A stretch of DNA of 64,000 nucleotides. Origin: Oxynema aestuarii AP17 (GTDB lineage Bacteria; Cyanobacteriota; Cyanobacteriia; Cyanobacteriales; Laspinemataceae). How positions within the stretch are numbered: position 1 is the first letter of the stretch; every line of letters starts with the position of its first letter. Where the stretch lies: NCBI RefSeq assembly GCF_012295525.1, contig NZ_CP051167.1, positions 3,579,501-3,643,500 on the forward strand, given 5' to 3'. The notes beneath the pieces are model-generated. The model was not told the origin of the DNA. It saw only the letters and a list, made by a program, of their open reading frames with translations, and searched no databases. The position numbers and the translations under genes were made by a program. Below are positions 1 to 64,000 of the stretch, in pieces.

Positions 1-212
1 GGATAGCGTTCGTCGAGATATTCCGCCGCCGCCATCCGCAACACTGCATCCCCGACAAACTCCAGGCGATCGTAATTCATTTCCGACGAAAAACTCGGAT
101 GAATTAAGGCGAGATCTAACAACTGCCAGTCGATCGGATCTTGAGGGGAAAGCCCCAATTTTTGGATGAGTTTTTCCAGTTCCCTTTGGCGTTGGGGATG
201 ATTTAGAGTCAT
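1..212 (-). CDS. rnc: Ribonuclease III, N-terminal part (cut by window start)
   Basis: The reverse strand from 212 downward opens with MTLNHPQRQRELEKLIQKLG and continues through LIHPSFSSEMNYDRLEFVGDAVLRMAAAEYL. The stretch NYDRLEFVGDAVL is the RNase III signature (metal-binding Glu and Asp in the ExxGD core). The enzyme cleaves double-stranded RNA during rRNA processing. Only about 70 residues lie inside the window, so the rest of the nuclease domain and the dsRNA-binding domain cannot be judged. The ATG at 210-212 is the natural start because the N-terminus aligns with the short leader helix usual for the family. It lies just downstream of rnpB on the same strand. Confidence 0.85.
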   Translation of the reverse strand, partial: MTLNHPQRQRELEKLIQKLGLSPQDPIDWQLLDLALIHPSFSSEMNYDRLEFVGDAVLRMAAAEYLDERY

Positions 213-293
213 ATCCAGCACAATCTATGTGGAAATCGTCGTCCGGGAAACAAAACCGCCCCGAATTCGACGATCGCGATCGTCAAAAAATCG

Positions 294-720
294 AGAGAAA
301 GTAAAGAGTAAGCCGGGTTCTGTTCTGCACTTCCCGAGGGAAGCACAGGGCGGTTATCTATCTGGGACGCCTGTTACCAGACGCCTCAAGCGGCTCTACT
401 AACGGGAACCGGGAAAAGACCAACCTTAGTTCCCTCTTACCTTGCTTCCAACCGGGGTTTACCGAGCCAGCGCCTCTCGACGCTGCTGGTGCGCTCTTAC
501 CGCACCTTTGCACCCTTACCTGTTAGCAAGAATCCGGAAAACGACGCCCGAAGACGACGCCCGAGCTCGTTCTTGCTTCATCGGCGGTATGTTTCTGTGG
601 CACTCTCCTCACGGTCACCCGCACTGGGCGTTACCCAGCAAGTTCGGTCTTTCGGAAGCCCGGACTTTCCTCAGATCCCCATGTTTGAGAATCTGCAACC
701 ACCTACTTTTACTTTCTCCC
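294..720 (-). ncRNA. rnpB: RNase P RNA
   Basis: Catalytic RNA of RNase P, which matures tRNA 5' ends. Read on the reverse strand, the 5' part contains GAGGAAAGTCCGGGCTTCCG and the 3' end contains ACAGAACCCGGCTTA, both hallmarks of bacterial type A rnpB. Helix P1 can be seen directly: GAGAAAGTAAA near the 5' end (complement of 708-718) pairs perfectly with TTTACTTTCTC at the 3' end (complement of 295-305). The length of about 425 nt fits cyanobacterial rnpB. Exact ends are set from P1 and may be off by a few bases. Open frames on either strand here are spurious. Confidence 0.93.
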
Positions 721-737
721 GATTTCTAGTTTATACC

Positions 738-779
738 ATTTTAGATTTCAGATTTTAGATTTCAGATTTCAGATTTTAT
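738..779. repeat. Short AT-rich direct repeat (TTTAGATTTCAGA-type)
   Basis: Four imperfect copies of a TTAGATTTCAGA-like unit follow each other just upstream of rnpB. It is a simple repeat with no coding potential. The rnpB promoter should lie in or near 720-858. Confidence 0.55.
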
Positions 780-858
780 TCAACGGGTATGAATTGAAAA
801 TCTTAGATGGCGCGATCGCGGCGATCGCCGCCGGGTTGACTCCGCGCGATTTTGACGT

Positions 859-1551
859 CTATTTTCTCTTTTCTTTTTCTTGTCTCCACGGTAGGGTTTC
901 CGTCCACGGTAACGGTTCGACTACAAACTGACAGCTCAAGGGAATTGGACGGGGGGCGATCGTCGAGACTTCACTCGCCGCAAAGCGAAAAGCCAAAGAT
1001 AAATAAAAATAAAATATTTCTAACTTCGGCTGAGATCGATTCTTTTTTTTGTCGTCTTTTCGATCGGGTTTGAGTTTGGAAAAATCGACAAAGGTGCGGG
1101 CAATAGCGAGGGGCGAACTTTCAGAGTTTCTCCGCAAACTGCTTTCGCTGGCGATCGGTTGAACTAAGGTGCGTTTGGCGGGAATGACACTATTGACTTG
1201 GGGAGAAAGTAAATCTAAAGTCATCCCGGGAATAATCCTAACAATTCGGTGCGATCGCCCCTCCAAATCGATCGCCGCACTCGCATCCCAATCGATATAA
1301 AGCTCGCGATCGCTTTTGTTACTAATTTTGAGTTCTAAAAACTTGAATTCGTCGAGATTGTATCTTTTTTCTAGCTTCACGTCAATTTCGATCGCCCCTT
1401 TGAGCTGCTGGGTTTCGAGCTGCTTTTCGAGAAAGGGGCGATCGAAACGAATCATTATTTGGTGTACGAATAAGGAGGCGATCGCCCGCGCTATAACGGT
1501 TACCACGCAGACTAAATAGAACGTCAGGATAATTAAATCGAATCCGGTCAT
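859..1551 (-). CDS. Hypothetical membrane-anchored protein
   Basis: 230 residues that I do not recognise. An N-terminal hydrophobic helix (about residues 5-28, ILTFYLVCVVTVIARAIASL) should anchor it in the membrane. A soluble domain of mixed beta character follows, with a phrase (LKISNKSDRELYIDWDASAA, about 73-92) typical of immunoglobulin-like beta sandwiches. The C-terminal 60 residues are basic (KKKNRSQ) and of low complexity. The upstream gene on the same strand is a DUF6464-type protein. Start ATG at 1549-1551. Confidence 0.6.
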   Translation of the reverse strand: MTGFDLIILTFYLVCVVTVIARAIASLFVHQIMIRFDRPFLEKQLETQQLKGAIEIDVKLEKRYNLDEFKFLELKISNKSDRELYIDWDASAAIDLEGRSHRIVRIIPGMTLDLLSPQVNSVIPAKRTLVQPIASESSLRRNSESSPLAIARTFVDFSKLKPDRKDDKKKNRSQPKLEIFYFYLSLAFRFAASEVSTIAPRPIPLSCQFVVEPLPWTETLPWRQEKEKRK

Positions 1552-1600
1552 TTCCGGTTATTCATTTTCTATTTTTCAGTTTTGAATTTGTTTTACACTT

Positions 1601-1954
1601 TTAAAATTTACTTTTCGCTTCCGAGTTTCGCGATTGGTAATGAGGACAGTCCCGACACGGACCACTTGGATTGACCGCACAACGAATGTAAGCCGAACGC
1701 GCGTTAAATTGACAGGTCGGATCTCCGGTCACTTCTCCAATTCCTTCGAGATAACGGCGATCGCCTGTAAAAGGCGTTCTCCCCGGAATTCTAACCACGG
1801 GAATTTCTCTAGCCCGGATTAAATTTTCACGCGCTCTAACTTGCGCCTTTCGCATGACCCACAACGAAAACAGAGGTGGGGCGATCCCCAAGATAAAAAC
1901 GGCAAGAGTTTCTAACATGACAATTGCTCCTAACACTGACCAATTAGCTTGCAA
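1601..1954 (-). CDS. DUF6464-family small membrane protein
   Basis: 117 residues: one N-terminal transmembrane helix (about 8-33), a basic segment, then a conserved cysteine cluster TCQFNARSAYIRCAVNPSG followed by PCRDCPHYQ. Four cysteines spaced C-x10-C-x6-C-x2-C suggest a small metal site or disulfides. The pattern NARSxYxRCAVNPxGPCxxC is what I know as the cyanobacterial DUF6464 family, whose function is unknown. It lies 49 bp upstream of another membrane-anchored unknown on the same strand, so the two may be co-transcribed. Confidence 0.7.
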   Translation of the reverse strand: MQANWSVLGAIVMLETLAVFILGIAPPLFSLWVMRKAQVRARENLIRAREIPVVRIPGRTPFTGDRRYLEGIGEVTGDPTCQFNARSAYIRCAVNPSGPCRDCPHYQSRNSEAKSKF

Positions 1955-2495
1955 TTCTCCGATCTATATTCTCCGATCTATTATAAATTTATGCGATCGT
2001 CATCGACCTACTTGACTTGACTTACTTCTGTACCAATTTTGGCGGCGATCGTGAATCAAAAACTACAATTAAAACTTATTTTTGCTATAAATCTCTGCGA
2101 TCGCCCTGCTTGAGATTGTATTATAACTCCAGTCCAAACATTAAACACAGTCATCTTATTTTCCTTTTTGCTCTTAAAAGATACATCATCTCTCTGGTAT
2201 TTTCTCCTCTTGCTTTTTGTCTCTTCCCGCTTGACTGTTCCCTTCCCCTATCCTGTAGCATGTTCCTCAATACAGCAATTGGTGCTGTCATGAGGGATAA
2301 GAGGCAAAGATTCCCCCAACCCCCTTAAAAATCCCCCTAAATCCCCCTTGTTAAGGGAGATTTAGGGGAATCGAAATGTACCGCCCAATAGCAAAAATGT
2401 AGGTTTACATTTTCAATAAAAACGCTATATTAAGGCTGAAAAATCAACAAAATTTCACCAAATGACTGAATAATTGCCTAAAATCTCAGTGGTAG
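1955..2495. other. Intergenic region, no convincing gene
   Basis: 541 bp between divergently transcribed genes. A 103-codon forward frame at 2017-2328 is low complexity, has no family features and ends in repeat sequence, so I do not call it. The region must hold promoters for the leftward DUF6464 gene and the rightward corA. It carries one palindromic repeat, listed separately. Confidence 0.5.
2333..2368. repeat. Palindromic repeat (CCCCTAAATC / GATTTAGGGG)
   Basis: A near-perfect stem: CCCCCTAAATCCCCCTT, a short loop, then AAGGGAGATTTAGGGG. This CT-rich palindrome is common in intergenic regions of cyanobacteria. It may also form a structured RNA upstream of corA. Confidence 0.6.
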
Positions 2496-3701
2496 ATGTA
2501 CTCAATTGGGTTTCCCATGTCAGACAAAAATATACCTTTTACGAATTACTTGCCCGATATTGTCGCCCCGGAAGAGGAGGAAGAGTCTTATGTAGACTAC
2601 TTCTACGACGAACCGGGAAGTGCGCCAGGAACGCTCAATATTGAAGAAGATGCAACCCCTTCAACGATTGTCCTGATTGACTACACCGAAAGCAAAGCAA
2701 CGCGGAAAGTTCTACCCACTCCTGACGCCTGTCATCCCTATTTAGAGAGTCAGTCCGTCTCGTGGGTAGATGTTCAAGGTCTGGGAAGTGAAGCAGTTTT
2801 ACAACGGTTGGGAGATGTTTTTAAGTTACATCCTTTGCTGTTAGAAGATATTGTTAATGTTCCCCAACGTCCGAAAGTTGAAGATTACGAATCTCAACTT
2901 GTTATTATTGCTTGGATGGTGATGCTTAACGAAGAAAAAGAAGATCCGGATGACGAAGCATTTATTAGCGAGCAAGTTAGTTTTGTTTTGAGTCAAAACT
3001 ATCTATTAACCGTACAAGAAGAACCGAAACACGATAGTTTTGACCGGGTACGCGATCGCATTCGCTTTAATAAAGGAACGATTCGCAAATACAAAGCAGA
3101 TTATCTCGCTTATGCCCTCATCGATGCCATTATCGATGGTTTTTTTCCCGTTCTCGAAGAGTATGGAGAACAAATCGAAAATTTGGAGAATGAAGTTGTT
3201 GCCAATCCTACGCCGAAAACATTAGGAAAGATCTATAAAATTCGTCGAGATTTACTCGCTTTGCGGCGCGCAATTTGGCCGCAACGAACGGCTATTAATA
3301 ATTTAATTCGGGATGGTAGTGATTTAATTACTCCGGAAGTCAGGATTTATTTACGGGACTGTTACGACCACGCTATTCAAGTTTTGGATATGGTCGAAAC
3401 TTATCGGGAATTAGCCGCCGGATTGATGGATGTTTATCTATCTTCCGTTAGCAATCGGATGAATGAAGTGATGAAATTGCTAACGGTTATTTCTACAATT
3501 TTTATTCCTTTAACTTTTGTGGTTGGAGTTTATGGAATGAATTTCAATCCCGAACGATCGCCCTGGAATATGCCGGAATTAAATTGGTATTGGGGTTATC
3601 CAATGGTTTGGTTGGTGATGATCGCGATCGCCTTGTCTCTAATTTTCTTGTTTTGGCGTCGGGGATGGTTTGAAAATTTTTCTTCTGTAGATGAAGATTA
3701 A
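2496..3701 (+). CDS. corA: CorA-type magnesium/cobalt transporter
   Basis: 401 residues. A long acidic cytoplasmic N-terminal domain (LLEDIVNVPQRPKVEDYES at about 127-145) and coiled helices are followed by two transmembrane helices near the C-terminus. The universal CorA signature YGMNF (about 349-353) sits between them, then a second helix (MVWLVMIAIALSLIFLFWRR). The pentameric channel takes up Mg2+ with Co2+/Ni2+ as alternative ions. An internal ATG at 2517 (MSDKN) is an equally plausible start, because no clear Shine-Dalgarno precedes 2496. Confidence 0.93.
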   Translation: MYSIGFPMSDKNIPFTNYLPDIVAPEEEEESYVDYFYDEPGSAPGTLNIEEDATPSTIVLIDYTESKATRKVLPTPDACHPYLESQSVSWVDVQGLGSEAVLQRLGDVFKLHPLLLEDIVNVPQRPKVEDYESQLVIIAWMVMLNEEKEDPDDEAFISEQVSFVLSQNYLLTVQEEPKHDSFDRVRDRIRFNKGTIRKYKADYLAYALIDAIIDGFFPVLEEYGEQIENLENEVVANPTPKTLGKIYKIRRDLLALRRAIWPQRTAINNLIRDGSDLITPEVRIYLRDCYDHAIQVLDMVETYRELAAGLMDVYLSSVSNRMNEVMKLLTVISTIFIPLTFVVGVYGMNFNPERSPWNMPELNWYWGYPMVWLVMIAIALSLIFLFWRRGWFENFSSVDED

Positions 3702-3744
3702 AATTAATGGGCTTAATAGGCTTTTTAAGTCTTAAAATTAGGCA

Positions 3745-4374
3745 TTAGGCGGCGATCGCGACTTCCAGCCATTTAGGATAGGCAAAAGAAGCAGATCGGG
3801 ATAAGTGTAAGTTATCGGGATAAGTCTGGCTTAAATGAGTAGCTACAATCTCTAAACTATCCCAGAGTAGGGGGGCTTCGCCGAAGGCTTCTAGCGCCAA
3901 AGTCCACCATTGTTGTCCGTCGATCGCTAATTTTGTCAGTTCTAAATTGCACCCCGTACCGTTCATTTCTGAGAAGGAAATAGGGGCGATCTCGCGATCG
4001 TTCGCGATCGCATATCTACGCTGAACTCTCGTTTTTTCTACCCCGATCCAACGTCCGTTATTCAATACATAATTGGGCAAATTGGCGTGTAGTCCTTCGC
4101 AAATTGATTTTTCCCAAAATTCTGCATAGCCTTGCCAGCGATCGCCAAAATGAACTAACCCACCCCCATTTTGACGCCATTTAATTTCTAAGCGTCCTTG
4201 TCGGAGTTTGAGGTTAAAATAATCGTGACCCGGAAGAAATAAATAGAGGTCTTCTCGGGTTTCTGGCGGGGTGCGATCGCCTCCCGGACATCGGAGATCG
4301 AACCAATCGGCGATCGCTTTCGGTGGCGTTCCGGAATGAAACCAACGTAGTTCTACGGTTGGAAAAATACTCAT
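3745..4374 (-). CDS. Conserved hypothetical protein
   Basis: 209 residues, soluble, no signal peptide. The sequence alternates short beta strands with acidic and basic turns (YLFLPGHDYFNLKLRQGRLE, then IKWRQ, about 44-69). This faintly recalls CYTH/triphosphate-tunnel proteins, but I cannot find the ExExK motif, so no function is assigned. It is convergent with corA. Confidence 0.55.
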   Translation of the reverse strand: MSIFPTVELRWFHSGTPPKAIADWFDLRCPGGDRTPPETREDLYLFLPGHDYFNLKLRQGRLEIKWRQNGGGLVHFGDRWQGYAEFWEKSICEGLHANLPNYVLNNGRWIGVEKTRVQRRYAIANDREIAPISFSEMNGTGCNLELTKLAIDGQQWWTLALEAFGEAPLLWDSLEIVATHLSQTYPDNLHLSRSASFAYPKWLEVAIAA

Positions 4375-4474
4375 TTTTTTCCAATATTGGAGTTGTCAAT
4401 TTTACGGACTTAATCCACTCAGTTAAGCTGTTCTTTCCGTGGGAATACAATTGCAATGTAGGTGAGGCGATCGG

Positions 4475-5347
4475 CTATTGAACTGGGCGAACAGTTTGGA
4501 CGAAATCCAACCATTTTGGAATTTTAGATCCGACTAAATCGAGGACGGGAATCTCTTGATATTGAGTTCGAGATTGCCGTTCGCCTATACTATAGACGAG
4601 GGTTGTCGTTTCGGTATAACTCAATTCAAATTCAGAAGCAATTGCTCTCGCTTCGCGACAACTAATTTCAAACATGCCCATGTCGATATTGCCACCCCCA
4701 GCAAAATAATACCAAGAAACACCAGGAGACCAACCGCGATCGCATAAAATTCGAGTAACCTCGTACATTTTGGCAATATGAACGTCGTAAAGTCGTAAGT
4801 CTCCACCATAAGCTGATTGGGTCGTGTCGCGGTTGGGGACAATTAATTGCGCGACACCTTCATCTAATAGAATGGTCATCGGTAAGGCGGGGGCTTGACT
4901 TGTGGTTTGCGGTTCTCGAATGGGTCGAATAAAGTTGCGATTGGCACGAACATAGCAGTTTTTCGGTCCGCCTGCATCGAGGGCGCGATCGACAAAAACC
5001 CAAGTTTTATCTTGTCGATCCCTAGTCACCGTCCAGCCAGAAGGAAAGCCATAAGCTTTGAAGGTTTCGCCATTTTGAAAGGTTCCGCGAACGGGTAGTC
5101 CTCCGATATCGACATTCTCTCCGTAATAAAAAGCAGTATTCATTTCTGCACCGGATCTTCCATCCCCGCGACAATTCAAACCATTGGGATCGGGATCGGT
5201 CACTTGCCAATATAAATGACTCGTTCTACCGGAATAATTTCCATTGGCATCGGCTTGGGGTAGGTCGCTGGAGAAAGCTGTTTGACTTGCGCCTAAAAGA
5301 CCGAAACTTATTGAGAAAAAGATGATGTTTTTAAAAATAGTCTTCAT
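4475..5347 (-). CDS. Secreted hypothetical protein
   Basis: 290 residues with a clear Sec signal peptide (basic MKTIFKN, hydrophobic core, probable cleavage after QTAFSS at about 27). The mature part begins with a roughly 110-residue domain holding two cysteines (LNCRGDG and KNCYVRAN) around an aromatic core, a layout seen in periplasmic SH3-like domains. The second half has two more cysteines (ILCDRGW, ISCREAR). I do not recognise the family. Probably periplasmic and disulfide-bonded. Confidence 0.6.
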   Translation of the reverse strand: MKTIFKNIIFFSISFGLLGASQTAFSSDLPQADANGNYSGRTSHLYWQVTDPDPNGLNCRGDGRSGAEMNTAFYYGENVDIGGLPVRGTFQNGETFKAYGFPSGWTVTRDRQDKTWVFVDRALDAGGPKNCYVRANRNFIRPIREPQTTSQAPALPMTILLDEGVAQLIVPNRDTTQSAYGGDLRLYDVHIAKMYEVTRILCDRGWSPGVSWYYFAGGGNIDMGMFEISCREARAIASEFELSYTETTTLVYSIGERQSRTQYQEIPVLDLVGSKIPKWLDFVQTVRPVQ

Positions 5348-5769
5348 GGGATTTTAGCCATTTTGAATGGTCTAAGGTACGGAATGAATCGATCGATTCT
5401 CGCGTAAGTGGGAATGACAGGTTGCGTGGTCTGAATGCAGCGTCGCCGATTGTGGGAAAAACCCTATTTGCTGCCGTATTTGTCTGTCTTTTTTGACGCG
5501 ATCGCGCTTCCCTATTCACGAGAGAGACCGACACCTCGATCGCCGGACGACGAATTCCCGAACCGGTGAGGCGATCTGATGAGGCGATCTCAATTGTGAA
5601 TTGTGAGTGACGATCTAAAATGCTTTTGCGGTCGTCTGTCTCGATCTCCGTCTTTAGTATAAGTTGGGGGCGCAACGATAAAACTTAAAATATAATAAAA
5701 AATTTATTACTTAGAATAGCTCGATCGCGTCTCGCCCTAGGGAAGCGAGAGGCGATCGCCCCTGGACCC
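5348..5769. other. Intergenic region, no gene seen
   Basis: 422 bp between two leftward genes. It contains HIP1 octamers. A 114-codon reverse frame overlaps the start of the secreted protein gene and has no protein-like features. The promoter of that secreted protein is expected near 5348-5420. Confidence 0.45.
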
Positions 5770-7515
5770 CTATAAAATCACCGTCGGCGCTTGGGGTTCG
5801 ATATCCGGCACTTCGCCGCCAACTTTGGCACACTGACAGTCGATCGAAGTTGCCCCATGTCGGTTGAGAACCCGCATCAACTCCATTTCGCCGCGACGGG
5901 GTAACATCGTTTTCCAAGCCAACAATGCCTCTTTCATCGCCCCCAAGTCTAAGAAATTGCCGTTGCGATGGATCGCCACATCTTCGTTATCGCCGCGCCA
6001 CCCTTTGGGGACGTAACCGAGGGGAATCAACATCGATCGCTCTACATCGTCTAACAACGCTTCCAAACGACGAAAACGCCCGACGTGAAAATCCTTGGGA
6101 TTGGCTTCCAGCCACTGTTTCACCGTCGGATCGGCGAACACTTCCTGGCGCAGTTGGGCGATCGCCGCAAACAGGGCTTGATGGGAATCTTTGACGCAAG
6201 AGGTGGCGGGAGTGACTACGGACGCGCCATTTCCCGGTCCGGTCCGGTAGCGCGCCGCCATCAACGCCAACTGCTGGACGATCGCCCCGAGGGGATCGAA
6301 CGTGCGATCGCCCAATTCGTAGGGAACCGTCAGTTCCGGCAGCCGAACGACGACATCGGAGACGGCGATCGTATACATCCAGCCGCGCTCCAAATTCCCC
6401 ATATACTGGTGCCAATATTGCGCCCCGGAGACGATCGCGTTGCGGTTGTGAGCGTAAATCTGACGGTAAACCAGATCGAAGCGCAACTTTCCGGTAAACT
6501 CGTCGGTTACGACAGTGGCAAACCCGAAAGAAAAATGACCCGTCACGAAACCGAACGGCAGGTTTCTGCCCCGTTTCCCGCCGCGCCATCCGAAGGTATG
6601 CACTACTAACGCCGTATCCCCTTTATACCAAAGTTCGCGCGTGCGCCGCTTCATATACTCCGGCGTCCTCTCGGTTTCCGGAACGATCGCCCCGTTATTA
6701 TCTACGAGAGTCTGACGCACTTGACCGACGGGCATCGGTTCCCACTTCGTATCCAAAAAATAATCTAACGTTTCGTCGCGACCCGTCACCATGCGCGTCG
6801 GCCCGAGTTGCAGTGCTTCCACGGGTTCGATCGCCTCCACCGCAAAGGTTCCCGACTCGTCAAAGTCGCCGTAAACGTACCATCCCCCATCGTTTAAGGG
6901 CGATTTTTCAATATTTTTTATCGAACTTTGTTCTACCGGATCGACGGCGTAAACGGTTCCGGCTTTGGGAAAGCTCATGACCTCGGAGGAGGCATCGAAT
7001 CCCTCGGTTTTCGGGTTGTAATGGGCGACTCGATAGCGCTTTTCGCCTGCGGGGGCGATAAATTGAATCAGGGCTTTTTTGACCCCGGACAGTTGGATCG
7101 GTTCGTCGTCAATTTCGACCACCCAGAGGGGACCGTCCTGTAGCACTTCGACGACATCGAGTTGCACGCGCACGTCGTCGTCGGCGCGACTTCCGGCGAG
7201 GGATTCGAGGGGACTCACTTGCTTCCACCCATCGAGGCGGGTGGGGTGAAAGGTGCCGATTTTTTCCATGGTCTGCCAGGTGACTTCATCGAAACGGAGG
7301 TCGATGGTGGCGCGATCGATCCAAGTTCGATGGCGGGATTGGGGGTGCCATCTCACCCAAAGGTATTGACCGAGGAGGTGGCGGTAAGCTTTGGGGGCAT
7401 TTTCCAGGAGGATGAAGACGCCGCCATCGGGGCGACGTTCGGCGTAAAAGGGGAGAATCAGGCGACCACTCCAGGGGGCGACGGGACGATAAAAACGGGA
7501 ATTGGCTGGGTTCAT
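5770..7515 (-). CDS. Large hypothetical protein, possibly cyanobacteria-specific
   Basis: 581 residues, no signal peptide or membrane helix. The N-terminal third looks like an OB- or beta-barrel-like fold (LLGQYLWVRWHPQSRHRTW at about 46-64). The middle contains a Trp/Arg-rich motif (HTFGWRGGKRGRNLPFGFVT). The C-terminal third is helical and ends with two cysteines (IDCQCAKV). I cannot name the family. Codon use and HIP1 density match the surroundings, so this looks like a native gene. Start ATG at 7513-7515. Confidence 0.6.
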   Translation of the reverse strand: MNPANSRFYRPVAPWSGRLILPFYAERRPDGGVFILLENAPKAYRHLLGQYLWVRWHPQSRHRTWIDRATIDLRFDEVTWQTMEKIGTFHPTRLDGWKQVSPLESLAGSRADDDVRVQLDVVEVLQDGPLWVVEIDDEPIQLSGVKKALIQFIAPAGEKRYRVAHYNPKTEGFDASSEVMSFPKAGTVYAVDPVEQSSIKNIEKSPLNDGGWYVYGDFDESGTFAVEAIEPVEALQLGPTRMVTGRDETLDYFLDTKWEPMPVGQVRQTLVDNNGAIVPETERTPEYMKRRTRELWYKGDTALVVHTFGWRGGKRGRNLPFGFVTGHFSFGFATVVTDEFTGKLRFDLVYRQIYAHNRNAIVSGAQYWHQYMGNLERGWMYTIAVSDVVVRLPELTVPYELGDRTFDPLGAIVQQLALMAARYRTGPGNGASVVTPATSCVKDSHQALFAAIAQLRQEVFADPTVKQWLEANPKDFHVGRFRRLEALLDDVERSMLIPLGYVPKGWRGDNEDVAIHRNGNFLDLGAMKEALLAWKTMLPRRGEMELMRVLNRHGATSIDCQCAKVGGEVPDIEPQAPTVIL

Positions 7516-7647
7516 GGGTTAATGTGAGAAATGACGAACCGTTTTTTTCATTGTAGGGTCGCGGTTGGAGCGATCGCCACGACGGTACGGGCCAGTTTCT
7601 CGGGTGTCCCCCGAGGGGGAAGGGGGAAGGCGCGCCCTTCGGGGAAG

Positions 7648-8802
7648 TCAGGAGATGGCGGCTTGTAATTGCATTTGCAAGGGGCGATCGCCTTGAATGG
7701 ATAATCCGGAATAGGGGGATTTAAAGGCGATCGGGTTGTCCGGGTCTGGGGACCAGCCGATCCAGCGCGACCCTTCCGGGAGGCGATCGCAACGGTCGGG
7801 GTTTTGGGTGAGCCAAATTAAGGGTAAATCGGGGGGGTCGCCGTGGTTGACCGATTCGTGGGGGCTAGCCCCGGCGAGGGCTTCGAGGACGACCCGGTTA
7901 CCTTTGACCAATCCGGTATCGGCGGTCCACAGTTGGACGTTGAGTTGGGCGCGACTGGCGTAGAAGTATAAGGAGGCGGCGGCGATCGCCGCTTGCTCGA
8001 AGTTCTCAAGTTCCCACGCACTGGCCGTATCGAGGGCGATAATCAGTTCCTGACCTCCGGTGGTCACTTCCAACTCGCGCACCCGCAATTCGCCGTAACG
8101 GGCGCTGCTGCGCCAGTGGACGAGGCGGGTGGGGTCGCCGAAGCGGTAGGGGCGCAGGGTGCGGGTGGTGCCTTCGTTCGCCATGGCGGCGCGGCGATCG
8201 CTCTCTACCAGGAAACTGTCATCCCGTCCGAGGCGATCGACCAAGGGGCAGGTGTTCAGGGGGAGGACTGTGGGATAGACGATCGCCTGGGCGGGCACCT
8301 GGCGCGATCGTCGGCACCAGAATAAGCCTAATGGGGTGGCCGTCCGCAAGTGGATTTCATGCCAGCGATAAATGCCGCGACGGGGGGCGAGATGGGAATA
8401 GGTCCAGGGATAGGTTCCCCCGGCGGGGATTTCTTCGATAACTCCCTGTTGGGGTTCGCCTAAAACAAAGGGAATCAAATCGCGAACTTGGAGCAGGGTT
8501 TTCGGTTTGGAGGTCGGATTTTCAACGATTAATTCGATATTGAGCCAATCTCCGGCGCTAATCGGTTCGATCGGCGATCGCGTCACCACGAGGGATTTTA
8601 GGGAACGCGGCGGTAAAACGGCTGCCAAACCCAATAAAGCAAAACTCACCCCGCTCATGACGTACAACCACCCCGCCATTGTATTGGTGGCTGCGGCAAA
8701 GAAAAACAGAGAAAGCGACCCTAGAAGCCATCCAGCGTAAGCCGGAGTCACCCAGCGAGTTTCTAACGATTCAGAAATGCGAATTCTCAGTTTTTTTAAC
8801 AT
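7648..8802 (-). CDS. DUF58-domain membrane protein
   Basis: 384 residues. Two transmembrane helices near the N-terminus (about 20-65) are followed by a beta-rich extracytoplasmic-type segment. Then comes the DUF58 core with the signature RPYRFGDPTRLVHWRSSARY followed by GELRVRELE (about 218-245), and a VWA-like strand IIALDT. DUF58 proteins often sit with MoxR-type ATPases and act in assembly of surface or cofactor-dependent complexes; none is adjacent here, so the partner is unknown. Confidence 0.85.
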   Translation of the reverse strand: MLKKLRIRISESLETRWVTPAYAGWLLGSLSLFFFAAATNTMAGWLYVMSGVSFALLGLAAVLPPRSLKSLVVTRSPIEPISAGDWLNIELIVENPTSKPKTLLQVRDLIPFVLGEPQQGVIEEIPAGGTYPWTYSHLAPRRGIYRWHEIHLRTATPLGLFWCRRSRQVPAQAIVYPTVLPLNTCPLVDRLGRDDSFLVESDRRAAMANEGTTRTLRPYRFGDPTRLVHWRSSARYGELRVRELEVTTGGQELIIALDTASAWELENFEQAAIAAASLYFYASRAQLNVQLWTADTGLVKGNRVVLEALAGASPHESVNHGDPPDLPLIWLTQNPDRCDRLPEGSRWIGWSPDPDNPIAFKSPYSGLSIQGDRPLQMQLQAAIS

Positions 8803-9028
8803 GCAATCCTCTCCTTTCTCTAAGGGGCAAATAGGGGGTGAATCGGGGGCGAATTTTAGGGGCGATCGGATTAAAAAAGATTACGGAATCCAACAACTGC
8901 TGAAATTTTTTTTAAAATATCAGTAAATCTACGGATGACAATTTGAGAAGGGTGCATTTCAGGAAAAAGTATTTATACGCATTTCTCCATCCGTTCCCAG
9001 CATAGTCATTGGAAAGGCTCGTGCCATC

Positions 9029-10297
9029 ATGGATAACAATAATAGTTCTGCCAACGTTCAATCTCGGGTGCCACCTCGCGTCCCCCTACCGCAACCGCCG
9101 CCGACGCGACCGCCGGGAGGCCGACCGATTAGCGGAATGCCAAAAACTCCAACGTCCAAACCTGCAGAACTCGGGCAAGGCAGCCATTCGACTTTAGTAA
9201 AGCAAATGGTCAAGCACGCCTACGCCCACAAAGCCTCGGACATCCACATTCGGGTGGGGGAAATTCCTCGTTTCCGCATTCGAGGCCAAATGCATCCGGC
9301 AGAAGGCCAGGTTAAAGTGACCCTGGATATGTTCGAGTTATATTTGCGCGAAATTCTGACCCCCAGACAACGAGAAGAATTTGCCAAAAATAAGGAACTG
9401 GATACGGCCATTTTTTACCCCGGTTTAGTACGCTGTCGGGTTAACTGTTTTGAGACCCTCACCGGAGGGGCGATCGTCCTGCGTTTAATTAGCTTGCACG
9501 TTCCCTCGATTGAGGAGTTGGGCTTACCTCCTGTTTTGAAAAAAATTATTTCGCTTTCCCAAGGGTTGGTGTTGGTCACCGGACCGACGGGTTCGGGGAA
9601 ATCGACCACCTTGGCGGCGATGATTCGCCATTTGAATGAAAACGCTTACAAGCACATTATCAGTATTGAAGATCCGATCGAATACGTTCACGCCTCAGAA
9701 AGATGTTTGGTCAGTCAGCGTGAAGTCGGTTTGCATACCCACGATTTCCACAGCAGTTTGCGTTCCGCCTTGCGGGAAGACCCGGATGTTGTCTTGATTG
9801 GGGAAATGCGCGATCGCACTACGATCAATACGGCCCTGCAAGCGGCACAAACGGGTCACCTCGTCCTCGGAACCCTGCACACTCGCAATGCCATCAACGC
9901 GGTCAACCGCCTGTTAAACCTCTTTCCGCCGGAAGATCACCAGTCGATGCGGATTCAAATCGTCGAATCTCTCGCCGCCGTCGTCGCCCAACTGCTGGTT
10001 CCGACTACAGAGGGCGGACGGACTGCCATTCACGATGTTTTAATCAACACTCCGGCAATACAGGATTATTTATTTAAGGGAGAAGATGACGAAGCATTCT
10101 ATTTAATGCGAACGGACACCCACGAAGGAATGCAGGTGATGAACAACGACCTGTATCAAAAGGTGATGACGGGTCGGATTGCTTTGGAAGAAGCGGAGAA
10201 AGTGTCTCCAGATCCGAGCGAATTAGACCGCTTGATGCGAACGGGCGGTTTCGATGCGTCCAAATCTGTTCGGGATTTTTCCAAGTCCTCTCGCTAA
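9029..10297 (+). CDS. pilT2: PilT2-like twitching motility ATPase
   Basis: 422 residues. A Pro-rich N-terminal extension of about 55 residues is followed by the PAS-like N2 domain (ASDIHIRVGEIPRFRIRGQM) and the secretion ATPase core. Walker A is GPTGSGKST, the Asp box is IEDPIEYVH, Walker B is VVLIGEMRD, and the His box is HLVLGTLHT. The AIRNLIRE motif that drives retraction in PilT1 proteins is not obvious. This, with the Pro-rich N-terminus, points to the second cyanobacterial PilT (PilT2), linked in Synechocystis to phototaxis direction. It should power pilus retraction at the inner membrane. A hairpin terminator follows. Confidence 0.88.
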   Translation: MDNNNSSANVQSRVPPRVPLPQPPPTRPPGGRPISGMPKTPTSKPAELGQGSHSTLVKQMVKHAYAHKASDIHIRVGEIPRFRIRGQMHPAEGQVKVTLDMFELYLREILTPRQREEFAKNKELDTAIFYPGLVRCRVNCFETLTGGAIVLRLISLHVPSIEELGLPPVLKKIISLSQGLVLVTGPTGSGKSTTLAAMIRHLNENAYKHIISIEDPIEYVHASERCLVSQREVGLHTHDFHSSLRSALREDPDVVLIGEMRDRTTINTALQAAQTGHLVLGTLHTRNAINAVNRLLNLFPPEDHQSMRIQIVESLAAVVAQLLVPTTEGGRTAIHDVLINTPAIQDYLFKGEDDEAFYLMRTDTHEGMQVMNNDLYQKVMTGRIALEEAEKVSPDPSELDRLMRTGGFDASKSVRDFSKSSR

Positions 10298-10308
10298 AAA
10301 AGATCGGA

Positions 10309-10363
10309 GTCGGGACTCTGACGGGTTCGGGGTCGGGTCTGTTAGAGTCCCGACGTTCTTTTT
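10309..10363 (+). terminator. Rho-independent terminator after pilT2
   Basis: An 11-bp perfect inverted repeat (GTCGGGACTCT ... AGAGTCCCGAC) with a GC-rich loop is followed by GTTCTTTTT. It lies 12 bp after the pilT2 stop codon. Confidence 0.8.
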
Positions 10364-10654
10364 GAGGCGATCGAGATACTGTAGCAAGGGTCGATCCGTT
10401 TTAATACCATTTTTCTAAAACCTCGATGGAGATGGATCGCCTGTAAGGACACGGCACTGCCGTGTTCCCAGCCTCGATCTCTCTCATTATTTTTGAAGCT
10501 TAGTATAAAAAGAAAAGGGTAGAATATTTATCGCACATTCAGAAAAGCCAAACAATTTCAAGATCTTTGAGGGGCGATCGCCCCCGCTCTCTTCCTCGAA
10601 CTCATCGAGAGGGATCGGAAGAGTTAACCGTCGAGCAGAAAGTGAGAATAACGT
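10364..10654. other. Intergenic region with a small palindrome
   Basis: No gene seen. Around 10447-10468 lies a palindrome (ACACGGCACTGCCGTGT). A related motif (GGTAATGCCGTGTCC) recurs at 33650-33665, so it is a dispersed short repeat of the genome. Confidence 0.5.
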
Positions 10655-11830
10655 TCACTCGCGATCGCGGGTAGAGGAGTAACGAGCGAGTAAATTGATG
10701 GCGGATTGTAGGTGTCGTTGAGCCAAAGATTCGGGAGCGAGAATTTTGGCACGGTCGGTATAACGGTTAACCCAAAGCAAGAACTCTTCTAAGGAACGTT
10801 CGGGTAAGGGAAGAGAATAATCGACATATTGATGCTCGCCTTGTCGATCTTTGGGGCCGAGTTTGATGTGTTGATGAGGATGGCGACGCTCGCCTTCGAG
10901 AATGAAATTGACGACCGGAGGGAAAAAGCGCACTTTCACCGAGATCGGTTCTAAGGTGCCATTGAGTTCGGCTTGTTGTTCGTCGAGTTCGCCTAAATAC
11001 AAACCCCATCCGTTTTCGAGTAACCCATGAGCCGCCTCTAAACGTTGTTCTTGTATAGTGAGAGGACGTTGCTGGTTGAGGAATCGGCAATAGTTACGGA
11101 AGCGATTCAACCGACTGACGGCGAGTTGTCCGGTTTCGACATATTCGTAAACCAGATACCAAGCAATATCGTGATAAATCAATTGTAACGGCCAGATGCG
11201 GGTAGAACCATACCGATCGCGACCGTAAAGATCGAGGGAGCGCGATAATTCGACAGCTTGACCGTCGAGGATGGCGGTTTCGAGTCGGTCGAGTTGAGCG
11301 AAAAGGGTATCTCGTCTGGAACCGCGCAGATGTTCCGGGTCGGTTTCGACTATCGTGCGATTGAGATGGGAGCGCACGGGATAGAACAATTTCCCTTGAG
11401 CTTCTACATCTAAACCGCGCAATCTTTTGCTGACTTGTTGGTAAACGCGACGGGCGATCGGATTGGCTTGATACTGGGCTTGAGAGGCTAAAGCATGCAA
11501 TGCCACTTGCAATTCTTCTAAGGTCATGGCGCCCGTGCCGAGATAGTAACCCCAACGATACATGCGGCGATCGAGGATCTTGTAATCGCGTAAGGTTTCT
11601 AAATCTTTGCGTAACGTTGCCGGAGCTGGATAATCCGGCGGCCATTGAAACTCACTCCCCAACTCCAAGACTTTCGCTCGCACAGCATCGAGAGCATTGC
11701 GATGTTTCTCCGATTCCTTGATTTTGCATTCCCCCACCCCTGGATAACGCACTAGGGTGGCCATCAACACCATCAATCGCTCGAAAGCCGTGCGATCCGA
11801 ATAAGCATGAATACTGGGTTTTTTGGCCAT
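10655..11830 (-). CDS. WYL-domain transcriptional regulator next to the CRISPR locus
   Basis: 391 residues. The N-terminus (about 10-120) looks like a winged helix (ATLRKDLETLRDYKILDRRM). The middle carries the WYL-type beta domain (RIWPLQLIYHDIAWYLVYEY, then RLNRFRNY), and the C-terminus has the usual WCX-like segment. WYL proteins bind ligands, often nucleic acids or nucleotides, and repress genes; a WYL regulator (Sll7009) represses a CRISPR locus in Synechocystis. Here the gene is divergent from the cmr operon with about 250 bp between them, so control of cmr is a reasonable inference, not shown. Confidence 0.85.
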   Translation of the reverse strand: MAKKPSIHAYSDRTAFERLMVLMATLVRYPGVGECKIKESEKHRNALDAVRAKVLELGSEFQWPPDYPAPATLRKDLETLRDYKILDRRMYRWGYYLGTGAMTLEELQVALHALASQAQYQANPIARRVYQQVSKRLRGLDVEAQGKLFYPVRSHLNRTIVETDPEHLRGSRRDTLFAQLDRLETAILDGQAVELSRSLDLYGRDRYGSTRIWPLQLIYHDIAWYLVYEYVETGQLAVSRLNRFRNYCRFLNQQRPLTIQEQRLEAAHGLLENGWGLYLGELDEQQAELNGTLEPISVKVRFFPPVVNFILEGERRHPHQHIKLGPKDRQGEHQYVDYSLPLPERSLEEFLLWVNRYTDRAKILAPESLAQRHLQSAINLLARYSSTRDRE

Positions 11831-12084
11831 TTCGCCCTCTCCCCTCTCTATTGCCGCTTTCCAAAAAAAAGATAATATCGATCTCTTTCTTACGAGAATC
11901 CTTCAACCCCAGACGTAAAGAAACATTACCCGCTTGAAAGAAAAATTGGTAAATATTGTGAAATTAAAGACAAGCGGGAATAGAAAGTCTATACTTGAGG
12001 GAGAGAATTAAATGAGATTAAAACCCGTCAAAGGGGAAGAGGGGTAAAGCCCTCACTGGATGGCGATTACTTAACTATAAGGAT
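11831..12084. promoter_or_regulatory. Divergent promoter region between WYL regulator and cmr operon
   Basis: 254 bp without a gene, bracketed by leftward WYL and rightward cmr genes. It is AT-rich compared with the flanks. Promoters for both units must lie here, and an operator for the WYL protein is likely. I could not single out a convincing -10/-35 pair. Confidence 0.45.
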
Positions 12085-12258
12085 ATGAGTAAGGAACCTT
12101 TTTGGCAAGCAAAAATCTGGGGATTGTTACACGATCCGGCGTTGAAAGCATTGCATGATCATACCGAACGCGGTGATGAGGGATTTTGGCACTATCTACA
12201 AATCATCAATGATGCCATCCACGCCCCCAGTTGCCAAACATCTATTAAAACCATCTAA
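12085..12258 (+). pseudogene. Remnant of the Cas10/Cmr2 HD domain N-terminus
   Basis: A 57-codon frame opening MSKEPFWQAKIWGLLHDPAL and continuing KALHDHTERG. The WGLLHDPALKAL block is the N-terminal HD motif region of Cmr2-type Cas10 (LHDPPxKAL in archaeal Cmr2). After about 40 residues the similarity stops and the frame ends with TAA at 12256. The main cas10 ATG follows 11 bp later in a different frame. I read this as the left-over start of a once longer cas10 whose HD domain has been deleted. It has an AAGG ribosome-binding site, so a short peptide could still be made. Confidence 0.65.
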
Positions 12259-12269
12259 AAGTTAAGCTC

Positions 12270-13991
12270 ATGACTGAATATACTGCCATTACATTTGCTC
12301 CAGTACAAGGGTTTATTGAAAAGTCACGGAAATTACGAGATTTATATGGAGCTTCGATCGTCCTGTCTTATTTAAGCTCTAAGCTCGTAGAATCAGCATT
12401 ATCTCAGGGATTGGAAGTTATTTCACCGGGATTGCCGAATTTGCAAAAAGGGATGCCTAATCGGATCCTCATTAAAGGAAAATTCGAGCGTAATGATGTT
12501 GAAAAAGTTTTGTTGGATGAATGGAAAAAAGTTTTAGTTATTTGTCGAGAATGGATAGAAGAGAATTTGGGTTTTCCCAAAGATAATTATTCTTGGTCGC
12601 AAACCGAAGAGCAAAAAGGGAAGCAAAAAGGAGAATGGGAGCGCTGGGAAAGTTATACCTGGGAAATTTTCTGGGGACATGGTAACTCTGTCGATCGCGC
12701 AATGGAAGACTTAGAAACTCGGAAGTTAAAACGAGGTTGGACGGGGATTAATTGGATGGGCGAAAGTTCGAGTTTAACCGGAACGGATGCGATCGCATGG
12801 CATCAGCTAGGAAGAACATTAGAGAAAGGTGAAGATCCGGGGCGATCGCTCACCCCCGAAGAAAAAGACGCCCTCGAACTATTCTACCGACGTTTATCCT
12901 GGTTACTGGATAATCCAGACTATCGAGTAGGGAAACCTCATTTATCTTTACAACAACTCAGAGACTATGAAGAGTCAAAGCCAGAAGAGATTGGTAAATA
13001 TATTGCACCTAACGAACGTTTAAGTATTCCCGAATTAGTTAAACGCTTAGTTACTTACGATGCTATTGCCGATGAAATCGACATGGTCAAACTTAAACCA
13101 ACTAAAAACGATCCAGAGTTCAAAGATATTAATCGTAATGCTGGATATTGGACAGCTTGGTTTATGGGGGATGGGGATAAAGTAGGAGACAAATTACAAA
13201 TCCTTGCCACTCGTAACCCTGACAATTTAGAAGAGGGCGATCGTAATTTAAAAACCTTTACCGACCTTATGAGAAACTGGGGTAAAGAATTTGAAAAGCA
13301 GTCCGATTCATTTACAGCCGGAGAAATGCGCGTTATTTACGCAGGTGGCGATGATTTTTTAGGAGTTTTATATAGTAAAGAAAGCAAGAACCAGGAAAAC
13401 GCATTGAAAATCAAACCGAGCGATGCTTTTGAATGGTTACGGAAGCTACCAATTTATTGGGAACAGTTACAAAAAGATATTGACGATCGATTAAAACTTC
13501 AGTTTACCTTTAGTGTGGGTTTTGTATGGGCTGGGCATCAAGTTCCCCAACGAGATATTTTACAACATTGTCGGGAAGCCGAGAAACGGGCAAAGAGTTT
13601 AGGGCGCGATCGCGTGACGATTCGTGTGGTATTTAATAGTGGTCAATATGTGCAATGGACTTGTCCTTGGGATTATTTAGATATTTTAACCAAATATCGC
13701 GATCGCAATCAAAAAACAGGAGCAGAAGCCAATTGGAATCACATTTACAGCGATTGGGCGCAATTAAAAGCTCGTCATGCAATTCGCTTGCAAACAACTG
13801 AAAACAATCCGATCGTTAAAGATATTGCCTTATCTTTATTTGATTTATATTTTGATAATGCAGCAGATCGGTTTCGTAAACAGCGAAAGTGGGTTTATTT
13901 GACTGGAAAGATCGACGATGAAACAATAGTTAAGTGGTTGGATGACCTGATTGAAATAGGATGGCAACTATGTCGAAGTTCGAGTATTTAA
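12270..13991 (+). CDS. cmr2: Type III-B Cas10/Cmr2 lacking the HD domain
   Basis: 573 residues. It starts directly at the first palm domain (AITFAPVQGFIEKSRKLRDL, about 6-25). The second palm domain holds the cyclase motif in VIYAGGDDFLGVL (GGDD at about 359-362), so synthesis of cyclic oligoadenylate from ATP upon target RNA binding should be possible. Typical full-length Cmr2 proteins carry about 200 more residues with the HD DNase in front; here those are missing. The matching effector is the CARF-HEPN gene downstream. First large gene of an operon with overlapping neighbours: cmr3 begins inside its last codons. Confidence 0.9.
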   Translation: MTEYTAITFAPVQGFIEKSRKLRDLYGASIVLSYLSSKLVESALSQGLEVISPGLPNLQKGMPNRILIKGKFERNDVEKVLLDEWKKVLVICREWIEENLGFPKDNYSWSQTEEQKGKQKGEWERWESYTWEIFWGHGNSVDRAMEDLETRKLKRGWTGINWMGESSSLTGTDAIAWHQLGRTLEKGEDPGRSLTPEEKDALELFYRRLSWLLDNPDYRVGKPHLSLQQLRDYEESKPEEIGKYIAPNERLSIPELVKRLVTYDAIADEIDMVKLKPTKNDPEFKDINRNAGYWTAWFMGDGDKVGDKLQILATRNPDNLEEGDRNLKTFTDLMRNWGKEFEKQSDSFTAGEMRVIYAGGDDFLGVLYSKESKNQENALKIKPSDAFEWLRKLPIYWEQLQKDIDDRLKLQFTFSVGFVWAGHQVPQRDILQHCREAEKRAKSLGRDRVTIRVVFNSGQYVQWTCPWDYLDILTKYRDRNQKTGAEANWNHIYSDWAQLKARHAIRLQTTENNPIVKDIALSLFDLYFDNAADRFRKQRKWVYLTGKIDDETIVKWLDDLIEIGWQLCRSSSI

Positions 13992-15097
13992 TTACGATTT
14001 CTCCCTTGGGGTTAATGTATGGTAGTGCTGGAGCATTTTTATCTCCAGAAAATTTAGTGGGGCGATCGGGAAGTAAATTCCCACCAGATGCAGCTACGGT
14101 TGCCGGACTTTTCTTTAATGCTAATCGAGAGAATCAATTTATCGACCATGAACAACTTCAACAAAATTTAGTCATCACCGGTCCGTTTTGGGCAAATCGA
14201 GATACTCCCAAACAGTTTTACGTACCCATTCCTTGGTATAAAATTTTAGGAGATGATGATAGTGACGAATGGACTCTTCTTGAAAAAAAACATAATGGCC
14301 AACCTATTGAGAGCGGAAAATCTGAAAGCTCATCGGATACTCAATGGTGTTTGGGGCGGCATGAGTGGCATCGGAACAATAAAGATTTACAGCCAGAATA
14401 TAGTTGGCAGTTAATTGATAATTGGGAGTTTTCGGCTAACCAATTACATAAAAATAAAGGAACAACTCAAGCTATTGCTAAAGCTCCTTGGGAATTTGTT
14501 TCGTTTCTGCATCCTAAAATCAGAGCTGACGAACGGCATGTTGTAGAACAAGATGGACTCTTCCTGGAAAATGCCGTGCAGTTGGATCGACAATACTGTC
14601 TAGTTTACTTATCCAATTACGAAATTCCTGATGGATGGTATCGTTTTGGTGGGGAAGGGCATCTAGTAGAACTAGAAACACAACTCTTGCCTGAAAAACA
14701 CAAAATCAACTTATTACTAGAGCAAAAAATCCAACATGCTTGTGCTTTAATTACTCCTGGAGTATGGGGATCTAATAAGTTGTCATATCGTTATCCCAAA
14801 CATGCAAGTTTTCCACGCAAAGGAATGAAATTGTTAACGGATAAAGCCATTCCTTATCGTTATCGTTTGGGTCACAATAAAAAAGATCGAGAACAAGGAG
14901 AAGAAAAATATAAGACAGGAAGATTAAGCCGAGGTCGTTATGCAATGCCTCCTGGAAGCGTTTATGTTTTCAAGCATCCCTTAAATATGAATTGGTGGGA
15001 TTTTCCTGATGAGTGGTTCCCTAAAGAAGGATTTCCACTGAAACATCTAGGATGTAGTTTGTGTTTGCCTGTAAAGATTCAAGGAGTACCTCAGTAA
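13970..15097 (+). CDS. cmr3: Type III-B RAMP protein Cmr3
   Basis: 375 residues from the second in-frame ATG (MSKFEYLITISPLG), 9 bp inside the longest frame; both starts overlap the cas10 end. The N-terminal block EYLITISPLGLMYGSAGAFL is typical of the Cas5-like Cmr3 RAMP fold, and the glycine-rich C-terminal half (RLSRGRYAMPPGSVYVFKHP) is the usual RAMP loop. Cmr3 contacts Cas10 and the crRNA 5' tag in the Cmr complex. The stop codon overlaps the cmr4 start (TAATG at 15095). Confidence 0.85.
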   Translation: MSKFEYLITISPLGLMYGSAGAFLSPENLVGRSGSKFPPDAATVAGLFFNANRENQFIDHEQLQQNLVITGPFWANRDTPKQFYVPIPWYKILGDDDSDEWTLLEKKHNGQPIESGKSESSSDTQWCLGRHEWHRNNKDLQPEYSWQLIDNWEFSANQLHKNKGTTQAIAKAPWEFVSFLHPKIRADERHVVEQDGLFLENAVQLDRQYCLVYLSNYEIPDGWYRFGGEGHLVELETQLLPEKHKINLLLEQKIQHACALITPGVWGSNKLSYRYPKHASFPRKGMKLLTDKAIPYRYRLGHNKKDREQGEEKYKTGRLSRGRYAMPPGSVYVFKHPLNMNWWDFPDEWFPKEGFPLKHLGCSLCLPVKIQGVPQ

Positions 15098-15918
15098 TGT
15101 ACAACAAAGCCTACGGAATTATTGAAACCCTAGCCCCGCTTCATGTTGGAGCTACTGCTGGAGAAGAAACCGGAAATCTCAACTTAATTTTCCGCGATCA
15201 ATTTACACAAACGGGTATCATTCCAGGTAGCTCAATTCGGGGACGATTTCGTGCAGACATGAGAAGCCGTCACCCTGGAGAAGAACAAAGGTGGTACGGA
15301 CATGAAGCGGTTGAAGGTCGTCAAGATGGTGGAACAACTGAAGCCTTAGTTAAATTTGAATATGCTTCGTTAGTGTGGTTTCCTGTTTTTTGCCCCGGTC
15401 AACCTGTCGTCTGGGTTAGTTGTCCTCTTCTATTAAAACGATTTAAGCGTCTTGCGGGCATCGATGAAAATGTCCCCGCTCCTTATACAGCACAAAGAGG
15501 ATTACAAGGGCGACAAATGCAAGATCGTGGGAAGATTCTATTTTTTAACTTAGGATTTCTAGAAATTGAAAATGAAGAGAATCTATCTCAATGGATTCCT
15601 CATGGAACTGATTTAGATGCTAATAAATTAGTGGTCGTTCACGATAACGATATTGCGATGTTGCATGATATGGCTTTATATCGTCAAAGTCGGGTAAAGT
15701 TGTTAGATGACATGAAAAAAGTTGATACTGAAAAGGGAGCTTTTTTTAATACTGAAGCCTTGCCCGAAGGGAGTATCCTCGTGTTCCCCATTGCCTTGAA
15801 AGAAAAGGGATGGAAGCCATTTAATGAAGAGCAAAACTCTTGCGAATTATATTTTGGTGGCTTGGAATCAATTGGGTTTGGCCGTTGTCTTGTATCTCTT
15901 GCAGGAGATTATCAATAA
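15097..15918 (+). CDS. cmr4: Type III-B backbone RAMP protein Cmr4
   Basis: 273 residues starting MYNKAYGIIETLAPLHVGAT, preceded by AAGGAG. The segment GIIPGSSIRGRFRADMR is the RAMP nucleic-acid-binding loop, and the C-terminal GGLESIGFGRCLV is the G-rich loop. Cmr4 forms the Cas7-like filament along the crRNA and cuts target RNA every 6 nt with a catalytic Asp in the thumb loop; I cannot place that Asp with certainty, though VHDNDIAMLHDM is a candidate area. Start and stop both overlap neighbours by one base (TAATG). Confidence 0.88.
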   Translation: MYNKAYGIIETLAPLHVGATAGEETGNLNLIFRDQFTQTGIIPGSSIRGRFRADMRSRHPGEEQRWYGHEAVEGRQDGGTTEALVKFEYASLVWFPVFCPGQPVVWVSCPLLLKRFKRLAGIDENVPAPYTAQRGLQGRQMQDRGKILFFNLGFLEIENEENLSQWIPHGTDLDANKLVVVHDNDIAMLHDMALYRQSRVKLLDDMKKVDTEKGAFFNTEALPEGSILVFPIALKEKGWKPFNEEQNSCELYFGGLESIGFGRCLVSLAGDYQ

Positions 15919-16334
15919 TGGGTTGGAAATCTTACGAACTCGATCGCGCAGCTCAAAAGTTAGTTTTAGCCGCACGGGAACGCGACTCAAAGTCGCTTAA
16001 TCAATCTTATAAAATGCGGATGGCAGTTGCTTACGGTTTGGAACGATTTTGGGGCGAACATCTGCGTTTGGCTGGTAAAGAAAAAAATAAATCGATTTTC
16101 TGGAAGGAAACATGGGACGCACTACAGAAAATCATGAAAAATGCAGGAGTGACAATTCCTAACGATCGAGTCAATCCTGACAATACACAACAAATTCAAA
16201 GTATGTCTGAAAAACTTTGGAAATTATCATTAGAGGACCAACGAGTTACTTTAGCTGTCCTAACTCAACTTTGCGATTGCATAGTTTGGTGGACTCAACG
16301 ATATAAAGGAGGGAAAAATGAGACAGATTCCTGA
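15918..16334 (+). CDS. cmr5: Type III-B small subunit Cmr5
   Basis: 138 residues from the ATG that overlaps the cmr4 stop (TAATG). All-helical, starting MGWKSYELDRAAQKLVLAAR, with a conserved helix MRMAVAYGLERFW and a C-terminal helix ending CIVWWTQRYKGG. Cmr5 forms the inner filament of the Cmr complex. Family length is 120-150 residues, which fits. The longer frame from 15840 lies inside cmr4 and is not used. Confidence 0.85.
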   Translation: MGWKSYELDRAAQKLVLAARERDSKSLNQSYKMRMAVAYGLERFWGEHLRLAGKEKNKSIFWKETWDALQKIMKNAGVTIPNDRVNPDNTQQIQSMSEKLWKLSLEDQRVTLAVLTQLCDCIVWWTQRYKGGKNETDS

Positions 16335-18057
16335 TGCCTATAAAAAAGTTCCGATGATGTTTCGATCGCCAATTCCCGGGCGTTCTCAATTACAATATCT
16401 CGACAAAGATAAAAAGAAAGCGCGTGAAGCGCAAGACGTTGAAAAGTGGGTTAGTGAATGGACAGATAAATCACAACTCATTCCAGAAGAAAATGCACGG
16501 GATGTAGAGACTGAAACATTTCAAGCGAAGTCTTATCAAGTGTCTTGGCGTTTTGTGACGAATGGGGGGCAAGATGATGGGATCGTTCGTCCTGTCATTG
16601 GCGCTTCGGGAATCCCTTTTTACCCAGGGAGCAGCATGAAAGGTGCATTTCGGCAAGCTTGCGAACAGGCAGAACAACTAGGAGAAATTCCGGAAGGAAC
16701 TTGCAATATTTATTGTGGTAATGAAACAGATATTACCCCAGGATGTTTGAGGTTTGAAGGTGCTTATCCTACCAACGATTGGAGAGAAGGTTTACTTGAC
16801 TTAGTTCACCCTCAGCAAGGTTGGCAAGTCATAACTCCTGACACTAACAAGAAACCAAATGGGGAAAGTGCATATGCTCAAATTTCTCTAGACCGACCCA
16901 CTTTAAGGTTTGCAATTTCCAGTGCTAAGCCGTTGTCCTCGCAACAGTGGGAACAAATTTGGCAGATTTGGGAAAAAGCGATCGCCTCTGGATTGGGGTC
17001 AAAAGTTTCTGGGGGGTACGGTCAAATCAATCAAACATCTCATCGTATTCTTTATAAAGCCAAGCTAAAAGGTCAAGGCCAAGCCGCTAAATTGATTGAT
17101 GAAACTGGAGAATTTCGCCCTAATATTTTTCGGGCGGCACTTCGAGGTCATGCTTTAAGAATTTTTGGAGGCTTGACAGATGAAAGCACGGCACAAAATC
17201 TAGTTCAACATTTATTTGGAGGCATTCAAGGAAATGAACCGACCGTCGGACTCTTAGGATTTCAATTTCAACCTTCACAACTGGAAATTGAATCTTTTGG
17301 TTCGGGTCAATACGCTCAACCTACTTATGATGTAAAAGGTGAACTTATTTGGTTTCTAACTCGACCAATTGCCGACCCAAACCAAGAAAGAAGATTAAAA
17401 AATCTAGTCGCTAGATTAATGCAATTTGCCATGATTTTTGGGGGCTTTGGCAAATCATGGCGCCGTGTCGATCATCGAATATTCTTTGAAGAATATTATG
17501 AGGACACATATAAAGCTTTAATTGGTTGTCATTGGCAATGGTTAGACAAATCAACAAAACGACGCAATGTTAAAGTAGGTCGAACAGAAAAAATCGCTGA
17601 ATTTATAGATCGGGTTCGAGATACTGCGAGAGAATGGATTCAATGTCAAAATCAGCCGCTCAATGAAAACCAATGGGCTAGCGATTGGCGAGAAGCTTGG
17701 CATCCCAGGAATGTTCAAGTTTGGGGTCGTGTCGCAGAGGATATGGATGACAGTGTAGCAGTACATTGGTTTCACAAGTCCTATCAACAAAGAATTCAAG
17801 GTATACAGTCAGAAGGCTCGATCTACAAGTCATCGGTAACCGGAAAACTTGGCCAAATCAGCTTAATTTGGCATCGAATGTATCCTGTTATCCTGGTCAA
17901 AAAGAATCCTGAAGATCCAAAACAGCCAATTGTCAAAAATACTTGTCGTTATTTGGAACTTATTACAATTTTTCCAGATAACTCTAAAGAATGCGATCGG
18001 TTTTTAGAGTTTTTGCATACTCATCCTGAAAATTTTCAATTATTGTGGGGAGAATAA
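16318..18057 (+). CDS. cmr6: Two-domain RAMP protein: Cmr6 fused to a Cmr1-like half
   Basis: 579 residues. The first half (about 1-240) has the Cmr6/Cas7-like loop GIPFYPGSSMKGAFRQAC (residues 100-117) and a closing glycine loop GLGSKVSGGYGQI. The second half (about 255-560) begins with FRPNIFRAALRGHALRIFGG, a second RAMP start typical of Cmr1 or Cmr6, plus MIFGGFGKSWRRVDH. There is no separate cmr1 in the locus, so this protein probably supplies both 3'-end subunits. RBS AAGGAGG precedes the ATG, which lies inside the last codons of cmr5. Usual Cmr6 length is about 300. Confidence 0.8.
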   Translation: MRQIPDAYKKVPMMFRSPIPGRSQLQYLDKDKKKAREAQDVEKWVSEWTDKSQLIPEENARDVETETFQAKSYQVSWRFVTNGGQDDGIVRPVIGASGIPFYPGSSMKGAFRQACEQAEQLGEIPEGTCNIYCGNETDITPGCLRFEGAYPTNDWREGLLDLVHPQQGWQVITPDTNKKPNGESAYAQISLDRPTLRFAISSAKPLSSQQWEQIWQIWEKAIASGLGSKVSGGYGQINQTSHRILYKAKLKGQGQAAKLIDETGEFRPNIFRAALRGHALRIFGGLTDESTAQNLVQHLFGGIQGNEPTVGLLGFQFQPSQLEIESFGSGQYAQPTYDVKGELIWFLTRPIADPNQERRLKNLVARLMQFAMIFGGFGKSWRRVDHRIFFEEYYEDTYKALIGCHWQWLDKSTKRRNVKVGRTEKIAEFIDRVRDTAREWIQCQNQPLNENQWASDWREAWHPRNVQVWGRVAEDMDDSVAVHWFHKSYQQRIQGIQSEGSIYKSSVTGKLGQISLIWHRMYPVILVKKNPEDPKQPIVKNTCRYLELITIFPDNSKECDRFLEFLHTHPENFQLLWGE

Positions 18058-18061
18058 GGTT

Positions 18062-19603
18062 ATGAATTTGTGGATTGTAACGATTGGCAGTAGTGACATT
18101 CAACTCCATAGCGATGCAACTAACAAACAGCAAGGAAGAAGTCAGGGAGAAATGAGTGATGAAATTTGGTCATATTGGTATGAAGATGGGATTAAAAATG
18201 AACATTGCTATAGTGTTGTTTTTGAACCCAAGCGAGCTTTTGAAGATAAGGATGAGAATTATCGAATTGCATCTAGAGTGCTGGGAAATGTTTATGAACT
18301 CTCTGATGAAGACACCCGAACAGAAATTTTTGATTACTTAACATTTCCATTGTTGAGTAAGTTTATTAAAAGGCTCCAAAGCATAGACGTTCCTAATAAG
18401 ATCGCGTTATTGCTTACCGATCAATCTCAAATCTTTAGTAGCGAAGAACAACGACAGGATATAAAATCCCCTTACTGGGATGATACTTGCAAGTTAGAAC
18501 CCATTCTCAAACGTTATTTTGAGAAAGAGTTTCCCAATGTGGAGTTGGAGTTAATGACTTTAAAATTAACTCCTGACGAACAACCGGGGTTAGATGATTG
18601 GAATAAGGTTTTAGAACTCGTTCAAACTGAATTAGATGCCATCAAAATTGAGCCGGATACAGTTTATGTCAGTCATCAAGCAGGAACTCCGGCAATTTCT
18701 TCCGCCGTTCAGTTTATGAGCTTGGCTCGTTTCCGAAATAACGTACAGTTTCTTGTCAGCAATGAGTATACTCAGCAAACTCGTACAATTTATCGCTCAA
18801 CTTATCTAGGAGCAATTCAACGTCAAGAAGCGCAAGCATTATTAGAGCAGCATAATTATGCTGGTATTCGGAATATTTTAGGATTGACAGCCGATTCATT
18901 GGATGAAAAAGCTAAGTCCATTAAGTATTTACTAGATGCGGCTGAGCAATGGAATTTTGCAGAATTTCAGAAATTTAAAACGATTGTCCAAAAACGTAAA
19001 TTACTGGAAATCAAAGAATTTCCTTGGTACCAATCTGGCTATGAATCAGCTTATCTTGCTGTCGTGCGTCTCGAACAAGGAAGTACAGTTGATGCTTTGT
19101 TTCACAGTTTCCGAGCTGCAGAAGGTTCTATTAGTAAGTTTCTAGAAAAACGTTATCAGTCTCATATTTATAGAGATCCAAACCATGGACCTCAAGTCGA
19201 AATCTCGATTCGTCAAGAATTGCCCAACTATTTCAACTCACTTTCTCAGCCCAATAAACACAAGTTTGAAAGGCATCAAAAGATCGGTTTATATGGAGAT
19301 CCTTTATATGACTTATTTAAGGAAGCTCGAACCGAAGCAAAGAATCATCCAGATATAAAAGTTGTTTGGGAAGTTGCTAAAAGCGAAAGAAATAACTTAT
19401 TTCATCGGTTGGATGGCTTACAAGAATCTGAATTGTTCGGAATTTGGAATACTGCAACAGAAATAGATTGGAAAGCAAGATTATTGGCTTGTCTTAACTT
19501 TATCGCTAAAGATGAGCTTGCAGAACCTTTTTCTTCCCTTGAGGAAGCGAGTTTTATGGCTCAACTACACGATCGACTTCGAGAGAAGATCGCATCTTTT
19601 TAA
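18062..19603 (+). CDS. CARF-HEPN ribonuclease (Csx1/Csm6-like)
   Basis: 513 residues. The N-terminal part opens with MNLWIVTIGSSDIQL, a CARF-type first strand, and carries a ligand-loop signature VSHQAGTPAISSAVQFMSL (about 203-221). The C-terminal helical domain has RNNLFH (R443-H448), an exact RxxxxH HEPN ribonuclease motif. Family knowledge: cyclic oligoadenylate made by Cas10 binds the CARF dimer and switches on HEPN RNase, degrading RNA non-specifically. It starts 4 bp after cmr6, so it belongs to the same operon. The exact Csx subfamily is not certain. Confidence 0.82.
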   Translation: MNLWIVTIGSSDIQLHSDATNKQQGRSQGEMSDEIWSYWYEDGIKNEHCYSVVFEPKRAFEDKDENYRIASRVLGNVYELSDEDTRTEIFDYLTFPLLSKFIKRLQSIDVPNKIALLLTDQSQIFSSEEQRQDIKSPYWDDTCKLEPILKRYFEKEFPNVELELMTLKLTPDEQPGLDDWNKVLELVQTELDAIKIEPDTVYVSHQAGTPAISSAVQFMSLARFRNNVQFLVSNEYTQQTRTIYRSTYLGAIQRQEAQALLEQHNYAGIRNILGLTADSLDEKAKSIKYLLDAAEQWNFAEFQKFKTIVQKRKLLEIKEFPWYQSGYESAYLAVVRLEQGSTVDALFHSFRAAEGSISKFLEKRYQSHIYRDPNHGPQVEISIRQELPNYFNSLSQPNKHKFERHQKIGLYGDPLYDLFKEARTEAKNHPDIKVVWEVAKSERNNLFHRLDGLQESELFGIWNTATEIDWKARLLACLNFIAKDELAEPFSSLEEASFMAQLHDRLREKIASF

Positions 19604-19842
19604 TCAGTTATTGGGCGATCGATAATTTACCATTAATTCGTGTAAACTCTCTCCCAATGGGGTCTAGAGATTTTGCAAAATGAATTAGCCCAAGCACAAC
19701 TCGCTTAGTTTTCACTTTTCGCTTTTTGGGGAAGACGATCGCCATTCTCTACTGTCATGAGATCGCCTCCCCCCCTTCATCTCATCGAGGCATCTTTACG
19801 CGCCTCTTTCCAGCTTTTTACCAATCAAATAGGAGTACCTTA
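19604..19842. other. Intergenic gap before csx18-cas1-cas2
   Basis: 239 bp with no good gene. A frame that continues upstream from csx18 to 19726 is not used because a Shine-Dalgarno and a conserved N-terminus support the ATG at 19843. The gap may hold a separate promoter for the adaptation genes. Confidence 0.4.
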
Positions 19843-20121
19843 ATGTACTTGACTTATCGTTCCGCGTTGGTTCGTAACATTTCTGTTGCCGCTCTCAATG
19901 GTTTGATTACGTTAGTCATTTTGCTGATTGCCCCATTAGGGTTAGCTGCGGTAATTGGCAATACTTTTTTAATTACCCTCGCCAGTTTCTTCACCGGAAC
20001 CTTTGCCGATGTCGTCGTTCGTTATTTGCAACCGAGTCATCCCCCTCGCTCGGTTGCAGCCAGCTTGGAGAATGACTCGGCTCTCGGACAACGCCACCCC
20101 AACCACCTCGACCACCAATGA
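19843..20121 (+). CDS. csx18: CRISPR-associated membrane protein Csx18
   Basis: 92 residues starting MYLTYRSALVRNISVAALNG, preceded by AGGAG at 19831. Two adjoining hydrophobic helices (about 15-60, LITLVILLIAPLGLAAVIGN then TFLITLASFFTGTFAD) make it an integral membrane protein; the tail is polar. Csx18 is a small cyanobacterial CRISPR-associated protein of unknown role found beside type III-B cas1. Its stop overlaps the cas1 start (ATGA at 20118). Confidence 0.82.
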   Translation: MYLTYRSALVRNISVAALNGLITLVILLIAPLGLAAVIGNTFLITLASFFTGTFADVVVRYLQPSHPPRSVAASLENDSALGQRHPNHLDHQ

Positions 20122-21113
20122 GAGCGCTGTATGTTTCCGAGCAAGGGTGTTATTTATCCTTGAATGACCAACTCGTGCGAGTTAAGCGCCAAGAGACCCT
20201 GTATGCCGAAGTACAACTTCCCTTGCTCCAAATGATTTTGATTTTCGGCAAATCGCAAGTGACGACCCAAGTGATTCGGGCTTGTCTCTGGCGCAATATT
20301 CCCATCGTCTACCTGTCTCGCATGGGATATTGCTACGGGCGCATTTTGCCCATCGAACGGGGCTACCGACAACTCGCACGCTATCAAGACGACCTCACCC
20401 TTAGCGACCGCTTGCAAGTCGCTCGCGAAATCGTCTGCACCAAATTGCGTAATTCTCGTACTGTTTTGATGCGACAACACCGCCGTCAACCTTCGTCTTC
20501 TTTAGATTTGGTGATTCAATCCCTAGCCGTACTCGTCGAAAAAGTACGTCAAGCCGACAACATCCCCCGGATTATGGGTTTGGAAGGAGCGGGAGCCGCT
20601 CAATATTTCTCAGCTTTTGGCGATTGTCTCAGTTCTGATGAGTTCATTTTTGGAGATCGTTCTCGTCGCCCGCCCGGAAATCCCGTCAATGCCTTACTGA
20701 GTTTTGGCTATCAAGTCTTGTGGAATCACTTACTGGCTTTGATTGAAGTTCACGGACTCGATCCTTATGTTGCTTGTTTGCACGAAGGTCATCGCTCTCA
20801 TGCGGCTTTGGCTTCCGATTTACTCGAAGAATTTCGTGCTCCTTTCATTGATGCGTTCGTGATGTATTTAATTAATCGCAAGATGATGGACGTTCGTGAT
20901 GATTTTGTTTACCACAATGGAGGCTGTTATCTCAATGATGTCGGACGAGTTAAATATCTGAAAGCTTTTGTCAAACGGATGGAGGAAACTATTACCGATG
21001 AGTTTGGGGAAAGTCAACCGAAATGGGATTTGCTCAATCAACAGGTCAAAGCTTTCAAACAATTCGTTTATGACCCCGTGAAACAACCTTATGTTGCCTA
21101 CCAAATTCGCTAA
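20118..21113 (+). CDS. cas1: CRISPR integrase Cas1
   Basis: 331 residues. The N-terminal beta domain (MRALYVSEQGCYLSLNDQLV) is followed by the helical catalytic domain. The metal ligands are visible: Glu in IMGLEGAGAAQYF, His in ALASDL-preceding LHEGHRSHAAL, and Glu/Asp in SDLLEEFRAPFIDAF. Cas1 with Cas2 inserts new spacers at the leader end. It is not fused to a reverse transcriptase, so RNA-derived spacers would need another route. It overlaps csx18 (ATGA) and cas2 (TAATG). Confidence 0.95.
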   Translation: MRALYVSEQGCYLSLNDQLVRVKRQETLYAEVQLPLLQMILIFGKSQVTTQVIRACLWRNIPIVYLSRMGYCYGRILPIERGYRQLARYQDDLTLSDRLQVAREIVCTKLRNSRTVLMRQHRRQPSSSLDLVIQSLAVLVEKVRQADNIPRIMGLEGAGAAQYFSAFGDCLSSDEFIFGDRSRRPPGNPVNALLSFGYQVLWNHLLALIEVHGLDPYVACLHEGHRSHAALASDLLEEFRAPFIDAFVMYLINRKMMDVRDDFVYHNGGCYLNDVGRVKYLKAFVKRMEETITDEFGESQPKWDLLNQQVKAFKQFVYDPVKQPYVAYQIR

Positions 21114-21394
21114 TGTTGTTGTATGTTATCGTTTACGACCTTCCAGACAATAAGCGGCGTCAGAAAATCCACGACTTGTTAGAAGGATACGGACAATGGG
21201 TACAGTATTCGACCTTTGAATGTTGGCTCAGTTCTGACAAATACGCAGAACTCCAAAAACGGTTGCGTTGCCAACTTAATTTGGATGAAGACAGTATTCG
21301 ATTCTATCCTCTTTCGCGGCATACAGTCGCTCAAGTCGAAACCTGGGGCATCGGTCCGCCTTTATGGAAAATGCCCGGTTCTACAATTGTCTGA
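21113..21394 (+). CDS. cas2: Cas2 spacer-acquisition protein
   Basis: 93 residues with the ferredoxin-like fold start MLLYVIVYDLPDNKRRQKIH and SIRFYPLSRH near the end. The conserved Asp of the first strand is in VYDLPD. Length is standard. It overlaps cas1 by one base, and the array leader starts directly after its stop. Confidence 0.95.
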   Translation: MLLYVIVYDLPDNKRRQKIHDLLEGYGQWVQYSTFECWLSSDKYAELQKRLRCQLNLDEDSIRFYPLSRHTVAQVETWGIGPPLWKMPGSTIV

Positions 21395-21579
21395 CTCTCC
21401 TGCGAGGCTCGTCTCAAATCCCTGAAATGCCCAATCTTCGTTACGAGCCTCGATCCTTTGTCTGTCAAGCCTTTGAGCCTTCTTCCCTCCTCTCTTTTGG
21501 GCCGAATGTCATGACAAAATGGCTGAGGCTCGCAAACCGCCTCTGGACATCTGACCGCATAAGGGTTTCAATAGAGGGG
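21395..21579 (+). promoter_or_regulatory. CRISPR leader
   Basis: 185 bp between cas2 and the first repeat. The repeat orientation (…GGAAAC at the 3' end) and the neighbouring cas1-cas2 both place the leader on this side, with transcription rightward. Short frames here are not convincing. No terminator is visible after cas2. Confidence 0.6.
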
Positions 21580-23669
21580 GTCCCCACTCGCTGGGGAAAC
21601 TAATTGAATGGAAACTATCCCATCGGACTAGGTTTAATCTCATGCTTCTCGTCCCCACTCGCTGGGGAAACTAATTGAATGGAAACTCGGCTTTGGCCTA
21701 TCATCAAAAGGTGCAGGATTGTCCCCACTCGCTGGGGAAACTAATTGAATGGAAACCCTCGATGTTTGCACCCTCTAAATTAACGCCTTCGAGATTGGGT
21801 CCCCACTCGCTGGGGAAACTAATTGAATGGAAACCTGACATCAACGTCAATTTTCACCTTATTCTGATCCTGAGGTCCCCACTCGCTGGGGAAACTAATT
21901 GAATGGAAACCTCCCCGATAGAACTCCTTGTTCGACCGCCGCGAGCCGTCGGTCCCCACTCGCTGGGGAAACTAATTGAATGGAAACAGCTGAGATCGGC
22001 ACCCTCTAAGCATGCGTCACTCGTCCCCACTCGCTGGGGAAACTAATTGAATGGAAACGCCTTCCGTAAGTCTACACCACGTAAGAAGGCGCGGTCGAGG
22101 ATCGCACCGCTCAGGTTGGCTCCCCGGAGAGTCCCCACTCGCTGGGGAAACTAATTGAATGGAAACGTTAAGGTGTCTTTCAGAGAAAGCAGGACGCTCG
22201 CGGGTCCCCACTCGCTGGGGAAACTAATTGAATGGAAACCCCTGAGAGGTTTACACCTGAAAGATCTGAATTGCTGAGTCCCCACTCGCTGGGGAAACTA
22301 ATTGAATGGAAACCATACTACGAATTCGAAGATTTCCTCGCTCTGCCATTCCTGGTCCCCACTCGCTGGGGAAACTAATTGAATGGAAACATACCTTCAC
22401 GGTCTGGCTCCTGAGGGCAGATGTTAAGTCCCCACTCGCTGGGGAAACTAATTGAATGGAAACAGGCCACCTGGGCCGCTAAGTCCAGCATGTTTGAGGG
22501 AGTCCCCACTCGCTGGGGAAACTAATTGAATGGAAACTTTAATGCTCGGAGGTCTATGCCCCCGTACAGCCGAGCCTCTGGTCCCCACTCGCTGGGGAAA
22601 CTAATTGAATGGAAACGGATATGAAACTCTTGATGTTTTATCTCCGAAAGTATGTCCCCACTCGCTGGGGAAACTAATTGAATGGAAACTCTGGGAGGCA
22701 GGCGAACGCCCGAAGGATCTCCTCCTGAAGGAGGGAGTCCCCACTCGCTGGGGAAACTAATTGAATGGAAACCTCATTCCAAACTTTCCTTTTTTGTTCG
22801 TGTAACTCAAATATAGAGTCCCCACTCGCTGGGGAAACTAATTGAATGGAAACGAGGTCAGCGCCCCGGAGGTCAGCGCCCCGGAGATCGGGTCCCCACT
22901 CGCTGGGGAAACTAATTGAATGGAAACGAAAGAACCGCAATGTTTGAGAGAGAGATATCTAGAGTCCCCACTCGCTGGGGAAACTAATTGAATGGAAACT
23001 CAGAATCTTTAAAGTAGCCCATTGGTTTTCCTGGTTCAGTGTCCCCACTCGCTGGGGAAACTAATTGAATGGAAACATAATATAATCGATCTTCGATTCC
23101 GCTATTTCTCGAGTCCCCACTCGCTGGGGAAACTAATTGAATGGAAACGAAGAAGTGTTAGTAACTCCTGGGCTTTATCATTAGAGTCCCCACTCGCTGG
23201 GGAAACTAATTGAATGGAAACTATTCGACCTAACGTGTGGAACTCATTTATTAGAATTAAAAGTCCCCACTCGCTGGGGAAACTAATTGAATGGAAACAT
23301 TTCTCGGAGGTATTCATCCTGGATTTGATTCAGTCCCCACTCGCTGGGGAAACTAATTGAATGGAAACAATACTTTCGTATCCGCCAGTTCTGCTTCAGT
23401 GTCCCCACTCGCTGGGGAAACTAATTGAATGGAAACTTGATGAAGTCAGCAACATCTTCATACTCCAGAGGCTTCTCCCCTAGTCCCCACTCGCTGGGGA
23501 AACTAATTGAATGGAAACAATAACTTATCAATATTCCATCCGTATCATTCTAAGTCCCCACTCGCTGGGGAAACTAATTGAATGGAAACCTCCTCAAAGA
23601 GTTTCTCCCGGTTTTGTACTCCGGATTGGATGAGTCCCCACTCGCTGGGGAAACTAATTGAATGGAAAC
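21580..23669 (+). CRISPR. Type III-B CRISPR array, 28 repeats and 27 spacers
   Basis: The 36-nt repeat begins GTCCCCACTCGCTGGGG and ends AATTGAATGGAAAC; copies appear identical throughout, including the last. Its 5' half folds into a 6-bp stem TCCCCA/TGGGGA. Repeat starts: 21580, 21651, 21721, 21799, 21875, 21952, 22023, 22131, 22204, 22278, 22355, 22428, 22502, 22581, 22654, 22737, 22818, 22892, 22964, 23041, 23113, 23186, 23263, 23333, 23401, 23483, 23554, 23634. Spacer lengths are 32-47 nt, except one of 72 nt at 22059-22130. Several spacers encode pentapeptide repeats on the complementary strand (see findings). No cas6 lies in the window. Synechocystis III-Bv arrays with a similar repeat layout are processed by RNase E, which may apply here. 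Confidence 0.98.
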
Positions 23670-23708
23670 TCTATATCTTTGTCTATTTTTACTAAAAAAA
23701 GAAACAGC

Positions 23709-26700
23709 TTACCCCGGATTGACTGCTGCTGACGCCTCAGAACTCGCCACCTCAAACCAACTTTCCGGGTTGTCTCTTAGGGTTTTTGCTTGTGCTTTCC
23801 CCAGTAAAATTTGACCTAAGCGGAAGAAGACTTTCGCCATTGCGCCTCGATCGCTTAAATTACCCACCGGAATTTCGATGACTTCATACCCTTCATAGCG
23901 CAGTTGTTCGCGAATATCTCGATCGCGCTTTTGCCGATCTGGGTCGCCATGCAAATGCCGACTCATGCCATCGAGATAAATGCAGATTCCCTCAAATCGT
24001 TCTGTTGGGTCTTCATAAAAAAAATCGGGAGTGGTGGTTCCCAAGGGTCTGCCTAAATCAATGGCATACTGTGCTGCTGGAGTGGGAAAACTGGCGCGTT
24101 GCAACATATCCCGCAGAATCGTCTCGGGATTGTTGACGGGTTTTTCTCCAGAGGTTTCTTCCACGTTGGGAAGTTTCGGGGGAATGTCGTGACCGAACTG
24201 TAACTCATGTCCCCATTCGTTAATTTTTTCGGTGGCGAGGTGACGGTTGAGGTGGCGGTGATAGTAGGAATTGCGATAGGTAAACAAACAGTCAATGCAG
24301 GCGGTATCGCACACTGCCGGACAGCGGACGGTGACTTCTAAAGCGGCAGAGGTGACATCGATCCAGCGATCGCAGATTCGATCTAGCAGTCCCGACCCTC
24401 CCGGCATCGGATCGTACAGCATCGCATCTACTTTTTCTTGGCCGGGATAGGCGATCGCCAATACTTGCAAATCGTCCAATTCCATCTCTAAAATATTGGC
24501 CGCGCCAAATCGTAACGCTTCGGCAATGCTATATGCTTCCTGGCGGTTGGCGCAGTCTTGGATGGTTAAGACATCCACGACAATATCGGCAAAAAATCCA
24601 GTGGGTTCTACGGGTTGACCGCAACGTTCCGCATGATCTTCGGCAAACTTGGCGCGATCGCCATCGGAAGAGAGTGGCGATCGCGTTTGACCGCAAACCG
24701 TACAAACTGGATATCCCAAATTATTATAAGGGAGCGAGACGCTCCCACTCCAATTCGCCGCGCCAACATTCACCAAGCGTAGGTGTACCCCTTGGCGCAA
24801 CAACGCCGTTTTTTGTCCCCACTGATAAGCTTTTCCACCACTATGCCGATTTTGTTCCGAACCGACGATCGAGACTGCCATCTGGAAGCGGTAGTCTTCT
24901 TCATCGCTAATGTGCGATTGATGGGGGAGGTCTACATCGCAGATGGGAACCGCGCGAAGGGACGCAATACTTAAACTGCTGGGGGTTGCCCTAGAAACTC
25001 CCACCTCGGCGATCGCTTCATTGGTAACGTCTACTTGAAACAAGGTGAGTTGCTGTTGCGGTTCTAAATGGTAGAATCGCGGCACGAAGCGATGACCGTT
25101 GGCATAAATTAAGTTACCGGGAACGTATTCGCGCAAGGCAGTGGCCGAAGGTCGCGGCAGTTCAAAGTCAGAGATTCCCATCAGGTGACGCGGGACTTGC
25201 GCGACTCCCAAAACCGAACCGACTTCTAATCCGTAACCGGGGAGAAATCCTTCGGCGGCGAGGACGCTGTAAGTATTGATGTCGTCATATCCTTCGCTTT
25301 CCCGTTTGCGGCGGGATTGAATGCCTTTGAGTTTTTTGACGAGGCGATCGCAGCGTTGGCGTAACGCTTCCTCATCCGGGTCTAAGGTTCCCTTGCGCTG
25401 GCGAACCGCATCCAGTCGCGCCATTTGGTTTAATGACCATTGCAGGCGCTTCCACAGGCGATCGATAACTTCCGCAAGGCGATCGCCGGTGTTGAGAATG
25501 TAGTCGCGCAGTTTGGCAGGGGTGACGACTCCGACGCTTTCTGTCGGCCACTGTTGTGCGAATACTTGTGCGACTTTTTCCGATAAAATCGGTTCGGTTT
25601 TGGCAATCAGGTGACTGAGGCGGTCTACGGATAGGGGGACTTGCCGAACGTTACCGTTTTCATCGAATAGATAAGGTTTGACTTGGGTGGGGAAACAGGT
25701 TTTCAGGATATCGGCAATTTCTTCGCGATCGCCTTTTGTTAAATTTCCTTCCCCGCGTCGCAGTTGATGCAAAACCGTTAACACGGTGGCGTGAACGTGC
25801 TTTTCCACCATCAGGGGATTGCGGAGGTTGAAACGCGGTGGCGCGATCGCACCATTGAGCAGTTTCATCGGGTCGTTAAAATAGGCGCGATCGTGACTCG
25901 CTTGCCGCGCATAGGTGAGATTGACTGCCATCCGATGCCGTCTGCCAGCGCGTCCGGCGCGTTGCCAGTAGTTGGCGGGGAGGGGGGGAACGTTTCGCAT
26001 CAACACTGCATCCAGTCCCCCGATATCCACTCCCATCTCTAAGGTGGGGGTACAAACCAAGGTATTCACATATTCCCCATCGCCTTTAAACAATCGTTCT
26101 AAAATTTCGCGTTCCTTCGCGGGAACTTGTGCCGAATGCTCTCTGGCTCGAAGGGTGGTAAACTGTTGGTCGAGTACCATCAAATCGTAATTGTCGGCAT
26201 TTTCTTCTTCATATTCCAAAGTTCCCGAACAACGCCACGCCATACAGGTCAATTTCGGTGTGGGTCGAATGTGACTGCGGCGGCAAATTTGACAGCGATA
26301 AATCCCTTGGTGAGACGTCAGTCGGATTTTATCGGCATCAATTTGATAGACGCCGTTACATCCTCTGAGAGGTTGGTTGCGCGAACTCAGTAGCGGAACT
26401 TGGACGAGAATTTTAAGCTGTTCGGTGAGTAATTCCCAAAGTTCTTCGTAAAATTCGGCAATGCTATCTTTATGGATTCCCCAATTTCTTGCCGCTTGTC
26501 GCGCTAGAGTATCGCCTTTAGCACTTAACCACTGCTGCACGCGATTGGCATTGTCTGCCGGGTCTCGTTGCAGTTTCAATCCTTTGGGGACACCTTGGAG
26601 TAAGGGGAGATACCCGCGCTGAATTTCGCGATCGCCTTCTTTCCAGAATCGCGAGAAAATTCGTCCTTCGGGGTCGAATAAAATATTGCCGCGTCGGGAG

Positions 26701-29700
26701 ACATCGAGTAAGGAGGCAATTCCTTCGATGAGTTCTTCGGGAGAAACTCGCAAGAAAGTGGCCCATTTTTGAATAAATTCGAGATCGGGAGTTAGTCCTA
26801 AATAGTGGATTTTCATCCGTCCCCAGGGTTCTAACCCGATGCGTTGTTTGACGCCGGTGGCAATTTCTCGCAGAACGGCGATTCTGAGGAAATATTTGCG
26901 TTCTTGTCGGTGTTTTTGTCCCGCCGCTTCTTTGCGTTCCACGTCCCAAACTTCGGGGATTAAGGTGCGAGAGAGTTCGTCATCATCATCTAATAAGTCA
27001 TCGAGATAGGCGGTGAGGTCGCCGATCGAGACTTCGCTTTGTTGGATGCGATCGTACATTAAACTTCGCAGGCGGTAGCGTCTGGCGCGATCGCGCATCC
27101 AACCGGACTGAAAGGCGGCATCTTGGCGGTTATCGGCAAAGATGAGCAGGCGACGGCGTTCGGCATAATGGATGGCATTTTGTGCCAAAACGTGAACGTC
27201 TGAAACGGTGACGGCGCGAACGGGTCGAGTCGGTTCGCGATATCCGCCGACGCCGTGGCGTCCCAATGCCTGACAGGTGACGCAACTGCTCAGTTTGCCG
27301 GGGTATTTGGATTTTTGGCGAACCGCCAACAGTTCGATGAGTCCTCCGGGATGACCGCAACCGCGACAGCGATCGCAGAATAGATCGTGCAAGGTGCCGC
27401 AGTGTCGGCAAAAATAGAGGGGGACGGTGGAATTGGGATATTGACGTTCGCGGCTATGAGAAGATAGGGAGCGAGACGCTCCCACCCCCGTAGTGCGAGC
27501 ATCTTGCTCGCTGCTATGAGACGATAGAAAATCGTCTGTGTAGTCTTCAATATTCTCGTCATCGGTAACGAGTTTATCCAAGAGGATGACGCGATCGCCT
27601 CCTCGTTCGGAACTGAGAGGTTTCCAGATAACCCGATGTTCGGTGAGTTGTCCCCCTTCCGGTTGTTTGTCGAAAAACTTAAAATCGCCGACGTGATGGC
27701 TAAAATAATGCTGTCCGCAGGTGGTACAGGTGGTGACTGGCAACCGAAACAATCCATCTCCACCACTTTCACCGACAGCATCTTCCGCCGACAACCACAG
27801 TTGGGGACGAGTTTGACCGGAGGGAAAGGTCACGACTGCGCCACCGACGCCGCGAATGAATCCATGTATCACCGGACGCAGTAAGGGCCGGTTATCTTTG
27901 CGAGAGGAGGCACCTAACGCCAACCACGCTAAAATTTCTTCCTCGGAAATCGGGCGATCGCTGCGGCGTTGCAAGTCGCCAACCAGTTCGGGAAGCAGGC
28001 GGGGTTTTTTCAGCGCATCGGCGATTTGGTAAACCAGTTCGTTGGCAGCAAGGCAGTTGTAGAGACTTTCCTGCCAGTTTTTGACGTCAAGCGCTTCCCC
28101 CGTCATCCCTTGAAACACTGCCACTAATAATTGATTCTCCAGGGAGCGAGATTGATTCTCCAGGGAGCGAGATTGATTCTCCAGGGAGCGAGACGCTCCC
28201 ACTTCTGGGGGGGTGCGAGCATCTTGCTCGCTGCTGTCAAAAGATTGGGAGCGAGACGCTCCCACTTCTGGGGGAGTGCGAGCATCTTGCTCGCTGCTGT
28301 CAAAAGATTGGGAGCGAGATTGATTCTCCAGGGAGCGAGACGCTCCCACTTCTGGGGGGGTGCGAGCATCTTGCTCGCTGCTGTCAAAAGATTGGGAGCG
28401 AGATTGATTCTCCAGGGAGCGAGATTGATTCTCCAGGGAGCGAGACGCTCCCACTTCTGGGGGAGTGCGAGCATCTTGCTCGCTGCTGTCAAAAGATTGG
28501 GAGCGAGATTGATTCTCCAGGGAGCGAGATTGATTCTCCAGGGAGCGAGACGCTCCCACCCCTGGGGGAGTGCGAGCATCTTGCTCGCTGCTGTCAAAAG
28601 ATTGGGAGCGAGACGCTCCCACTTCTGGGGGGGTGCGAGCATCTTGCTCGCTGCTGTCAAAAGATTGGGAGCGAGACGCTCCCACCCCTGGGGGAGTGCG
28701 AGCATCTTGCTCGCTATTGCTATAATTGTCCAACGCATCCAAGACGTTTCGCAATTGGACTGCCGGATTGCCGGAGAGGGGTGGCGGCAACTGGCGGTGA
28801 GGTTGCCAGTCATCCTGTTGGTATTCTTCCCGAACCAAGATCGCGCGATCGGCATCAATCCCGAAGAATCGGACGGCGAAATCTTTTCCCGCATTTAATC
28901 CTTGTTCCGGATCGGCAATGGTGGCGGAGGTGGCGATGCAGGTGGTTTCCCCAGCACTTTTGCCGCAAAACGATCGCAGGCGACGGATCAGACAGGCAGT
29001 TTCTGCACCGGCAGCACCTGAGAAGGTATGTGCTTCATCAAACACCAGATAATCCAATCTGGCGCGATCGAACAATTCCACATCCCGTCCTCGGGTGAGG
29101 AGGAGTTCCAATTGGTTGACGTTGGTGAGGAGAATGCGCGGCGGATTTTTCCGCATTTCTTCGCGAGAAACCCGTTCTTCTGGGGGATAAATCGCATAAG
29201 ATTGTTTTTCCTGTTGGGATTTTTTCAGTGCCTTTTGATAGTCGAGGCGAGAGGCACCCGGTTTGAGGCGTTGTCCCGTAGCGGCAGCAGTTTTTTCCGG
29301 CGTTTTGCCGACATACATCCCAAAACTGATACCACTACCGCAGAGAAGTTCTCGCAAGCGTCCCAGTTGGTCTTCTGCCAGCGCATTCATCGGATAAACG
29401 ATAACGGCGACAATTCCCGGCGGTGCATTTTCATCCCGCAAGTCCAAACAATGGGAAATTATCGGATAGAGGAAACATTCGGTTTTGCCGGAACCCGTTC
29501 CTGTGGAGACGAGGGTGGGATTGCTGTTGAGAATGGCACGAATTGCCGTTTCTTGATGACCGTAGAGAGTGGGATAGGCGGCAATTTGGGTTAAATGCGG
29601 GTGGAGGAGACCTTCTTTCACCAGGGTGGAAATTTTGGCACCTTCACGGAAACTGCGGGAAAGACTGATATAAGGGCCTTTAAATAAGGGAGTGTGGCGA

Positions 29701-29828
29701 GTTTTTTCCAGGTTGAGGAGTCCCCGCATCTGTTCGTAGAGGTGGGAGTCAGCGAAGGGATAGGCCGTCAGTTGGTATTTGAGGAAGTCGCTGACAATTT
29801 TTTCGGTGTAGAGGATAGGGTTGAGCAT
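23709..29828 (-). CDS. Giant DEAD/DEAH helicase with DUF1998 zinc modules and C-terminal nuclease domain
   Basis: 2039 residues. Walker A STGTGSGKTECF at about 108-119, DEAH box in LVFDEAHTF (about 270), motif III CIATSATI, and a second RecA lobe with LVCTPTLEMGVDIGG and QRAGRAGRRH. Several Cys pairs follow (TCTTCGQ, FCRHCG, FCDRCRGCG, YRCQICRR, VCTVCGQ), and the DUF1998-type CPAVCDTACIDCLFTYRN sits near 1860. The last 120 residues read as a Vsr-like PD-(D/E)XK domain (TPDFFYEDP … IYLDGMSRHLHGD … RDIREQLRYEGYEVIEIP). Such helicases occur in DISARM (DrmA+DrmB as two proteins) and Druantia (DruE); this looks like a fused relative. In-frame repeats inflate the region around 370-570. It lies 105 bp after the subtilase gene and converges on the CRISPR array. 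Confidence 0.82.
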   Translation of the reverse strand: MLNPILYTEKIVSDFLKYQLTAYPFADSHLYEQMRGLLNLEKTRHTPLFKGPYISLSRSFREGAKISTLVKEGLLHPHLTQIAAYPTLYGHQETAIRAILNSNPTLVSTGTGSGKTECFLYPIISHCLDLRDENAPPGIVAVIVYPMNALAEDQLGRLRELLCGSGISFGMYVGKTPEKTAAATGQRLKPGASRLDYQKALKKSQQEKQSYAIYPPEERVSREEMRKNPPRILLTNVNQLELLLTRGRDVELFDRARLDYLVFDEAHTFSGAAGAETACLIRRLRSFCGKSAGETTCIATSATIADPEQGLNAGKDFAVRFFGIDADRAILVREEYQQDDWQPHRQLPPPLSGNPAVQLRNVLDALDNYSNSEQDARTPPGVGASRSQSFDSSEQDARTPPEVGASRSQSFDSSEQDARTPPGVGASRSLENQSRSLENQSRSQSFDSSEQDARTPPEVGASRSLENQSRSLENQSRSQSFDSSEQDARTPPEVGASRSLENQSRSQSFDSSEQDARTPPEVGASRSQSFDSSEQDARTPPEVGASRSLENQSRSLENQSRSLENQLLVAVFQGMTGEALDVKNWQESLYNCLAANELVYQIADALKKPRLLPELVGDLQRRSDRPISEEEILAWLALGASSRKDNRPLLRPVIHGFIRGVGGAVVTFPSGQTRPQLWLSAEDAVGESGGDGLFRLPVTTCTTCGQHYFSHHVGDFKFFDKQPEGGQLTEHRVIWKPLSSERGGDRVILLDKLVTDDENIEDYTDDFLSSHSSEQDARTTGVGASRSLSSHSRERQYPNSTVPLYFCRHCGTLHDLFCDRCRGCGHPGGLIELLAVRQKSKYPGKLSSCVTCQALGRHGVGGYREPTRPVRAVTVSDVHVLAQNAIHYAERRRLLIFADNRQDAAFQSGWMRDRARRYRLRSLMYDRIQQSEVSIGDLTAYLDDLLDDDDELSRTLIPEVWDVERKEAAGQKHRQERKYFLRIAVLREIATGVKQRIGLEPWGRMKIHYLGLTPDLEFIQKWATFLRVSPEELIEGIASLLDVSRRGNILFDPEGRIFSRFWKEGDREIQRGYLPLLQGVPKGLKLQRDPADNANRVQQWLSAKGDTLARQAARNWGIHKDSIAEFYEELWELLTEQLKILVQVPLLSSRNQPLRGCNGVYQIDADKIRLTSHQGIYRCQICRRSHIRPTPKLTCMAWRCSGTLEYEEENADNYDLMVLDQQFTTLRAREHSAQVPAKEREILERLFKGDGEYVNTLVCTPTLEMGVDIGGLDAVLMRNVPPLPANYWQRAGRAGRRHRMAVNLTYARQASHDRAYFNDPMKLLNGAIAPPRFNLRNPLMVEKHVHATVLTVLHQLRRGEGNLTKGDREEIADILKTCFPTQVKPYLFDENGNVRQVPLSVDRLSHLIAKTEPILSEKVAQVFAQQWPTESVGVVTPAKLRDYILNTGDRLAEVIDRLWKRLQWSLNQMARLDAVRQRKGTLDPDEEALRQRCDRLVKKLKGIQSRRKRESEGYDDINTYSVLAAEGFLPGYGLEVGSVLGVAQVPRHLMGISDFELPRPSATALREYVPGNLIYANGHRFVPRFYHLEPQQQLTLFQVDVTNEAIAEVGVSRATPSSLSIASLRAVPICDVDLPHQSHISDEEDYRFQMAVSIVGSEQNRHSGGKAYQWGQKTALLRQGVHLRLVNVGAANWSGSVSLPYNNLGYPVCTVCGQTRSPLSSDGDRAKFAEDHAERCGQPVEPTGFFADIVVDVLTIQDCANRQEAYSIAEALRFGAANILEMELDDLQVLAIAYPGQEKVDAMLYDPMPGGSGLLDRICDRWIDVTSAALEVTVRCPAVCDTACIDCLFTYRNSYYHRHLNRHLATEKINEWGHELQFGHDIPPKLPNVEETSGEKPVNNPETILRDMLQRASFPTPAAQYAIDLGRPLGTTTPDFFYEDPTERFEGICIYLDGMSRHLHGDPDRQKRDRDIREQLRYEGYEVIEIPVGNLSDRGAMAKVFFRLGQILLGKAQAKTLRDNPESWFEVASSEASAAVNPG
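24731..24753. repeat. Single palindromic repeat inside the helicase gene
   Basis: GGGAGCGAGACGCTCCCAC here is the same hairpin (GGGAGCG AGA CGCTCCC) as in the large repeat clusters at 27466-27525 and 28130-28715. It is read through in frame between the zinc modules of the helicase (protein WSGSVSLPYNN). Confidence 0.7.
27466..27525. repeat. Palindromic repeat pair inside the helicase gene
   Basis: One GGGAGCGAGACGCTCCC hairpin followed by GCGAGCATCTTGCTCGC, kept in frame and translated as SSEQDARTTGVGASRSL. It is a separate insertion about 600 bp from the main cluster in the same gene. Confidence 0.75.
28130..28715. repeat. In-frame palindromic repeat cluster inside the helicase gene
   Basis: Seven rounds of two hairpins, GGGAGCG AGA CGCTCCC and GCGAGCA TCT TGCTCGC, joined by GCTGTCAAAAGATT, with extra GAGCGAGATTGATTCTCCAG units between some. 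All spacings keep the frame, giving repeats such as SEQDARTPPEVGASRSQSF and SRSLENQ. The complementary strand is also open for 255 codons, a side effect of the palindromes and not a gene. Confidence 0.9.
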
Positions 29829-29932
29829 GAGTTTTAGGCTTTAGAGAACAATAGGAGTTTTGAGTTCGTACTAACGATTTCAGTCCCCCTTCCCCTATTC
29901 GTCATAAAAATGTCGTTTTGTCGCGTGGGAGT

Positions 29933-32413
29933 TTAGATATCAATCGGAACAACTGTACTGACTAAATTATACACTGGCGTGTAAATGTCAACGTCAACTT
30001 CCGGGACTCGAATGGAAACAATTAAGGAATAGGACGATATTGCCTCGTAACGGTCTAAATATTTCTTCTCTTTCCACCATCCCCCCACTGGATAGACGGC
30101 GATCGCATCTTTCTGCGCCAACTCAACTGCCGTGCCATACCAAACGTCCGAATGTATAGAACCAACATCTCTGGCCTTCGGTCCCAAAAACCATTTTTCA
30201 TTGTCAGAATGATTTGAAACGGGGTTGTCTTCCTCTTCTTCTCTCACAGCTTGATTGATTCGCCACCTGAAATCCCGATCGCTTTCCAGAGAACCTTTGA
30301 CCTGAAACCGCAATCCATGCGAAGCATAACGGTGGCGATAAGCCCATCCTCGCTCTCCGGGATTGGGTTCTATAAAGTAGGAGAGAGTAATCTTTAGCTC
30401 TACGTTGGCCTCTCCTAATTCTTCTAGTTTTTCCTGTGGCCAGGGCAGTTGGTGAAGCTTCATTTCTTTTAGCTTAACGCTATTTACCTCTAAATAAAAC
30501 GGCTGAATTTCATCTTCAATAATTAAAGTTAAATCGTTTTTAGCACTTTGAAGCGCACGGCCTAAATCGGGAACGCCGTAACCATAGCGTCTTACAAGAT
30601 TGCATCTAGATGTTTTAGAAGACGCACCATTGAAATGCTTCTGCATTGCTGGAGTCCATTCAGCGGAATGGACAATCAGTGCGCGTACCGTTTCTGGACG
30701 ATAATTGGGATGTTCTGACATGATACGTGCTGCCATATAACTGGCGAGAGCAGTTGCAGAACTGGTATCGCTTATGCGATCGAACATTCTCAGATTCGGG
30801 CGATAATGAGTGGTGAGCAGACACAGATCGTTAATAGACTCCCCTGGATTTTGACCATCCCAGGCCATATTTCCCCCTTCAAAAACAACATCCGGGCGAA
30901 TCGGCCATTGAGTTTCCCATGTGACGGATGTCCGACTTCGAGGAGAAAGATCGCCTCCAGGTGCTACGGTTTGCCAACCCTGATAGTTAGGGTCAATAAT
31001 ATTAATTTTTTCCGTATAAGCACCCACAACAAGAGGATTCCACGCTTGTCCGGGATTTTCTATGGGTTCAGTATCGTTAATATCCAGGTAATTCGTTACA
31101 GGGATATCTTGACGAATATTACCTGCAGATATAACCATCAGTCGCCGGAAATCGCCATCGTTGAAGCACAGTCGATCTATTGCTGCAGACCAAGATGATG
31201 GCGTTCCTCTATGGTTAGAGAGGGTTTCGCTCGTGACTGCCATGCACAATACTCGACGGCGGGTCGGTTCGTGAATTTCAGGTAAGGAAATCCCTTGCTC
31301 TGTTATTGCACCATAAAGCTCCGGCTTATTTCCTCCAGAATTAGGTAGTATTTTAACCGATTCTAAACGGTGTAACAGTTTCACTGGTTCAGAGGTTGCT
31401 AAAAAATCCATCAGGGAGTCAGAATACAAGCATAAACCCGCCATTGCTGTTCCGTGACCCTGCCACTGCGGACTATCATTAACCCCCCACGAGGGTTCTA
31501 CAGTATGCATATCATTTTGAGCGAGTCCTGGGGAAAGTAGCGGGTGACGTTGCACTACGCCACTGTCTAAGAGGCAGATCGATACGGCGTGTTTTCCGGG
31601 TTCAAGCAATCGTGCAGCTAAATCTTCCACCCATTCATCTTGTTCTCGCGTTCTCATTTCCAGAAAGAACGAGGGTGTATCTTTGGCAAGTCGCAATTCT
31701 GCTACAGCATCAGAGTTTTTGATAATTTGCGCCATTGCTTCAACGTTGCACATTGCAAGAACAATCTCGCGTTCAGGGAAAGACAACGTATGAGAGTTTA
31801 TTCTGACATCGAGTATTGTAGCGACTTGCTCAAATCCTTCTTTTTTGCCTTTTCGGAGCCAAACTTCCCACCATATTTCTCGATTGTCTTGTGGGAATAA
31901 GGCCGGTTCATCTGTAAATAGGGATTGAACGGTTCCAATGTCCACTCCTTCTAATCGCGCAATGAGTGCCTCATTTTTTGGCTTATTTTTCTTGGTATCT
32001 TCGTCTCGATACTCTTCAATCTTTTTGAGGAAGTAGTTGGCGGCGGACTCTGGCACGAAAACAGTCGCTCGAACCATATCTTGTTGTTCGGGCAGTTGAC
32101 TAACCGCAACCAGTTCAATCTTTTTTTGACGGTTTTCTAGGGATTTTAATGCAGCCGTTTCTTCAGCTTTAAGTTGAAATTCTAGGTAAAATCCTGGAAC
32201 TCCAACCGCTACATTAGAATTGCGAGACTTGATTTGCTGACGCGCTTCCTGAATTGCGCGATCGATCGCCTGTTCTAAAAATTGGGCGTGTTCTTTTCTA
32301 TCTCGTTCGGGAGGAGATTTGGAACCACCGCCTTGCGGAGGTCTTTTATAGGCTTCATTCTTGCCTTTTTCTGGCACGTAGATATGAGGAAACTGCCTGG
32401 ATTTTTCAACCAT
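29933..32413 (-). CDS. Subtilisin-like (S8) serine protease paired with an AAA+ ATPase
   Basis: 826 residues, no signal peptide, so probably cytoplasmic. The first 270 residues are a charged helical/beta region without recognised domain. The catalytic triad is visible: Asp in ICLLDSGV (about 283), His in GHGTAMAGL (about 320), Ser in SDTSSATALAS (about 551). The last 200 residues look like a beta-sandwich (VELKITLSYFIEPNPGERGW). It starts 1 bp after the stop of the AAA+ gene, so the pair is translationally linked. Co-location with defence helicases suggests an anti-phage role as an ATPase-regulated protease; this is inference. Confidence 0.85.
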   Translation of the reverse strand: MVEKSRQFPHIYVPEKGKNEAYKRPPQGGGSKSPPERDRKEHAQFLEQAIDRAIQEARQQIKSRNSNVAVGVPGFYLEFQLKAEETAALKSLENRQKKIELVAVSQLPEQQDMVRATVFVPESAANYFLKKIEEYRDEDTKKNKPKNEALIARLEGVDIGTVQSLFTDEPALFPQDNREIWWEVWLRKGKKEGFEQVATILDVRINSHTLSFPEREIVLAMCNVEAMAQIIKNSDAVAELRLAKDTPSFFLEMRTREQDEWVEDLAARLLEPGKHAVSICLLDSGVVQRHPLLSPGLAQNDMHTVEPSWGVNDSPQWQGHGTAMAGLCLYSDSLMDFLATSEPVKLLHRLESVKILPNSGGNKPELYGAITEQGISLPEIHEPTRRRVLCMAVTSETLSNHRGTPSSWSAAIDRLCFNDGDFRRLMVISAGNIRQDIPVTNYLDINDTEPIENPGQAWNPLVVGAYTEKINIIDPNYQGWQTVAPGGDLSPRSRTSVTWETQWPIRPDVVFEGGNMAWDGQNPGESINDLCLLTTHYRPNLRMFDRISDTSSATALASYMAARIMSEHPNYRPETVRALIVHSAEWTPAMQKHFNGASSKTSRCNLVRRYGYGVPDLGRALQSAKNDLTLIIEDEIQPFYLEVNSVKLKEMKLHQLPWPQEKLEELGEANVELKITLSYFIEPNPGERGWAYRHRYASHGLRFQVKGSLESDRDFRWRINQAVREEEEDNPVSNHSDNEKWFLGPKARDVGSIHSDVWYGTAVELAQKDAIAVYPVGGWWKEKKYLDRYEAISSYSLIVSIRVPEVDVDIYTPVYNLVSTVVPIDI

Positions 32414-32414
32414 G

Positions 32415-33419
32415 CTATGAGGATGCTGTTAGCGAACGTTGAGTGGTAATATTTTTCCTTTCTAAAATAGCATACACTAAGTTCTCTTTGTGGATACGAT
32501 CGCTGTTGGATAACACAGCCTGTTTTGCTGCCTCATCTGCTGCGCGAACCAAATCTGCTAAACTTAAATCTCGTGCAATACTTAGAATTTCCGACCAATC
32601 ATTCCAGGCTATTTCAAATAAAACCAGTCTATTTTCGAGAAGCGTTTGAATCATTTCGTTTGAGGGAAAATCATATTCTATAACATCATCAAATCTCCGA
32701 AATAAAGCTTCATCAAGTAAGTTGGGATGATTCGTTGCAGCTAGAATTAAACTCTCGCTAGTATCGCTGTCAATAAAAAGCAAAAAAGAATTTAAAACTC
32801 GGCGAATTTCCCCAACATCATTACTGCTATTACGCTGAGTTCCAATAGCATCGAATTCGTCGAAAAAGTAAACCCCCCTTGTCGCTGACATGGCATCAAA
32901 AATTAATTGCAGTCTGCTGGCTGTTTCTCCCATAAATTTGCCAATCAAACTACTGTAAATTGCTGTGAATAGAGGTAGTTGCAATTCCCCCGCTAATGCA
33001 GCAGCAGTCATGGTTTTCCCCGAACCGGGGGGACCGACTAGCAGAATCTTGCGACGAGGAGACAAGTTATACTCTTGCAGGCGATTTCGCTGCTTTTGTT
33101 CTGTGATAATCCGTTTTAATCTCAACTCCAGTTCGGAGGAAAGTACCATATCCGTCAGTTTAGTATCTGGATATCGTGCCGAGAGTAAATTGGCTAATTC
33201 GCCTTTGGGTTGAACGAGGGGAATTAAACCCGGTTTGGGTTCTATTGCAGACTGGCGATTTTTCGCTTCATTAATCAGATCTCGGATTTCTAACGCAAGT
33301 TTTCCATGTCCCTGTCTGGCTTCATGCGCTGCAATTTGGAGGGCGGCAGAATAAAACTGCTGCTCTTCGCCTTCTATATGGCTTTTTAGAAGTGCTATAA
33401 CTTGACGAGCAGTAGGCAT
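32415..33419 (-). CDS. AAA+ ATPase partner of the S8 protease
   Basis: 334 residues. An N-terminal helical domain of about 60 residues (LLKSHIEGEEQQFYSAALQI) precedes the AAA+ module: Walker A GPPGSGKT (129-136), Walker B VYFFDEFDAIG (about 183-193), sensor-1 ILAATNHPNLLDEALFRRFD with an arginine-finger-like RRFD. It resembles SpoVK/FtsH-class AAA modules without a protease domain of its own. The next gene 1 bp downstream encodes an S8 protease, so the two probably form a two-component protease machine. Confidence 0.88.
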   Translation of the reverse strand: MPTARQVIALLKSHIEGEEQQFYSAALQIAAHEARQGHGKLALEIRDLINEAKNRQSAIEPKPGLIPLVQPKGELANLLSARYPDTKLTDMVLSSELELRLKRIITEQKQRNRLQEYNLSPRRKILLVGPPGSGKTMTAAALAGELQLPLFTAIYSSLIGKFMGETASRLQLIFDAMSATRGVYFFDEFDAIGTQRNSSNDVGEIRRVLNSFLLFIDSDTSESLILAATNHPNLLDEALFRRFDDVIEYDFPSNEMIQTLLENRLVLFEIAWNDWSEILSIARDLSLADLVRAADEAAKQAVLSNSDRIHKENLVYAILERKNITTQRSLTASS

Positions 33420-33756
33420 AGATCGGCGATCCTCTCTCAGAACAGCACATGTAACTTGGCTGTTAATACTTTCTTATTTTACTCGATTTTTGATTTTTTA
33501 TTCAAACTTCTTGACGAAACTTAAGCAAATTTAAAGAGCTTGAAGTTGACTTTATAACGTGAATTTTATCTATATTTTGATAATAAAATATCCTTATTTT
33601 TGGGGATGTAATACTATTTTTCTGAAAGGTTCGTGGAGATACATCACTTGTAATGATGCGGTAATGCCGTGTCCCTACTGATGTCTGAAAGTTTGCCGGA
33701 TTGTTAATAAAGCTGGGTCACTCAATCATCTGGCGTGGCTAAGGGGGTTGTTGCCA
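33420..33756. other. Intergenic region upstream of the AAA+ gene
   Basis: 337 bp, AT-rich between 33470 and 33620, where the promoter of the AAA+/protease/helicase unit is expected. Near 33650 lies a short repeat (GGTAATGCCGTGTCC) shared with 10447. No gene seen. Confidence 0.45.
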
Positions 33757-34353
33757 TTACCAAATTGTCGATAAATTCAAGACAAACCCTGGTAAAATAT
33801 CCTCAGCGCTTACGGTGGCTGGATTCTCTAAACATTCCACAGCTCTATCGGGACGATAAATATAAACTTTGCGCTCTTTGCGGTCGATTAACCAACCGAG
33901 GGAAACGCCATTCTCGATATATTCTTGCAGTTTGTCTTGTAAGGTTTTTAGATTGTCGCTGGGGGAACGCAGTTCGACGACAAAATCGGGGCAGATGGGG
34001 GCGAAGGTTTGTTTTTGTTCTGGGGTGAGTGCGTTCCATCGTTCTCGTTTTATCCAGGCGACGTCGGAGGAACGGATGGCGCCGTTGGGAAGGGTAAACC
34101 CGGTGGAGGAATCAAACCCGATCCCGGTTTGGTTTTGTTTGGTCCAGATTCCGAATTGGAGGATTAAATCAAAGTTCCGGTTTCCGGTTTCGGAACCTGT
34201 GGGGGAGATGATGGTAATTTCTCCAGTGGCGGTGCGTTCGATGCGATAATCCCGGTTTTGCTGGCAAAAGGTAAAAAATTGCTGGTCTGTCATCTCTATG
34301 GCGGGAGACATTTGCAACACCAATGGGGGGGTTTCTGGGAGGGTTTGGGTCAT
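33757..34353 (-). CDS. Uma2-family endonuclease-fold protein
   Basis: 198 residues. Typical Uma2 (DUF820) arrangement: an N-terminal helix with QFFTFCQQNRDYRIE, the central IRSSDVAWIKRERW, then PDFVVELRSPSDNLKTLQDK, which holds the PD…ExR core of the PD-(D/E)XK fold; the usual ExK is here ELR, so activity is uncertain. Uma2 proteins are very abundant in cyanobacteria and their role is mostly unknown. It lies between a MITE-like element and the AAA+ unit. Confidence 0.88.
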   Translation of the reverse strand: MTQTLPETPPLVLQMSPAIEMTDQQFFTFCQQNRDYRIERTATGEITIISPTGSETGNRNFDLILQFGIWTKQNQTGIGFDSSTGFTLPNGAIRSSDVAWIKRERWNALTPEQKQTFAPICPDFVVELRSPSDNLKTLQDKLQEYIENGVSLGWLIDRKERKVYIYRPDRAVECLENPATVSAEDILPGFVLNLSTIW

Positions 34354-34388
34354 GGTTCATGTTTTGGGTGATGGTTTTTGGGGTGATA

Positions 34389-34523
34389 TAGCGGTTCTCG
34401 CAAAGATGCGATAATTTTTTTGAGGAGTGCGAGCTACAAGAAACGCTAATTGACTAGCGAGCTAGAAGCTCGCACTCCTGGATCCATTCTTATCTATCTA
34501 CCTAACCAATCTGAGAAACGCTA
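34389..34523. mobile_element. MITE-like element, copy A
   Basis: 135 bp with terminal repeats TAGCGGTTCTCGC and (complement) TAGCGTTTCTCAG, ends at TA dinucleotides. Inner palindrome GCGAGCTAGAAGCTCGC. A second copy lies at 45911-46042 in inverted orientation with shared internal stretches such as AAAGATGCGATAATTTTTTT. No coding capacity. Ends abutting TA fit a Tc1/IS630-type mobiliser. Confidence 0.75.
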
Positions 34524-34544
34524 TGGGTGAATTACTCCTCGGAT

Positions 34545-37500
34545 TTATTGTTTTTTCCGTTTTGATTTGGGTTCGATGATGTTGCCAAATAAATCGACGT
34601 TGAGGGGATTGCCAAACCTATCGGTTGGCGGGACATAATCGGGGTCGCTGGGGAGTTTTTCGGTTTTGCGCGGAGTGTCGGGGGTGTCGTTGGTGGTGTT
34701 ATTTTCTTGATTAAAGGTTTGCGGGGTGTCTCCGAGGAGGCGGCGCAGGTTGTCGGCGTGTCTCTCGCATTCTTGCCAGGAGTCTTCGATGGTTCCTTCG
34801 AGTTGCCAGGGGAGGAATCTGTCGCCGAGTCTGGCGGCGACGGGTTGGGGTTCTTCGGCGCGGGGGTCATGTCCCAATCCATAGTCTGCCAATCTCACGG
34901 TGTCGGGTAGCATCCACCCTTCCCCGTCATTGAGGTTGAGGAAGGGTTCTAAACCGAGGCGTTTGAGTTCGTGGAAGGCGATTTGGGATAAGACGGTGTG
35001 TCGCAATTCCGGATCTTTGTCTTTGTCAACCCGCCAAAATCCTTTGGGTTCTAGGGTGCGTGCAAAAGCATTATCGCAGACTTGTGCGGCAGGATAATCG
35101 CAGTCTCGCAATATCCAGGTGAAGTCTTCGATATCCAATCCGTAGAGTTCGGCAACCACTGCATCGAGGATACAGCGCAGGCGCAGGCGTTCGTGAGGGG
35201 TGATGGCCCAGAGTTGATACCAAGAGCGAGCGATAATCTTATGGGTATTGGCAAATTTTGTTCTTAATTTTATCCAATCTTCTGCAAATAGAGTATAAGC
35301 ACCATTTAATTGTAAAACTTTAATTGCTAGTAACTGGTTGTTTTCACTTGCGGAACCACAAGCGGTAGGTATTTCTGCGGCAATATGATAGTCTAGCTGA
35401 GTTCCACCCACTCTACTTCTAACAACAGAATCAAAAGCATAACTATTTAAGTAAGCAGGTAAAGCTAGAGTCGCAATATGTTGAATGGGTGCAAAAATTG
35501 AAGCTTTGTCTCCGCAAGGCATATCAGGGACTAATCCACAGATAGTAGTTCTATAATCTGTATTCCGAGCAACTCTTCGTACTGATGGTTTAGTGCCTCG
35601 AATCATTCGAGGTTTTCCATACGCATCTTTTGCTGTAATTAGATATTGCGGGCGGATTGATTTATGCTCCCAAGTAATTTCTTCCCAAATTGCTCTAACT
35701 CCGGTTCCACTTATCCAACCTTTAGGAGAAAAATCAAACTGATGTATCATAATCCCCTGATACAACGGTAGCGCCACGTCTTCTACCTCATCGACGTGAA
35801 TGGCGCTAGTGCCATCAACGGATAAAATTAGCCCTTCGGGACGCTGCAAAATGGAGGGGGAACCGTCATAGGGTTGCCAGTTGCCTTTTAACCAATGTCC
35901 GTATTCGTCGGCGCGATATCCTTTTGCTTCCCACTGGGGACGGGGTGGGAATAATTTCGAGTCGCTGGTCATGTTAAAATCACCTTGGCGATACTGAATC
36001 CCCCACCCTTCGGGACTGTCATCCCCTAACAAGACGCCGTTATCGTACATTTTCTCTAAGATTGCTAAGTCGCGATCGCTTCTAATTTCTAGCAATGCGC
36101 CGGTGTTGGGACTGAATTTGCGAATTTCGCTGGCGGGAACCGAGAGATAGTTGCGATCGCCTAAAATATCCGTTTCCAATTCTTGCGCGGTGGGAGAGTC
36201 GCCGGGTCCTAACCGAAAGCGAGTGGCGATCGCATCGGTACTTCCTCCCTTGACAACCGTAAACATCACCATCTTATTGCGATGGTCGATATCTTTAAAC
36301 ACAAACCGCTCATTTTGGAACGCATAAAGGTGCGTCCACTGACAGCAATTTAAAAATAAGTTTCGTAAATCTCCTGCACCCTTATCGCTGTACAGTCCAG
36401 AGGGAACGATTAAACTTAACCGTCCGCCATCTTTGAGCAAAATATGTCCTAACTCAGCAAATAATTTTTGAGTATAGGGTTTTCCTTCACCTTGATAGCG
36501 GAACGGGTGACGCTTATCCGCATATCCGATATGCTGCTGGCGACGCTGACGCCACAAGTCATGCAATAACTCGGTTTCTTTACTCGATCTCGATAAACTG
36601 AACTTGCCGCCGTCCTCTTCCGGATCTCCAAACGGAAATCCCACATTTTTCGTCCAATTCGATAGCGCCTTCAGGTTGTCGCAATACAACAACCAGCTTT
36701 TCTCGATTTGCGGGTCACTTTGAAAATACTCTACCTGTTTCGCTAACGCTTCCTGCTTGCCGTAGGTGCGATAAAGCGGGTCGATATTTGAGAAAAATTC
36801 CATCGAATTGGGTTGTAAAGTTTCCCAAGGGGGATTTCCCACAATGGCGGTAAATCCATCATTCACCCCGGCAAACACATCGGGAAATTCTAACTCCCAA
36901 TGGAAAAACTGATACTGTTGCGCCAATTCTGCCACTCGTTGCGCCATTTCCGGAGTCGGATCGAAAAAGTGCTGCGGTGTCGGTGCAATCTCTAACTCAT
37001 CCCCCGGCCAAAACCACACCGCGCACCAACTATCGAATGCTTGTTTTAACTGCTGAATCGCTTTATCTTGGCGGAATTTCTGCTCGTATTCGTTTTCTTT
37101 CTTCTCTTCCGAGTCATAATCAATCGGTAGATCGTGCCATTCCAGGAATATCCCGACTGCTTCATCGTGAATCGCTTCGGGTAGTTTGGGTAAGGGAAAG
37201 GTGGTCTCGAAGTCAGCGATAATCGGTTTACTGGGGTCTAAGGTTTTCAGTAAAGCGGTTAACTCCTCTTTGACGCGACTGTTGCGGGTATCTTTAATCC
37301 CCTGAGTCCACTTATCTCCTTTTTGCTGTGCTTGTCCCTTTTTCTTGCCACTTTTCGCCACATATTCCCGATAGTGATGCACGAATTTATCGTGATTTGC
37401 ATCTCCGGCGTCCCGTTCCCATGCCATCACCGGATAATCTTGGAAGCGATCGAACCAACATCCCACCAAAGAATTGCCACATTTTACCTTATGGTCGAGG

Positions 37501-39014
37501 AAACTAAACGGCAAACTTTTATCCATCGTTTCCACCCACAGGGATAACCGCGCCAACTCCACCGCCAAGGCGTCAATATCCACGCCATAAATACAGCGTT
37601 CCACCACATACCGCTTTAATCTGTGGCGAGAAAATGAGGTTTCTTCCCCTGAAGTGGGAGCGTCTCGCTCCCTCCCTATATGTTCTAATGTCAAGGGTAA
37701 ATCTTTGACGCATTCGGCAAACCATTGGGGGATGGCATCAGCAGCGATTTCCACTCGCACTTGCTGGGTTATCGGATCTTCCCTCAACCACCCGTGATAG
37801 AACAAACTTTCATAAAGCGCATCAGTTAAAAATCCCAATGCTGCAATTAAAAAGGAACCGGAACCGCACGCCGGATCGCAGACTTTCACATCGAGGATTT
37901 CCTGGGGGGTTTTCGGATGCCATTGCGCGGCAGATGCTTTCCCATCGGGGTTAAGCGCCTCATCCACCGGCGGATTGTAAGCAAGGGGTAACAAGGTGCG
38001 GCGAACGGTGGGAACCGCCAACTGGGGACGGGTGTAGAAGGTTCCCGATCCTTTGCGGGTTCCTCCCCAACGCACTAAAAACCATTCTCCCGGCAACAAT
38101 ACCTCTAAAATCAGGCGCTTTGCCATCGTCTCCACGGCAGTTTCGTATTCTGCCAGGGCCTCTCGTTTCTTACTTTTCGGTTTTGTCACCAAGGAACCGA
38201 CTTTCACCGCCCGAATCGCCCAGTTTGTCGCCCGTTGGCGCAATTCTAGGGTGCGATCGCCGTCTTCTGCCTCTGCGTCTGCATCGGTATCGCTGTCTTC
38301 TTCTTCCTCATCCACTTCCGCCTCAGACTCCTCCGCTTCTGCCTCGGCGTCGTCGTCACTCTCCTCCTCATCTTCGCTGGTAGAGGGTTTCGCCTTTTGC
38401 TTCAACTTCTCCACCAACGCTTTCAACGCCTTATCGTCCATTTCCTCCAACCGTTGCAGGGGTAAAGCGGGGCGATCGCCTAAATTTAAAAAGACGATGG
38501 GATTATCCGCCTCGACTTGGCGCAATTCAAAATCCAATAATCCCTCATAGAGAATGCCGATATACTCTGAAGAGAGTCCCGAAAAGTCTACAGGCGCTTC
38601 CACCCAGGTACTGCGCCGTCCCTGACGCACTTTCACTTTACTGCGCGTCAGCAATTCCAACATCCGATACACCATCGCATCCGAGGGAGAGTTCGCCGGA
38701 TTTTCAAAGATTGCCAAAGCGCGGGCGATCGGATCCGAGGATAAACTATCCCCAGGAACGAATAATTTTCCCCCATAGCGCGGTACGATTAATTCTGGAT
38801 GCGCCGAACCGCTATAGACTAAGCGAAACAGGGACAACAATCGCGGCCAAGCGCTGAAACTATTTCGCAACCGTTCCCCAGCGCGTCCCCCTGCCTGTCG
38901 CGTCAGCAGTTCGCGCAATCCTTGAATGCCATAAGATTCGTGATAGATGGGATTTTCCCGAGGTAACAGGTTTCGCGCTTCGGCAAACAGAATCACCACG
39001 CAACGCATAATCAC
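34545..39014 (-). CDS. drmMI: DrmMI-like adenine methyltransferase, 3' part of a split gene
   Basis: 1489 residues from the first ATG after the insertion; the open frame runs upstream to the IS end (QGKITNREIYIAANRVIMRC), so the true N-terminus is the fragment on the other side of the IS. Motif I DPACGSGSFLIAAL lies at about 37850-37880 and motif IV GNPPWE at about 36822-36840: N6-adenine methylase of Eco57I type. The Glu/Asp-rich stretch near 38270-38380 is low complexity. An extra palindromic repeat (GRERDAPTSGEE) sits in frame at about 37650. With the DrmD gene upstream this is the class 1 DISARM pair that marks host DNA. The split probably abolishes or alters function. Confidence 0.78.
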   Translation of the reverse strand: MIMRCVVILFAEARNLLPRENPIYHESYGIQGLRELLTRQAGGRAGERLRNSFSAWPRLLSLFRLVYSGSAHPELIVPRYGGKLFVPGDSLSSDPIARALAIFENPANSPSDAMVYRMLELLTRSKVKVRQGRRSTWVEAPVDFSGLSSEYIGILYEGLLDFELRQVEADNPIVFLNLGDRPALPLQRLEEMDDKALKALVEKLKQKAKPSTSEDEEESDDDAEAEAEESEAEVDEEEEDSDTDADAEAEDGDRTLELRQRATNWAIRAVKVGSLVTKPKSKKREALAEYETAVETMAKRLILEVLLPGEWFLVRWGGTRKGSGTFYTRPQLAVPTVRRTLLPLAYNPPVDEALNPDGKASAAQWHPKTPQEILDVKVCDPACGSGSFLIAALGFLTDALYESLFYHGWLREDPITQQVRVEIAADAIPQWFAECVKDLPLTLEHIGRERDAPTSGEETSFSRHRLKRYVVERCIYGVDIDALAVELARLSLWVETMDKSLPFSFLDHKVKCGNSLVGCWFDRFQDYPVMAWERDAGDANHDKFVHHYREYVAKSGKKKGQAQQKGDKWTQGIKDTRNSRVKEELTALLKTLDPSKPIIADFETTFPLPKLPEAIHDEAVGIFLEWHDLPIDYDSEEKKENEYEQKFRQDKAIQQLKQAFDSWCAVWFWPGDELEIAPTPQHFFDPTPEMAQRVAELAQQYQFFHWELEFPDVFAGVNDGFTAIVGNPPWETLQPNSMEFFSNIDPLYRTYGKQEALAKQVEYFQSDPQIEKSWLLYCDNLKALSNWTKNVGFPFGDPEEDGGKFSLSRSSKETELLHDLWRQRRQQHIGYADKRHPFRYQGEGKPYTQKLFAELGHILLKDGGRLSLIVPSGLYSDKGAGDLRNLFLNCCQWTHLYAFQNERFVFKDIDHRNKMVMFTVVKGGSTDAIATRFRLGPGDSPTAQELETDILGDRNYLSVPASEIRKFSPNTGALLEIRSDRDLAILEKMYDNGVLLGDDSPEGWGIQYRQGDFNMTSDSKLFPPRPQWEAKGYRADEYGHWLKGNWQPYDGSPSILQRPEGLILSVDGTSAIHVDEVEDVALPLYQGIMIHQFDFSPKGWISGTGVRAIWEEITWEHKSIRPQYLITAKDAYGKPRMIRGTKPSVRRVARNTDYRTTICGLVPDMPCGDKASIFAPIQHIATLALPAYLNSYAFDSVVRSRVGGTQLDYHIAAEIPTACGSASENNQLLAIKVLQLNGAYTLFAEDWIKLRTKFANTHKIIARSWYQLWAITPHERLRLRCILDAVVAELYGLDIEDFTWILRDCDYPAAQVCDNAFARTLEPKGFWRVDKDKDPELRHTVLSQIAFHELKRLGLEPFLNLNDGEGWMLPDTVRLADYGLGHDPRAEEPQPVAARLGDRFLPWQLEGTIEDSWQECERHADNLRRLLGDTPQTFNQENNTTNDTPDTPRKTEKLPSDPDYVPPTDRFGNPLNVDLFGNIIEPKSKRKKQ

Positions 39015-39071
39015 CCGGTTGGCGGCGATGTAAATCTCGCGGTTGGTGATTTTACCCTGGGAGATAATATA

Positions 39072-40189
39072 GCAATCCTAAGTCATTTGTGGCAAAAATC
39101 CATAAGAATATAGCTTAGGGAAATCAAAAACTTGGCCATCAGCAAATATCTTGAATAGCTCTTTAACTCTTTTAAATGAATCACATAAAAAATAAAATGT
39201 TCTCAAGAAATTTTTAGTTTGCAGCCAAATATCTTCAACTGGATTTTGCTCGGGAGCATTCGGAGCAAACTTCGTACAAGTAATCAACCATTCATCTTCT
39301 TCTAAGCCTTCATTTAGCTCTTTTAAAAAATCTCGAAATTGTTGAGAGTCGTGATACCTGGCACCATCCCAAAAAATGGCTAATTTTTGTCCCGGTCTTT
39401 GTTCTCGTAAGTATTGTATAAACTGAATGGTATTGTCGGTATCGGCTTTCGGGTATTCTTGAAGAATAAATTCATGAGTTTGGTAATCTAAAGCGCCATA
39501 ATAACTTTGGCGACTTTTTTGGTTTTTAATGGGAATTTCGACTCTTATATCTTTTCTTCCCCAAACAAAACCCAAGACGTCTCCCCAAAGAAGATGACAT
39601 TCATCAATCATAAACACAGCAAGCTTTCCAGCTTTGATATCCTCTTCCCAGTCCTTAAGCTTCTTTTGAATTTCTTCTTCTTTTTTTTTGACTAGCTTTT
39701 CATCTTTGGCTGGATTCTTTTTTTGCGACTTTTTCCAGCTCATGCCAGCCGCTTTCAGCAAGTCATAATAACTTTGATTTGAAGAATAAATCACGTTGTA
39801 TTCTTGCTGCAAATATCGTTTTAAGTCAGACAATCTCAAATACTCTTGTTGTCTTATCCATGAAGTGATTTGTGTTTTTTCTTCCGGTTTTAGATAGCCT
39901 TTACTTCCTTTGTATTGAAGATTCAAACTCTCAACACCCTCAAAAATTGCTTTATTTTTCCATTGACTAACGAAGCTCGAAGAAACATTTAATATTTCTT
40001 CAATTTTCTTAGAGGGTTGACCAGATAATTTCATTTTGGCTGCCAATGCTCTCTTCATTTCTTTGGTATTTGTGGTATTTTCAATGAAATTATCTAGCTC
40101 GTCTATGATATTCATGAGGTCTGTCTGATATTGAGAATCTTCCGTGTATATTATAACAAAAAAAGCTTCCATGAATCATTTAGGACTGC
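39072..40189 (-). mobile_element. IS630-family insertion sequence in drmMI
   Basis: 1118 bp flanked by the TA duplication expected for IS630 (39070-39071 and 40190-40191). Imperfect terminal inverted repeats: GCAATCCTAAGTCATTTG at the left, GCAGTCCTAAATGATTCA at the right (complement). It carries one intact transposase gene. A strong -10-like TATAAT lies just inside the right end. Intact ends and frame suggest a fairly recent insertion. Confidence 0.88.
39078..40115 (-). CDS. IS630-family transposase
   Basis: 345 residues from the ATG at 40113-40115 (MNIIDELDNFIENTTN). A longer frame to 40172 starts in the terminal repeat and spans a promoter-like TATAAT, so it is not used. A helix-turn-helix (IEEILNVSSSFVSQWKNKAI) is followed by the DDE domain: Asp in FMIDECHLLWG, Asp in IFWDGARYHD, Glu in NAPEQNPVEDIW. 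It moves the element by cut-and-paste at TA sites. The stop TAG falls inside the left terminal repeat. Confidence 0.93.
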   Translation of the reverse strand: MNIIDELDNFIENTTNTKEMKRALAAKMKLSGQPSKKIEEILNVSSSFVSQWKNKAIFEGVESLNLQYKGSKGYLKPEEKTQITSWIRQQEYLRLSDLKRYLQQEYNVIYSSNQSYYDLLKAAGMSWKKSQKKNPAKDEKLVKKKEEEIQKKLKDWEEDIKAGKLAVFMIDECHLLWGDVLGFVWGRKDIRVEIPIKNQKSRQSYYGALDYQTHEFILQEYPKADTDNTIQFIQYLREQRPGQKLAIFWDGARYHDSQQFRDFLKELNEGLEEDEWLITCTKFAPNAPEQNPVEDIWLQTKNFLRTFYFLCDSFKRVKELFKIFADGQVFDFPKLYSYGFLPQMT

Positions 40190-42427
40190 TATATTATTCA
40201 TGCGAGCGGGGACGCTCGCACTCCTGGCGGTTTCATCGTTATTCCCTGGAGTGCGGGCATCTTGCCCGCTAATATTATTATGCCCTCTGATGTGAGGCTC
40301 CAAGCGAGGGGGGACGCTATTCAAATTATCCGAGCGAGCGGGGACGCTCGCACTCCCGGCGGTTTCATCGTTATTCCCTGGAGTGCGGGCATCTTGCCCG
40401 CTAATCTGATGGTCCCCACTGATGTTATCAGGCTCCAAGCGAGGGGGGACGCTATTCAAATTATCCGAGCGAGCGGGGACGCTCGCACTCCCGGCGGTTC
40501 GATCGTTATTCCCTGGAGTGCGGGCATCTTGCCCGCTAATATTATTATGCCCTCTGATGTGAGGCTCCAAGCGAGCGGGGACGCTATTCAAATTATCCAA
40601 GCGAGCGGGGACGCTCGCACTCCTGGCGGTTCGATCGTTATTCCCTGGAGTGCGGGCATCTTGCCCGCTAATCTGATGGTCCCCACTGATGTTATCAGGC
40701 TCCAAGCGAGGGGGGACGCTATTCAAATTATCCGAGCGAGCGGGGACGCTCGCACTCCCGGCGGTTTCATCGTTATTCCCTGGAGTGCGGGCATCTTGCC
40801 CGCTAATCTGATGGTCCCCACTGATGTTATCAGGCTCCAAGCGAGGGGGGACGCTATTCAAATTATCCGAGCGAGCGGGGACGCTCGCACTCCCGGCGGT
40901 TTCATCGTTATTCCCTGGAGTGCGGGCATCTTGCCCGCTAATCTGATGGTCCCCACTGATGTTATCAGGATCCAAGCGAGGGGGGACGCTATTCAAATTA
41001 TCCGAGCGAGCGGGGACGCTCGCACTCCTGGCGGTTCGATCGTTATTCCCTGGAGTGCGGGCATCTTGCCCGCTAATCTGATGGTCCCCACTGATGTTAT
41101 CAGGCTCCAAGCGAGGGGGGACGCTATTCAAATTATCCGAGCGAGCGGGGACGCTCGCACTCCCGGCGGTTTCATCGTTATTCCCTGGAGTGCGGGCATC
41201 TTGCCCGCTAATCTGATGGTCCCCACTGATGTTATCAGGATCCAAGCGAGGGGGGACGCTATTCAAATTATCCGAGCGAGCGGGGACGCTCGCACTCCTG
41301 GCGGTTTCATCGTTATTCCCTGGAGTGCGGGCATCTTGCCCGCTAATCTGATGGTCCCCACTGATGTTATCAGGCTCCAAGCGAGGGGGGACGCTATTCA
41401 AATTATCCGAGCGAGCGGGGACGCTCGCACTCCCGGCGGTTCGATCGTTATTCCCTGGAGTGCGGGCATCTTGCCCGCTAATCTGATGGTCCCCACTGAT
41501 GTTATCAGGCTCCAAGCGAGCGGGGACGCTATTCAAATTATCCGAGCGAGCGGGGACGCTCGCACTCCCGGCGGTTCGATCGTTATTCCCTGGAGTGCGG
41601 GCATCTTGCCCGCTAATATTATTATACCCTCTGATGTGAGGCTCCAAGCGAGCGGGGACGCTCGCACTCCGAGAATCTCCACTCTCCACCCCAGTTTCGC
41701 GAATTAATAACTCGACCGCCTTTCTCACCCGTTCTCCCAAGTCGCCGGATAACTCCGCCTGTACTTGACGGGATGCCTGAATTGCTTGGATTAACTGACA
41801 AGGCGCATTCGGCTGCGGGGGTTCTAGGGCGTCTCGTCCCAATAATAACCGCAATGCCATCACCTGCAATCCCGGTTTTCCTTCCTCAAACCACAGGTCG
41901 ATATCCCACTCGCACCACGCATCATAATCCACTCCGGCATGAATTAACCGCCACTGTCTGCCATTGGTGAGTAAGGCAATTTTATACTCTGCTTTCCGCA
42001 ACCATTCAATAACTCGCGAGACTTGCCGCCGTCCTTTGCCAATTCCCAACCGGGAGGCATCTGCCTCAAACAGAGGTAACACCATCCCCTGCGGATGTAC
42101 CCAAACCCGTTTGGGTTTGATTGCTTCTCCGGTAATGGCGCGTTGAGTCCAACGGTTATCAACTGCTTTTATCCACTGCGCTTTTGACAGGGAGAGGACA
42201 TCTTCCAATACCGTATCGCACAACCGATTGAACCGATCGCGATCGCTGCGATCGTACTGAGTCACGTCCCGGCGCAATCTGTCCTCCACATAACCCGGTA
42301 GGGGAGGAAGGGTACGGTCAAAAAATTCCGGTAACTTCGATGGCGCAACCAATAACCCGCCATGTTTTAAGGCAGACCACCATTCATAATTCTCATCGGT
42401 TGAGGTTGGGGATAGGGTTGCAATCAT
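40151..42427 (-). CDS. drmMI: DrmMI-like methyltransferase, 5' part, expanded by in-frame repeats
   Basis: 758 codons, of which only about the first 250 are a real domain (MIATLSPTSTDENYEWWSAL … VRKAVELLIRETGV): the N-terminal region of Eco57I-type DISARM methyltransferases. The remainder is the 135-bp tandem repeat translated in frame, and the last 14 residues run into the IS630 terminal repeat. The start ATG overlaps the drmD stop (4-bp overlap at 42424-42427), showing translational coupling. The catalytic motifs are on the far side of the IS, so this product alone cannot methylate DNA. Confidence 0.78.
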   Translation of the reverse strand: MIATLSPTSTDENYEWWSALKHGGLLVAPSKLPEFFDRTLPPLPGYVEDRLRRDVTQYDRSDRDRFNRLCDTVLEDVLSLSKAQWIKAVDNRWTQRAITGEAIKPKRVWVHPQGMVLPLFEADASRLGIGKGRRQVSRVIEWLRKAEYKIALLTNGRQWRLIHAGVDYDAWCEWDIDLWFEEGKPGLQVMALRLLLGRDALEPPQPNAPCQLIQAIQASRQVQAELSGDLGERVRKAVELLIRETGVESGDSRSASVPARLEPHIRGYNNISGQDARTPGNNDRTAGSASVPARSDNLNSVPARLEPDNISGDHQISGQDARTPGNNDRTAGSASVPARSDNLNSVPPRLEPDNISGDHQISGQDARTPGNNDETARSASVPARSDNLNSVPPRLDPDNISGDHQISGQDARTPGNNDETAGSASVPARSDNLNSVPPRLEPDNISGDHQISGQDARTPGNNDRTARSASVPARSDNLNSVPPRLDPDNISGDHQISGQDARTPGNNDETAGSASVPARSDNLNSVPPRLEPDNISGDHQISGQDARTPGNNDETAGSASVPARSDNLNSVPPRLEPDNISGDHQISGQDARTPGNNDRTARSASVPARLDNLNSVPARLEPHIRGHNNISGQDARTPGNNDRTAGSASVPARSDNLNSVPPRLEPDNISGDHQISGQDARTPGNNDETAGSASVPARSDNLNSVPPRLEPHIRGHNNISGQDARTPGNNDETARSASVPARMNNIAVLNDSWKLFLL
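40202..41685. repeat. 135-bp tandem palindromic repeat array, about 11 units
   Basis: Each unit holds two hairpins, GCGAGCG GGGA CGCTCGC and GCGGGCA TCT TGCCCGC, plus linker GTCCCCACTGATGTTATCAG or a shorter variant (CCCTCTGATGTGAG). Spacing is 135 bp between most copies (for example 40675 and 40810), a multiple of three. The reverse strand encodes SASVPARSDNLNSVPPRLEP-type repeats as part of drmMI; the forward strand is open too (481 codons) for the same reason. Copies differ by a few bases only, indicating recent amplification. Confidence 0.93.
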
Positions 42428-45400
42428 CGAGAGACCTCCGGCAAGCGAATTTCAACAGTTACGGGAAAAACTTGAGCGGTTCCGCGCAGGGTATGGCGTT
42501 TGGGAATTAGATGTTTTACCGTGCGGTTTTGCTCTTTCTTCAAAAAGTCTAATAACCCTTGATACTGATGGCGTCGTCGTTTCAATTCATCTTCTAAATT
42601 TTGCAGCTTTTCCGCCTGTTCTCGCTGCAAGTCTGGAAATAAATAAGGATTCCTTTCCATTTCAGCCAGCAGTCGCTCTCGTTCTTTTTCAAGTTTCTGT
42701 AGGGTCGTCTCTTTCATCGCTCGTTCCACTTCCTTAATCCGAGACTCAAACCGCTTTTTCGCTTCCTCCAATCCAGCCGCTTTTTGAGTTTTTAAAATTG
42801 GATGTAACTGTTCGGTTAGCTGCTGGGCGATTTGCTGCACCTTCTCGCGCAAGTCGAAGGCGATCGCGTCCCACAACTCCTGCGCTGTCTCAATCGCCGC
42901 CTCATCGGGCAAGCGATCGCGATAATCTTTCACCACTGGCGCAACGTGGGACAACTGTTCCCCCAACTCTTCCCCAACGATGGGAAATCGCAACGTCCTC
43001 ACCCAATGATGGAACGATTCGCGCAACTCGTTAACCGCCAATTCTTCTACCGTCAACAACAATAAAGCATCGGCATTATCCGGCACTTCCCCATAGCGTA
43101 CCGTCCACCGACTCACCGGCAAATTATCGATGCCACCGGGAAATCTAGCTCTTGCAAATAAGGCCAAGGCATGATAGAATATGGGATGACCTAAATGTAA
43201 CAACGCCGTATCTTTGGCGGCGCGAAACACCGGGCGATTGTTGCGATATTGGATAAAATGACTGGGGTCGAAAACGATGGCCGGAAGTGCGCCGCGATCG
43301 CCATTGGTTTCCAAACGCAAATAATCATCCACTAACGGTTCCCATTTCGGCGGGATCGGCACCTGCAACCGCAATTTACCCTCGGTATCCGGCCCTTCAA
43401 ATCGCGGCAAACCGACACCCAAACCCATCGCAATTTCTAAGGTGCTTTTCAAGGTTTCTGGGGTGAGGTCGAGTTCTTTTTCAAACTCCTGCAAGGCGAT
43501 CGCGCAATCGCTTCCCGTGTCAGTGTGAGGCGATCGCGGGACGGTGGCGCGTCCTCGCTGTTTCTCCACCGCCTCATCCAACCCTCTCACCACGCGATCG
43601 CTGTCTTCAAAATCGATAAACCGACGCTGGAATGCCGCATCGAACACTTCCCCCATCGATCCCAATTCTTCGCGAATGGTATTGACTTTTTGCACCACGT
43701 GAGCTAAAAATTTTAAATCCGCATCATCGTCGCTGGTAAAGTGAAACACGATGACATCCCGCGCTTGTCCGTGACGATCCAAGCGTCCGTTGCGCTGATC
43801 CAGTCGCGCCGGGTTCCAGGGAATATCGTAATGCAGGATTAAATGTGCGGTTTCCTGTAAGTTCAACCCTTCTGATGCGGCGTCCGTCGCCACTAAAATG
43901 CGGATGGGATCGGCAGGGTCGTTAAATGCTTGCTTGATTCCATCGCGATCGCGATCGCTCATCCCCCCATACAATACCCGAATCGCTTCCGGTTCCCCTG
44001 GAAACTCCGCTTTCAGACGGCGATCGAGATAGTCCAACGTGGTTTTATACTCGGTAAACACCACCAAGCGTTCTTCCGGTATCCACTCCTTCCCATTCCG
44101 CAAATATTGCTTAATCGCGGTCAACAATCGGGAAAAGCGTTCGTCCTCCACCGGATCCGCTAACTGTCCCCCCTCAACCAATCCCAACGCTTGCAACGCA
44201 CTATCTAACGCCGCAATTTCTGCTGTGAGATCGGGAACCAACGGTTTTAACCAAGCGCCAGTGGTTTTCGCCGCATACTGGATGCGTCCCTCCGTTTCCA
44301 AGTCGTCATCAATATCTTCTGCGATCGCCCGTTTTGCCGCCTGAACTTGGGACACCTCCGCCTCATCGACTCCGGCAATCCCCTCTTGAAAGCGAACCCA
44401 CGATTGAGCAAAAGTATAGGGACAAGACAGCAAGCGTTTATTGAGAACCTCCACCGCAAACGAACCGGCGAGGCGATCGGTTTTTTTAGAATCTGCGATC
44501 GCCGCTTTCACTGCCGTCCTAAACTCGCTAAATGCCCGTCCCAATTGCCGTTCTGCTTTCCCAAAAAATAACGGAACGGGTTGCGGAATTCGCTGACAAA
44601 AACGCGGCATTTCTCCCCGATTTTCATCCAATTGGTTAATCTCGCGCTTCAGACGCCGAATCACCACCTCCTCAATGCGCTGCTGTTGCGCCGCATCCAT
44701 CTCCCCGGTTTGCATAAATCGCACCGGATCCAGTTGTTCCAAGAGTCCAGAAAAGCAACGGGTATGACCGTTATGGGGGGTCGCCGTCAAAAATAACTTA
44801 TGTTCAAACCAAGGGGAAATAAACCGCAACATCTTCGACAAATCGCTATCATCGCCGAAGTTAGCAGGCATTAAATTATGCGCTTCATCAACAATCAGTA
44901 AATCCCAAGGCAAATTCGCCGATCCTTCCGGTTGCCGTAAGGTGGTGCGAAACTGTTCCAAGACATCCGGTTGGCGCAGATAGTGATAGGAGGTGATAAT
45001 GCGCGGGTAGGTGCGCCAGGGGTTGGCATCGAGTCCGAGACGTTTTTGGATGGCGTGAGTCTCCGCGCGATCGACCACATCAAAAGAGAGGGAAAACTTT
45101 GCCTTCATCTCCTGCTGCCACTGCTTCCGCAACGCTGCCGGACATAAAATCAACACCCGACGAATCCGACGGCGCAACAGCAACTCGGTTAAAATTAAAC
45201 CCGCTTCCACCGTTTTCCCCAATCCTACATCATCGGCCAACAGCAGGGAAATGCGCGGCATCCGCAACGCTTTGTAAAGGGGGACTAACTGAAAATCTTC
45301 CACCTGTACCGCGCCGAATAAGGGGGCAGAAAACGGCAGGGGTTCTAACGGTTCGCGGCGATCGCTATTGAGAAACGGAGAGAGGGCAGTCCATCGCGCC

Positions 45401-45696
45401 GCCCGTTGCAAGGCATCGAACTCCTCCCCCTGCATCGGCGGTTCTGCGTCCACCCGAGGCAAGGCGGTGGGTTCCAACAAGCTGGCATTGAGTTCCCGTT
45501 CCCAGATGACTTTATCTTCGCGATTGCCATCCATATCGGTATATTCCAACCCCACCAGATGCAATCGTCCGGCGATCCCCCCATCAAACGGTTCCACCGA
45601 CACCACCAACGCCCGCCGGTTGCGAACCGTTGCCAACATTCCCACACGAGGGATCTGAGTGTCTGAGTGACGGGGTGAGGGTTTACTGGCAATCAT
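42424..45696 (-). CDS. drmD: DrmD-like SNF2-family helicase
   Basis: 1090 residues. SNF2/SF2 motifs in order: Walker A LLADDVGLGKTVEAGL (about 130), ILCPAALRKQW, DEAH in LIVDEAHNLMP, FLTATPHNG, then lobe 2 with VVFTEYKTTLDYL, LVATDAASEGLNLQ and QRNGRLDRHGQ. A long coiled coil (KKRFESRIKEVERAMKETT, continuing to about 1050) lies near the C-terminus. This layout and the overlapping methyltransferase gene match DrmD of class 1 DISARM, which pairs with DrmMI. It is the first gene of the leftward unit; a strong terminator and a MITE lie upstream. Confidence 0.85.
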   Translation of the reverse strand: MIASKPSPRHSDTQIPRVGMLATVRNRRALVVSVEPFDGGIAGRLHLVGLEYTDMDGNREDKVIWERELNASLLEPTALPRVDAEPPMQGEEFDALQRAARWTALSPFLNSDRREPLEPLPFSAPLFGAVQVEDFQLVPLYKALRMPRISLLLADDVGLGKTVEAGLILTELLLRRRIRRVLILCPAALRKQWQQEMKAKFSLSFDVVDRAETHAIQKRLGLDANPWRTYPRIITSYHYLRQPDVLEQFRTTLRQPEGSANLPWDLLIVDEAHNLMPANFGDDSDLSKMLRFISPWFEHKLFLTATPHNGHTRCFSGLLEQLDPVRFMQTGEMDAAQQQRIEEVVIRRLKREINQLDENRGEMPRFCQRIPQPVPLFFGKAERQLGRAFSEFRTAVKAAIADSKKTDRLAGSFAVEVLNKRLLSCPYTFAQSWVRFQEGIAGVDEAEVSQVQAAKRAIAEDIDDDLETEGRIQYAAKTTGAWLKPLVPDLTAEIAALDSALQALGLVEGGQLADPVEDERFSRLLTAIKQYLRNGKEWIPEERLVVFTEYKTTLDYLDRRLKAEFPGEPEAIRVLYGGMSDRDRDGIKQAFNDPADPIRILVATDAASEGLNLQETAHLILHYDIPWNPARLDQRNGRLDRHGQARDVIVFHFTSDDDADLKFLAHVVQKVNTIREELGSMGEVFDAAFQRRFIDFEDSDRVVRGLDEAVEKQRGRATVPRSPHTDTGSDCAIALQEFEKELDLTPETLKSTLEIAMGLGVGLPRFEGPDTEGKLRLQVPIPPKWEPLVDDYLRLETNGDRGALPAIVFDPSHFIQYRNNRPVFRAAKDTALLHLGHPIFYHALALFARARFPGGIDNLPVSRWTVRYGEVPDNADALLLLTVEELAVNELRESFHHWVRTLRFPIVGEELGEQLSHVAPVVKDYRDRLPDEAAIETAQELWDAIAFDLREKVQQIAQQLTEQLHPILKTQKAAGLEEAKKRFESRIKEVERAMKETTLQKLEKERERLLAEMERNPYLFPDLQREQAEKLQNLEDELKRRRHQYQGLLDFLKKEQNRTVKHLIPKRHTLRGTAQVFPVTVEIRLPEVSR

Positions 45697-45853
45697 GAGC
45701 AGAAATTTTATAACGGTGACTGTAAGCAGCGATCCCTTTAATTTTAGGACATTAGAAAAATCATCTCACTCACAGCCTTTCTTTTTCTCACTCGAAAAGC
45801 CAATGTTTGCACGAGAGTTGCTCGGCGATCGTGCAAAATAAATCGTGGAAGAT

Positions 45854-45894
45854 AAAAAAGAAACCGCTAATTTACCTAAGCGGTTTCTTTTTTA
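45854..45894. terminator. Bidirectional terminator
   Basis: AAAAAAGAAACCGCT, a 10-nt loop, then AAGCGGTTTCTTTTTT: a 14-bp stem with A and T tracts on both sides, so it can act on either strand. It separates the defence island from the tRNA region. Confidence 0.8.
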
Positions 45895-45910
45895 ATTTAA
45901 AATGCATATC

Positions 45911-46042
45911 TAGCGCTTCTCAGATTAGTGAGCTAGATAGATAAGAAGGAATCCAGGGGTGCGAGCTTCTAGCTCGCTAATTTACCAGCGAGCTAGAAGC
46001 TCGCACTCCTCAAAAAAATTATCGCATCTTTGCGAGAATTGC
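45911..46042. mobile_element. MITE-like element, copy B (inverted)
   Basis: About 132 bp, starts TAGCGCTTCTCAG and ends in GCGAGAATTGCC. Inverted copy of the element at 34389-34523, with the same inner palindrome GCGAGCTAGAAGCTCGC plus an extra half (GCGAGCTTCTAGCTCGC) and the A-rich stretch. Non-coding. Confidence 0.75.
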
Positions 46043-46150
46043 CATGAAAAGTAAATCCGATCTCAATGTTCCCGTCACTTAGAGTCATTAAACGCTCAAA
46101 CCCGCATTCTGTCGAATAACGGGAAGGGACGCCCAACCCGCCAAAATCAA

Positions 46151-46189
46151 AACCGCCAGACCTTCAGAAGCTTGAAGGTTCGGCGGTTT
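46151..46189 (-). terminator. Terminator of tRNA-Phe
   Basis: Stem AACCGCC…ACCTTCA / TGAAGGT…GGCGGTT with small internal loop, followed on the reverse strand by TTTTGATTTT. It starts a few bases after the tRNA 3' end. Confidence 0.65.
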
Positions 46190-46196
46190 CAGGAGA

Positions 46197-46269
<73 letters not shown>

Positions 46270-46385
46270 GCGCTTTATTTTTGACGCTTAACTAACGTAG
46301 CAAATTTATTAGGGGTTGGCAACCCCTAAAGGAAAAATTTTTCTTGGGGTCGCCACCCAACGAGTACGCAGACGGGTTGAAAAGC

Positions 46386-46859
46386 TCAGATCGGGCGCAG
46401 GCGGGTAACTTTGAGGGTAAAGTTGCCCGTACCCCCTTCACCGAAAGCGCGGACGCGGACGATGTAATCTCCCCCTTGAGTAATCCGCGAAAATAATAGG
46501 GAGTTGGTGCTACCGTCGGGACCGTCGTCATTTTCGGCGATCGTCGTGCCGTCGGGGGCAATTAAGGCGACGATCGTATCGAAACTGTCGGAAAGGAGGT
46601 CGATCGCCACTTGATCCCCTTCTTGAAGGGTGACAATATAGTCGCGAGCAAAGCCGCCCTGACCTGTAGGAATATCCTGTTCTGAGAGGGTATCGCTGAT
46701 TTCATTGCTACCCGGCAGGCGGATTGGGTTATACATATTCTCGGCGCGTACGCCCGATGCACTCCCCGCGATCGCCACAACCGTAATCGGAAGCAAAACG
46801 ATGCGATGCCAGTCGATTCTGCAAGGCAGACGCTGCGCGAACGCAAAACGGTTAGTCAT
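46386..46859 (-). CDS. Secreted PPC-domain protein
   Basis: 157 residues from ATG 46857-46859 (MTNRFAFAQRLPCRIDWHRI). A basic N-terminus, a hydrophobic core (IVLLPITVVAIAGSASG) and a probable cleavage after VRA give a Sec signal peptide. The mature part is a pre-peptidase C-terminal (PPC) beta domain: YIVTLQEGDQVAIDLLSDSF, AENDDGPDGSTNSLLF, YIVRVRAFGEGGTGNFTLKV. Such stand-alone PPC proteins are common in the cyanobacterial periplasm; the role is unknown. Confidence 0.8.
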   Translation of the reverse strand: MTNRFAFAQRLPCRIDWHRIVLLPITVVAIAGSASGVRAENMYNPIRLPGSNEISDTLSEQDIPTGQGGFARDYIVTLQEGDQVAIDLLSDSFDTIVALIAPDGTTIAENDDGPDGSTNSLLFSRITQGGDYIVRVRAFGEGGTGNFTLKVTRLRPI

Positions 46860-47072
46860 GAAAAAAAGAACCAAACCCTAGAGATCTACATCAGCATACT
46901 GACATAACTTAAAGAGATCGGGGGAAGTAATGGAGAATTTTAGATTTTAGCTTTTAGAGTCGGGTTCAAGGGAGCGAGAGCGGCTCAAAGGATCGAAAAT
47001 CCCCGCGATCGAGACGGTCAATGTCATGTTAAGCCTAAAAAGGGCAACGCTTAAAAAAAGGGAGAATCCGTC

Positions 47073-49730
47073 GTGATCGAACTCAATTCGCGTTGGCATC
47101 GGACGATCGCCCTCGGTGCCATCTGGCTATTACAAAGCGGGTGCGATCGCCTCTGGTTTGCCCTCGATCGCTCCGTCCCGGATTGGGACAGGGCCGACTA
47201 CCTGACCGGAGCATTAAACTACGCCGACGCCTTAGAACACCCCCACTGGTTTTCCGGCGAATGGTGGACGAATCTCTGGTTGCTCTCCTCCAAAATTCCC
47301 CCGGGAACCTACCTCGCGACCGCCGTCATTCACCAAATTTTCGGAACCGGGAGCGATCGCGCGACCCTGGTCAATCTCCTCTTCAGCGCGATCTTACTCG
47401 CCAGTACCTACGGCTTGGGCCGGATCCTGTTCAACCCCAAAATTGGTCTGTGGGCCGCCGCCTTATGTACCCTGTTTCCCGCCTTTTACCGATCGCGCCT
47501 CGATTTTCTGCTCGATTATCCCTTAACTGCTACGGTCACCCTCGCCTTTTTTTGCCTGACCCTGTGGCGGTCTCGAACCCATTCCCCGAGGCTCCACACC
47601 AGACCCCCAAGCCGTTTCAAACTGCCCCCCACCCTCGAACCGTGGCTGTGGGCTGCCGCTTTCGGGATGGCGTCGGGTCTCGCCTTGATGGTCAAACAAA
47701 CGGCGTTGCTGTTTCTCTCGGTCCCCCTGTTGTGGGCGGCGATCGCCAGCTTCAAAGGGCGTAAATGGAGCCAATGCGGGCAACTCAGCCTCAGTGTGGC
47801 GATCGCCGCCCTCGTCATTTACCCCTGGTACCGCACCAACTGGCTGTTAATCCTCACTGGAAGCAAACGCGCCACCGTCGATGCGGCGATCGCCGAAGGG
47901 GATCCCTCCCTGACCAGTCTCGACGCCTGGACTTATTACGCCGAACAACTGCCGAATCACGTCTCTTGGTTGCTGGCGATCGTTGCCATTGTCGGCTTTC
48001 TCCTCTACTACCGACGCCGCCAAAAGGATCTCTCGCCGTCCCCGGTTCCCCATCCTTGGCGCTGGCTGGCGGTTTACCTCCTCGGCGCTTACTTCTTCGC
48101 TTCGGTCAATATCAATAAAGACTTTCGCTACGTCTTACCCTACTTACCCGCCGTGGCGATCGCCCTGGCGTATGGCTTGAGCTGCTGGCGGGGGAAATGG
48201 GCGCGTTCCGTGCGCTGGGGAACCCTCGGGATCGCCGTGCTGTTGGCGCTCAATCATCTATTTCCCTGGGGCTTTACCTTGCCCGGATCCGCACTGTTGG
48301 GCGATCGCGCCGACCGCCGCCCCTACACCGGACCGCCATGGCCCCATCCCGAGGCGATCGCCGAAATTATCAATACATCCCCCTATTTACAAACCACCGT
48401 GGGGGTGCTGCCCTCGACGCCGGAAATTAACCAGCATAACGTTAATTATTACGGGGCTTTGGCCGATTTCCAGGTGTACGGACGCCAGGTCGGAACGCGC
48501 TTGTCTCAGGTCGATCGCGACATGCGATCCCTCGATTGGTTCGTGACTAAAACGGGGGATCCCGGTTCGGTGCCCGAGGACGCCTACGGCGCGATCTCGG
48601 CGGCGATCGCCCAAAATCCGGACTTGATTTTACAACGAGAATGGACCTTACCCATTCCCGAAACGGCTGGGCAGCAGGATCCCAGCACCTTGCAACTGTA
48701 CCGCCGTCAACCGCCCGGGGTAGCGGTCGAACCGATCGCGGACAGGTCGCCGAGTCTTCCCGTGCGCCTCGATCGCGCGATCGTCCCTCCCGCCTCGCCT
48801 CCCGGGGTTCCCGTTCCCGTCACCTATTACTGGTCCGGTCCGTGGGAACCGTTGCAACGGGGACTGGCGATCGTTACCTGGGAAAATGACAACGGCGATC
48901 GCTGGCTGCACGATCGCGCGATCGCGGGCGGTCGCTTGTATTCGCAAATCGATACGTCCGTTCCGGTTCGCGTCGTCGATCGCACGGCGATGTTACCCCC
49001 CGCCGATTTACCTCCCGGGGTCTATCGCTTGCAAGTGACCTATCTCAATCGCGAAACGGGAGAAATTTACCCGATCGCCGCCCCAGAGGTGAGTCTGACG
49101 ATCGACGAGAATGCGACCCCCACTCCGGCGCCGGAATTAGACTGGGTCACCCAACTGCGATCGCTCTCCCAAGCGATGCCCCGAGGTCCCGACGCCCTCG
49201 GTCCGGTCTTTGAAGAGGTCGCCCGCATCAATCAGTACGATCCGGTGCAAGATTATCTCGCACAAGCGGCGCGATCGCTCGAATATCGCTTGCAAAGCCA
49301 ACCCGAACGCCTCGATTTTATCTATAATTTAACCTTGGCTCGGGTGTTGCAGCGCGACCCCCAAGGGGCGATCGCCGCCCTCAAACGGGCTACGGTACTC
49401 GACGCCCAAAACCCTTACGCTCACGCCTATCTCGCTTTCGTCTACCTCTACGACTGGCAACCGCGATCGGCACGAGAACCCCTCGATCGCGCCTTCGCCT
49501 TGGCTCCGGATTTGGAAGTCTTGCAACTGTTAAGTGCAGTGAGCTATTTGATGCAAGGCAATCTGTTCGGCGTGTGGAGCCAAGTTGAAGGGTTTCTTCC
49601 CGATCGCCTGAAAACGATTTTGGCGATCGCATTTGCCGCTTTTGTCGCCCTCTCGATCTCGGCGTTACTGTCGATTTTCGTCCTCCACCGTCGCCGTTTT
49701 GGCAGAAAACGCGGATCCAAATCGATGTAG
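47073..49730 (+). CDS. GT-C membrane glycosyltransferase (GT39-like) with C-terminal TPR region
   Basis: 885 residues, start GTG at 47073 behind GGAG. About ten transmembrane helices fill the first 420 residues. An Asp-rich first loop (PDWDRADYLTGALNYADAL) carries the acidic pair typical of dolichyl/undecaprenyl-phosphate sugar transferases (PMT/ArnT type). A periplasmic beta domain follows (about 470-690), then TPR-like helices (LARVLQRDPQGAIAALKRAT) and a last membrane helix. It probably moves a sugar from a lipid carrier to a protein or glycan at the outer face of the membrane. The acceptor is unknown. Confidence 0.8.
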   Translation: MIELNSRWHRTIALGAIWLLQSGCDRLWFALDRSVPDWDRADYLTGALNYADALEHPHWFSGEWWTNLWLLSSKIPPGTYLATAVIHQIFGTGSDRATLVNLLFSAILLASTYGLGRILFNPKIGLWAAALCTLFPAFYRSRLDFLLDYPLTATVTLAFFCLTLWRSRTHSPRLHTRPPSRFKLPPTLEPWLWAAAFGMASGLALMVKQTALLFLSVPLLWAAIASFKGRKWSQCGQLSLSVAIAALVIYPWYRTNWLLILTGSKRATVDAAIAEGDPSLTSLDAWTYYAEQLPNHVSWLLAIVAIVGFLLYYRRRQKDLSPSPVPHPWRWLAVYLLGAYFFASVNINKDFRYVLPYLPAVAIALAYGLSCWRGKWARSVRWGTLGIAVLLALNHLFPWGFTLPGSALLGDRADRRPYTGPPWPHPEAIAEIINTSPYLQTTVGVLPSTPEINQHNVNYYGALADFQVYGRQVGTRLSQVDRDMRSLDWFVTKTGDPGSVPEDAYGAISAAIAQNPDLILQREWTLPIPETAGQQDPSTLQLYRRQPPGVAVEPIADRSPSLPVRLDRAIVPPASPPGVPVPVTYYWSGPWEPLQRGLAIVTWENDNGDRWLHDRAIAGGRLYSQIDTSVPVRVVDRTAMLPPADLPPGVYRLQVTYLNRETGEIYPIAAPEVSLTIDENATPTPAPELDWVTQLRSLSQAMPRGPDALGPVFEEVARINQYDPVQDYLAQAARSLEYRLQSQPERLDFIYNLTLARVLQRDPQGAIAALKRATVLDAQNPYAHAYLAFVYLYDWQPRSAREPLDRAFALAPDLEVLQLLSAVSYLMQGNLFGVWSQVEGFLPDRLKTILAIAFAAFVALSISALLSIFVLHRRRFGRKRGSKSM

Positions 49731-49798
49731 TCGTTCCCCCACTGCGCGCCGTTCGCCCGTCCATCGGTTACAACGGAAAAGGGGGGTGCTCTATCTGA

Positions 49799-49866
49799 GG
49801 CGTTCGTGAAGCGACGCCGTTAGCGAAGCGACTCCGTAGGCGTAGCCGCCCCGAAGGGGCTAGGAG
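49799..49866. repeat. Dispersed cyanobacterial repeat (GCGAAGCGAC / GGCGTAGCCG type)
   Basis: Tandem short inverted motifs TTCGTGAAGCGAC, TTAGCGAAGCGAC, GTAGGCGTAGCC, CCCCGAAGGGG in the gap between two genes. This is the familiar intergenic repeat of filamentous cyanobacteria; nothing else is seen in 49731-49914. Confidence 0.6.
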
Positions 49867-49980
49867 TTAGGCGTCTCGGCGATCGCCAAGATACGGCAGA
49901 CCTTCGAGAGGATTGTGTCTACAACTACATCTACAACTGCATTTACAACTGCATCTATAACTGCTATAAAATCGCCCACT

Positions 49981-50733
49981 ATGTCTGATTTGATTTCCTT
50001 GGATACTCATTGTTTTCAACGGTTCGACGCCCTCGAAGGTGCAATTCGTCGCTTACCCACCCAGCCCTTGAAAAAAAATTCACCCACCGCATCGGGAGCT
50101 TATCTCGATCTGTGGGTCGATATGGTCAGTTTGGAAGATACGATCGCCATTTTTAAGCAGTTTATCGTCACCTCGGAACTGCACGGCTTAACTCGATTGC
50201 CCGATAAAATTTGGACGAAAATCGAGAAACAATTACGCAATATTCCGGCGCGCAAACTCAAAATCGATCCGCTTTATCCCTACAGTCAGTCGTCTACGGC
50301 GTTGGTGGAAGAGGATTATATCGAAATCGATAGCGCCCTGCAGTTGCTCGATCGCTGGAAGCCGAATTTATTGATGATGGAAAAACTAATTCTCGAATGT
50401 CTCTGTCAGACGATCGCACTTAAAGAAAATTGGTTGATAGACGCAGAAATCTCTTCTGGTTTTGCGAGAACTGCTTTGCCGCTCTTGGAAGGAAACCCGG
50501 AAGAAGTCGAGCGATCGCGACAAATTCGAGAACGGGCGATCGCCGCCCTCGATCGGTTAGATCCAGTGAAAAGTTTACCGGAAATTGCTAAAAACCACAT
50601 TCACAGTATCTTGCAACAATTTACTTCGGCATCCTGGTGGATTCACAATGAAAATTGGGCGATCCGTGCGATTTTGTTGCAGATGAATTATGCCCTCGAC
50701 GATCGCATTATGCGCGAATTCAGTCGGTTTTAG
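49981..50733 (+). CDS. Hypothetical helical protein
   Basis: 250 residues from ATG 49981 (MSDLISLDTHCFQRFDALEG). The frame runs back to a GTG at 49915, but the extra part is a Thr-rich repeat (TTTSTTAFTTASITA) from an ACAACTGCAT-like DNA repeat, so I prefer the later start. The protein is soluble, mostly helical, with no recognised domain. Confidence 0.55.
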   Translation: MSDLISLDTHCFQRFDALEGAIRRLPTQPLKKNSPTASGAYLDLWVDMVSLEDTIAIFKQFIVTSELHGLTRLPDKIWTKIEKQLRNIPARKLKIDPLYPYSQSSTALVEEDYIEIDSALQLLDRWKPNLLMMEKLILECLCQTIALKENWLIDAEISSGFARTALPLLEGNPEEVERSRQIRERAIAALDRLDPVKSLPEIAKNHIHSILQQFTSASWWIHNENWAIRAILLQMNYALDDRIMREFSRF

Positions 50734-51262
50734 TGACGTTCGAACATACAAGTTTTACGAAGCTTATAAAAAACCCGATCGACGGCAACGGCTACCCCTA
50801 TCCCCTCCCAATCGATCGGATTTTTTAACGTTCTTCACTCAGGGGGCGATCGCCGTTAACCGGAAGTTATCTGTTGCCAGCGATCGCAAAAACCTTTTGA
50901 CAGTAATTGACTGGTCTCAAATACAAAAAAAGTCCGTTGTCTCACCGGACAACGTTGGGTTCCCTGATGTTTACAGTTTCTGCACGTTTGCATGATTTCA
51001 AGGGTGTTATCGGAACACTGCCTTAAATTTTTTCCACCCCATACCTTAACAAACATGCATCCCTGCCCTGGTAAGATTTTGAGCAAATTCTATAAATTCA
51101 AAGATTTCTTTAGATTTGAACAATCGTTGACGGACTCGGGCCAATTCTGCGGGGGAGATCCTCCGCGAATGCGGTGGTTGGGGACGACAGGCGCACGTGT
51201 ATTTAATGTATATATAACACTCCGTGGCGGTAACGATCTCCGGATCGGGCGGCAATATTGCT
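50734..51262. other. Intergenic region between convergent genes
   Basis: 529 bp. It holds one hairpin terminator (listed separately). Short frames on both strands (up to 146 codons, mostly over the RNase H gene) have no protein-like features. Nothing else is recognised. Confidence 0.45.
50922..50954 (-). terminator. Rho-independent terminator, leftward
   Basis: On the reverse strand CGTTGTC, 6-nt loop, GACAACG, then GACTTTTTTTG. It would end leftward transcription coming from the RNase H-like gene about 310 bp away, or an unseen small RNA. Confidence 0.65.
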
Positions 51263-51688
51263 CTAGGACGCTTCCTGGCGATCGCGTTCGTACTCGTCGA
51301 TGGCGCGGTTGGCTTGAGCGTCCGCTTCGCGATTTTGTTCCCGGCGAATGTGTTCCGGCGGGTCGTATCCTTCAAAGCGACTCAGTAACATCATCACGCG
51401 ATCGTATAACGGTTTTAAAGCGGGATTTTTAACCCGATATTCGCCGCGAATTTGTCTGATCATCAGTTGGCTGTCCGCACGCAACTTGACCCGTTTGACT
51501 CCCATTTCTAGGGCTTTTTCTAAACCGAGAATGGCCCCTTGATATTCCGCTTGATTGTTGGTGGCGATGCCTAAATATTTGGCAAGTTCTTCTAAAACAT
51601 TCCCTTCCTCATCGACTAACACCGCGCCCGCGCCCGCCGGACCGGGGTTTTTTCGGGAAGCTCCATCGGAGTAAATGGTTACGTGCAT
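51263..51688 (-). CDS. RNase HI-family protein
   Basis: 141 residues from ATG 51686-51688 (MHVTIYSDGASRKNPGPAG). All acidic residues of the RNase H fold are visible: Asp in YSDGASRKNPG, Glu in NNQAEYQGAI, Asp in RADSQLMIRQI, Asp in REQNREADAQAN. It lacks the basic handle of E. coli RnhA, as in the short RNase HI-like proteins of cyanobacteria and actinobacteria. It should cleave RNA in RNA-DNA hybrids. The longer frame to 51778 adds an unrelated 30 residues. Confidence 0.9.
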   Translation of the reverse strand: MHVTIYSDGASRKNPGPAGAGAVLVDEEGNVLEELAKYLGIATNNQAEYQGAILGLEKALEMGVKRVKLRADSQLMIRQIRGEYRVKNPALKPLYDRVMMLLSRFEGYDPPEHIRREQNREADAQANRAIDEYERDRQEAS

Positions 51689-51960
51689 TTTAAGTTGATT
51701 CTCCACATTCAGAATTCGTATTGTAGCGCCAATCGATCGCCTGCGATCGTCGAGTCTAGTTAAAATAAAACCTGACAAAACGTTCGGTCCTCAAAATCGA
51801 GGGGCGGTCGGTTTCGATGGCAGTGCCATCCAAGCTTATCCTCTTTAGGGTTAAGAAGGGGTTAATCGAGTCAAAACCCCGATCGCCCCCGATCGCGATC
51901 GCGGCGATGTTATGGTAAAAAATCATGATTCGTCCACCTGATTTAACAACAACTTGCCCC

Positions 51961-52650
51961 ATGACGATCGCCGCCATTTTATTCGATTTAGACGGAACTT
52001 TAGCCAATACCGATCCGATTCATTTTCTAACTTGGCAAGAATTGCTGAAAACTTATGACTTAGAAATCGATCGAGAGTTTTATCAAAAACAGATGAGCGG
52101 ACGACTCAATCCGGCGATCGTCGCCGATTTACTCCCCCATCTTTCCCCCGAACAAGCGGCGCGGGTGGCTGACGAAAAAGAAGCGCAATTTCGGCAATTT
52201 GCGGCTCAATTGCAACCCATGCCCGGATTGACAGACTTACTCGCTTGGGCGGGAGATCGCGCCTTAAAGTGCGCCGTCGTCACCAACGCCCCCCGCGAAA
52301 ACGTTCGTTTCATGTTAGACATTTTGCACCTGAGCGATCGCTTTGCCCCGGTGACGATCGCCGAAGATCTCCCCGCCGGAAAACCGGATCCGCTTCCCTA
52401 TCAACAGACTTTGCAGCAGTTGGGTCTTTCCCCGCAAGAGGCGATCGCCTTTGAAGACTCCCCCTCGGGCATCCGTTCCGCCACCGCCGCCGGGATTTAT
52501 ACCATTGGCGTGGCCTCCACCCACGACCCCGAGACCTTGCGGGCGATCGGCGCTTCACAAACGATCGCCGACTTCACGGCCCCTCACTTGTGGGACGATC
52601 TCGAAGCGATCGCCCCAGATCCGAGGGAGAAGACGCGCAGCGTCTCCTAA
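51961..52650 (+). CDS. HAD-family phosphatase (beta-phosphoglucomutase-like)
   Basis: 229 residues from ATG 51961 (MTIAAILFDLDGTLANTDPI). Motif I is DLDGTLANTD with the Asp nucleophile, motif II is VVTNAPRENV, motif III Lys is in AGKPDPLPYQ, motif IV is FEDSPSGIRSA. The helical cap sits between motif I and II (subfamily I, PGMB/phosphoglycolate-like). Substrate not predictable from sequence alone. The frame extends upstream to 51925 but the core begins at this ATG. Confidence 0.88.
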   Translation: MTIAAILFDLDGTLANTDPIHFLTWQELLKTYDLEIDREFYQKQMSGRLNPAIVADLLPHLSPEQAARVADEKEAQFRQFAAQLQPMPGLTDLLAWAGDRALKCAVVTNAPRENVRFMLDILHLSDRFAPVTIAEDLPAGKPDPLPYQQTLQQLGLSPQEAIAFEDSPSGIRSATAAGIYTIGVASTHDPETLRAIGASQTIADFTAPHLWDDLEAIAPDPREKTRSVS

Positions 52651-52661
52651 CTCCCCCGCAT

Positions 52662-55637
52662 TCAATCCACCCCTTCAATCGGGGCAAACCCTTGCCGTTG
52701 GACGTTTTCAGTTATCGTGCGCGGTTCGAGGAATTGCAGCACGTAATCCGGACCGCCCGCTTTCGACCCGACCCCGGACAACTTAAAGCCGCCGAAGGGC
52801 TGACGGGAGACGATCGCCCCGGTAATGCCGCGATTGATATATAAATTGCCGACTTCAAACTCCGCTTTCGCCCGTTCGATGTGAGACGGGGTGCGCGAGT
52901 ACAAGCCCCCGGTGAGGGCATAATTCGTGCCGTTGGCGATCGCCAGGGCTTCGTCAAAATCTCGGGCGCGAATCACCGCCAAGACCGGACCGAAAATCTC
53001 CTCTTGGGCGATCGCCGCCTCCGGTTTGACCTCCCCAAACACGATCGGGCCGACGAAATAGCCCGTCTCCGGCGCCGGAACTTCCACCAAGACCTGCGCT
53101 TCGGCTTTCCCCTTAGCGATGTACTCGCCGATGCGATCGCGCGCCGTAGCGTCGATCGTCGGACCGACCTGGGTACTCGGATCCTCCGCCGGGCCGACAT
53201 TGAGCGATCGCGTCGCCTCGCACAAGCGTGCCACAAAGGTATCGTAAACCGCATCGAGAACGATCGCCCGGGAACAGGCAGAACATTTCTGACCGCTATA
53301 ACCGAACGCCGACTGTACGACCCCCGCCACCGCCTGGTCTAAATCGGCGCTTTCGTCGATGATGACGCCATTTTTGCCCCCCATTTCCGCAATCACGCGC
53401 TTGAGGTGCTTTTGTCCCGGTTGCAAAATCGCCGCATCGGCGTAAATCCGACAGCCGACCTCTTGAGATCCGGTAAAGGCGATCGTATTGACATCGGGAT
53501 GTTTGACCAAATGCGCCCCCACCGTCGAACCCTTACAGGGGACGTACTGGAACACTGCGGGAGGAATCCCCGCTTCTACGAGAATTTCGGCAATTTGCGC
53601 CGCAATCACCGAAGAGACTTCCGCAGGTTTTAATAAGGTGCAGTTCCCCGCCACTAAAGAAGCGACCGTCATCCCCGTGGGAATGGCGAGGGGGAAGTTC
53701 CACGGGGAAATCACCACCGTAATCCCGCGCGGTTGGTAGTGGTAGCGGTCCGTTTCTCCGGCGACGTCGAAGTTGTAACCGCGATCGATCGCCTCCATTT
53801 GTTCGGCATAATAGCGGCAAAAGTCGATTGCCTCGGTGACTTCCGCATCGCACTCGCGCAACGGTTTGCCGACTTCGAGCATCATCCAGGCGCACAGGTG
53901 AAAGCGCCGCCGTTCCATTAGATCTCCGGCTTTGCGTAAAATCGCGGCCCGTTCGGAGGCGGGGGTACGTCGCCAAGCGGGTAAGGCAGCTTTGGCGGCG
54001 GCGATCGCGCGATCGCCCTGTTCGAGGGATAATAGGCCGATCGTGCCGATGACTTCCTCCGGATTGGAGGGATTGACGGAATCGACGCGATCGATCGTGT
54101 TGACGGGTTCGCCGTTGACGATCGGTAAATAGGTGTTGCCGAGGTTTTGGCGCACCTGTTTGAGGGCGTCCCAGGCGTTTTGACGGGCTTGTGCTTCCGC
54201 GAAATCCGTATCCGGTGCGGCGTCCGGGAAGGCTTCGCCGTGAAGGGGTACGCTTGCGTTCTCGTCTCCTTGCGGCGGCGCGATCAATTCTTCGACCGGG
54301 CGATTTTCGAGATTTTGGCGTAAAAAGGAGCTGTTGGCGGTATTTTCGAGCAAGCGGCGGATCAGATAGGCCATTCCCGGCAGTAGTTCGCCGTAAGGGC
54401 AGTAGACGCGCACGCGGTGACCCCGTTGGGCGATCGCCTTGGCGAGTTTGTCCCCCATTCCGTAGAGGACTTGGCACTCGAAACGACGGCGGGGGATTTG
54501 CAAGCTTTCCGCGATCGCGATCGCCAATGCCTGCGATCGCACGTTATGAGAACCGATCGCCGCATACAAATACTCGTGATTTTCCAGCAATAACTGGGTC
54601 ATCCGTTCGTAATTGGCATCCGTCGCCGCCTTGTCGTTATACACGACTTGCGGCCAATGTTTTTGTTGGGCTTTAATGGTTTCCTGGTCCCAGTACGCCC
54701 CTTTGACCAAGCGCACGGTGACTGGGGTTCCCCGTTGTTTGGCCCAGGCGATCAGATCTTTCAAATCGGCGTAACTGTCGCGCAGATACGCTTGTAGGGT
54801 GACGCCGAGGTCGGCGCGATCGCGAAATTCGTCTTCGAGTAAGAGGCGTTTGAGAATCGACAGGGTTAAATCTTTATACTCGTACTGTTCCATGTCGAAG
54901 TGAACCGCCGCCCCCACGTTTTGAGCGTGACGCAACAGGGTGCGGATGCGATCGGCGACTCGTTCCTCACTTCCGCGCTCGTCCACCGGATCGAATTGAG
55001 AATAAAAGGCGGTGAGTTTCACCGAAACCTGCACCCGAGGCAGGGTCTCGCCGTCCGCTTCGTCAATTTCGGCCACTTTCGACCAACTTTGAGCCGCCTC
55101 GGTCAACTGCTCGGTTAAATCGAGGTAATTTTGCAAATAGGCTTTCGCTTCCGCCTCGGTAATTACCGCCTCGCCGAGCAAATCGAGGGTGAACCCCATT
55201 TTTTCCTTTCGCAAGCGTTTGAGGGTCTCGATCGCCTGTTTGACGGTCGCTCCGGCGATATATTTTTGGGCGAGGGTTTCCACGGCGGTCGCCACCGTCG
55301 TCGCCGCTACGGTTCCCGGGACGGAATCGCTACCGCTAAAGCTAATTAATTTTTTGAGGGCGTCGGGAAGTTCGACGTCTTCGGCGGTGAGATATTCTTG
55401 GAGGTGACGGGCAATTTCCGCTTTAGAGCGCAATGCGGGTAAGCAGTCGATGAAGCGAAACAACTGCACCCGCAAACCGGGATTGCTCATCGCCCACGCT
55501 AGTAATTTATCGTCGAGGCGCATTTTGTCTTGCATTTGGGCAAAAAACGAGCGTTTTTCTCGCGTTGCCCCTAAAAGATCTCGGGCAATTTCTTGGGTTT
55601 TCGCTTCGTAGGAATTTTGGGTAAGATCGACAACCAC
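52662..55637 (-). CDS. putA: Bifunctional proline dehydrogenase / glutamate semialdehyde dehydrogenase
   Basis: 991 residues. The N-terminal half is the FAD-dependent proline dehydrogenase barrel (VSVKLTAFYSQFDP, VRLVKGAYWDQETI, CQVLYGMGD, RVYCPYGELLPGM, IRRLLENTANSSF). The C-terminal half is an NAD-dependent aldehyde dehydrogenase: ISPWNFPLAIP, AFTGSQEVG, catalytic Glu in VIAEMGGKNG, catalytic Cys in SGQKCSACSR. Together they oxidise proline to glutamate with channelling of the semialdehyde. There is no N-terminal DNA-binding domain as in E. coli PutA, so it should not autoregulate. Length fits the cyanobacterial form. Confidence 0.93.
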   Translation of the reverse strand: MVVDLTQNSYEAKTQEIARDLLGATREKRSFFAQMQDKMRLDDKLLAWAMSNPGLRVQLFRFIDCLPALRSKAEIARHLQEYLTAEDVELPDALKKLISFSGSDSVPGTVAATTVATAVETLAQKYIAGATVKQAIETLKRLRKEKMGFTLDLLGEAVITEAEAKAYLQNYLDLTEQLTEAAQSWSKVAEIDEADGETLPRVQVSVKLTAFYSQFDPVDERGSEERVADRIRTLLRHAQNVGAAVHFDMEQYEYKDLTLSILKRLLLEDEFRDRADLGVTLQAYLRDSYADLKDLIAWAKQRGTPVTVRLVKGAYWDQETIKAQQKHWPQVVYNDKAATDANYERMTQLLLENHEYLYAAIGSHNVRSQALAIAIAESLQIPRRRFECQVLYGMGDKLAKAIAQRGHRVRVYCPYGELLPGMAYLIRRLLENTANSSFLRQNLENRPVEELIAPPQGDENASVPLHGEAFPDAAPDTDFAEAQARQNAWDALKQVRQNLGNTYLPIVNGEPVNTIDRVDSVNPSNPEEVIGTIGLLSLEQGDRAIAAAKAALPAWRRTPASERAAILRKAGDLMERRRFHLCAWMMLEVGKPLRECDAEVTEAIDFCRYYAEQMEAIDRGYNFDVAGETDRYHYQPRGITVVISPWNFPLAIPTGMTVASLVAGNCTLLKPAEVSSVIAAQIAEILVEAGIPPAVFQYVPCKGSTVGAHLVKHPDVNTIAFTGSQEVGCRIYADAAILQPGQKHLKRVIAEMGGKNGVIIDESADLDQAVAGVVQSAFGYSGQKCSACSRAIVLDAVYDTFVARLCEATRSLNVGPAEDPSTQVGPTIDATARDRIGEYIAKGKAEAQVLVEVPAPETGYFVGPIVFGEVKPEAAIAQEEIFGPVLAVIRARDFDEALAIANGTNYALTGGLYSRTPSHIERAKAEFEVGNLYINRGITGAIVSRQPFGGFKLSGVGSKAGGPDYVLQFLEPRTITENVQRQGFAPIEGVD

Positions 55638-56751
55638 GACTGACTTGGGCCTCCACCTGCTGACATTTTCGGTCTGTAGGATTGCTTTCGGACGCGCGTC
55701 TGTTGAGACTGTTGAGAGAATTGGAGGGGTTTCGATTGTCCAGCAACGACCGAAGGGTTAACGAGACTGTCTCGATCTTCGGGAATCCTTCACTCTCTGG
55801 GAATTTAGTCTTGACGATCGCCCTCTGGCTTCCGACCGAACCGACTCAACATTGTAACTTTTTTAACAATTGTTATTTCGTGCTACAAGGTTAAAGTTTG
55901 ATAACAAAAAGCGATCGTCTCTTTGAAAGTTTAGAGTGGACAGTTCGCCCTTGAGGCCGTCTTGGTGGCGGTCAAAGGGTCTCTAGCAAAGTATTCGGGG
56001 CTTTTTTATTTTATTGATTATCGAAAGATCGCGATCGCGCTTCCAGAAAACCGGGAAGATTCAGTATTTTTGCTCAATTGGTGGGATGAGTTGTAGCGAT
56101 CGCGTGCAATTAATCGGTGATTTTGGAGGGAGTGGGTTCGCCGCTTTCGGGTTTACTTTCGCCTTCAAATTCTACGCGATCGTATCGATCGGTTAAAGGG
56201 ATTTGAAGGTCGAGGGGACAAAAGCTTAATCGCTTAATCTCCTCTCGTTTGATTCGTTCGCTTCTCTTCGATCGTCATTTCATGGCTTCGGGCGGCCTAG
56301 CCCTTCGAGGGCGATCGTGTATATGTTGCTGTTTATACTACTCTGGGGGGTCGTCAAGGTAGGGGCGTTTCGCGAAACGCCCCTACTCGATCGCGGCTCT
56401 GCTGGCGCGAGAATGACGGCTTGGATTGAGGTATATTTACCATCGATGCAACCCGAACGACTTTAAAAGCAAATTAAGTGAGAGCAACCGATCGCCCGAA
56501 CGATACTGCACTGAAGAACGTTAACGAGGTCGGAAAATGTCCCTAAAATAACAGATAGTTTCTCAAAATCCATTGACTGCCATCTCTCTATTGCTCAATT
56601 CTTTAACTATAAAAAGATCGTAAAAAGATCCGTCAAAACATCGACCAGAATAAAATACAAAACCTTCACAAAAGCTTTAGAATTACAGTCAAAAAAATCG
56701 TTCAAACTCATGATATAAGAACAACTTTTTAATGATTCTGGAGTAAATCCA
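55638..56751. other. Long intergenic region
   Basis: 1114 bp between divergently transcribed putA and the transporter gene. Short frames (up to 79 codons) show no protein features. Around 55935-55990 a segment could fold (CCCTTGAGGCC … GGCGGTCAAAGGG) and is followed by a T-rich run (GCTTTTTTATTTT). It is a weak small-RNA candidate. A palindromic repeat lies at 56359. The 500 bp before the transporter start are AT-rich, as expected for a promoter. Confidence 0.45.
56359..56386. repeat. Palindromic repeat GTAGGGGCGTTTCGCG-type
   Basis: Perfect 28-bp palindrome (GTAGGGGCGTTTCG / CGAAACGCCCCTAC). A double copy occurs at 59684-59736. Confidence 0.75.
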
Positions 56752-58221
56752 ATGACTCGTCAACGCTGGACGAACCGCACGACCTTTTTATTAGCCGCTT
56801 TAGGTTCGGCGGTTGGGTTAGGTAATTTGTGGCGTTTTCCTTATTTAGCTGGGAAATACGGTGGGGGAGCTTTTCTCGTTCCTTATCTCATCGCCTTAGT
56901 CTTTGTCGGTATTCCCTTATTAATTGTTGAATTTGCGATCGGTCAAAAAATGCAGCAGGGGGCGATCGGTACGTATACCCGGTTAAATCCTCGCTTTAGT
57001 GGTTTGGGAATCTTAGCCCTCATTTCTGCATTCATCATTACCTCTTACTATGCCGTTGTGATGGCGTGGTCTTTACTTTACTTGTTCGCTTCAGTCCGCG
57101 TCGAATGGTCTGCCAATTCGCAAGACTACTTTTTCAATCGCATTCTCGAACTGAGTGCGAGTGTCAACGACTTAGGAGGGATCGACGGGTCGATTTTCGG
57201 GGCTTTGCTGGTCATTTGGATAGCCATTTACTTTTCCGTTTGGAAAGGGACGAAAAGTGTGGGTCAAGTTGTCTGGTATAGCGTGCCGCTTCCGGTCATT
57301 TTACTGCTGCTGTTGTTCTTGCGTGCGATTACCTTACCCGGGTTTCTCTCGGGTTGGGAAATGTATCTCAACCCCAATTGGACGGCGTTAGTGAATCCGG
57401 AAGTTTGGACGGCTGCCTTTTCACAAATTTTCTACAGTTTGTCCCTGGCATTTGGGGTCATGATTGCTTACGCGAGTTACAAAAATGACTCCGATGATAT
57501 TGTGAAAGATGCTTGGACGACTGCTTTATTAAATAGTGCCACGAGTTTATTTGCGGGTTTGGTCGTTTTTGGGGTGTTGGGTTATATGGCGTCGCAAACC
57601 GATACGCCTTTAGTGGAGTTGGCGGCGTCCGGTCCGGGTTTGGCGTTTGTGGTGTTTCCGAAAGCGTTAAGTTTAATTCCTTTTCCTCACTTGTTTAGTC
57701 TTCTGTTTTTTCTGATGTTTCTTTCGTTGGGAATTGACAGTGCTTTTTCCCTGGTTGAAGCGTTAAATGCCGCAATTGTCGATCGCCACCCCCATATTTC
57801 CGTGGCTAAAGTGGCATTCATCGTCTGTTTGGCGGGCGCGATCGCGGGAATCATTTACACGACGCGAGCGGGACTGTATTTTTTAGATATTGTGGATCAT
57901 TTTGTCACCAGCTATAACCTGTTGTTTGTAGGGATCGGCCAATCGATTCTCGTGGGATGGATTTATGGAGCGGAAAAACTGAGACGATATATTAATGAAG
58001 TGAGCGAATGGAAGATTGGGAAATGGTGGAATTTTGCGGTCAAATACGCGATTCCGACGATTTTAGCGATGTTGTTGGCAACCCAGTTTTCTAAAGATGT
58101 AGCCGTTCCTTACGAAGGTTATCCCGCCTGGTCTTTGGGGATCGGTTGGGCGATCGTCGTCGTTCCTTTATTGTTGTTTGTCTTCTACTTGGGACGCGAT
58201 CGCGTGGCGATTCATTCCTAA
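56752..58221 (+). CDS. Sodium-dependent NSS-family transporter
   Basis: 489 residues, about 12 membrane helices. It starts MTRQRWTNRTTFLLAALGSA and has the NSS helix 1 signature VGLGNLWRFPYLAGKYGGGA with the unwound Gly-Asn region that binds Na+. Helix 6 region is AFSQIFYSLSLAFGVMIAYAS. These LeuT-like symporters import amino acids or related amines with Na+. Substrate not predictable here. RBS TGGAG lies 9 bp before the ATG. Confidence 0.92.
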   Translation: MTRQRWTNRTTFLLAALGSAVGLGNLWRFPYLAGKYGGGAFLVPYLIALVFVGIPLLIVEFAIGQKMQQGAIGTYTRLNPRFSGLGILALISAFIITSYYAVVMAWSLLYLFASVRVEWSANSQDYFFNRILELSASVNDLGGIDGSIFGALLVIWIAIYFSVWKGTKSVGQVVWYSVPLPVILLLLLFLRAITLPGFLSGWEMYLNPNWTALVNPEVWTAAFSQIFYSLSLAFGVMIAYASYKNDSDDIVKDAWTTALLNSATSLFAGLVVFGVLGYMASQTDTPLVELAASGPGLAFVVFPKALSLIPFPHLFSLLFFLMFLSLGIDSAFSLVEALNAAIVDRHPHISVAKVAFIVCLAGAIAGIIYTTRAGLYFLDIVDHFVTSYNLLFVGIGQSILVGWIYGAEKLRRYINEVSEWKIGKWWNFAVKYAIPTILAMLLATQFSKDVAVPYEGYPAWSLGIGWAIVVVPLLLFVFYLGRDRVAIHS

Positions 58222-58394
58222 TTAATAGAAAAGGCTGATTCTTGGAGATCGAGGGACGATCTCGATTGGCAAGTTGGTGAAAAATTGTGAGAGAGGCGGG
58301 CAGTAAACCCGCCCGATCGCCCCCGTCGAGATCGAGAACTCGACCCGAATGGCAAGAAAACAAGCACGAAACAAGCACGAGAAAAGCACGATCG

Positions 58395-59057
58395 CTATTC
58401 GCACAGTTTCGCCATAATTTCTTCGTGACTTAATTCTTGAGCGACTAACGCTTCCGCAGGTTTGACGCGATCGCCCAACCCGATCGCAAAATGATTGCAA
58501 TCGGCTCCGAGAGATTCGCAAGTTGTCTGGACGCAGAACAATTCGCGACCCGTAAGCTGACTGAAAAAGCTGGCTAAAATCCCCGCTTCTAAGAAACAAA
58601 CCGGGCGTTTCCAATTTTCCGGGGCTTTGCTTGCAAACGGAGAATTCGTGATTTTAACCACGAGAAAACCGCGATCGTAATAAGTGGTGTCCAAGTCGAA
58701 CAATCCCCACCCGGAGGTTTTCCACAGTTCGCGAAAACATTGGAGAAATTCGACCATTTCCATCTGGGCGATCGCCTTATCGTAATAGTCTTGAATTTCT
58801 TCGCAAAAGCGAACGTAAAAGTTTTTGCCCCACCATTTGCCGCAGTTAAATAAAACGAGGCGAGCTGCGGAACCCGTTTCCTGTTCCAATCCGGCATAAA
58901 TGGCCTCAATTAAGGTATCGGGAATCGCCAGGAGGCGATCGCCCCGGCGATTTTCCAATAATCCTAATTCGAGATCGCCGCGCACGTAGGTATCGGCGGC
59001 AAAATAATGACCGCCAATTTTTTCATTTTCGAGTAAGTTCGCTATAGAAATCATCAC
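58395..59057 (-). CDS. V4R-domain protein (slr0147-like)
   Basis: 220 residues. The V4R (4-vinyl reductase) domain covers most of the protein, ending with the Cys pair VQTTCESLGADCNHFAIG (about 179-196). In Synechocystis, two V4R proteins (Slr0144, Slr0147) belong to the photosystem II assembly proficiency operon and may bind tetrapyrroles. Here this gene is the last of four leftward genes in the same order V4R, small protein, helical protein, V4R. The later operon members (Fe-S protein, TPR, kinase) are not present. Confidence 0.8.
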   Translation of the reverse strand: MMISIANLLENEKIGGHYFAADTYVRGDLELGLLENRRGDRLLAIPDTLIEAIYAGLEQETGSAARLVLFNCGKWWGKNFYVRFCEEIQDYYDKAIAQMEMVEFLQCFRELWKTSGWGLFDLDTTYYDRGFLVVKITNSPFASKAPENWKRPVCFLEAGILASFFSQLTGRELFCVQTTCESLGADCNHFAIGLGDRVKPAEALVAQELSHEEIMAKLCE

Positions 59058-59139
59058 GTTTATCGTCCGTTAAATCCCTCGATGAGATGGCCGTTTGCCC
59101 GGAAAAGTTATCGATCGCGATCGCCCCGGTCGAAAGCGG

Positions 59140-59616
59140 TTAGGTGCGATCGTCGGCGCCGACCTTCGACAAGTGCTGACAGGCTTTTTTTAAATAAGGC
59201 TCGAACACCGCCAATTGTTTTTGAGATAGGGTAGCGGCGACGCGATCGCGCAGTAAAGCATCGATCTTGCGGTCGATCTCCTGGGTGTCGCGGGCGCCCA
59301 TCAATCCGGTAAGCCACTGCAGCCGAGCGTTTAAATAATCGCTATCGGAAGCGAGCATCGCCGCCGCACAATGTCGCATGGCAGACAGCCAGTATTTTAA
59401 AGACCGTTCTAAGGTTTCCTGAGACTCGTTGGGAAAAGTTTCGACCAGGGTATCGGCGATCGGTTGAAAAATTTCTTCTTCGCGATCGCGTAGCACTTTG
59501 TAAGCTTGTAGGCGCTGGGCGAGGGAGGCGACATGACGGCGAAACCGGAGCAGATCGTCGGATTTTAAGTATTGTTCTTGTGCCTTTTCAATTAAGGCTT
59601 TCATCTCTGGGTGCAT
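59140..59616 (-). CDS. Helical protein of the PAP-type operon (slr0146-like)
   Basis: 158 residues, all-helical. The central part (ERSLKYWLSAMRHCAAAMLA) resembles phycobilisome/globin-like helices and carries one Cys, but I see no clear chromophore-binding motif. By position it corresponds to Slr0146 in the Synechocystis slr0144-type operon. Function unknown. Confidence 0.65.
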   Translation of the reverse strand: MHPEMKALIEKAQEQYLKSDDLLRFRRHVASLAQRLQAYKVLRDREEEIFQPIADTLVETFPNESQETLERSLKYWLSAMRHCAAAMLASDSDYLNARLQWLTGLMGARDTQEIDRKIDALLRDRVAATLSQKQLAVFEPYLKKACQHLSKVGADDRT

Positions 59617-59683
59617 AGTCTGGCAAACAATATGAGTAAAGATCGGCGGCGATCGCGGGTAAAATTTACCGGGGCGATCGTCT

Positions 59684-59736
59684 GTAGGGGCGCTTCGCGA
59701 AGTGCCCCTACAGGGCGTTTCGCGAAACGCCCCTAC
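59684..59736. repeat. Double palindromic repeat GTAGGGGCG-type
   Basis: GTAGGGGCGCTTCGCGAAGT joined to AGGGCGTTTCGCGAAACGCC: two adjoining copies of the palindrome seen at 56359, in the gap directly after the stop of the small slr0145-like gene. Confidence 0.75.
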
Positions 59737-60008
59737 TAAAACAAATCCGAGAGTTCGTCGATGGTCACTTTATTTTCCGACGACCCCCCCGCAATCACCT
59801 CCATCACCGGAGGTTTGGGCAGCGAACCGACTTCCGGGGTTCCTTCCCACGGTAGGGCGCGGAAAAAGTCGCCGACGGTCATCTCTAAGCTACGGGAAGG
59901 GGCAGCTTCATGCCCGTTGGGTCGCACTTCAACCGCTTGACCTTGCCAATTGCACGCGGTGAAAAACGCCTCGACACTCAAGTGTTGCCAAGAATTGACG
60001 GCGTTCAA
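59736..60008 (-). CDS. Small protein with duplicated FFxxxxWxG motif (slr0145-like)
   Basis: 90 residues. Two copies of the same motif are visible: SVEAFFTACNWQGQ (about 11-24) and TVGDFFRALPWEGT (about 44-57). Its ATG overlaps the stop of the V4R gene upstream (4 bp), so it is translated with it. Position matches Slr0145. Function unknown; the motif may be a docking segment. Confidence 0.7.
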   Translation of the reverse strand: MNAVNSWQHLSVEAFFTACNWQGQAVEVRPNGHEAAPSRSLEMTVGDFFRALPWEGTPEVGSLPKPPVMEVIAGGSSENKVTIDELSDLF

Positions 60009-60733
60009 TGGACTCGTTCTCCTATTTCCAAGCGTTTTTGAATGTCGCGGGCGGTGGCGCCTTCATTTTGCCAGAAGGCGGCGGCGTCGATGCGGTCTTG
60101 ACTGCCGAGCAGGAATTTACAGTAGGTTTCGCCCATCGAATAGCACTGCAATTCGATGCAACTGAGCTGTTTGTTGACCAAATTGGAGAAGAATCCGGCA
60201 AATAATCCCGCGTAGATGTAGCAAACGGGTTTGCCGACATCGCCGAGAGTCCGCGCTACGGCAGAATCGAATAAGTTAATGAACATGAAGCCATGCTTGC
60301 GATCGCTCAGATCGACTTCCCAGCGTCCCCAACCTTGGGCGGTAAAGGGCCACCACCAAGTTTCGAGCAGAAACATCAAGTTAGTCTGGCGGATATCGCG
60401 ATCGTATTCTTTTTCAAACCACTGCTGAAAAAATTTGGCGTCTTTGGTTCCCCAGTCGCAACCGATGGTGTACATGATCACCGAGGACGCATTGCCGACT
60501 TCTTCTTCCAACCCTTCGATCAGACCGATGATAAAGTCTTCACTGGTCAGGATATTGCGCGCTTCGTTCCAGTCAACGACGCTGCCAGTTTCGGGTTGAA
60601 ATTCAAAAAAATCTTGAAAGCCGTAGTGATTGTGTTTTTTGGGATGTTTGTGCTTGCCCGAATGGGCGATCGAACCGTTGGCGTGGGGTTTAGTGTTTGC
60701 GGTTTTACTCGTTTTGGCGCTAGAAACGACCAC
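60005..60733 (-). CDS. V4R-domain protein (slr0144-like)
   Basis: 242 residues from GTG 60731-60733, chosen because AGGAGG lies 10 bp upstream; the frame stays open to 61009 but that part is low complexity. A basic His/Lys-rich linker (GKHKHPKKHNHYGF) precedes the V4R domain (about 75-240) with its Cys pair ELQCYSMGETYCKFLLG. First gene of the PAP-type operon, overlapping the next by 4 bp. Probably involved in photosystem II assembly by analogy with Slr0144. Confidence 0.78.
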   Translation of the reverse strand: MVVSSAKTSKTANTKPHANGSIAHSGKHKHPKKHNHYGFQDFFEFQPETGSVVDWNEARNILTSEDFIIGLIEGLEEEVGNASSVIMYTIGCDWGTKDAKFFQQWFEKEYDRDIRQTNLMFLLETWWWPFTAQGWGRWEVDLSDRKHGFMFINLFDSAVARTLGDVGKPVCYIYAGLFAGFFSNLVNKQLSCIELQCYSMGETYCKFLLGSQDRIDAAAFWQNEGATARDIQKRLEIGERVH

Positions 60734-61009
60734 GATCTCAATACCTCCTGATTGGGGTTTGGGCTTGCTGCGAGTGCACGGCGATTCGGTTTCGGTCTGC
60801 GGTCCGGGCGGACAGTGGCGGCATCTGTTGGAGTCCGCTTCGAGAGCTTTTCCGGTGGAACGGGGCGATCGCCCCACAGTTTGCCAACCGCTCGCCACCA
60901 GCTCGCCACCAGCGATCGCCTCAATGGGGACGGTTTCGCAGTGAATATTTATATTGTAGAGAAGAGAACGGACACCTAAAACGATCGATCGCCTGCTCTT
61001 TGATGGCAA

Positions 61010-61338
61010 TAGTTAACTTCGATCGCGGGCGACCTGAGGCTCAATTCTCCGAGGAAAATATAAGAGCAATAAACAATGAATACGATCGGCATAAGTGAGG
61101 GTCTACAATACTGCCCGAGACCATCTCGGGGGTTTGACCCGTTAATGGCGACCCTGGAGATGCACTGAATCTCGGTCGATCTCTTTGGTGGTCAAGGATC
61201 TCGCGAATTAACGTGGGATTGTGCTTCGACTTGTATAAATCTGCCGGACGGATAAATGCGATCGCCGCAAGGCGGATAAAATGCCCGCTTGGCGGCGATC
61301 GCCAATAGCAGATTCGAGCTAAAAAGCGACGAGCCGTT
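61010..61338. other. Intergenic region with a possible structured RNA
   Basis: 329 bp between two leftward genes. At about 61094-61240 the sequence can form a long rod: outer AAGT/ACTT and ACAAT/ATTGT pairs, inner CATCTC/GAGATG, and a perfect CCCGAGA-CCA-TCTCGGG hairpin. I cannot match it to a named RNA; 6S RNA was considered but not supported. The V4R operon promoter should also be here. Confidence 0.35.
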
Positions 61339-61944
61339 TTAGTTATTCGCGATCGGATTTTGCGCCGACGGTCTGCGATCGATCACGCGATCGATCAAGC
61401 CGTATTCGACGGATTCTTGAGCGGACATAAAGAAATCTCGTTCGGTATCTTGTTCGATCTTTTCTAACGGTTGCCCGGTGCGATCGGCCAAAATACTATT
61501 CAAGCGTTTCTTATGATAGAGAATCTCTTTGGCTTGGATTTCAATATCGGCAGCTTGACCTTGCGCGCCACCGAGGGGTTGGTGAATCATGATCCGGGAG
61601 TGAGGTAAGCTCATGCGCTTACCTTTGGCGCCAGCCGCCAACAAGAAGGCGCCCATACTGGCAGCCAGTCCCAAGCAAATTGTACAAACGTCGGGGCCGA
61701 TGTGGTTCATGGTATCGTAAATGCCCATCCCCGCCGTGACCGAGCCCCCGGGGGAATTGATGTAGAGATAGATATCTTTCTCAGCATCGTCGGATTCGAG
61801 AAAGAGCATTTGCGCGACGATCAGGTTGGCGAGATCGGCGTCAACTTGTTGTCCGAGAAAGATGATCCGATCGCGCAGCAGGCGCGAGTAGATGTCGAAG
61901 GCGCGTTCGCCACGACCCGATTGTTCGATGACGGTAGGAATCAT
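61339..61944 (-). CDS. clpP: ATP-dependent Clp protease proteolytic subunit
   Basis: 201 residues. Catalytic Ser in [14 protein letters not shown], His in [14 protein letters not shown], Asp in [11 protein letters not shown] vicinity; [19 protein letters not shown] is the family signature. All three catalytic residues appear present, so this is an active ClpP rather than the cyanobacterial inactive ClpR. It forms a heptameric chamber with Clp ATPases. Confidence 0.95.
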
Positions 61945-62261
61945 GCGGTCTGTCTGTATCCGTTACTTTTTTCAATTGTACTGAACCCAGTCAGTTCTGT
62001 TGGGAAACCTGTTTTTAAGCCTTCGAGATCCCGTAGGAACGTACAGAAATAGGGAGTTTTGCCCAGGAGTCGAGCTGTCGTCTTCGGCGATGCCTTTGAT
62101 TTGGGGACAGTTCGCTCAACCCAATTCAGCCAAAAGAGCGAAGCGCGATCGCGCCGCGTGCATTCCCCCGAATGGCGACTCGACCGTGAATTGCGATCGT
62201 TTCCCGGTTTCTAAGACGACCGGGAAACGTTAGGATGGTTAAATTGCTACAGACTTAGTGT
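61945..62261. other. Intergenic region between divergent clpP and M16 peptidase
   Basis: 317 bp with no convincing gene. It must carry both promoters. A 77-codon forward frame has no protein features. Confidence 0.45.
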
Positions 62262-63554
62262 TTGAAATTGAGGGGTTTGTCATCACTGCTGGCTGAATCA
62301 GACTTCCCAGGAAAAGTGGTCAAGCTCGACAACGGGCTGACCGTCGTTCACCAACAAATTGACGCCACCCCGGTGGTGGTCGTTGACGTGTGGGTGCAAG
62401 CGGGAGCCGTTCGCGAACCCGATACGTGGTCCGGAATGGCGCATTTCCTCGAACACATGATTTTCAAAGGAACCGATCGCTTGCCCCCGGGAGCCTTCGA
62501 TCGCGAAATCGAGAATCGCGGTGGCATGACCAATGCGGCAACTTCCCACGACTACGCCCATTTTTTCATCACCACTGCCGATCGCTACATCGAGGATTCC
62601 CTACCGTTACTGGCGGATTTACTGCTGCACGCCGGAATTCCCCACGACGAGTTCGACCGAGAACGGGAAGTGGTCTTAGAAGAAATCCGTCAATCTTGGG
62701 ACGATCCGGATTTTCTCGCCTTTCAAGCCCTAATGGAAACCCTCTACGTCAAACATCCTTACGGGCGTTCGGTTCTGGGAGGGATCGAGAATTTAATGGA
62801 ACGATCGCCCGAACAGATGCGCCGTTTCCATCGCTGTTACTACCAACCGGAAAATATGGTGGTGGCGATCGTCGGGAACATCGAACGGCAACGGGCGATC
62901 GAATTAGTCAGCCAGTCTTTTAGCGACTTTCCCGCCGCCGAACCCTGTTGGGCCGTCGAGGTCGAAGCCGAACCCCCGTTAACCGAAGTACGCCGTCGGG
63001 AACTCTACCTCCCCCGTTTGGAAACCGGGCGCCTGGTGATGGCGTGGACCGGGCCGGGGGTCGAACAACTGCACGACGCTTACGGCTTGGATTTACTCTC
63101 GGTGTTGCTCGCCCAAGGACGCACCTCGCGCTTAGTACGCGAACTGCGCGAAGAACGCGAACTCGTCCACGCCATCAGTAGCGATTTTTCGTTGCAACGC
63201 GATTCGAGTTTATTTACGATTGGGGCATGGCTCGAACCGCAATACATGGATCGGGTGGAAGCGGCGATCGGCGATCGCCTCTGCCAACTCCAACAACAAC
63301 CCGTCAGCGAAATCGAACTCAATCGGGCAAAGCGCTTGTTGTGTAACGATTATGCCTTTTCTACGGAAACCCCCAACCAACTGGCGGGGTTGTACGGCTA
63401 TTACGAAACGATCGCCCGCGCCCAATGGGCCGTGCGCTATCCCGAACAAATTCAGTCGTTCGATCCGTATAATTTGCAACGGGTCGCCAGTCAGTATTTA
63501 TCGCCTAAATATTATGCGGTAACGACGGTTAAGCCATTTGAATCCACCGTCTAG
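62262..63554 (+). CDS. M16-family zinc metallopeptidase, active subunit
   Basis: 430 residues. The inverted zinc motif is MAHFLEHMIFKGT (HxxEH) with the second Glu in EREVVLEEIRQS about 76 residues later, so catalysis is expected. The two M16 halves are seen (second half from about 215, ELYLPRLETGRLVMAWTGPG). Start is uncertain: TTG at 62262 is the first codon of the frame, with a second TTG at 62268. No signal peptide. The next gene is a related peptidase, so the two form a heterodimer like PqqL/YmxG pairs. Confidence 0.88.
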   Translation: MKLRGLSSLLAESDFPGKVVKLDNGLTVVHQQIDATPVVVVDVWVQAGAVREPDTWSGMAHFLEHMIFKGTDRLPPGAFDREIENRGGMTNAATSHDYAHFFITTADRYIEDSLPLLADLLLHAGIPHDEFDREREVVLEEIRQSWDDPDFLAFQALMETLYVKHPYGRSVLGGIENLMERSPEQMRRFHRCYYQPENMVVAIVGNIERQRAIELVSQSFSDFPAAEPCWAVEVEAEPPLTEVRRRELYLPRLETGRLVMAWTGPGVEQLHDAYGLDLLSVLLAQGRTSRLVRELREERELVHAISSDFSLQRDSSLFTIGAWLEPQYMDRVEAAIGDRLCQLQQQPVSEIELNRAKRLLCNDYAFSTETPNQLAGLYGYYETIARAQWAVRYPEQIQSFDPYNLQRVASQYLSPKYYAVTTVKPFESTV

Positions 63555-63665
63555 GGGAAAAATCGCGGTTCGAGGTCGCCAACTTGCCCGGAGTTTTGCG
63601 GGGGAGTTGACGTCAACCGATGCCAACGACCACAGTCCACAACCAAGGAAGCCAAGGAAATAGCA

Positions 63666-64000
63666 GTGAATGAGAGCGTGAAACAGTCGCCAGAGAACGA
63701 ACGGGTTTGTCGTGCGGTTCTCAGTAATGGCATGGTGGCGATCGCAACGGAGAATCCCGCCGCCGACATTATCGCAGGTCGCATCTTTATCAAAGCAGGG
63801 AGTCGCTGCGAACGTCAGGAGCAAGCCGGACTTTCTCACTTACTCTCCGCCGTGTTGACCAAAGGCACCGAACGGCTGTCCTCCCTCGATATTGCCGAAC
63901 AAGTCGAATCCGTCGGCGCCAGCTTGAGTACCGATACCACCCCGGATTACTTTTTAGTCAGTCTCAAAGCCGTCTCCGCAGATTTTCCCGACCTGTTACA
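63666..64000 (+). CDS. M16-family peptidase-like subunit (cut by window end)
   Basis: Start GTG at 63666, RBS AAGGA. About 111 residues are seen: VCRAVLSNGMVAIATENPAA, GRIFIKAGSRCERQEQAG, LSHLLSAVLTKGTERL. The HxxEH motif is replaced by HLLSA, so this is the non-catalytic partner usual in two-gene M16 loci. It begins 112 bp after the active subunit. Confidence 0.85.
   Translation, partial: MNESVKQSPENERVCRAVLSNGMVAIATENPAADIIAGRIFIKAGSRCERQEQAGLSHLLSAVLTKGTERLSSLDIAEQVESVGASLSTDTTPDYFLVSLKAVSADFPDLL

Follow-up and report, generated by a model that had tools for sequence, protein, structure and literature searches.

The window analysed here is a 64,000-nucleotide stretch of the genome of Oxynema aestuarii AP17 (contig NZ_CP051167.1, positions 3,579,501 to 3,643,500), and all coordinates are counted from its first letter unless another locus is named. 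It carries a type III-B (Cmr) CRISPR-Cas locus with Csx1, Csx18, Cas1 and Cas2, and the machinery is ordinary. The Cmr complex claimed in the initial annotation was recovered by Pfam and PADLOC, with Cas10/Cmr2, Cmr3, Cmr4, Cmr5 and Cmr6 all found. The features of the locus, in order, are:

12270-13991, + strand, cas10/cmr2, 573 aa (Pfam Cmr2_N and Cas10-Cmr2_palm2; PADLOC Cas10b, 2e-201)
13961-15097, + strand, cmr3 (PF09700; PADLOC Cmr3)
15061-15918, + strand, cmr4 (RAMP, PF03787; PADLOC Cmr4)
15840-16334, + strand, cmr5 (PADLOC Cmr5, 3e-67, match starting at residue 27)
16318-18057, + strand, cmr6-like gene for a long RAMP protein, 579 aa (PADLOC Cmr6, 5e-207)
18062-19603, + strand, csx1, CARF-HEPN effector (PADLOC CARF_HEPN, 2.5e-134; Csx1, 1e-109)
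19726-20121, + strand, csx18, small adaptation-associated protein (PADLOC Csx18, match starting at residue 40)
20118-21113, + strand, cas1, 331 aa (PF01867 alone)
21113-21394, + strand, cas2 (PF09827)
21395-21579, + strand, presumed leader, placed by its position between cas2 and the first repeat
21580-23669, + strand, CRISPR array of 28 identical 36-nt repeats (GTCCCCACTCGCTGGGGAAACTAATTGAATGGAAAC) and 27 spacers of 32-72 nt

The cyclase palm motif GGDD can be read in the Cas10/Cmr2 translation (YAGGDDF), and the true start of csx18 probably lies near 19843. A separate Cmr1 was not found by PADLOC among ten scanned ORFs; the 579-aa Cmr6-like protein could hold a second part. According to Pfam, a reverse transcriptase is absent from the Cas1 of the locus and from its ten scanned neighbours. 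A WYL protein (10655-11830; PADLOC) is encoded on the strand opposite to the cas operon. After the array, PADLOC outlined a dense defence island on the - strand (23709-45696), with a 2039-aa Druantia DruE-like helicase, an IetS-like subtilase, an IetA-like ATPase, a DrmD-like helicase and a type IIG/DrmMI-like methylase, the N-terminal part of which matches a separate ORF (40151-42427). A 364-aa ORF with no PADLOC match (39078-40172) sits between the two methylase parts.

The array was read along the + strand because its repeats end in GAATGGAAAC, which we take to mark the direction, and because the cas genes lie upstream. Mature crRNAs are expected to bear ATGGAAAC and to have the sequence of the window's + strand. 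Base composition changes along the array (window 21616-23633): high G+C (0.57-0.76) occurs in 7 of the 17 leader-side spacers, S01-S17, and in none of the ten spacers S18-S27, seven of which are low in G+C (0.26-0.39). This fall perhaps reflects a change of invaders over time.

Five of the spacers are pentapeptide-repeat (PF00805 type) coding sequence in one open frame. The five-residue period A(D/N)LxX was judged with a five-position score built from 55 segments and 918 pentads of the host's own PF00805 loci, the spacers themselves not being used, and each spacer was scored in six frames against 3000 random windows of equal length. S03, S06, S07, S09 and S17 scored above all 3000 windows (null 99th percentiles from -11.5 to 3.9), and a wider null of 6000 windows gave p = 0 to 1.7e-4 for these five. 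Six spacers had been proposed as antisense to pentapeptide-repeat sequence, with coordinates that coincide exactly with spacer boundaries and translations that are correct; the five above stand, and S13 does not. The six are:

21757-21798, + strand, spacer S03, antisense to NLEGVNLEGANIE, score 24.5
21988-22022, + strand, spacer S06, antisense to SDACLEGADLS, score 21.1
22059-22130, + strand, spacer S07, antisense to LRGANLSGAILDRAFLRGVDLRK, score 39.2
22240-22277, + strand, spacer S09, antisense to SNSDLSGVNLSG, score 21.4
22854-22891, + strand, spacer S17, antisense to DLRGADLRGADL, score 30.8
22538-22580, + strand, spacer S13, doubtful, EARLYGGIDLRAL, score -0.6, p = 0.02

In S13 the leucines are six residues apart, a register slip, and a p of 0.02 is expected by chance about once per two arrays of 27 spacers. 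Spacer S24 has p = 0.009, yet lacks regular pentads. The three spacers thought to fit weakly (S05, S08 and S15, starting at 21911, 22167 and 22690) found no support, with p = 0.18, 0.76 and 0.50, and were rejected as extra members. S07, at 72 nt about twice the usual spacer length, keeps the pentapeptide register throughout its 23 encoded residues and is the only spacer to reach 20 aa. Its peptide matched plasmids weakly in tblastn (E 1 to 8), and 12 of the 15 matches listed, out of 22, are annotated pentapeptide proteins. S17 is itself periodic, 21 of 23 positions being equal after a 15-nt shift. The G+C of the five strong spacers ranges from 0.45 to 0.76, which makes more than one source gene or element likely. 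In agreement with the first description, no pentapeptide gene was seen in the window: in a six-frame motif scan no run exceeded three pentads, and of the six runs of that length one falls on spacer S09.

The excess of one gene class in the III-B array of Oxynema aestuarii AP17 is real, and few of the arrays compared with it show the same. A Cmr2 survey covered 388 genomes including the host, of which 87 others matched; 40 loci, from 40 of these 87, were fetched and gave 50 arrays in 35 genomes, taken by nearness to Cmr2 rather than by individual typing. The loci L091, L100, L103, L104 and L123 gave no array, and false arrays (a two-spacer one in L140 and one in L195) were left out of the counts. 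Among the 1042 spacers of 49 comparison arrays, with the array of one genome, G046, set apart, none combined p < 0.002 with a score > 8, against 5 of the 27 in the window (Fisher p = 7e-9, a guide only, since the array had been picked for its oddness). The non-randomness asserted at the outset is borne out by this comparison. Like-repeat arrays of order members, a set that partly overlaps the survey arrays, gave two weak scores among 669 distinct spacers, and no score reached 15. On these two counts the pattern was rejected as a general habit of Cmr arrays.

G046 belongs to the same class and another order, and 7 of the 44 spacers of its III-B array (L130:3895-7377) score > 8. Six of the seven are antisense and one is sense; two are identical, so that one pentapeptide spacer occurs twice. 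Another spacer runs past the end of a pentapeptide frame, stop codon included (DLAGANRE*), and two adjacent pentapeptide spacers, aligned to each other, differ at 4 of 40 positions. Counting the host together with the 35 array-bearing genomes of the main survey, the excess was seen in 2 of 36.

The host genome has five Cas1 matches and also encodes a type I-D system (Cas3d, Cas10d, Cas7d, Cas5d and Cas6d), the arrays of which hold six strong pentapeptide spacers (score 15 or more) among 134. The arrays beside the I-D cas genes account for 4 of 36 and 1 of 71, the latter array with four more scores between 8 and 14, and a third array, typed as I-D by its near-identical repeat alone, for 1 of 27. 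No strong pentapeptide spacer was present among the 73 in host arrays linked to RT-Cas1 (L137 and L138) or among the 11 of another host array; the window and I-D-type arrays together (11/161) differ from the RT group (0/73) at p = 0.02. Four relatives' arrays fetched with the L141 array, three with the I-D repeat and one with another repeat, contained no strong score and two weak ones among 243 spacers. Since the III-B and I-D systems have separate Cas1 genes and sampled the same class, the shared factor would be the invader rather than one adaptation machine. Reverse-transcribed abundant mRNA was rejected as the spacer source at the III-B locus, because its Cas1 is without a reverse transcriptase and the RT-Cas1-linked arrays gave 0/73. 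Locus L138 (host C1:4264850-4284800) combines an RT-Cas1 fusion, a second divergent Cas1 and a Cmr6-like gene, interspersed with arrays. A stretch of the L141 array (~2132-2169) has an 89% match, running the other way, in the L140 array (~7024-7059), and the two may have been taken from a single source; in L201 the array part near C1:5859811 gave no array in the finder.

All five strong spacers code on the strand complementary to the crRNA (5/5 antisense), and the orientation proposed for the pentapeptide spacers was supported to that extent. Leaning towards antisense is general among the type III arrays examined, and nothing special to pentapeptide spacers. By a codon model that called the coding strand correctly in 77% of test windows, 19 of the 27 window spacers are antisense (p 0.03), or 15 of 21 without the six first named, as are 674 of 1050 spacers in other arrays near Cmr2 (p ~1e-20; four spacers excluded, from an array of uncertain direction). 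Retrained on all frames, the model called antisense 18 of the 27 window spacers, 31 of the 44 in the G046 array and 50 of the 73 linked to RT-Cas1. The relatives' I-D-repeat arrays showed no bias (103/202, or 118/243 with the fourth array), and the host's own I-D-type arrays a slight excess (77/134) that blurs the contrast between type III and I-D. An open-frame count over the 27 window spacers gave no strand difference (47 antisense, 49 sense). The distinct strong pentapeptide spacers of the two III-B arrays are antisense in 10 of 11 cases (p 0.006). Seven spacers of the G046 array match open frames of their own genome perfectly, some on one strand and some on the other, which counts against a strict antisense rule. 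The lean of type III arrays is what would be expected if only antisense guides interfere, as is reported for another III-B system (PMC5576922).

Self-targeting, or regulation of host genes, had been put forward as one possible role of these spacers; the former was rejected and the latter is unlikely. The host genome (one contig) gave no spacer match above 33.7 bits outside the array, and hence no full match. Its pentapeptide genes number dozens (174 model matches, 150 of 377 candidates scored; PF00805 search), and the fewest mismatches to 48 fetched, partly overlapping loci of this kind were 12/42 for S03, 9/35 for S06, 27/72 for S07, 14/38 for S09 and 8/38 for S17, that is, at least eight in every case. 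The 11-mer TTAGAGGGTGC, which codes for LEGA, is common to two window spacers and one I-D array spacer (3/3), and it makes up 1 of the 22 LEGA codon sets in the host's own loci (overlapping loci counted more than once; p 0.002, post hoc). Its scarcity in these loci favours a common non-host source met by both systems.

Pentapeptide genes are carried by phages. They were matched in 432 of 50,697 phage records, seven of them from Microcystis phages, and a figure legend in PMC12542629 marks pentapeptide proteins in Microcystis viruses. The S17 pattern hit one IMG/VR contig, in which the spacer is antisense to a pentapeptide frame and differs from it at 4 of 38 positions, nearer than any of the host's own loci; this contig is G+C-rich, and we regard it as related to the target class rather than as the target itself. 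In one IMG/VR contig of 8.25 kb, three pentapeptide frames occupy ~17% of the length, a rough value from stop-to-stop frames. Were pentapeptide genes to make up 17% of an invader, a count of 5 in 27 would be unremarkable (P = 0.50), and at an assumed share of 3% it would have P = 0.001 and need an extra cause.

An exact protospacer was not found in 13 other genomes of the family, in 242 other genomes of the order (two candidates scored in each, the matches being flooded by same-repeat arrays), in IMG/VR with eight patterns (five for pentapeptide spacers and three for others) or in 84,980 species genomes with two patterns. A hit required near-exact peptides or codons, and the patterns covered only some of the spacers, so that these misses are weak evidence beyond exact sources of those spacers. 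One IMG/VR contig matched the S06 pattern without a similar spacer site. In a pentapeptide context TTAGAGGGTGC occurred in two viral and 14 genome contigs, none better than 8/36 mismatches to any of the 245 own spacers, which belong to eight arrays. Among the matches listed from phage and plasmid records there was no exact protospacer, and besides other CRISPR arrays only short pieces (22 to 43 nt, E 0.2 to 8) with identities of ~83 to 100%, several of them in pentapeptide genes; two further phage searches with I-D-type arrays gave nothing useful. The search of host, phage and plasmid DNA that had been suggested as a check gave no full host match, and no exact protospacer in the mobile elements covered. 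The target is most likely a foreign phage or plasmid element.

We favour, with a probability of about 0.7, a normal III-B array that serves defence, in a host exposed repeatedly to pentapeptide-rich phages or plasmids. Chance or low-complexity resemblance would require the looseness of the pentapeptide code to account for the signal, and for S13, which like the weak spacers falls within or near the null, this is likely true. It is refuted for the five strong spacers, each of which exceeds 3000 random windows, with the Fisher value above (uncorrected for picking by oddness) pointing the same way; as an account of the whole array it is very improbable. Spacers could also derive from host-type pentapeptide genes, of the cell's own ancestors or of sister strains, and regulate or target host mRNA. 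The dozens of pentapeptide genes in the host speak for this, as does the G046 III-B array, which holds seven perfect own-genome spacers (five matching replicon C2 and two C1), so that such systems do self-acquire. However, the G046 array, searched against its own genome, gave 40 matches, none of which, the array itself aside, covers a pentapeptide spacer perfectly, and in the present host the best of the five strong spacers is S17 at 8/38. If spacers were drawn at random from host DNA with an assumed pentapeptide share of 0.6%, a count of 5 in 27 would have P ~6e-7. A host-type origin is rated as quite improbable.

Less improbable, though still unlikely, is that pentapeptide genes are preferred per se. 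Their 15-nt coding repeats would offer several crRNA sites per mRNA, and spacers against them might work better or resist escape and so be retained, irrespective of the element that bears the genes. The periodicity of S17 agrees with this, as does the duplicated G046 spacer, and so does the adjacent G046 pair, whose two members could stem from one site in two gene variants or from two repeats of one gene; 5 of 27 is also above the yield of a modest pentapeptide share in the invader. Such a preference would be common if general, yet the 49 other arrays gave 0/1042 and those of the order members two weak scores among 669. The I-D system has pentapeptide spacers too, although type I-D systems are taken to read DNA. 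In its broadest form, an idea held as tentatively, pentapeptide-repeat genes would be a privileged CRISPR target class in which, owing to the 15-nt periodicity, a single guide has many near-cognate sites along one mRNA; III-B and I-D systems in one cell and the III-B array of a distant cyanobacterium would then have converged on it, the spacers resisting escape or the proteins mattering early in infection.

Under the favoured reading of defence against invaders rich in pentapeptide genes, spacers would have been taken from these genes, and those giving a crRNA complementary to the mRNA would work and hence be kept. On infection the Cmr complex would pair with the foreign pentapeptide mRNA and cut it, and Cas10 would activate the Csx1 RNase by synthesising a cyclic-oligoadenylate signal. 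These steps of interference by Cmr, Cas10 and Csx1 are known for the type III-B family.

The locus resembles type III-B systems with Csx1 in its Cas10/Cmr2, Cmr3-6, CARF-HEPN Csx1 and Cas1-Cas2, in the adjoining array and the repeat end, and in spacers mostly called antisense to coding sequence; it differs in directing almost a fifth of its spacers at a single class of protein and in the lack of a separate Cmr1 among the scanned ORFs. Work on the III-B system of Marinomonas mediterranea reports that only transcript-antisense crRNA interferes and that antisense self spacers are selected against (eLife 2017, PMC5576922). Cas1 of that system is described there as fused to a reverse transcriptase, whereas Cas1 of the window locus is unfused, and it is the RT-Cas1-linked arrays of this host that are without a strong pentapeptide spacer. 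For the RT-Cas1 III-B spacer pools of Arthrospira, the corresponding report describes cyanobacterial III-B spacers without findable sources (mBio 2017, PMC5513706); that RT-linked pool is enigmatic, whereas the RT-less array shows a recognisable target class. No report of pentapeptide genes as a CRISPR target class was found in the parts of the open full-text literature covered, subscription journals lying mostly outside it.

Many cyanobacterial spacers have no known source, and a coding signature that is recognisable without a protospacer can reveal the type of gene carried by the invader. Reading other orphan spacers by their coding signature is therefore suggested. Within this one cell, two CRISPR systems converge on one gene class and the RT-Cas1-linked arrays contain none of it, a hint that different invaders have been sampled.
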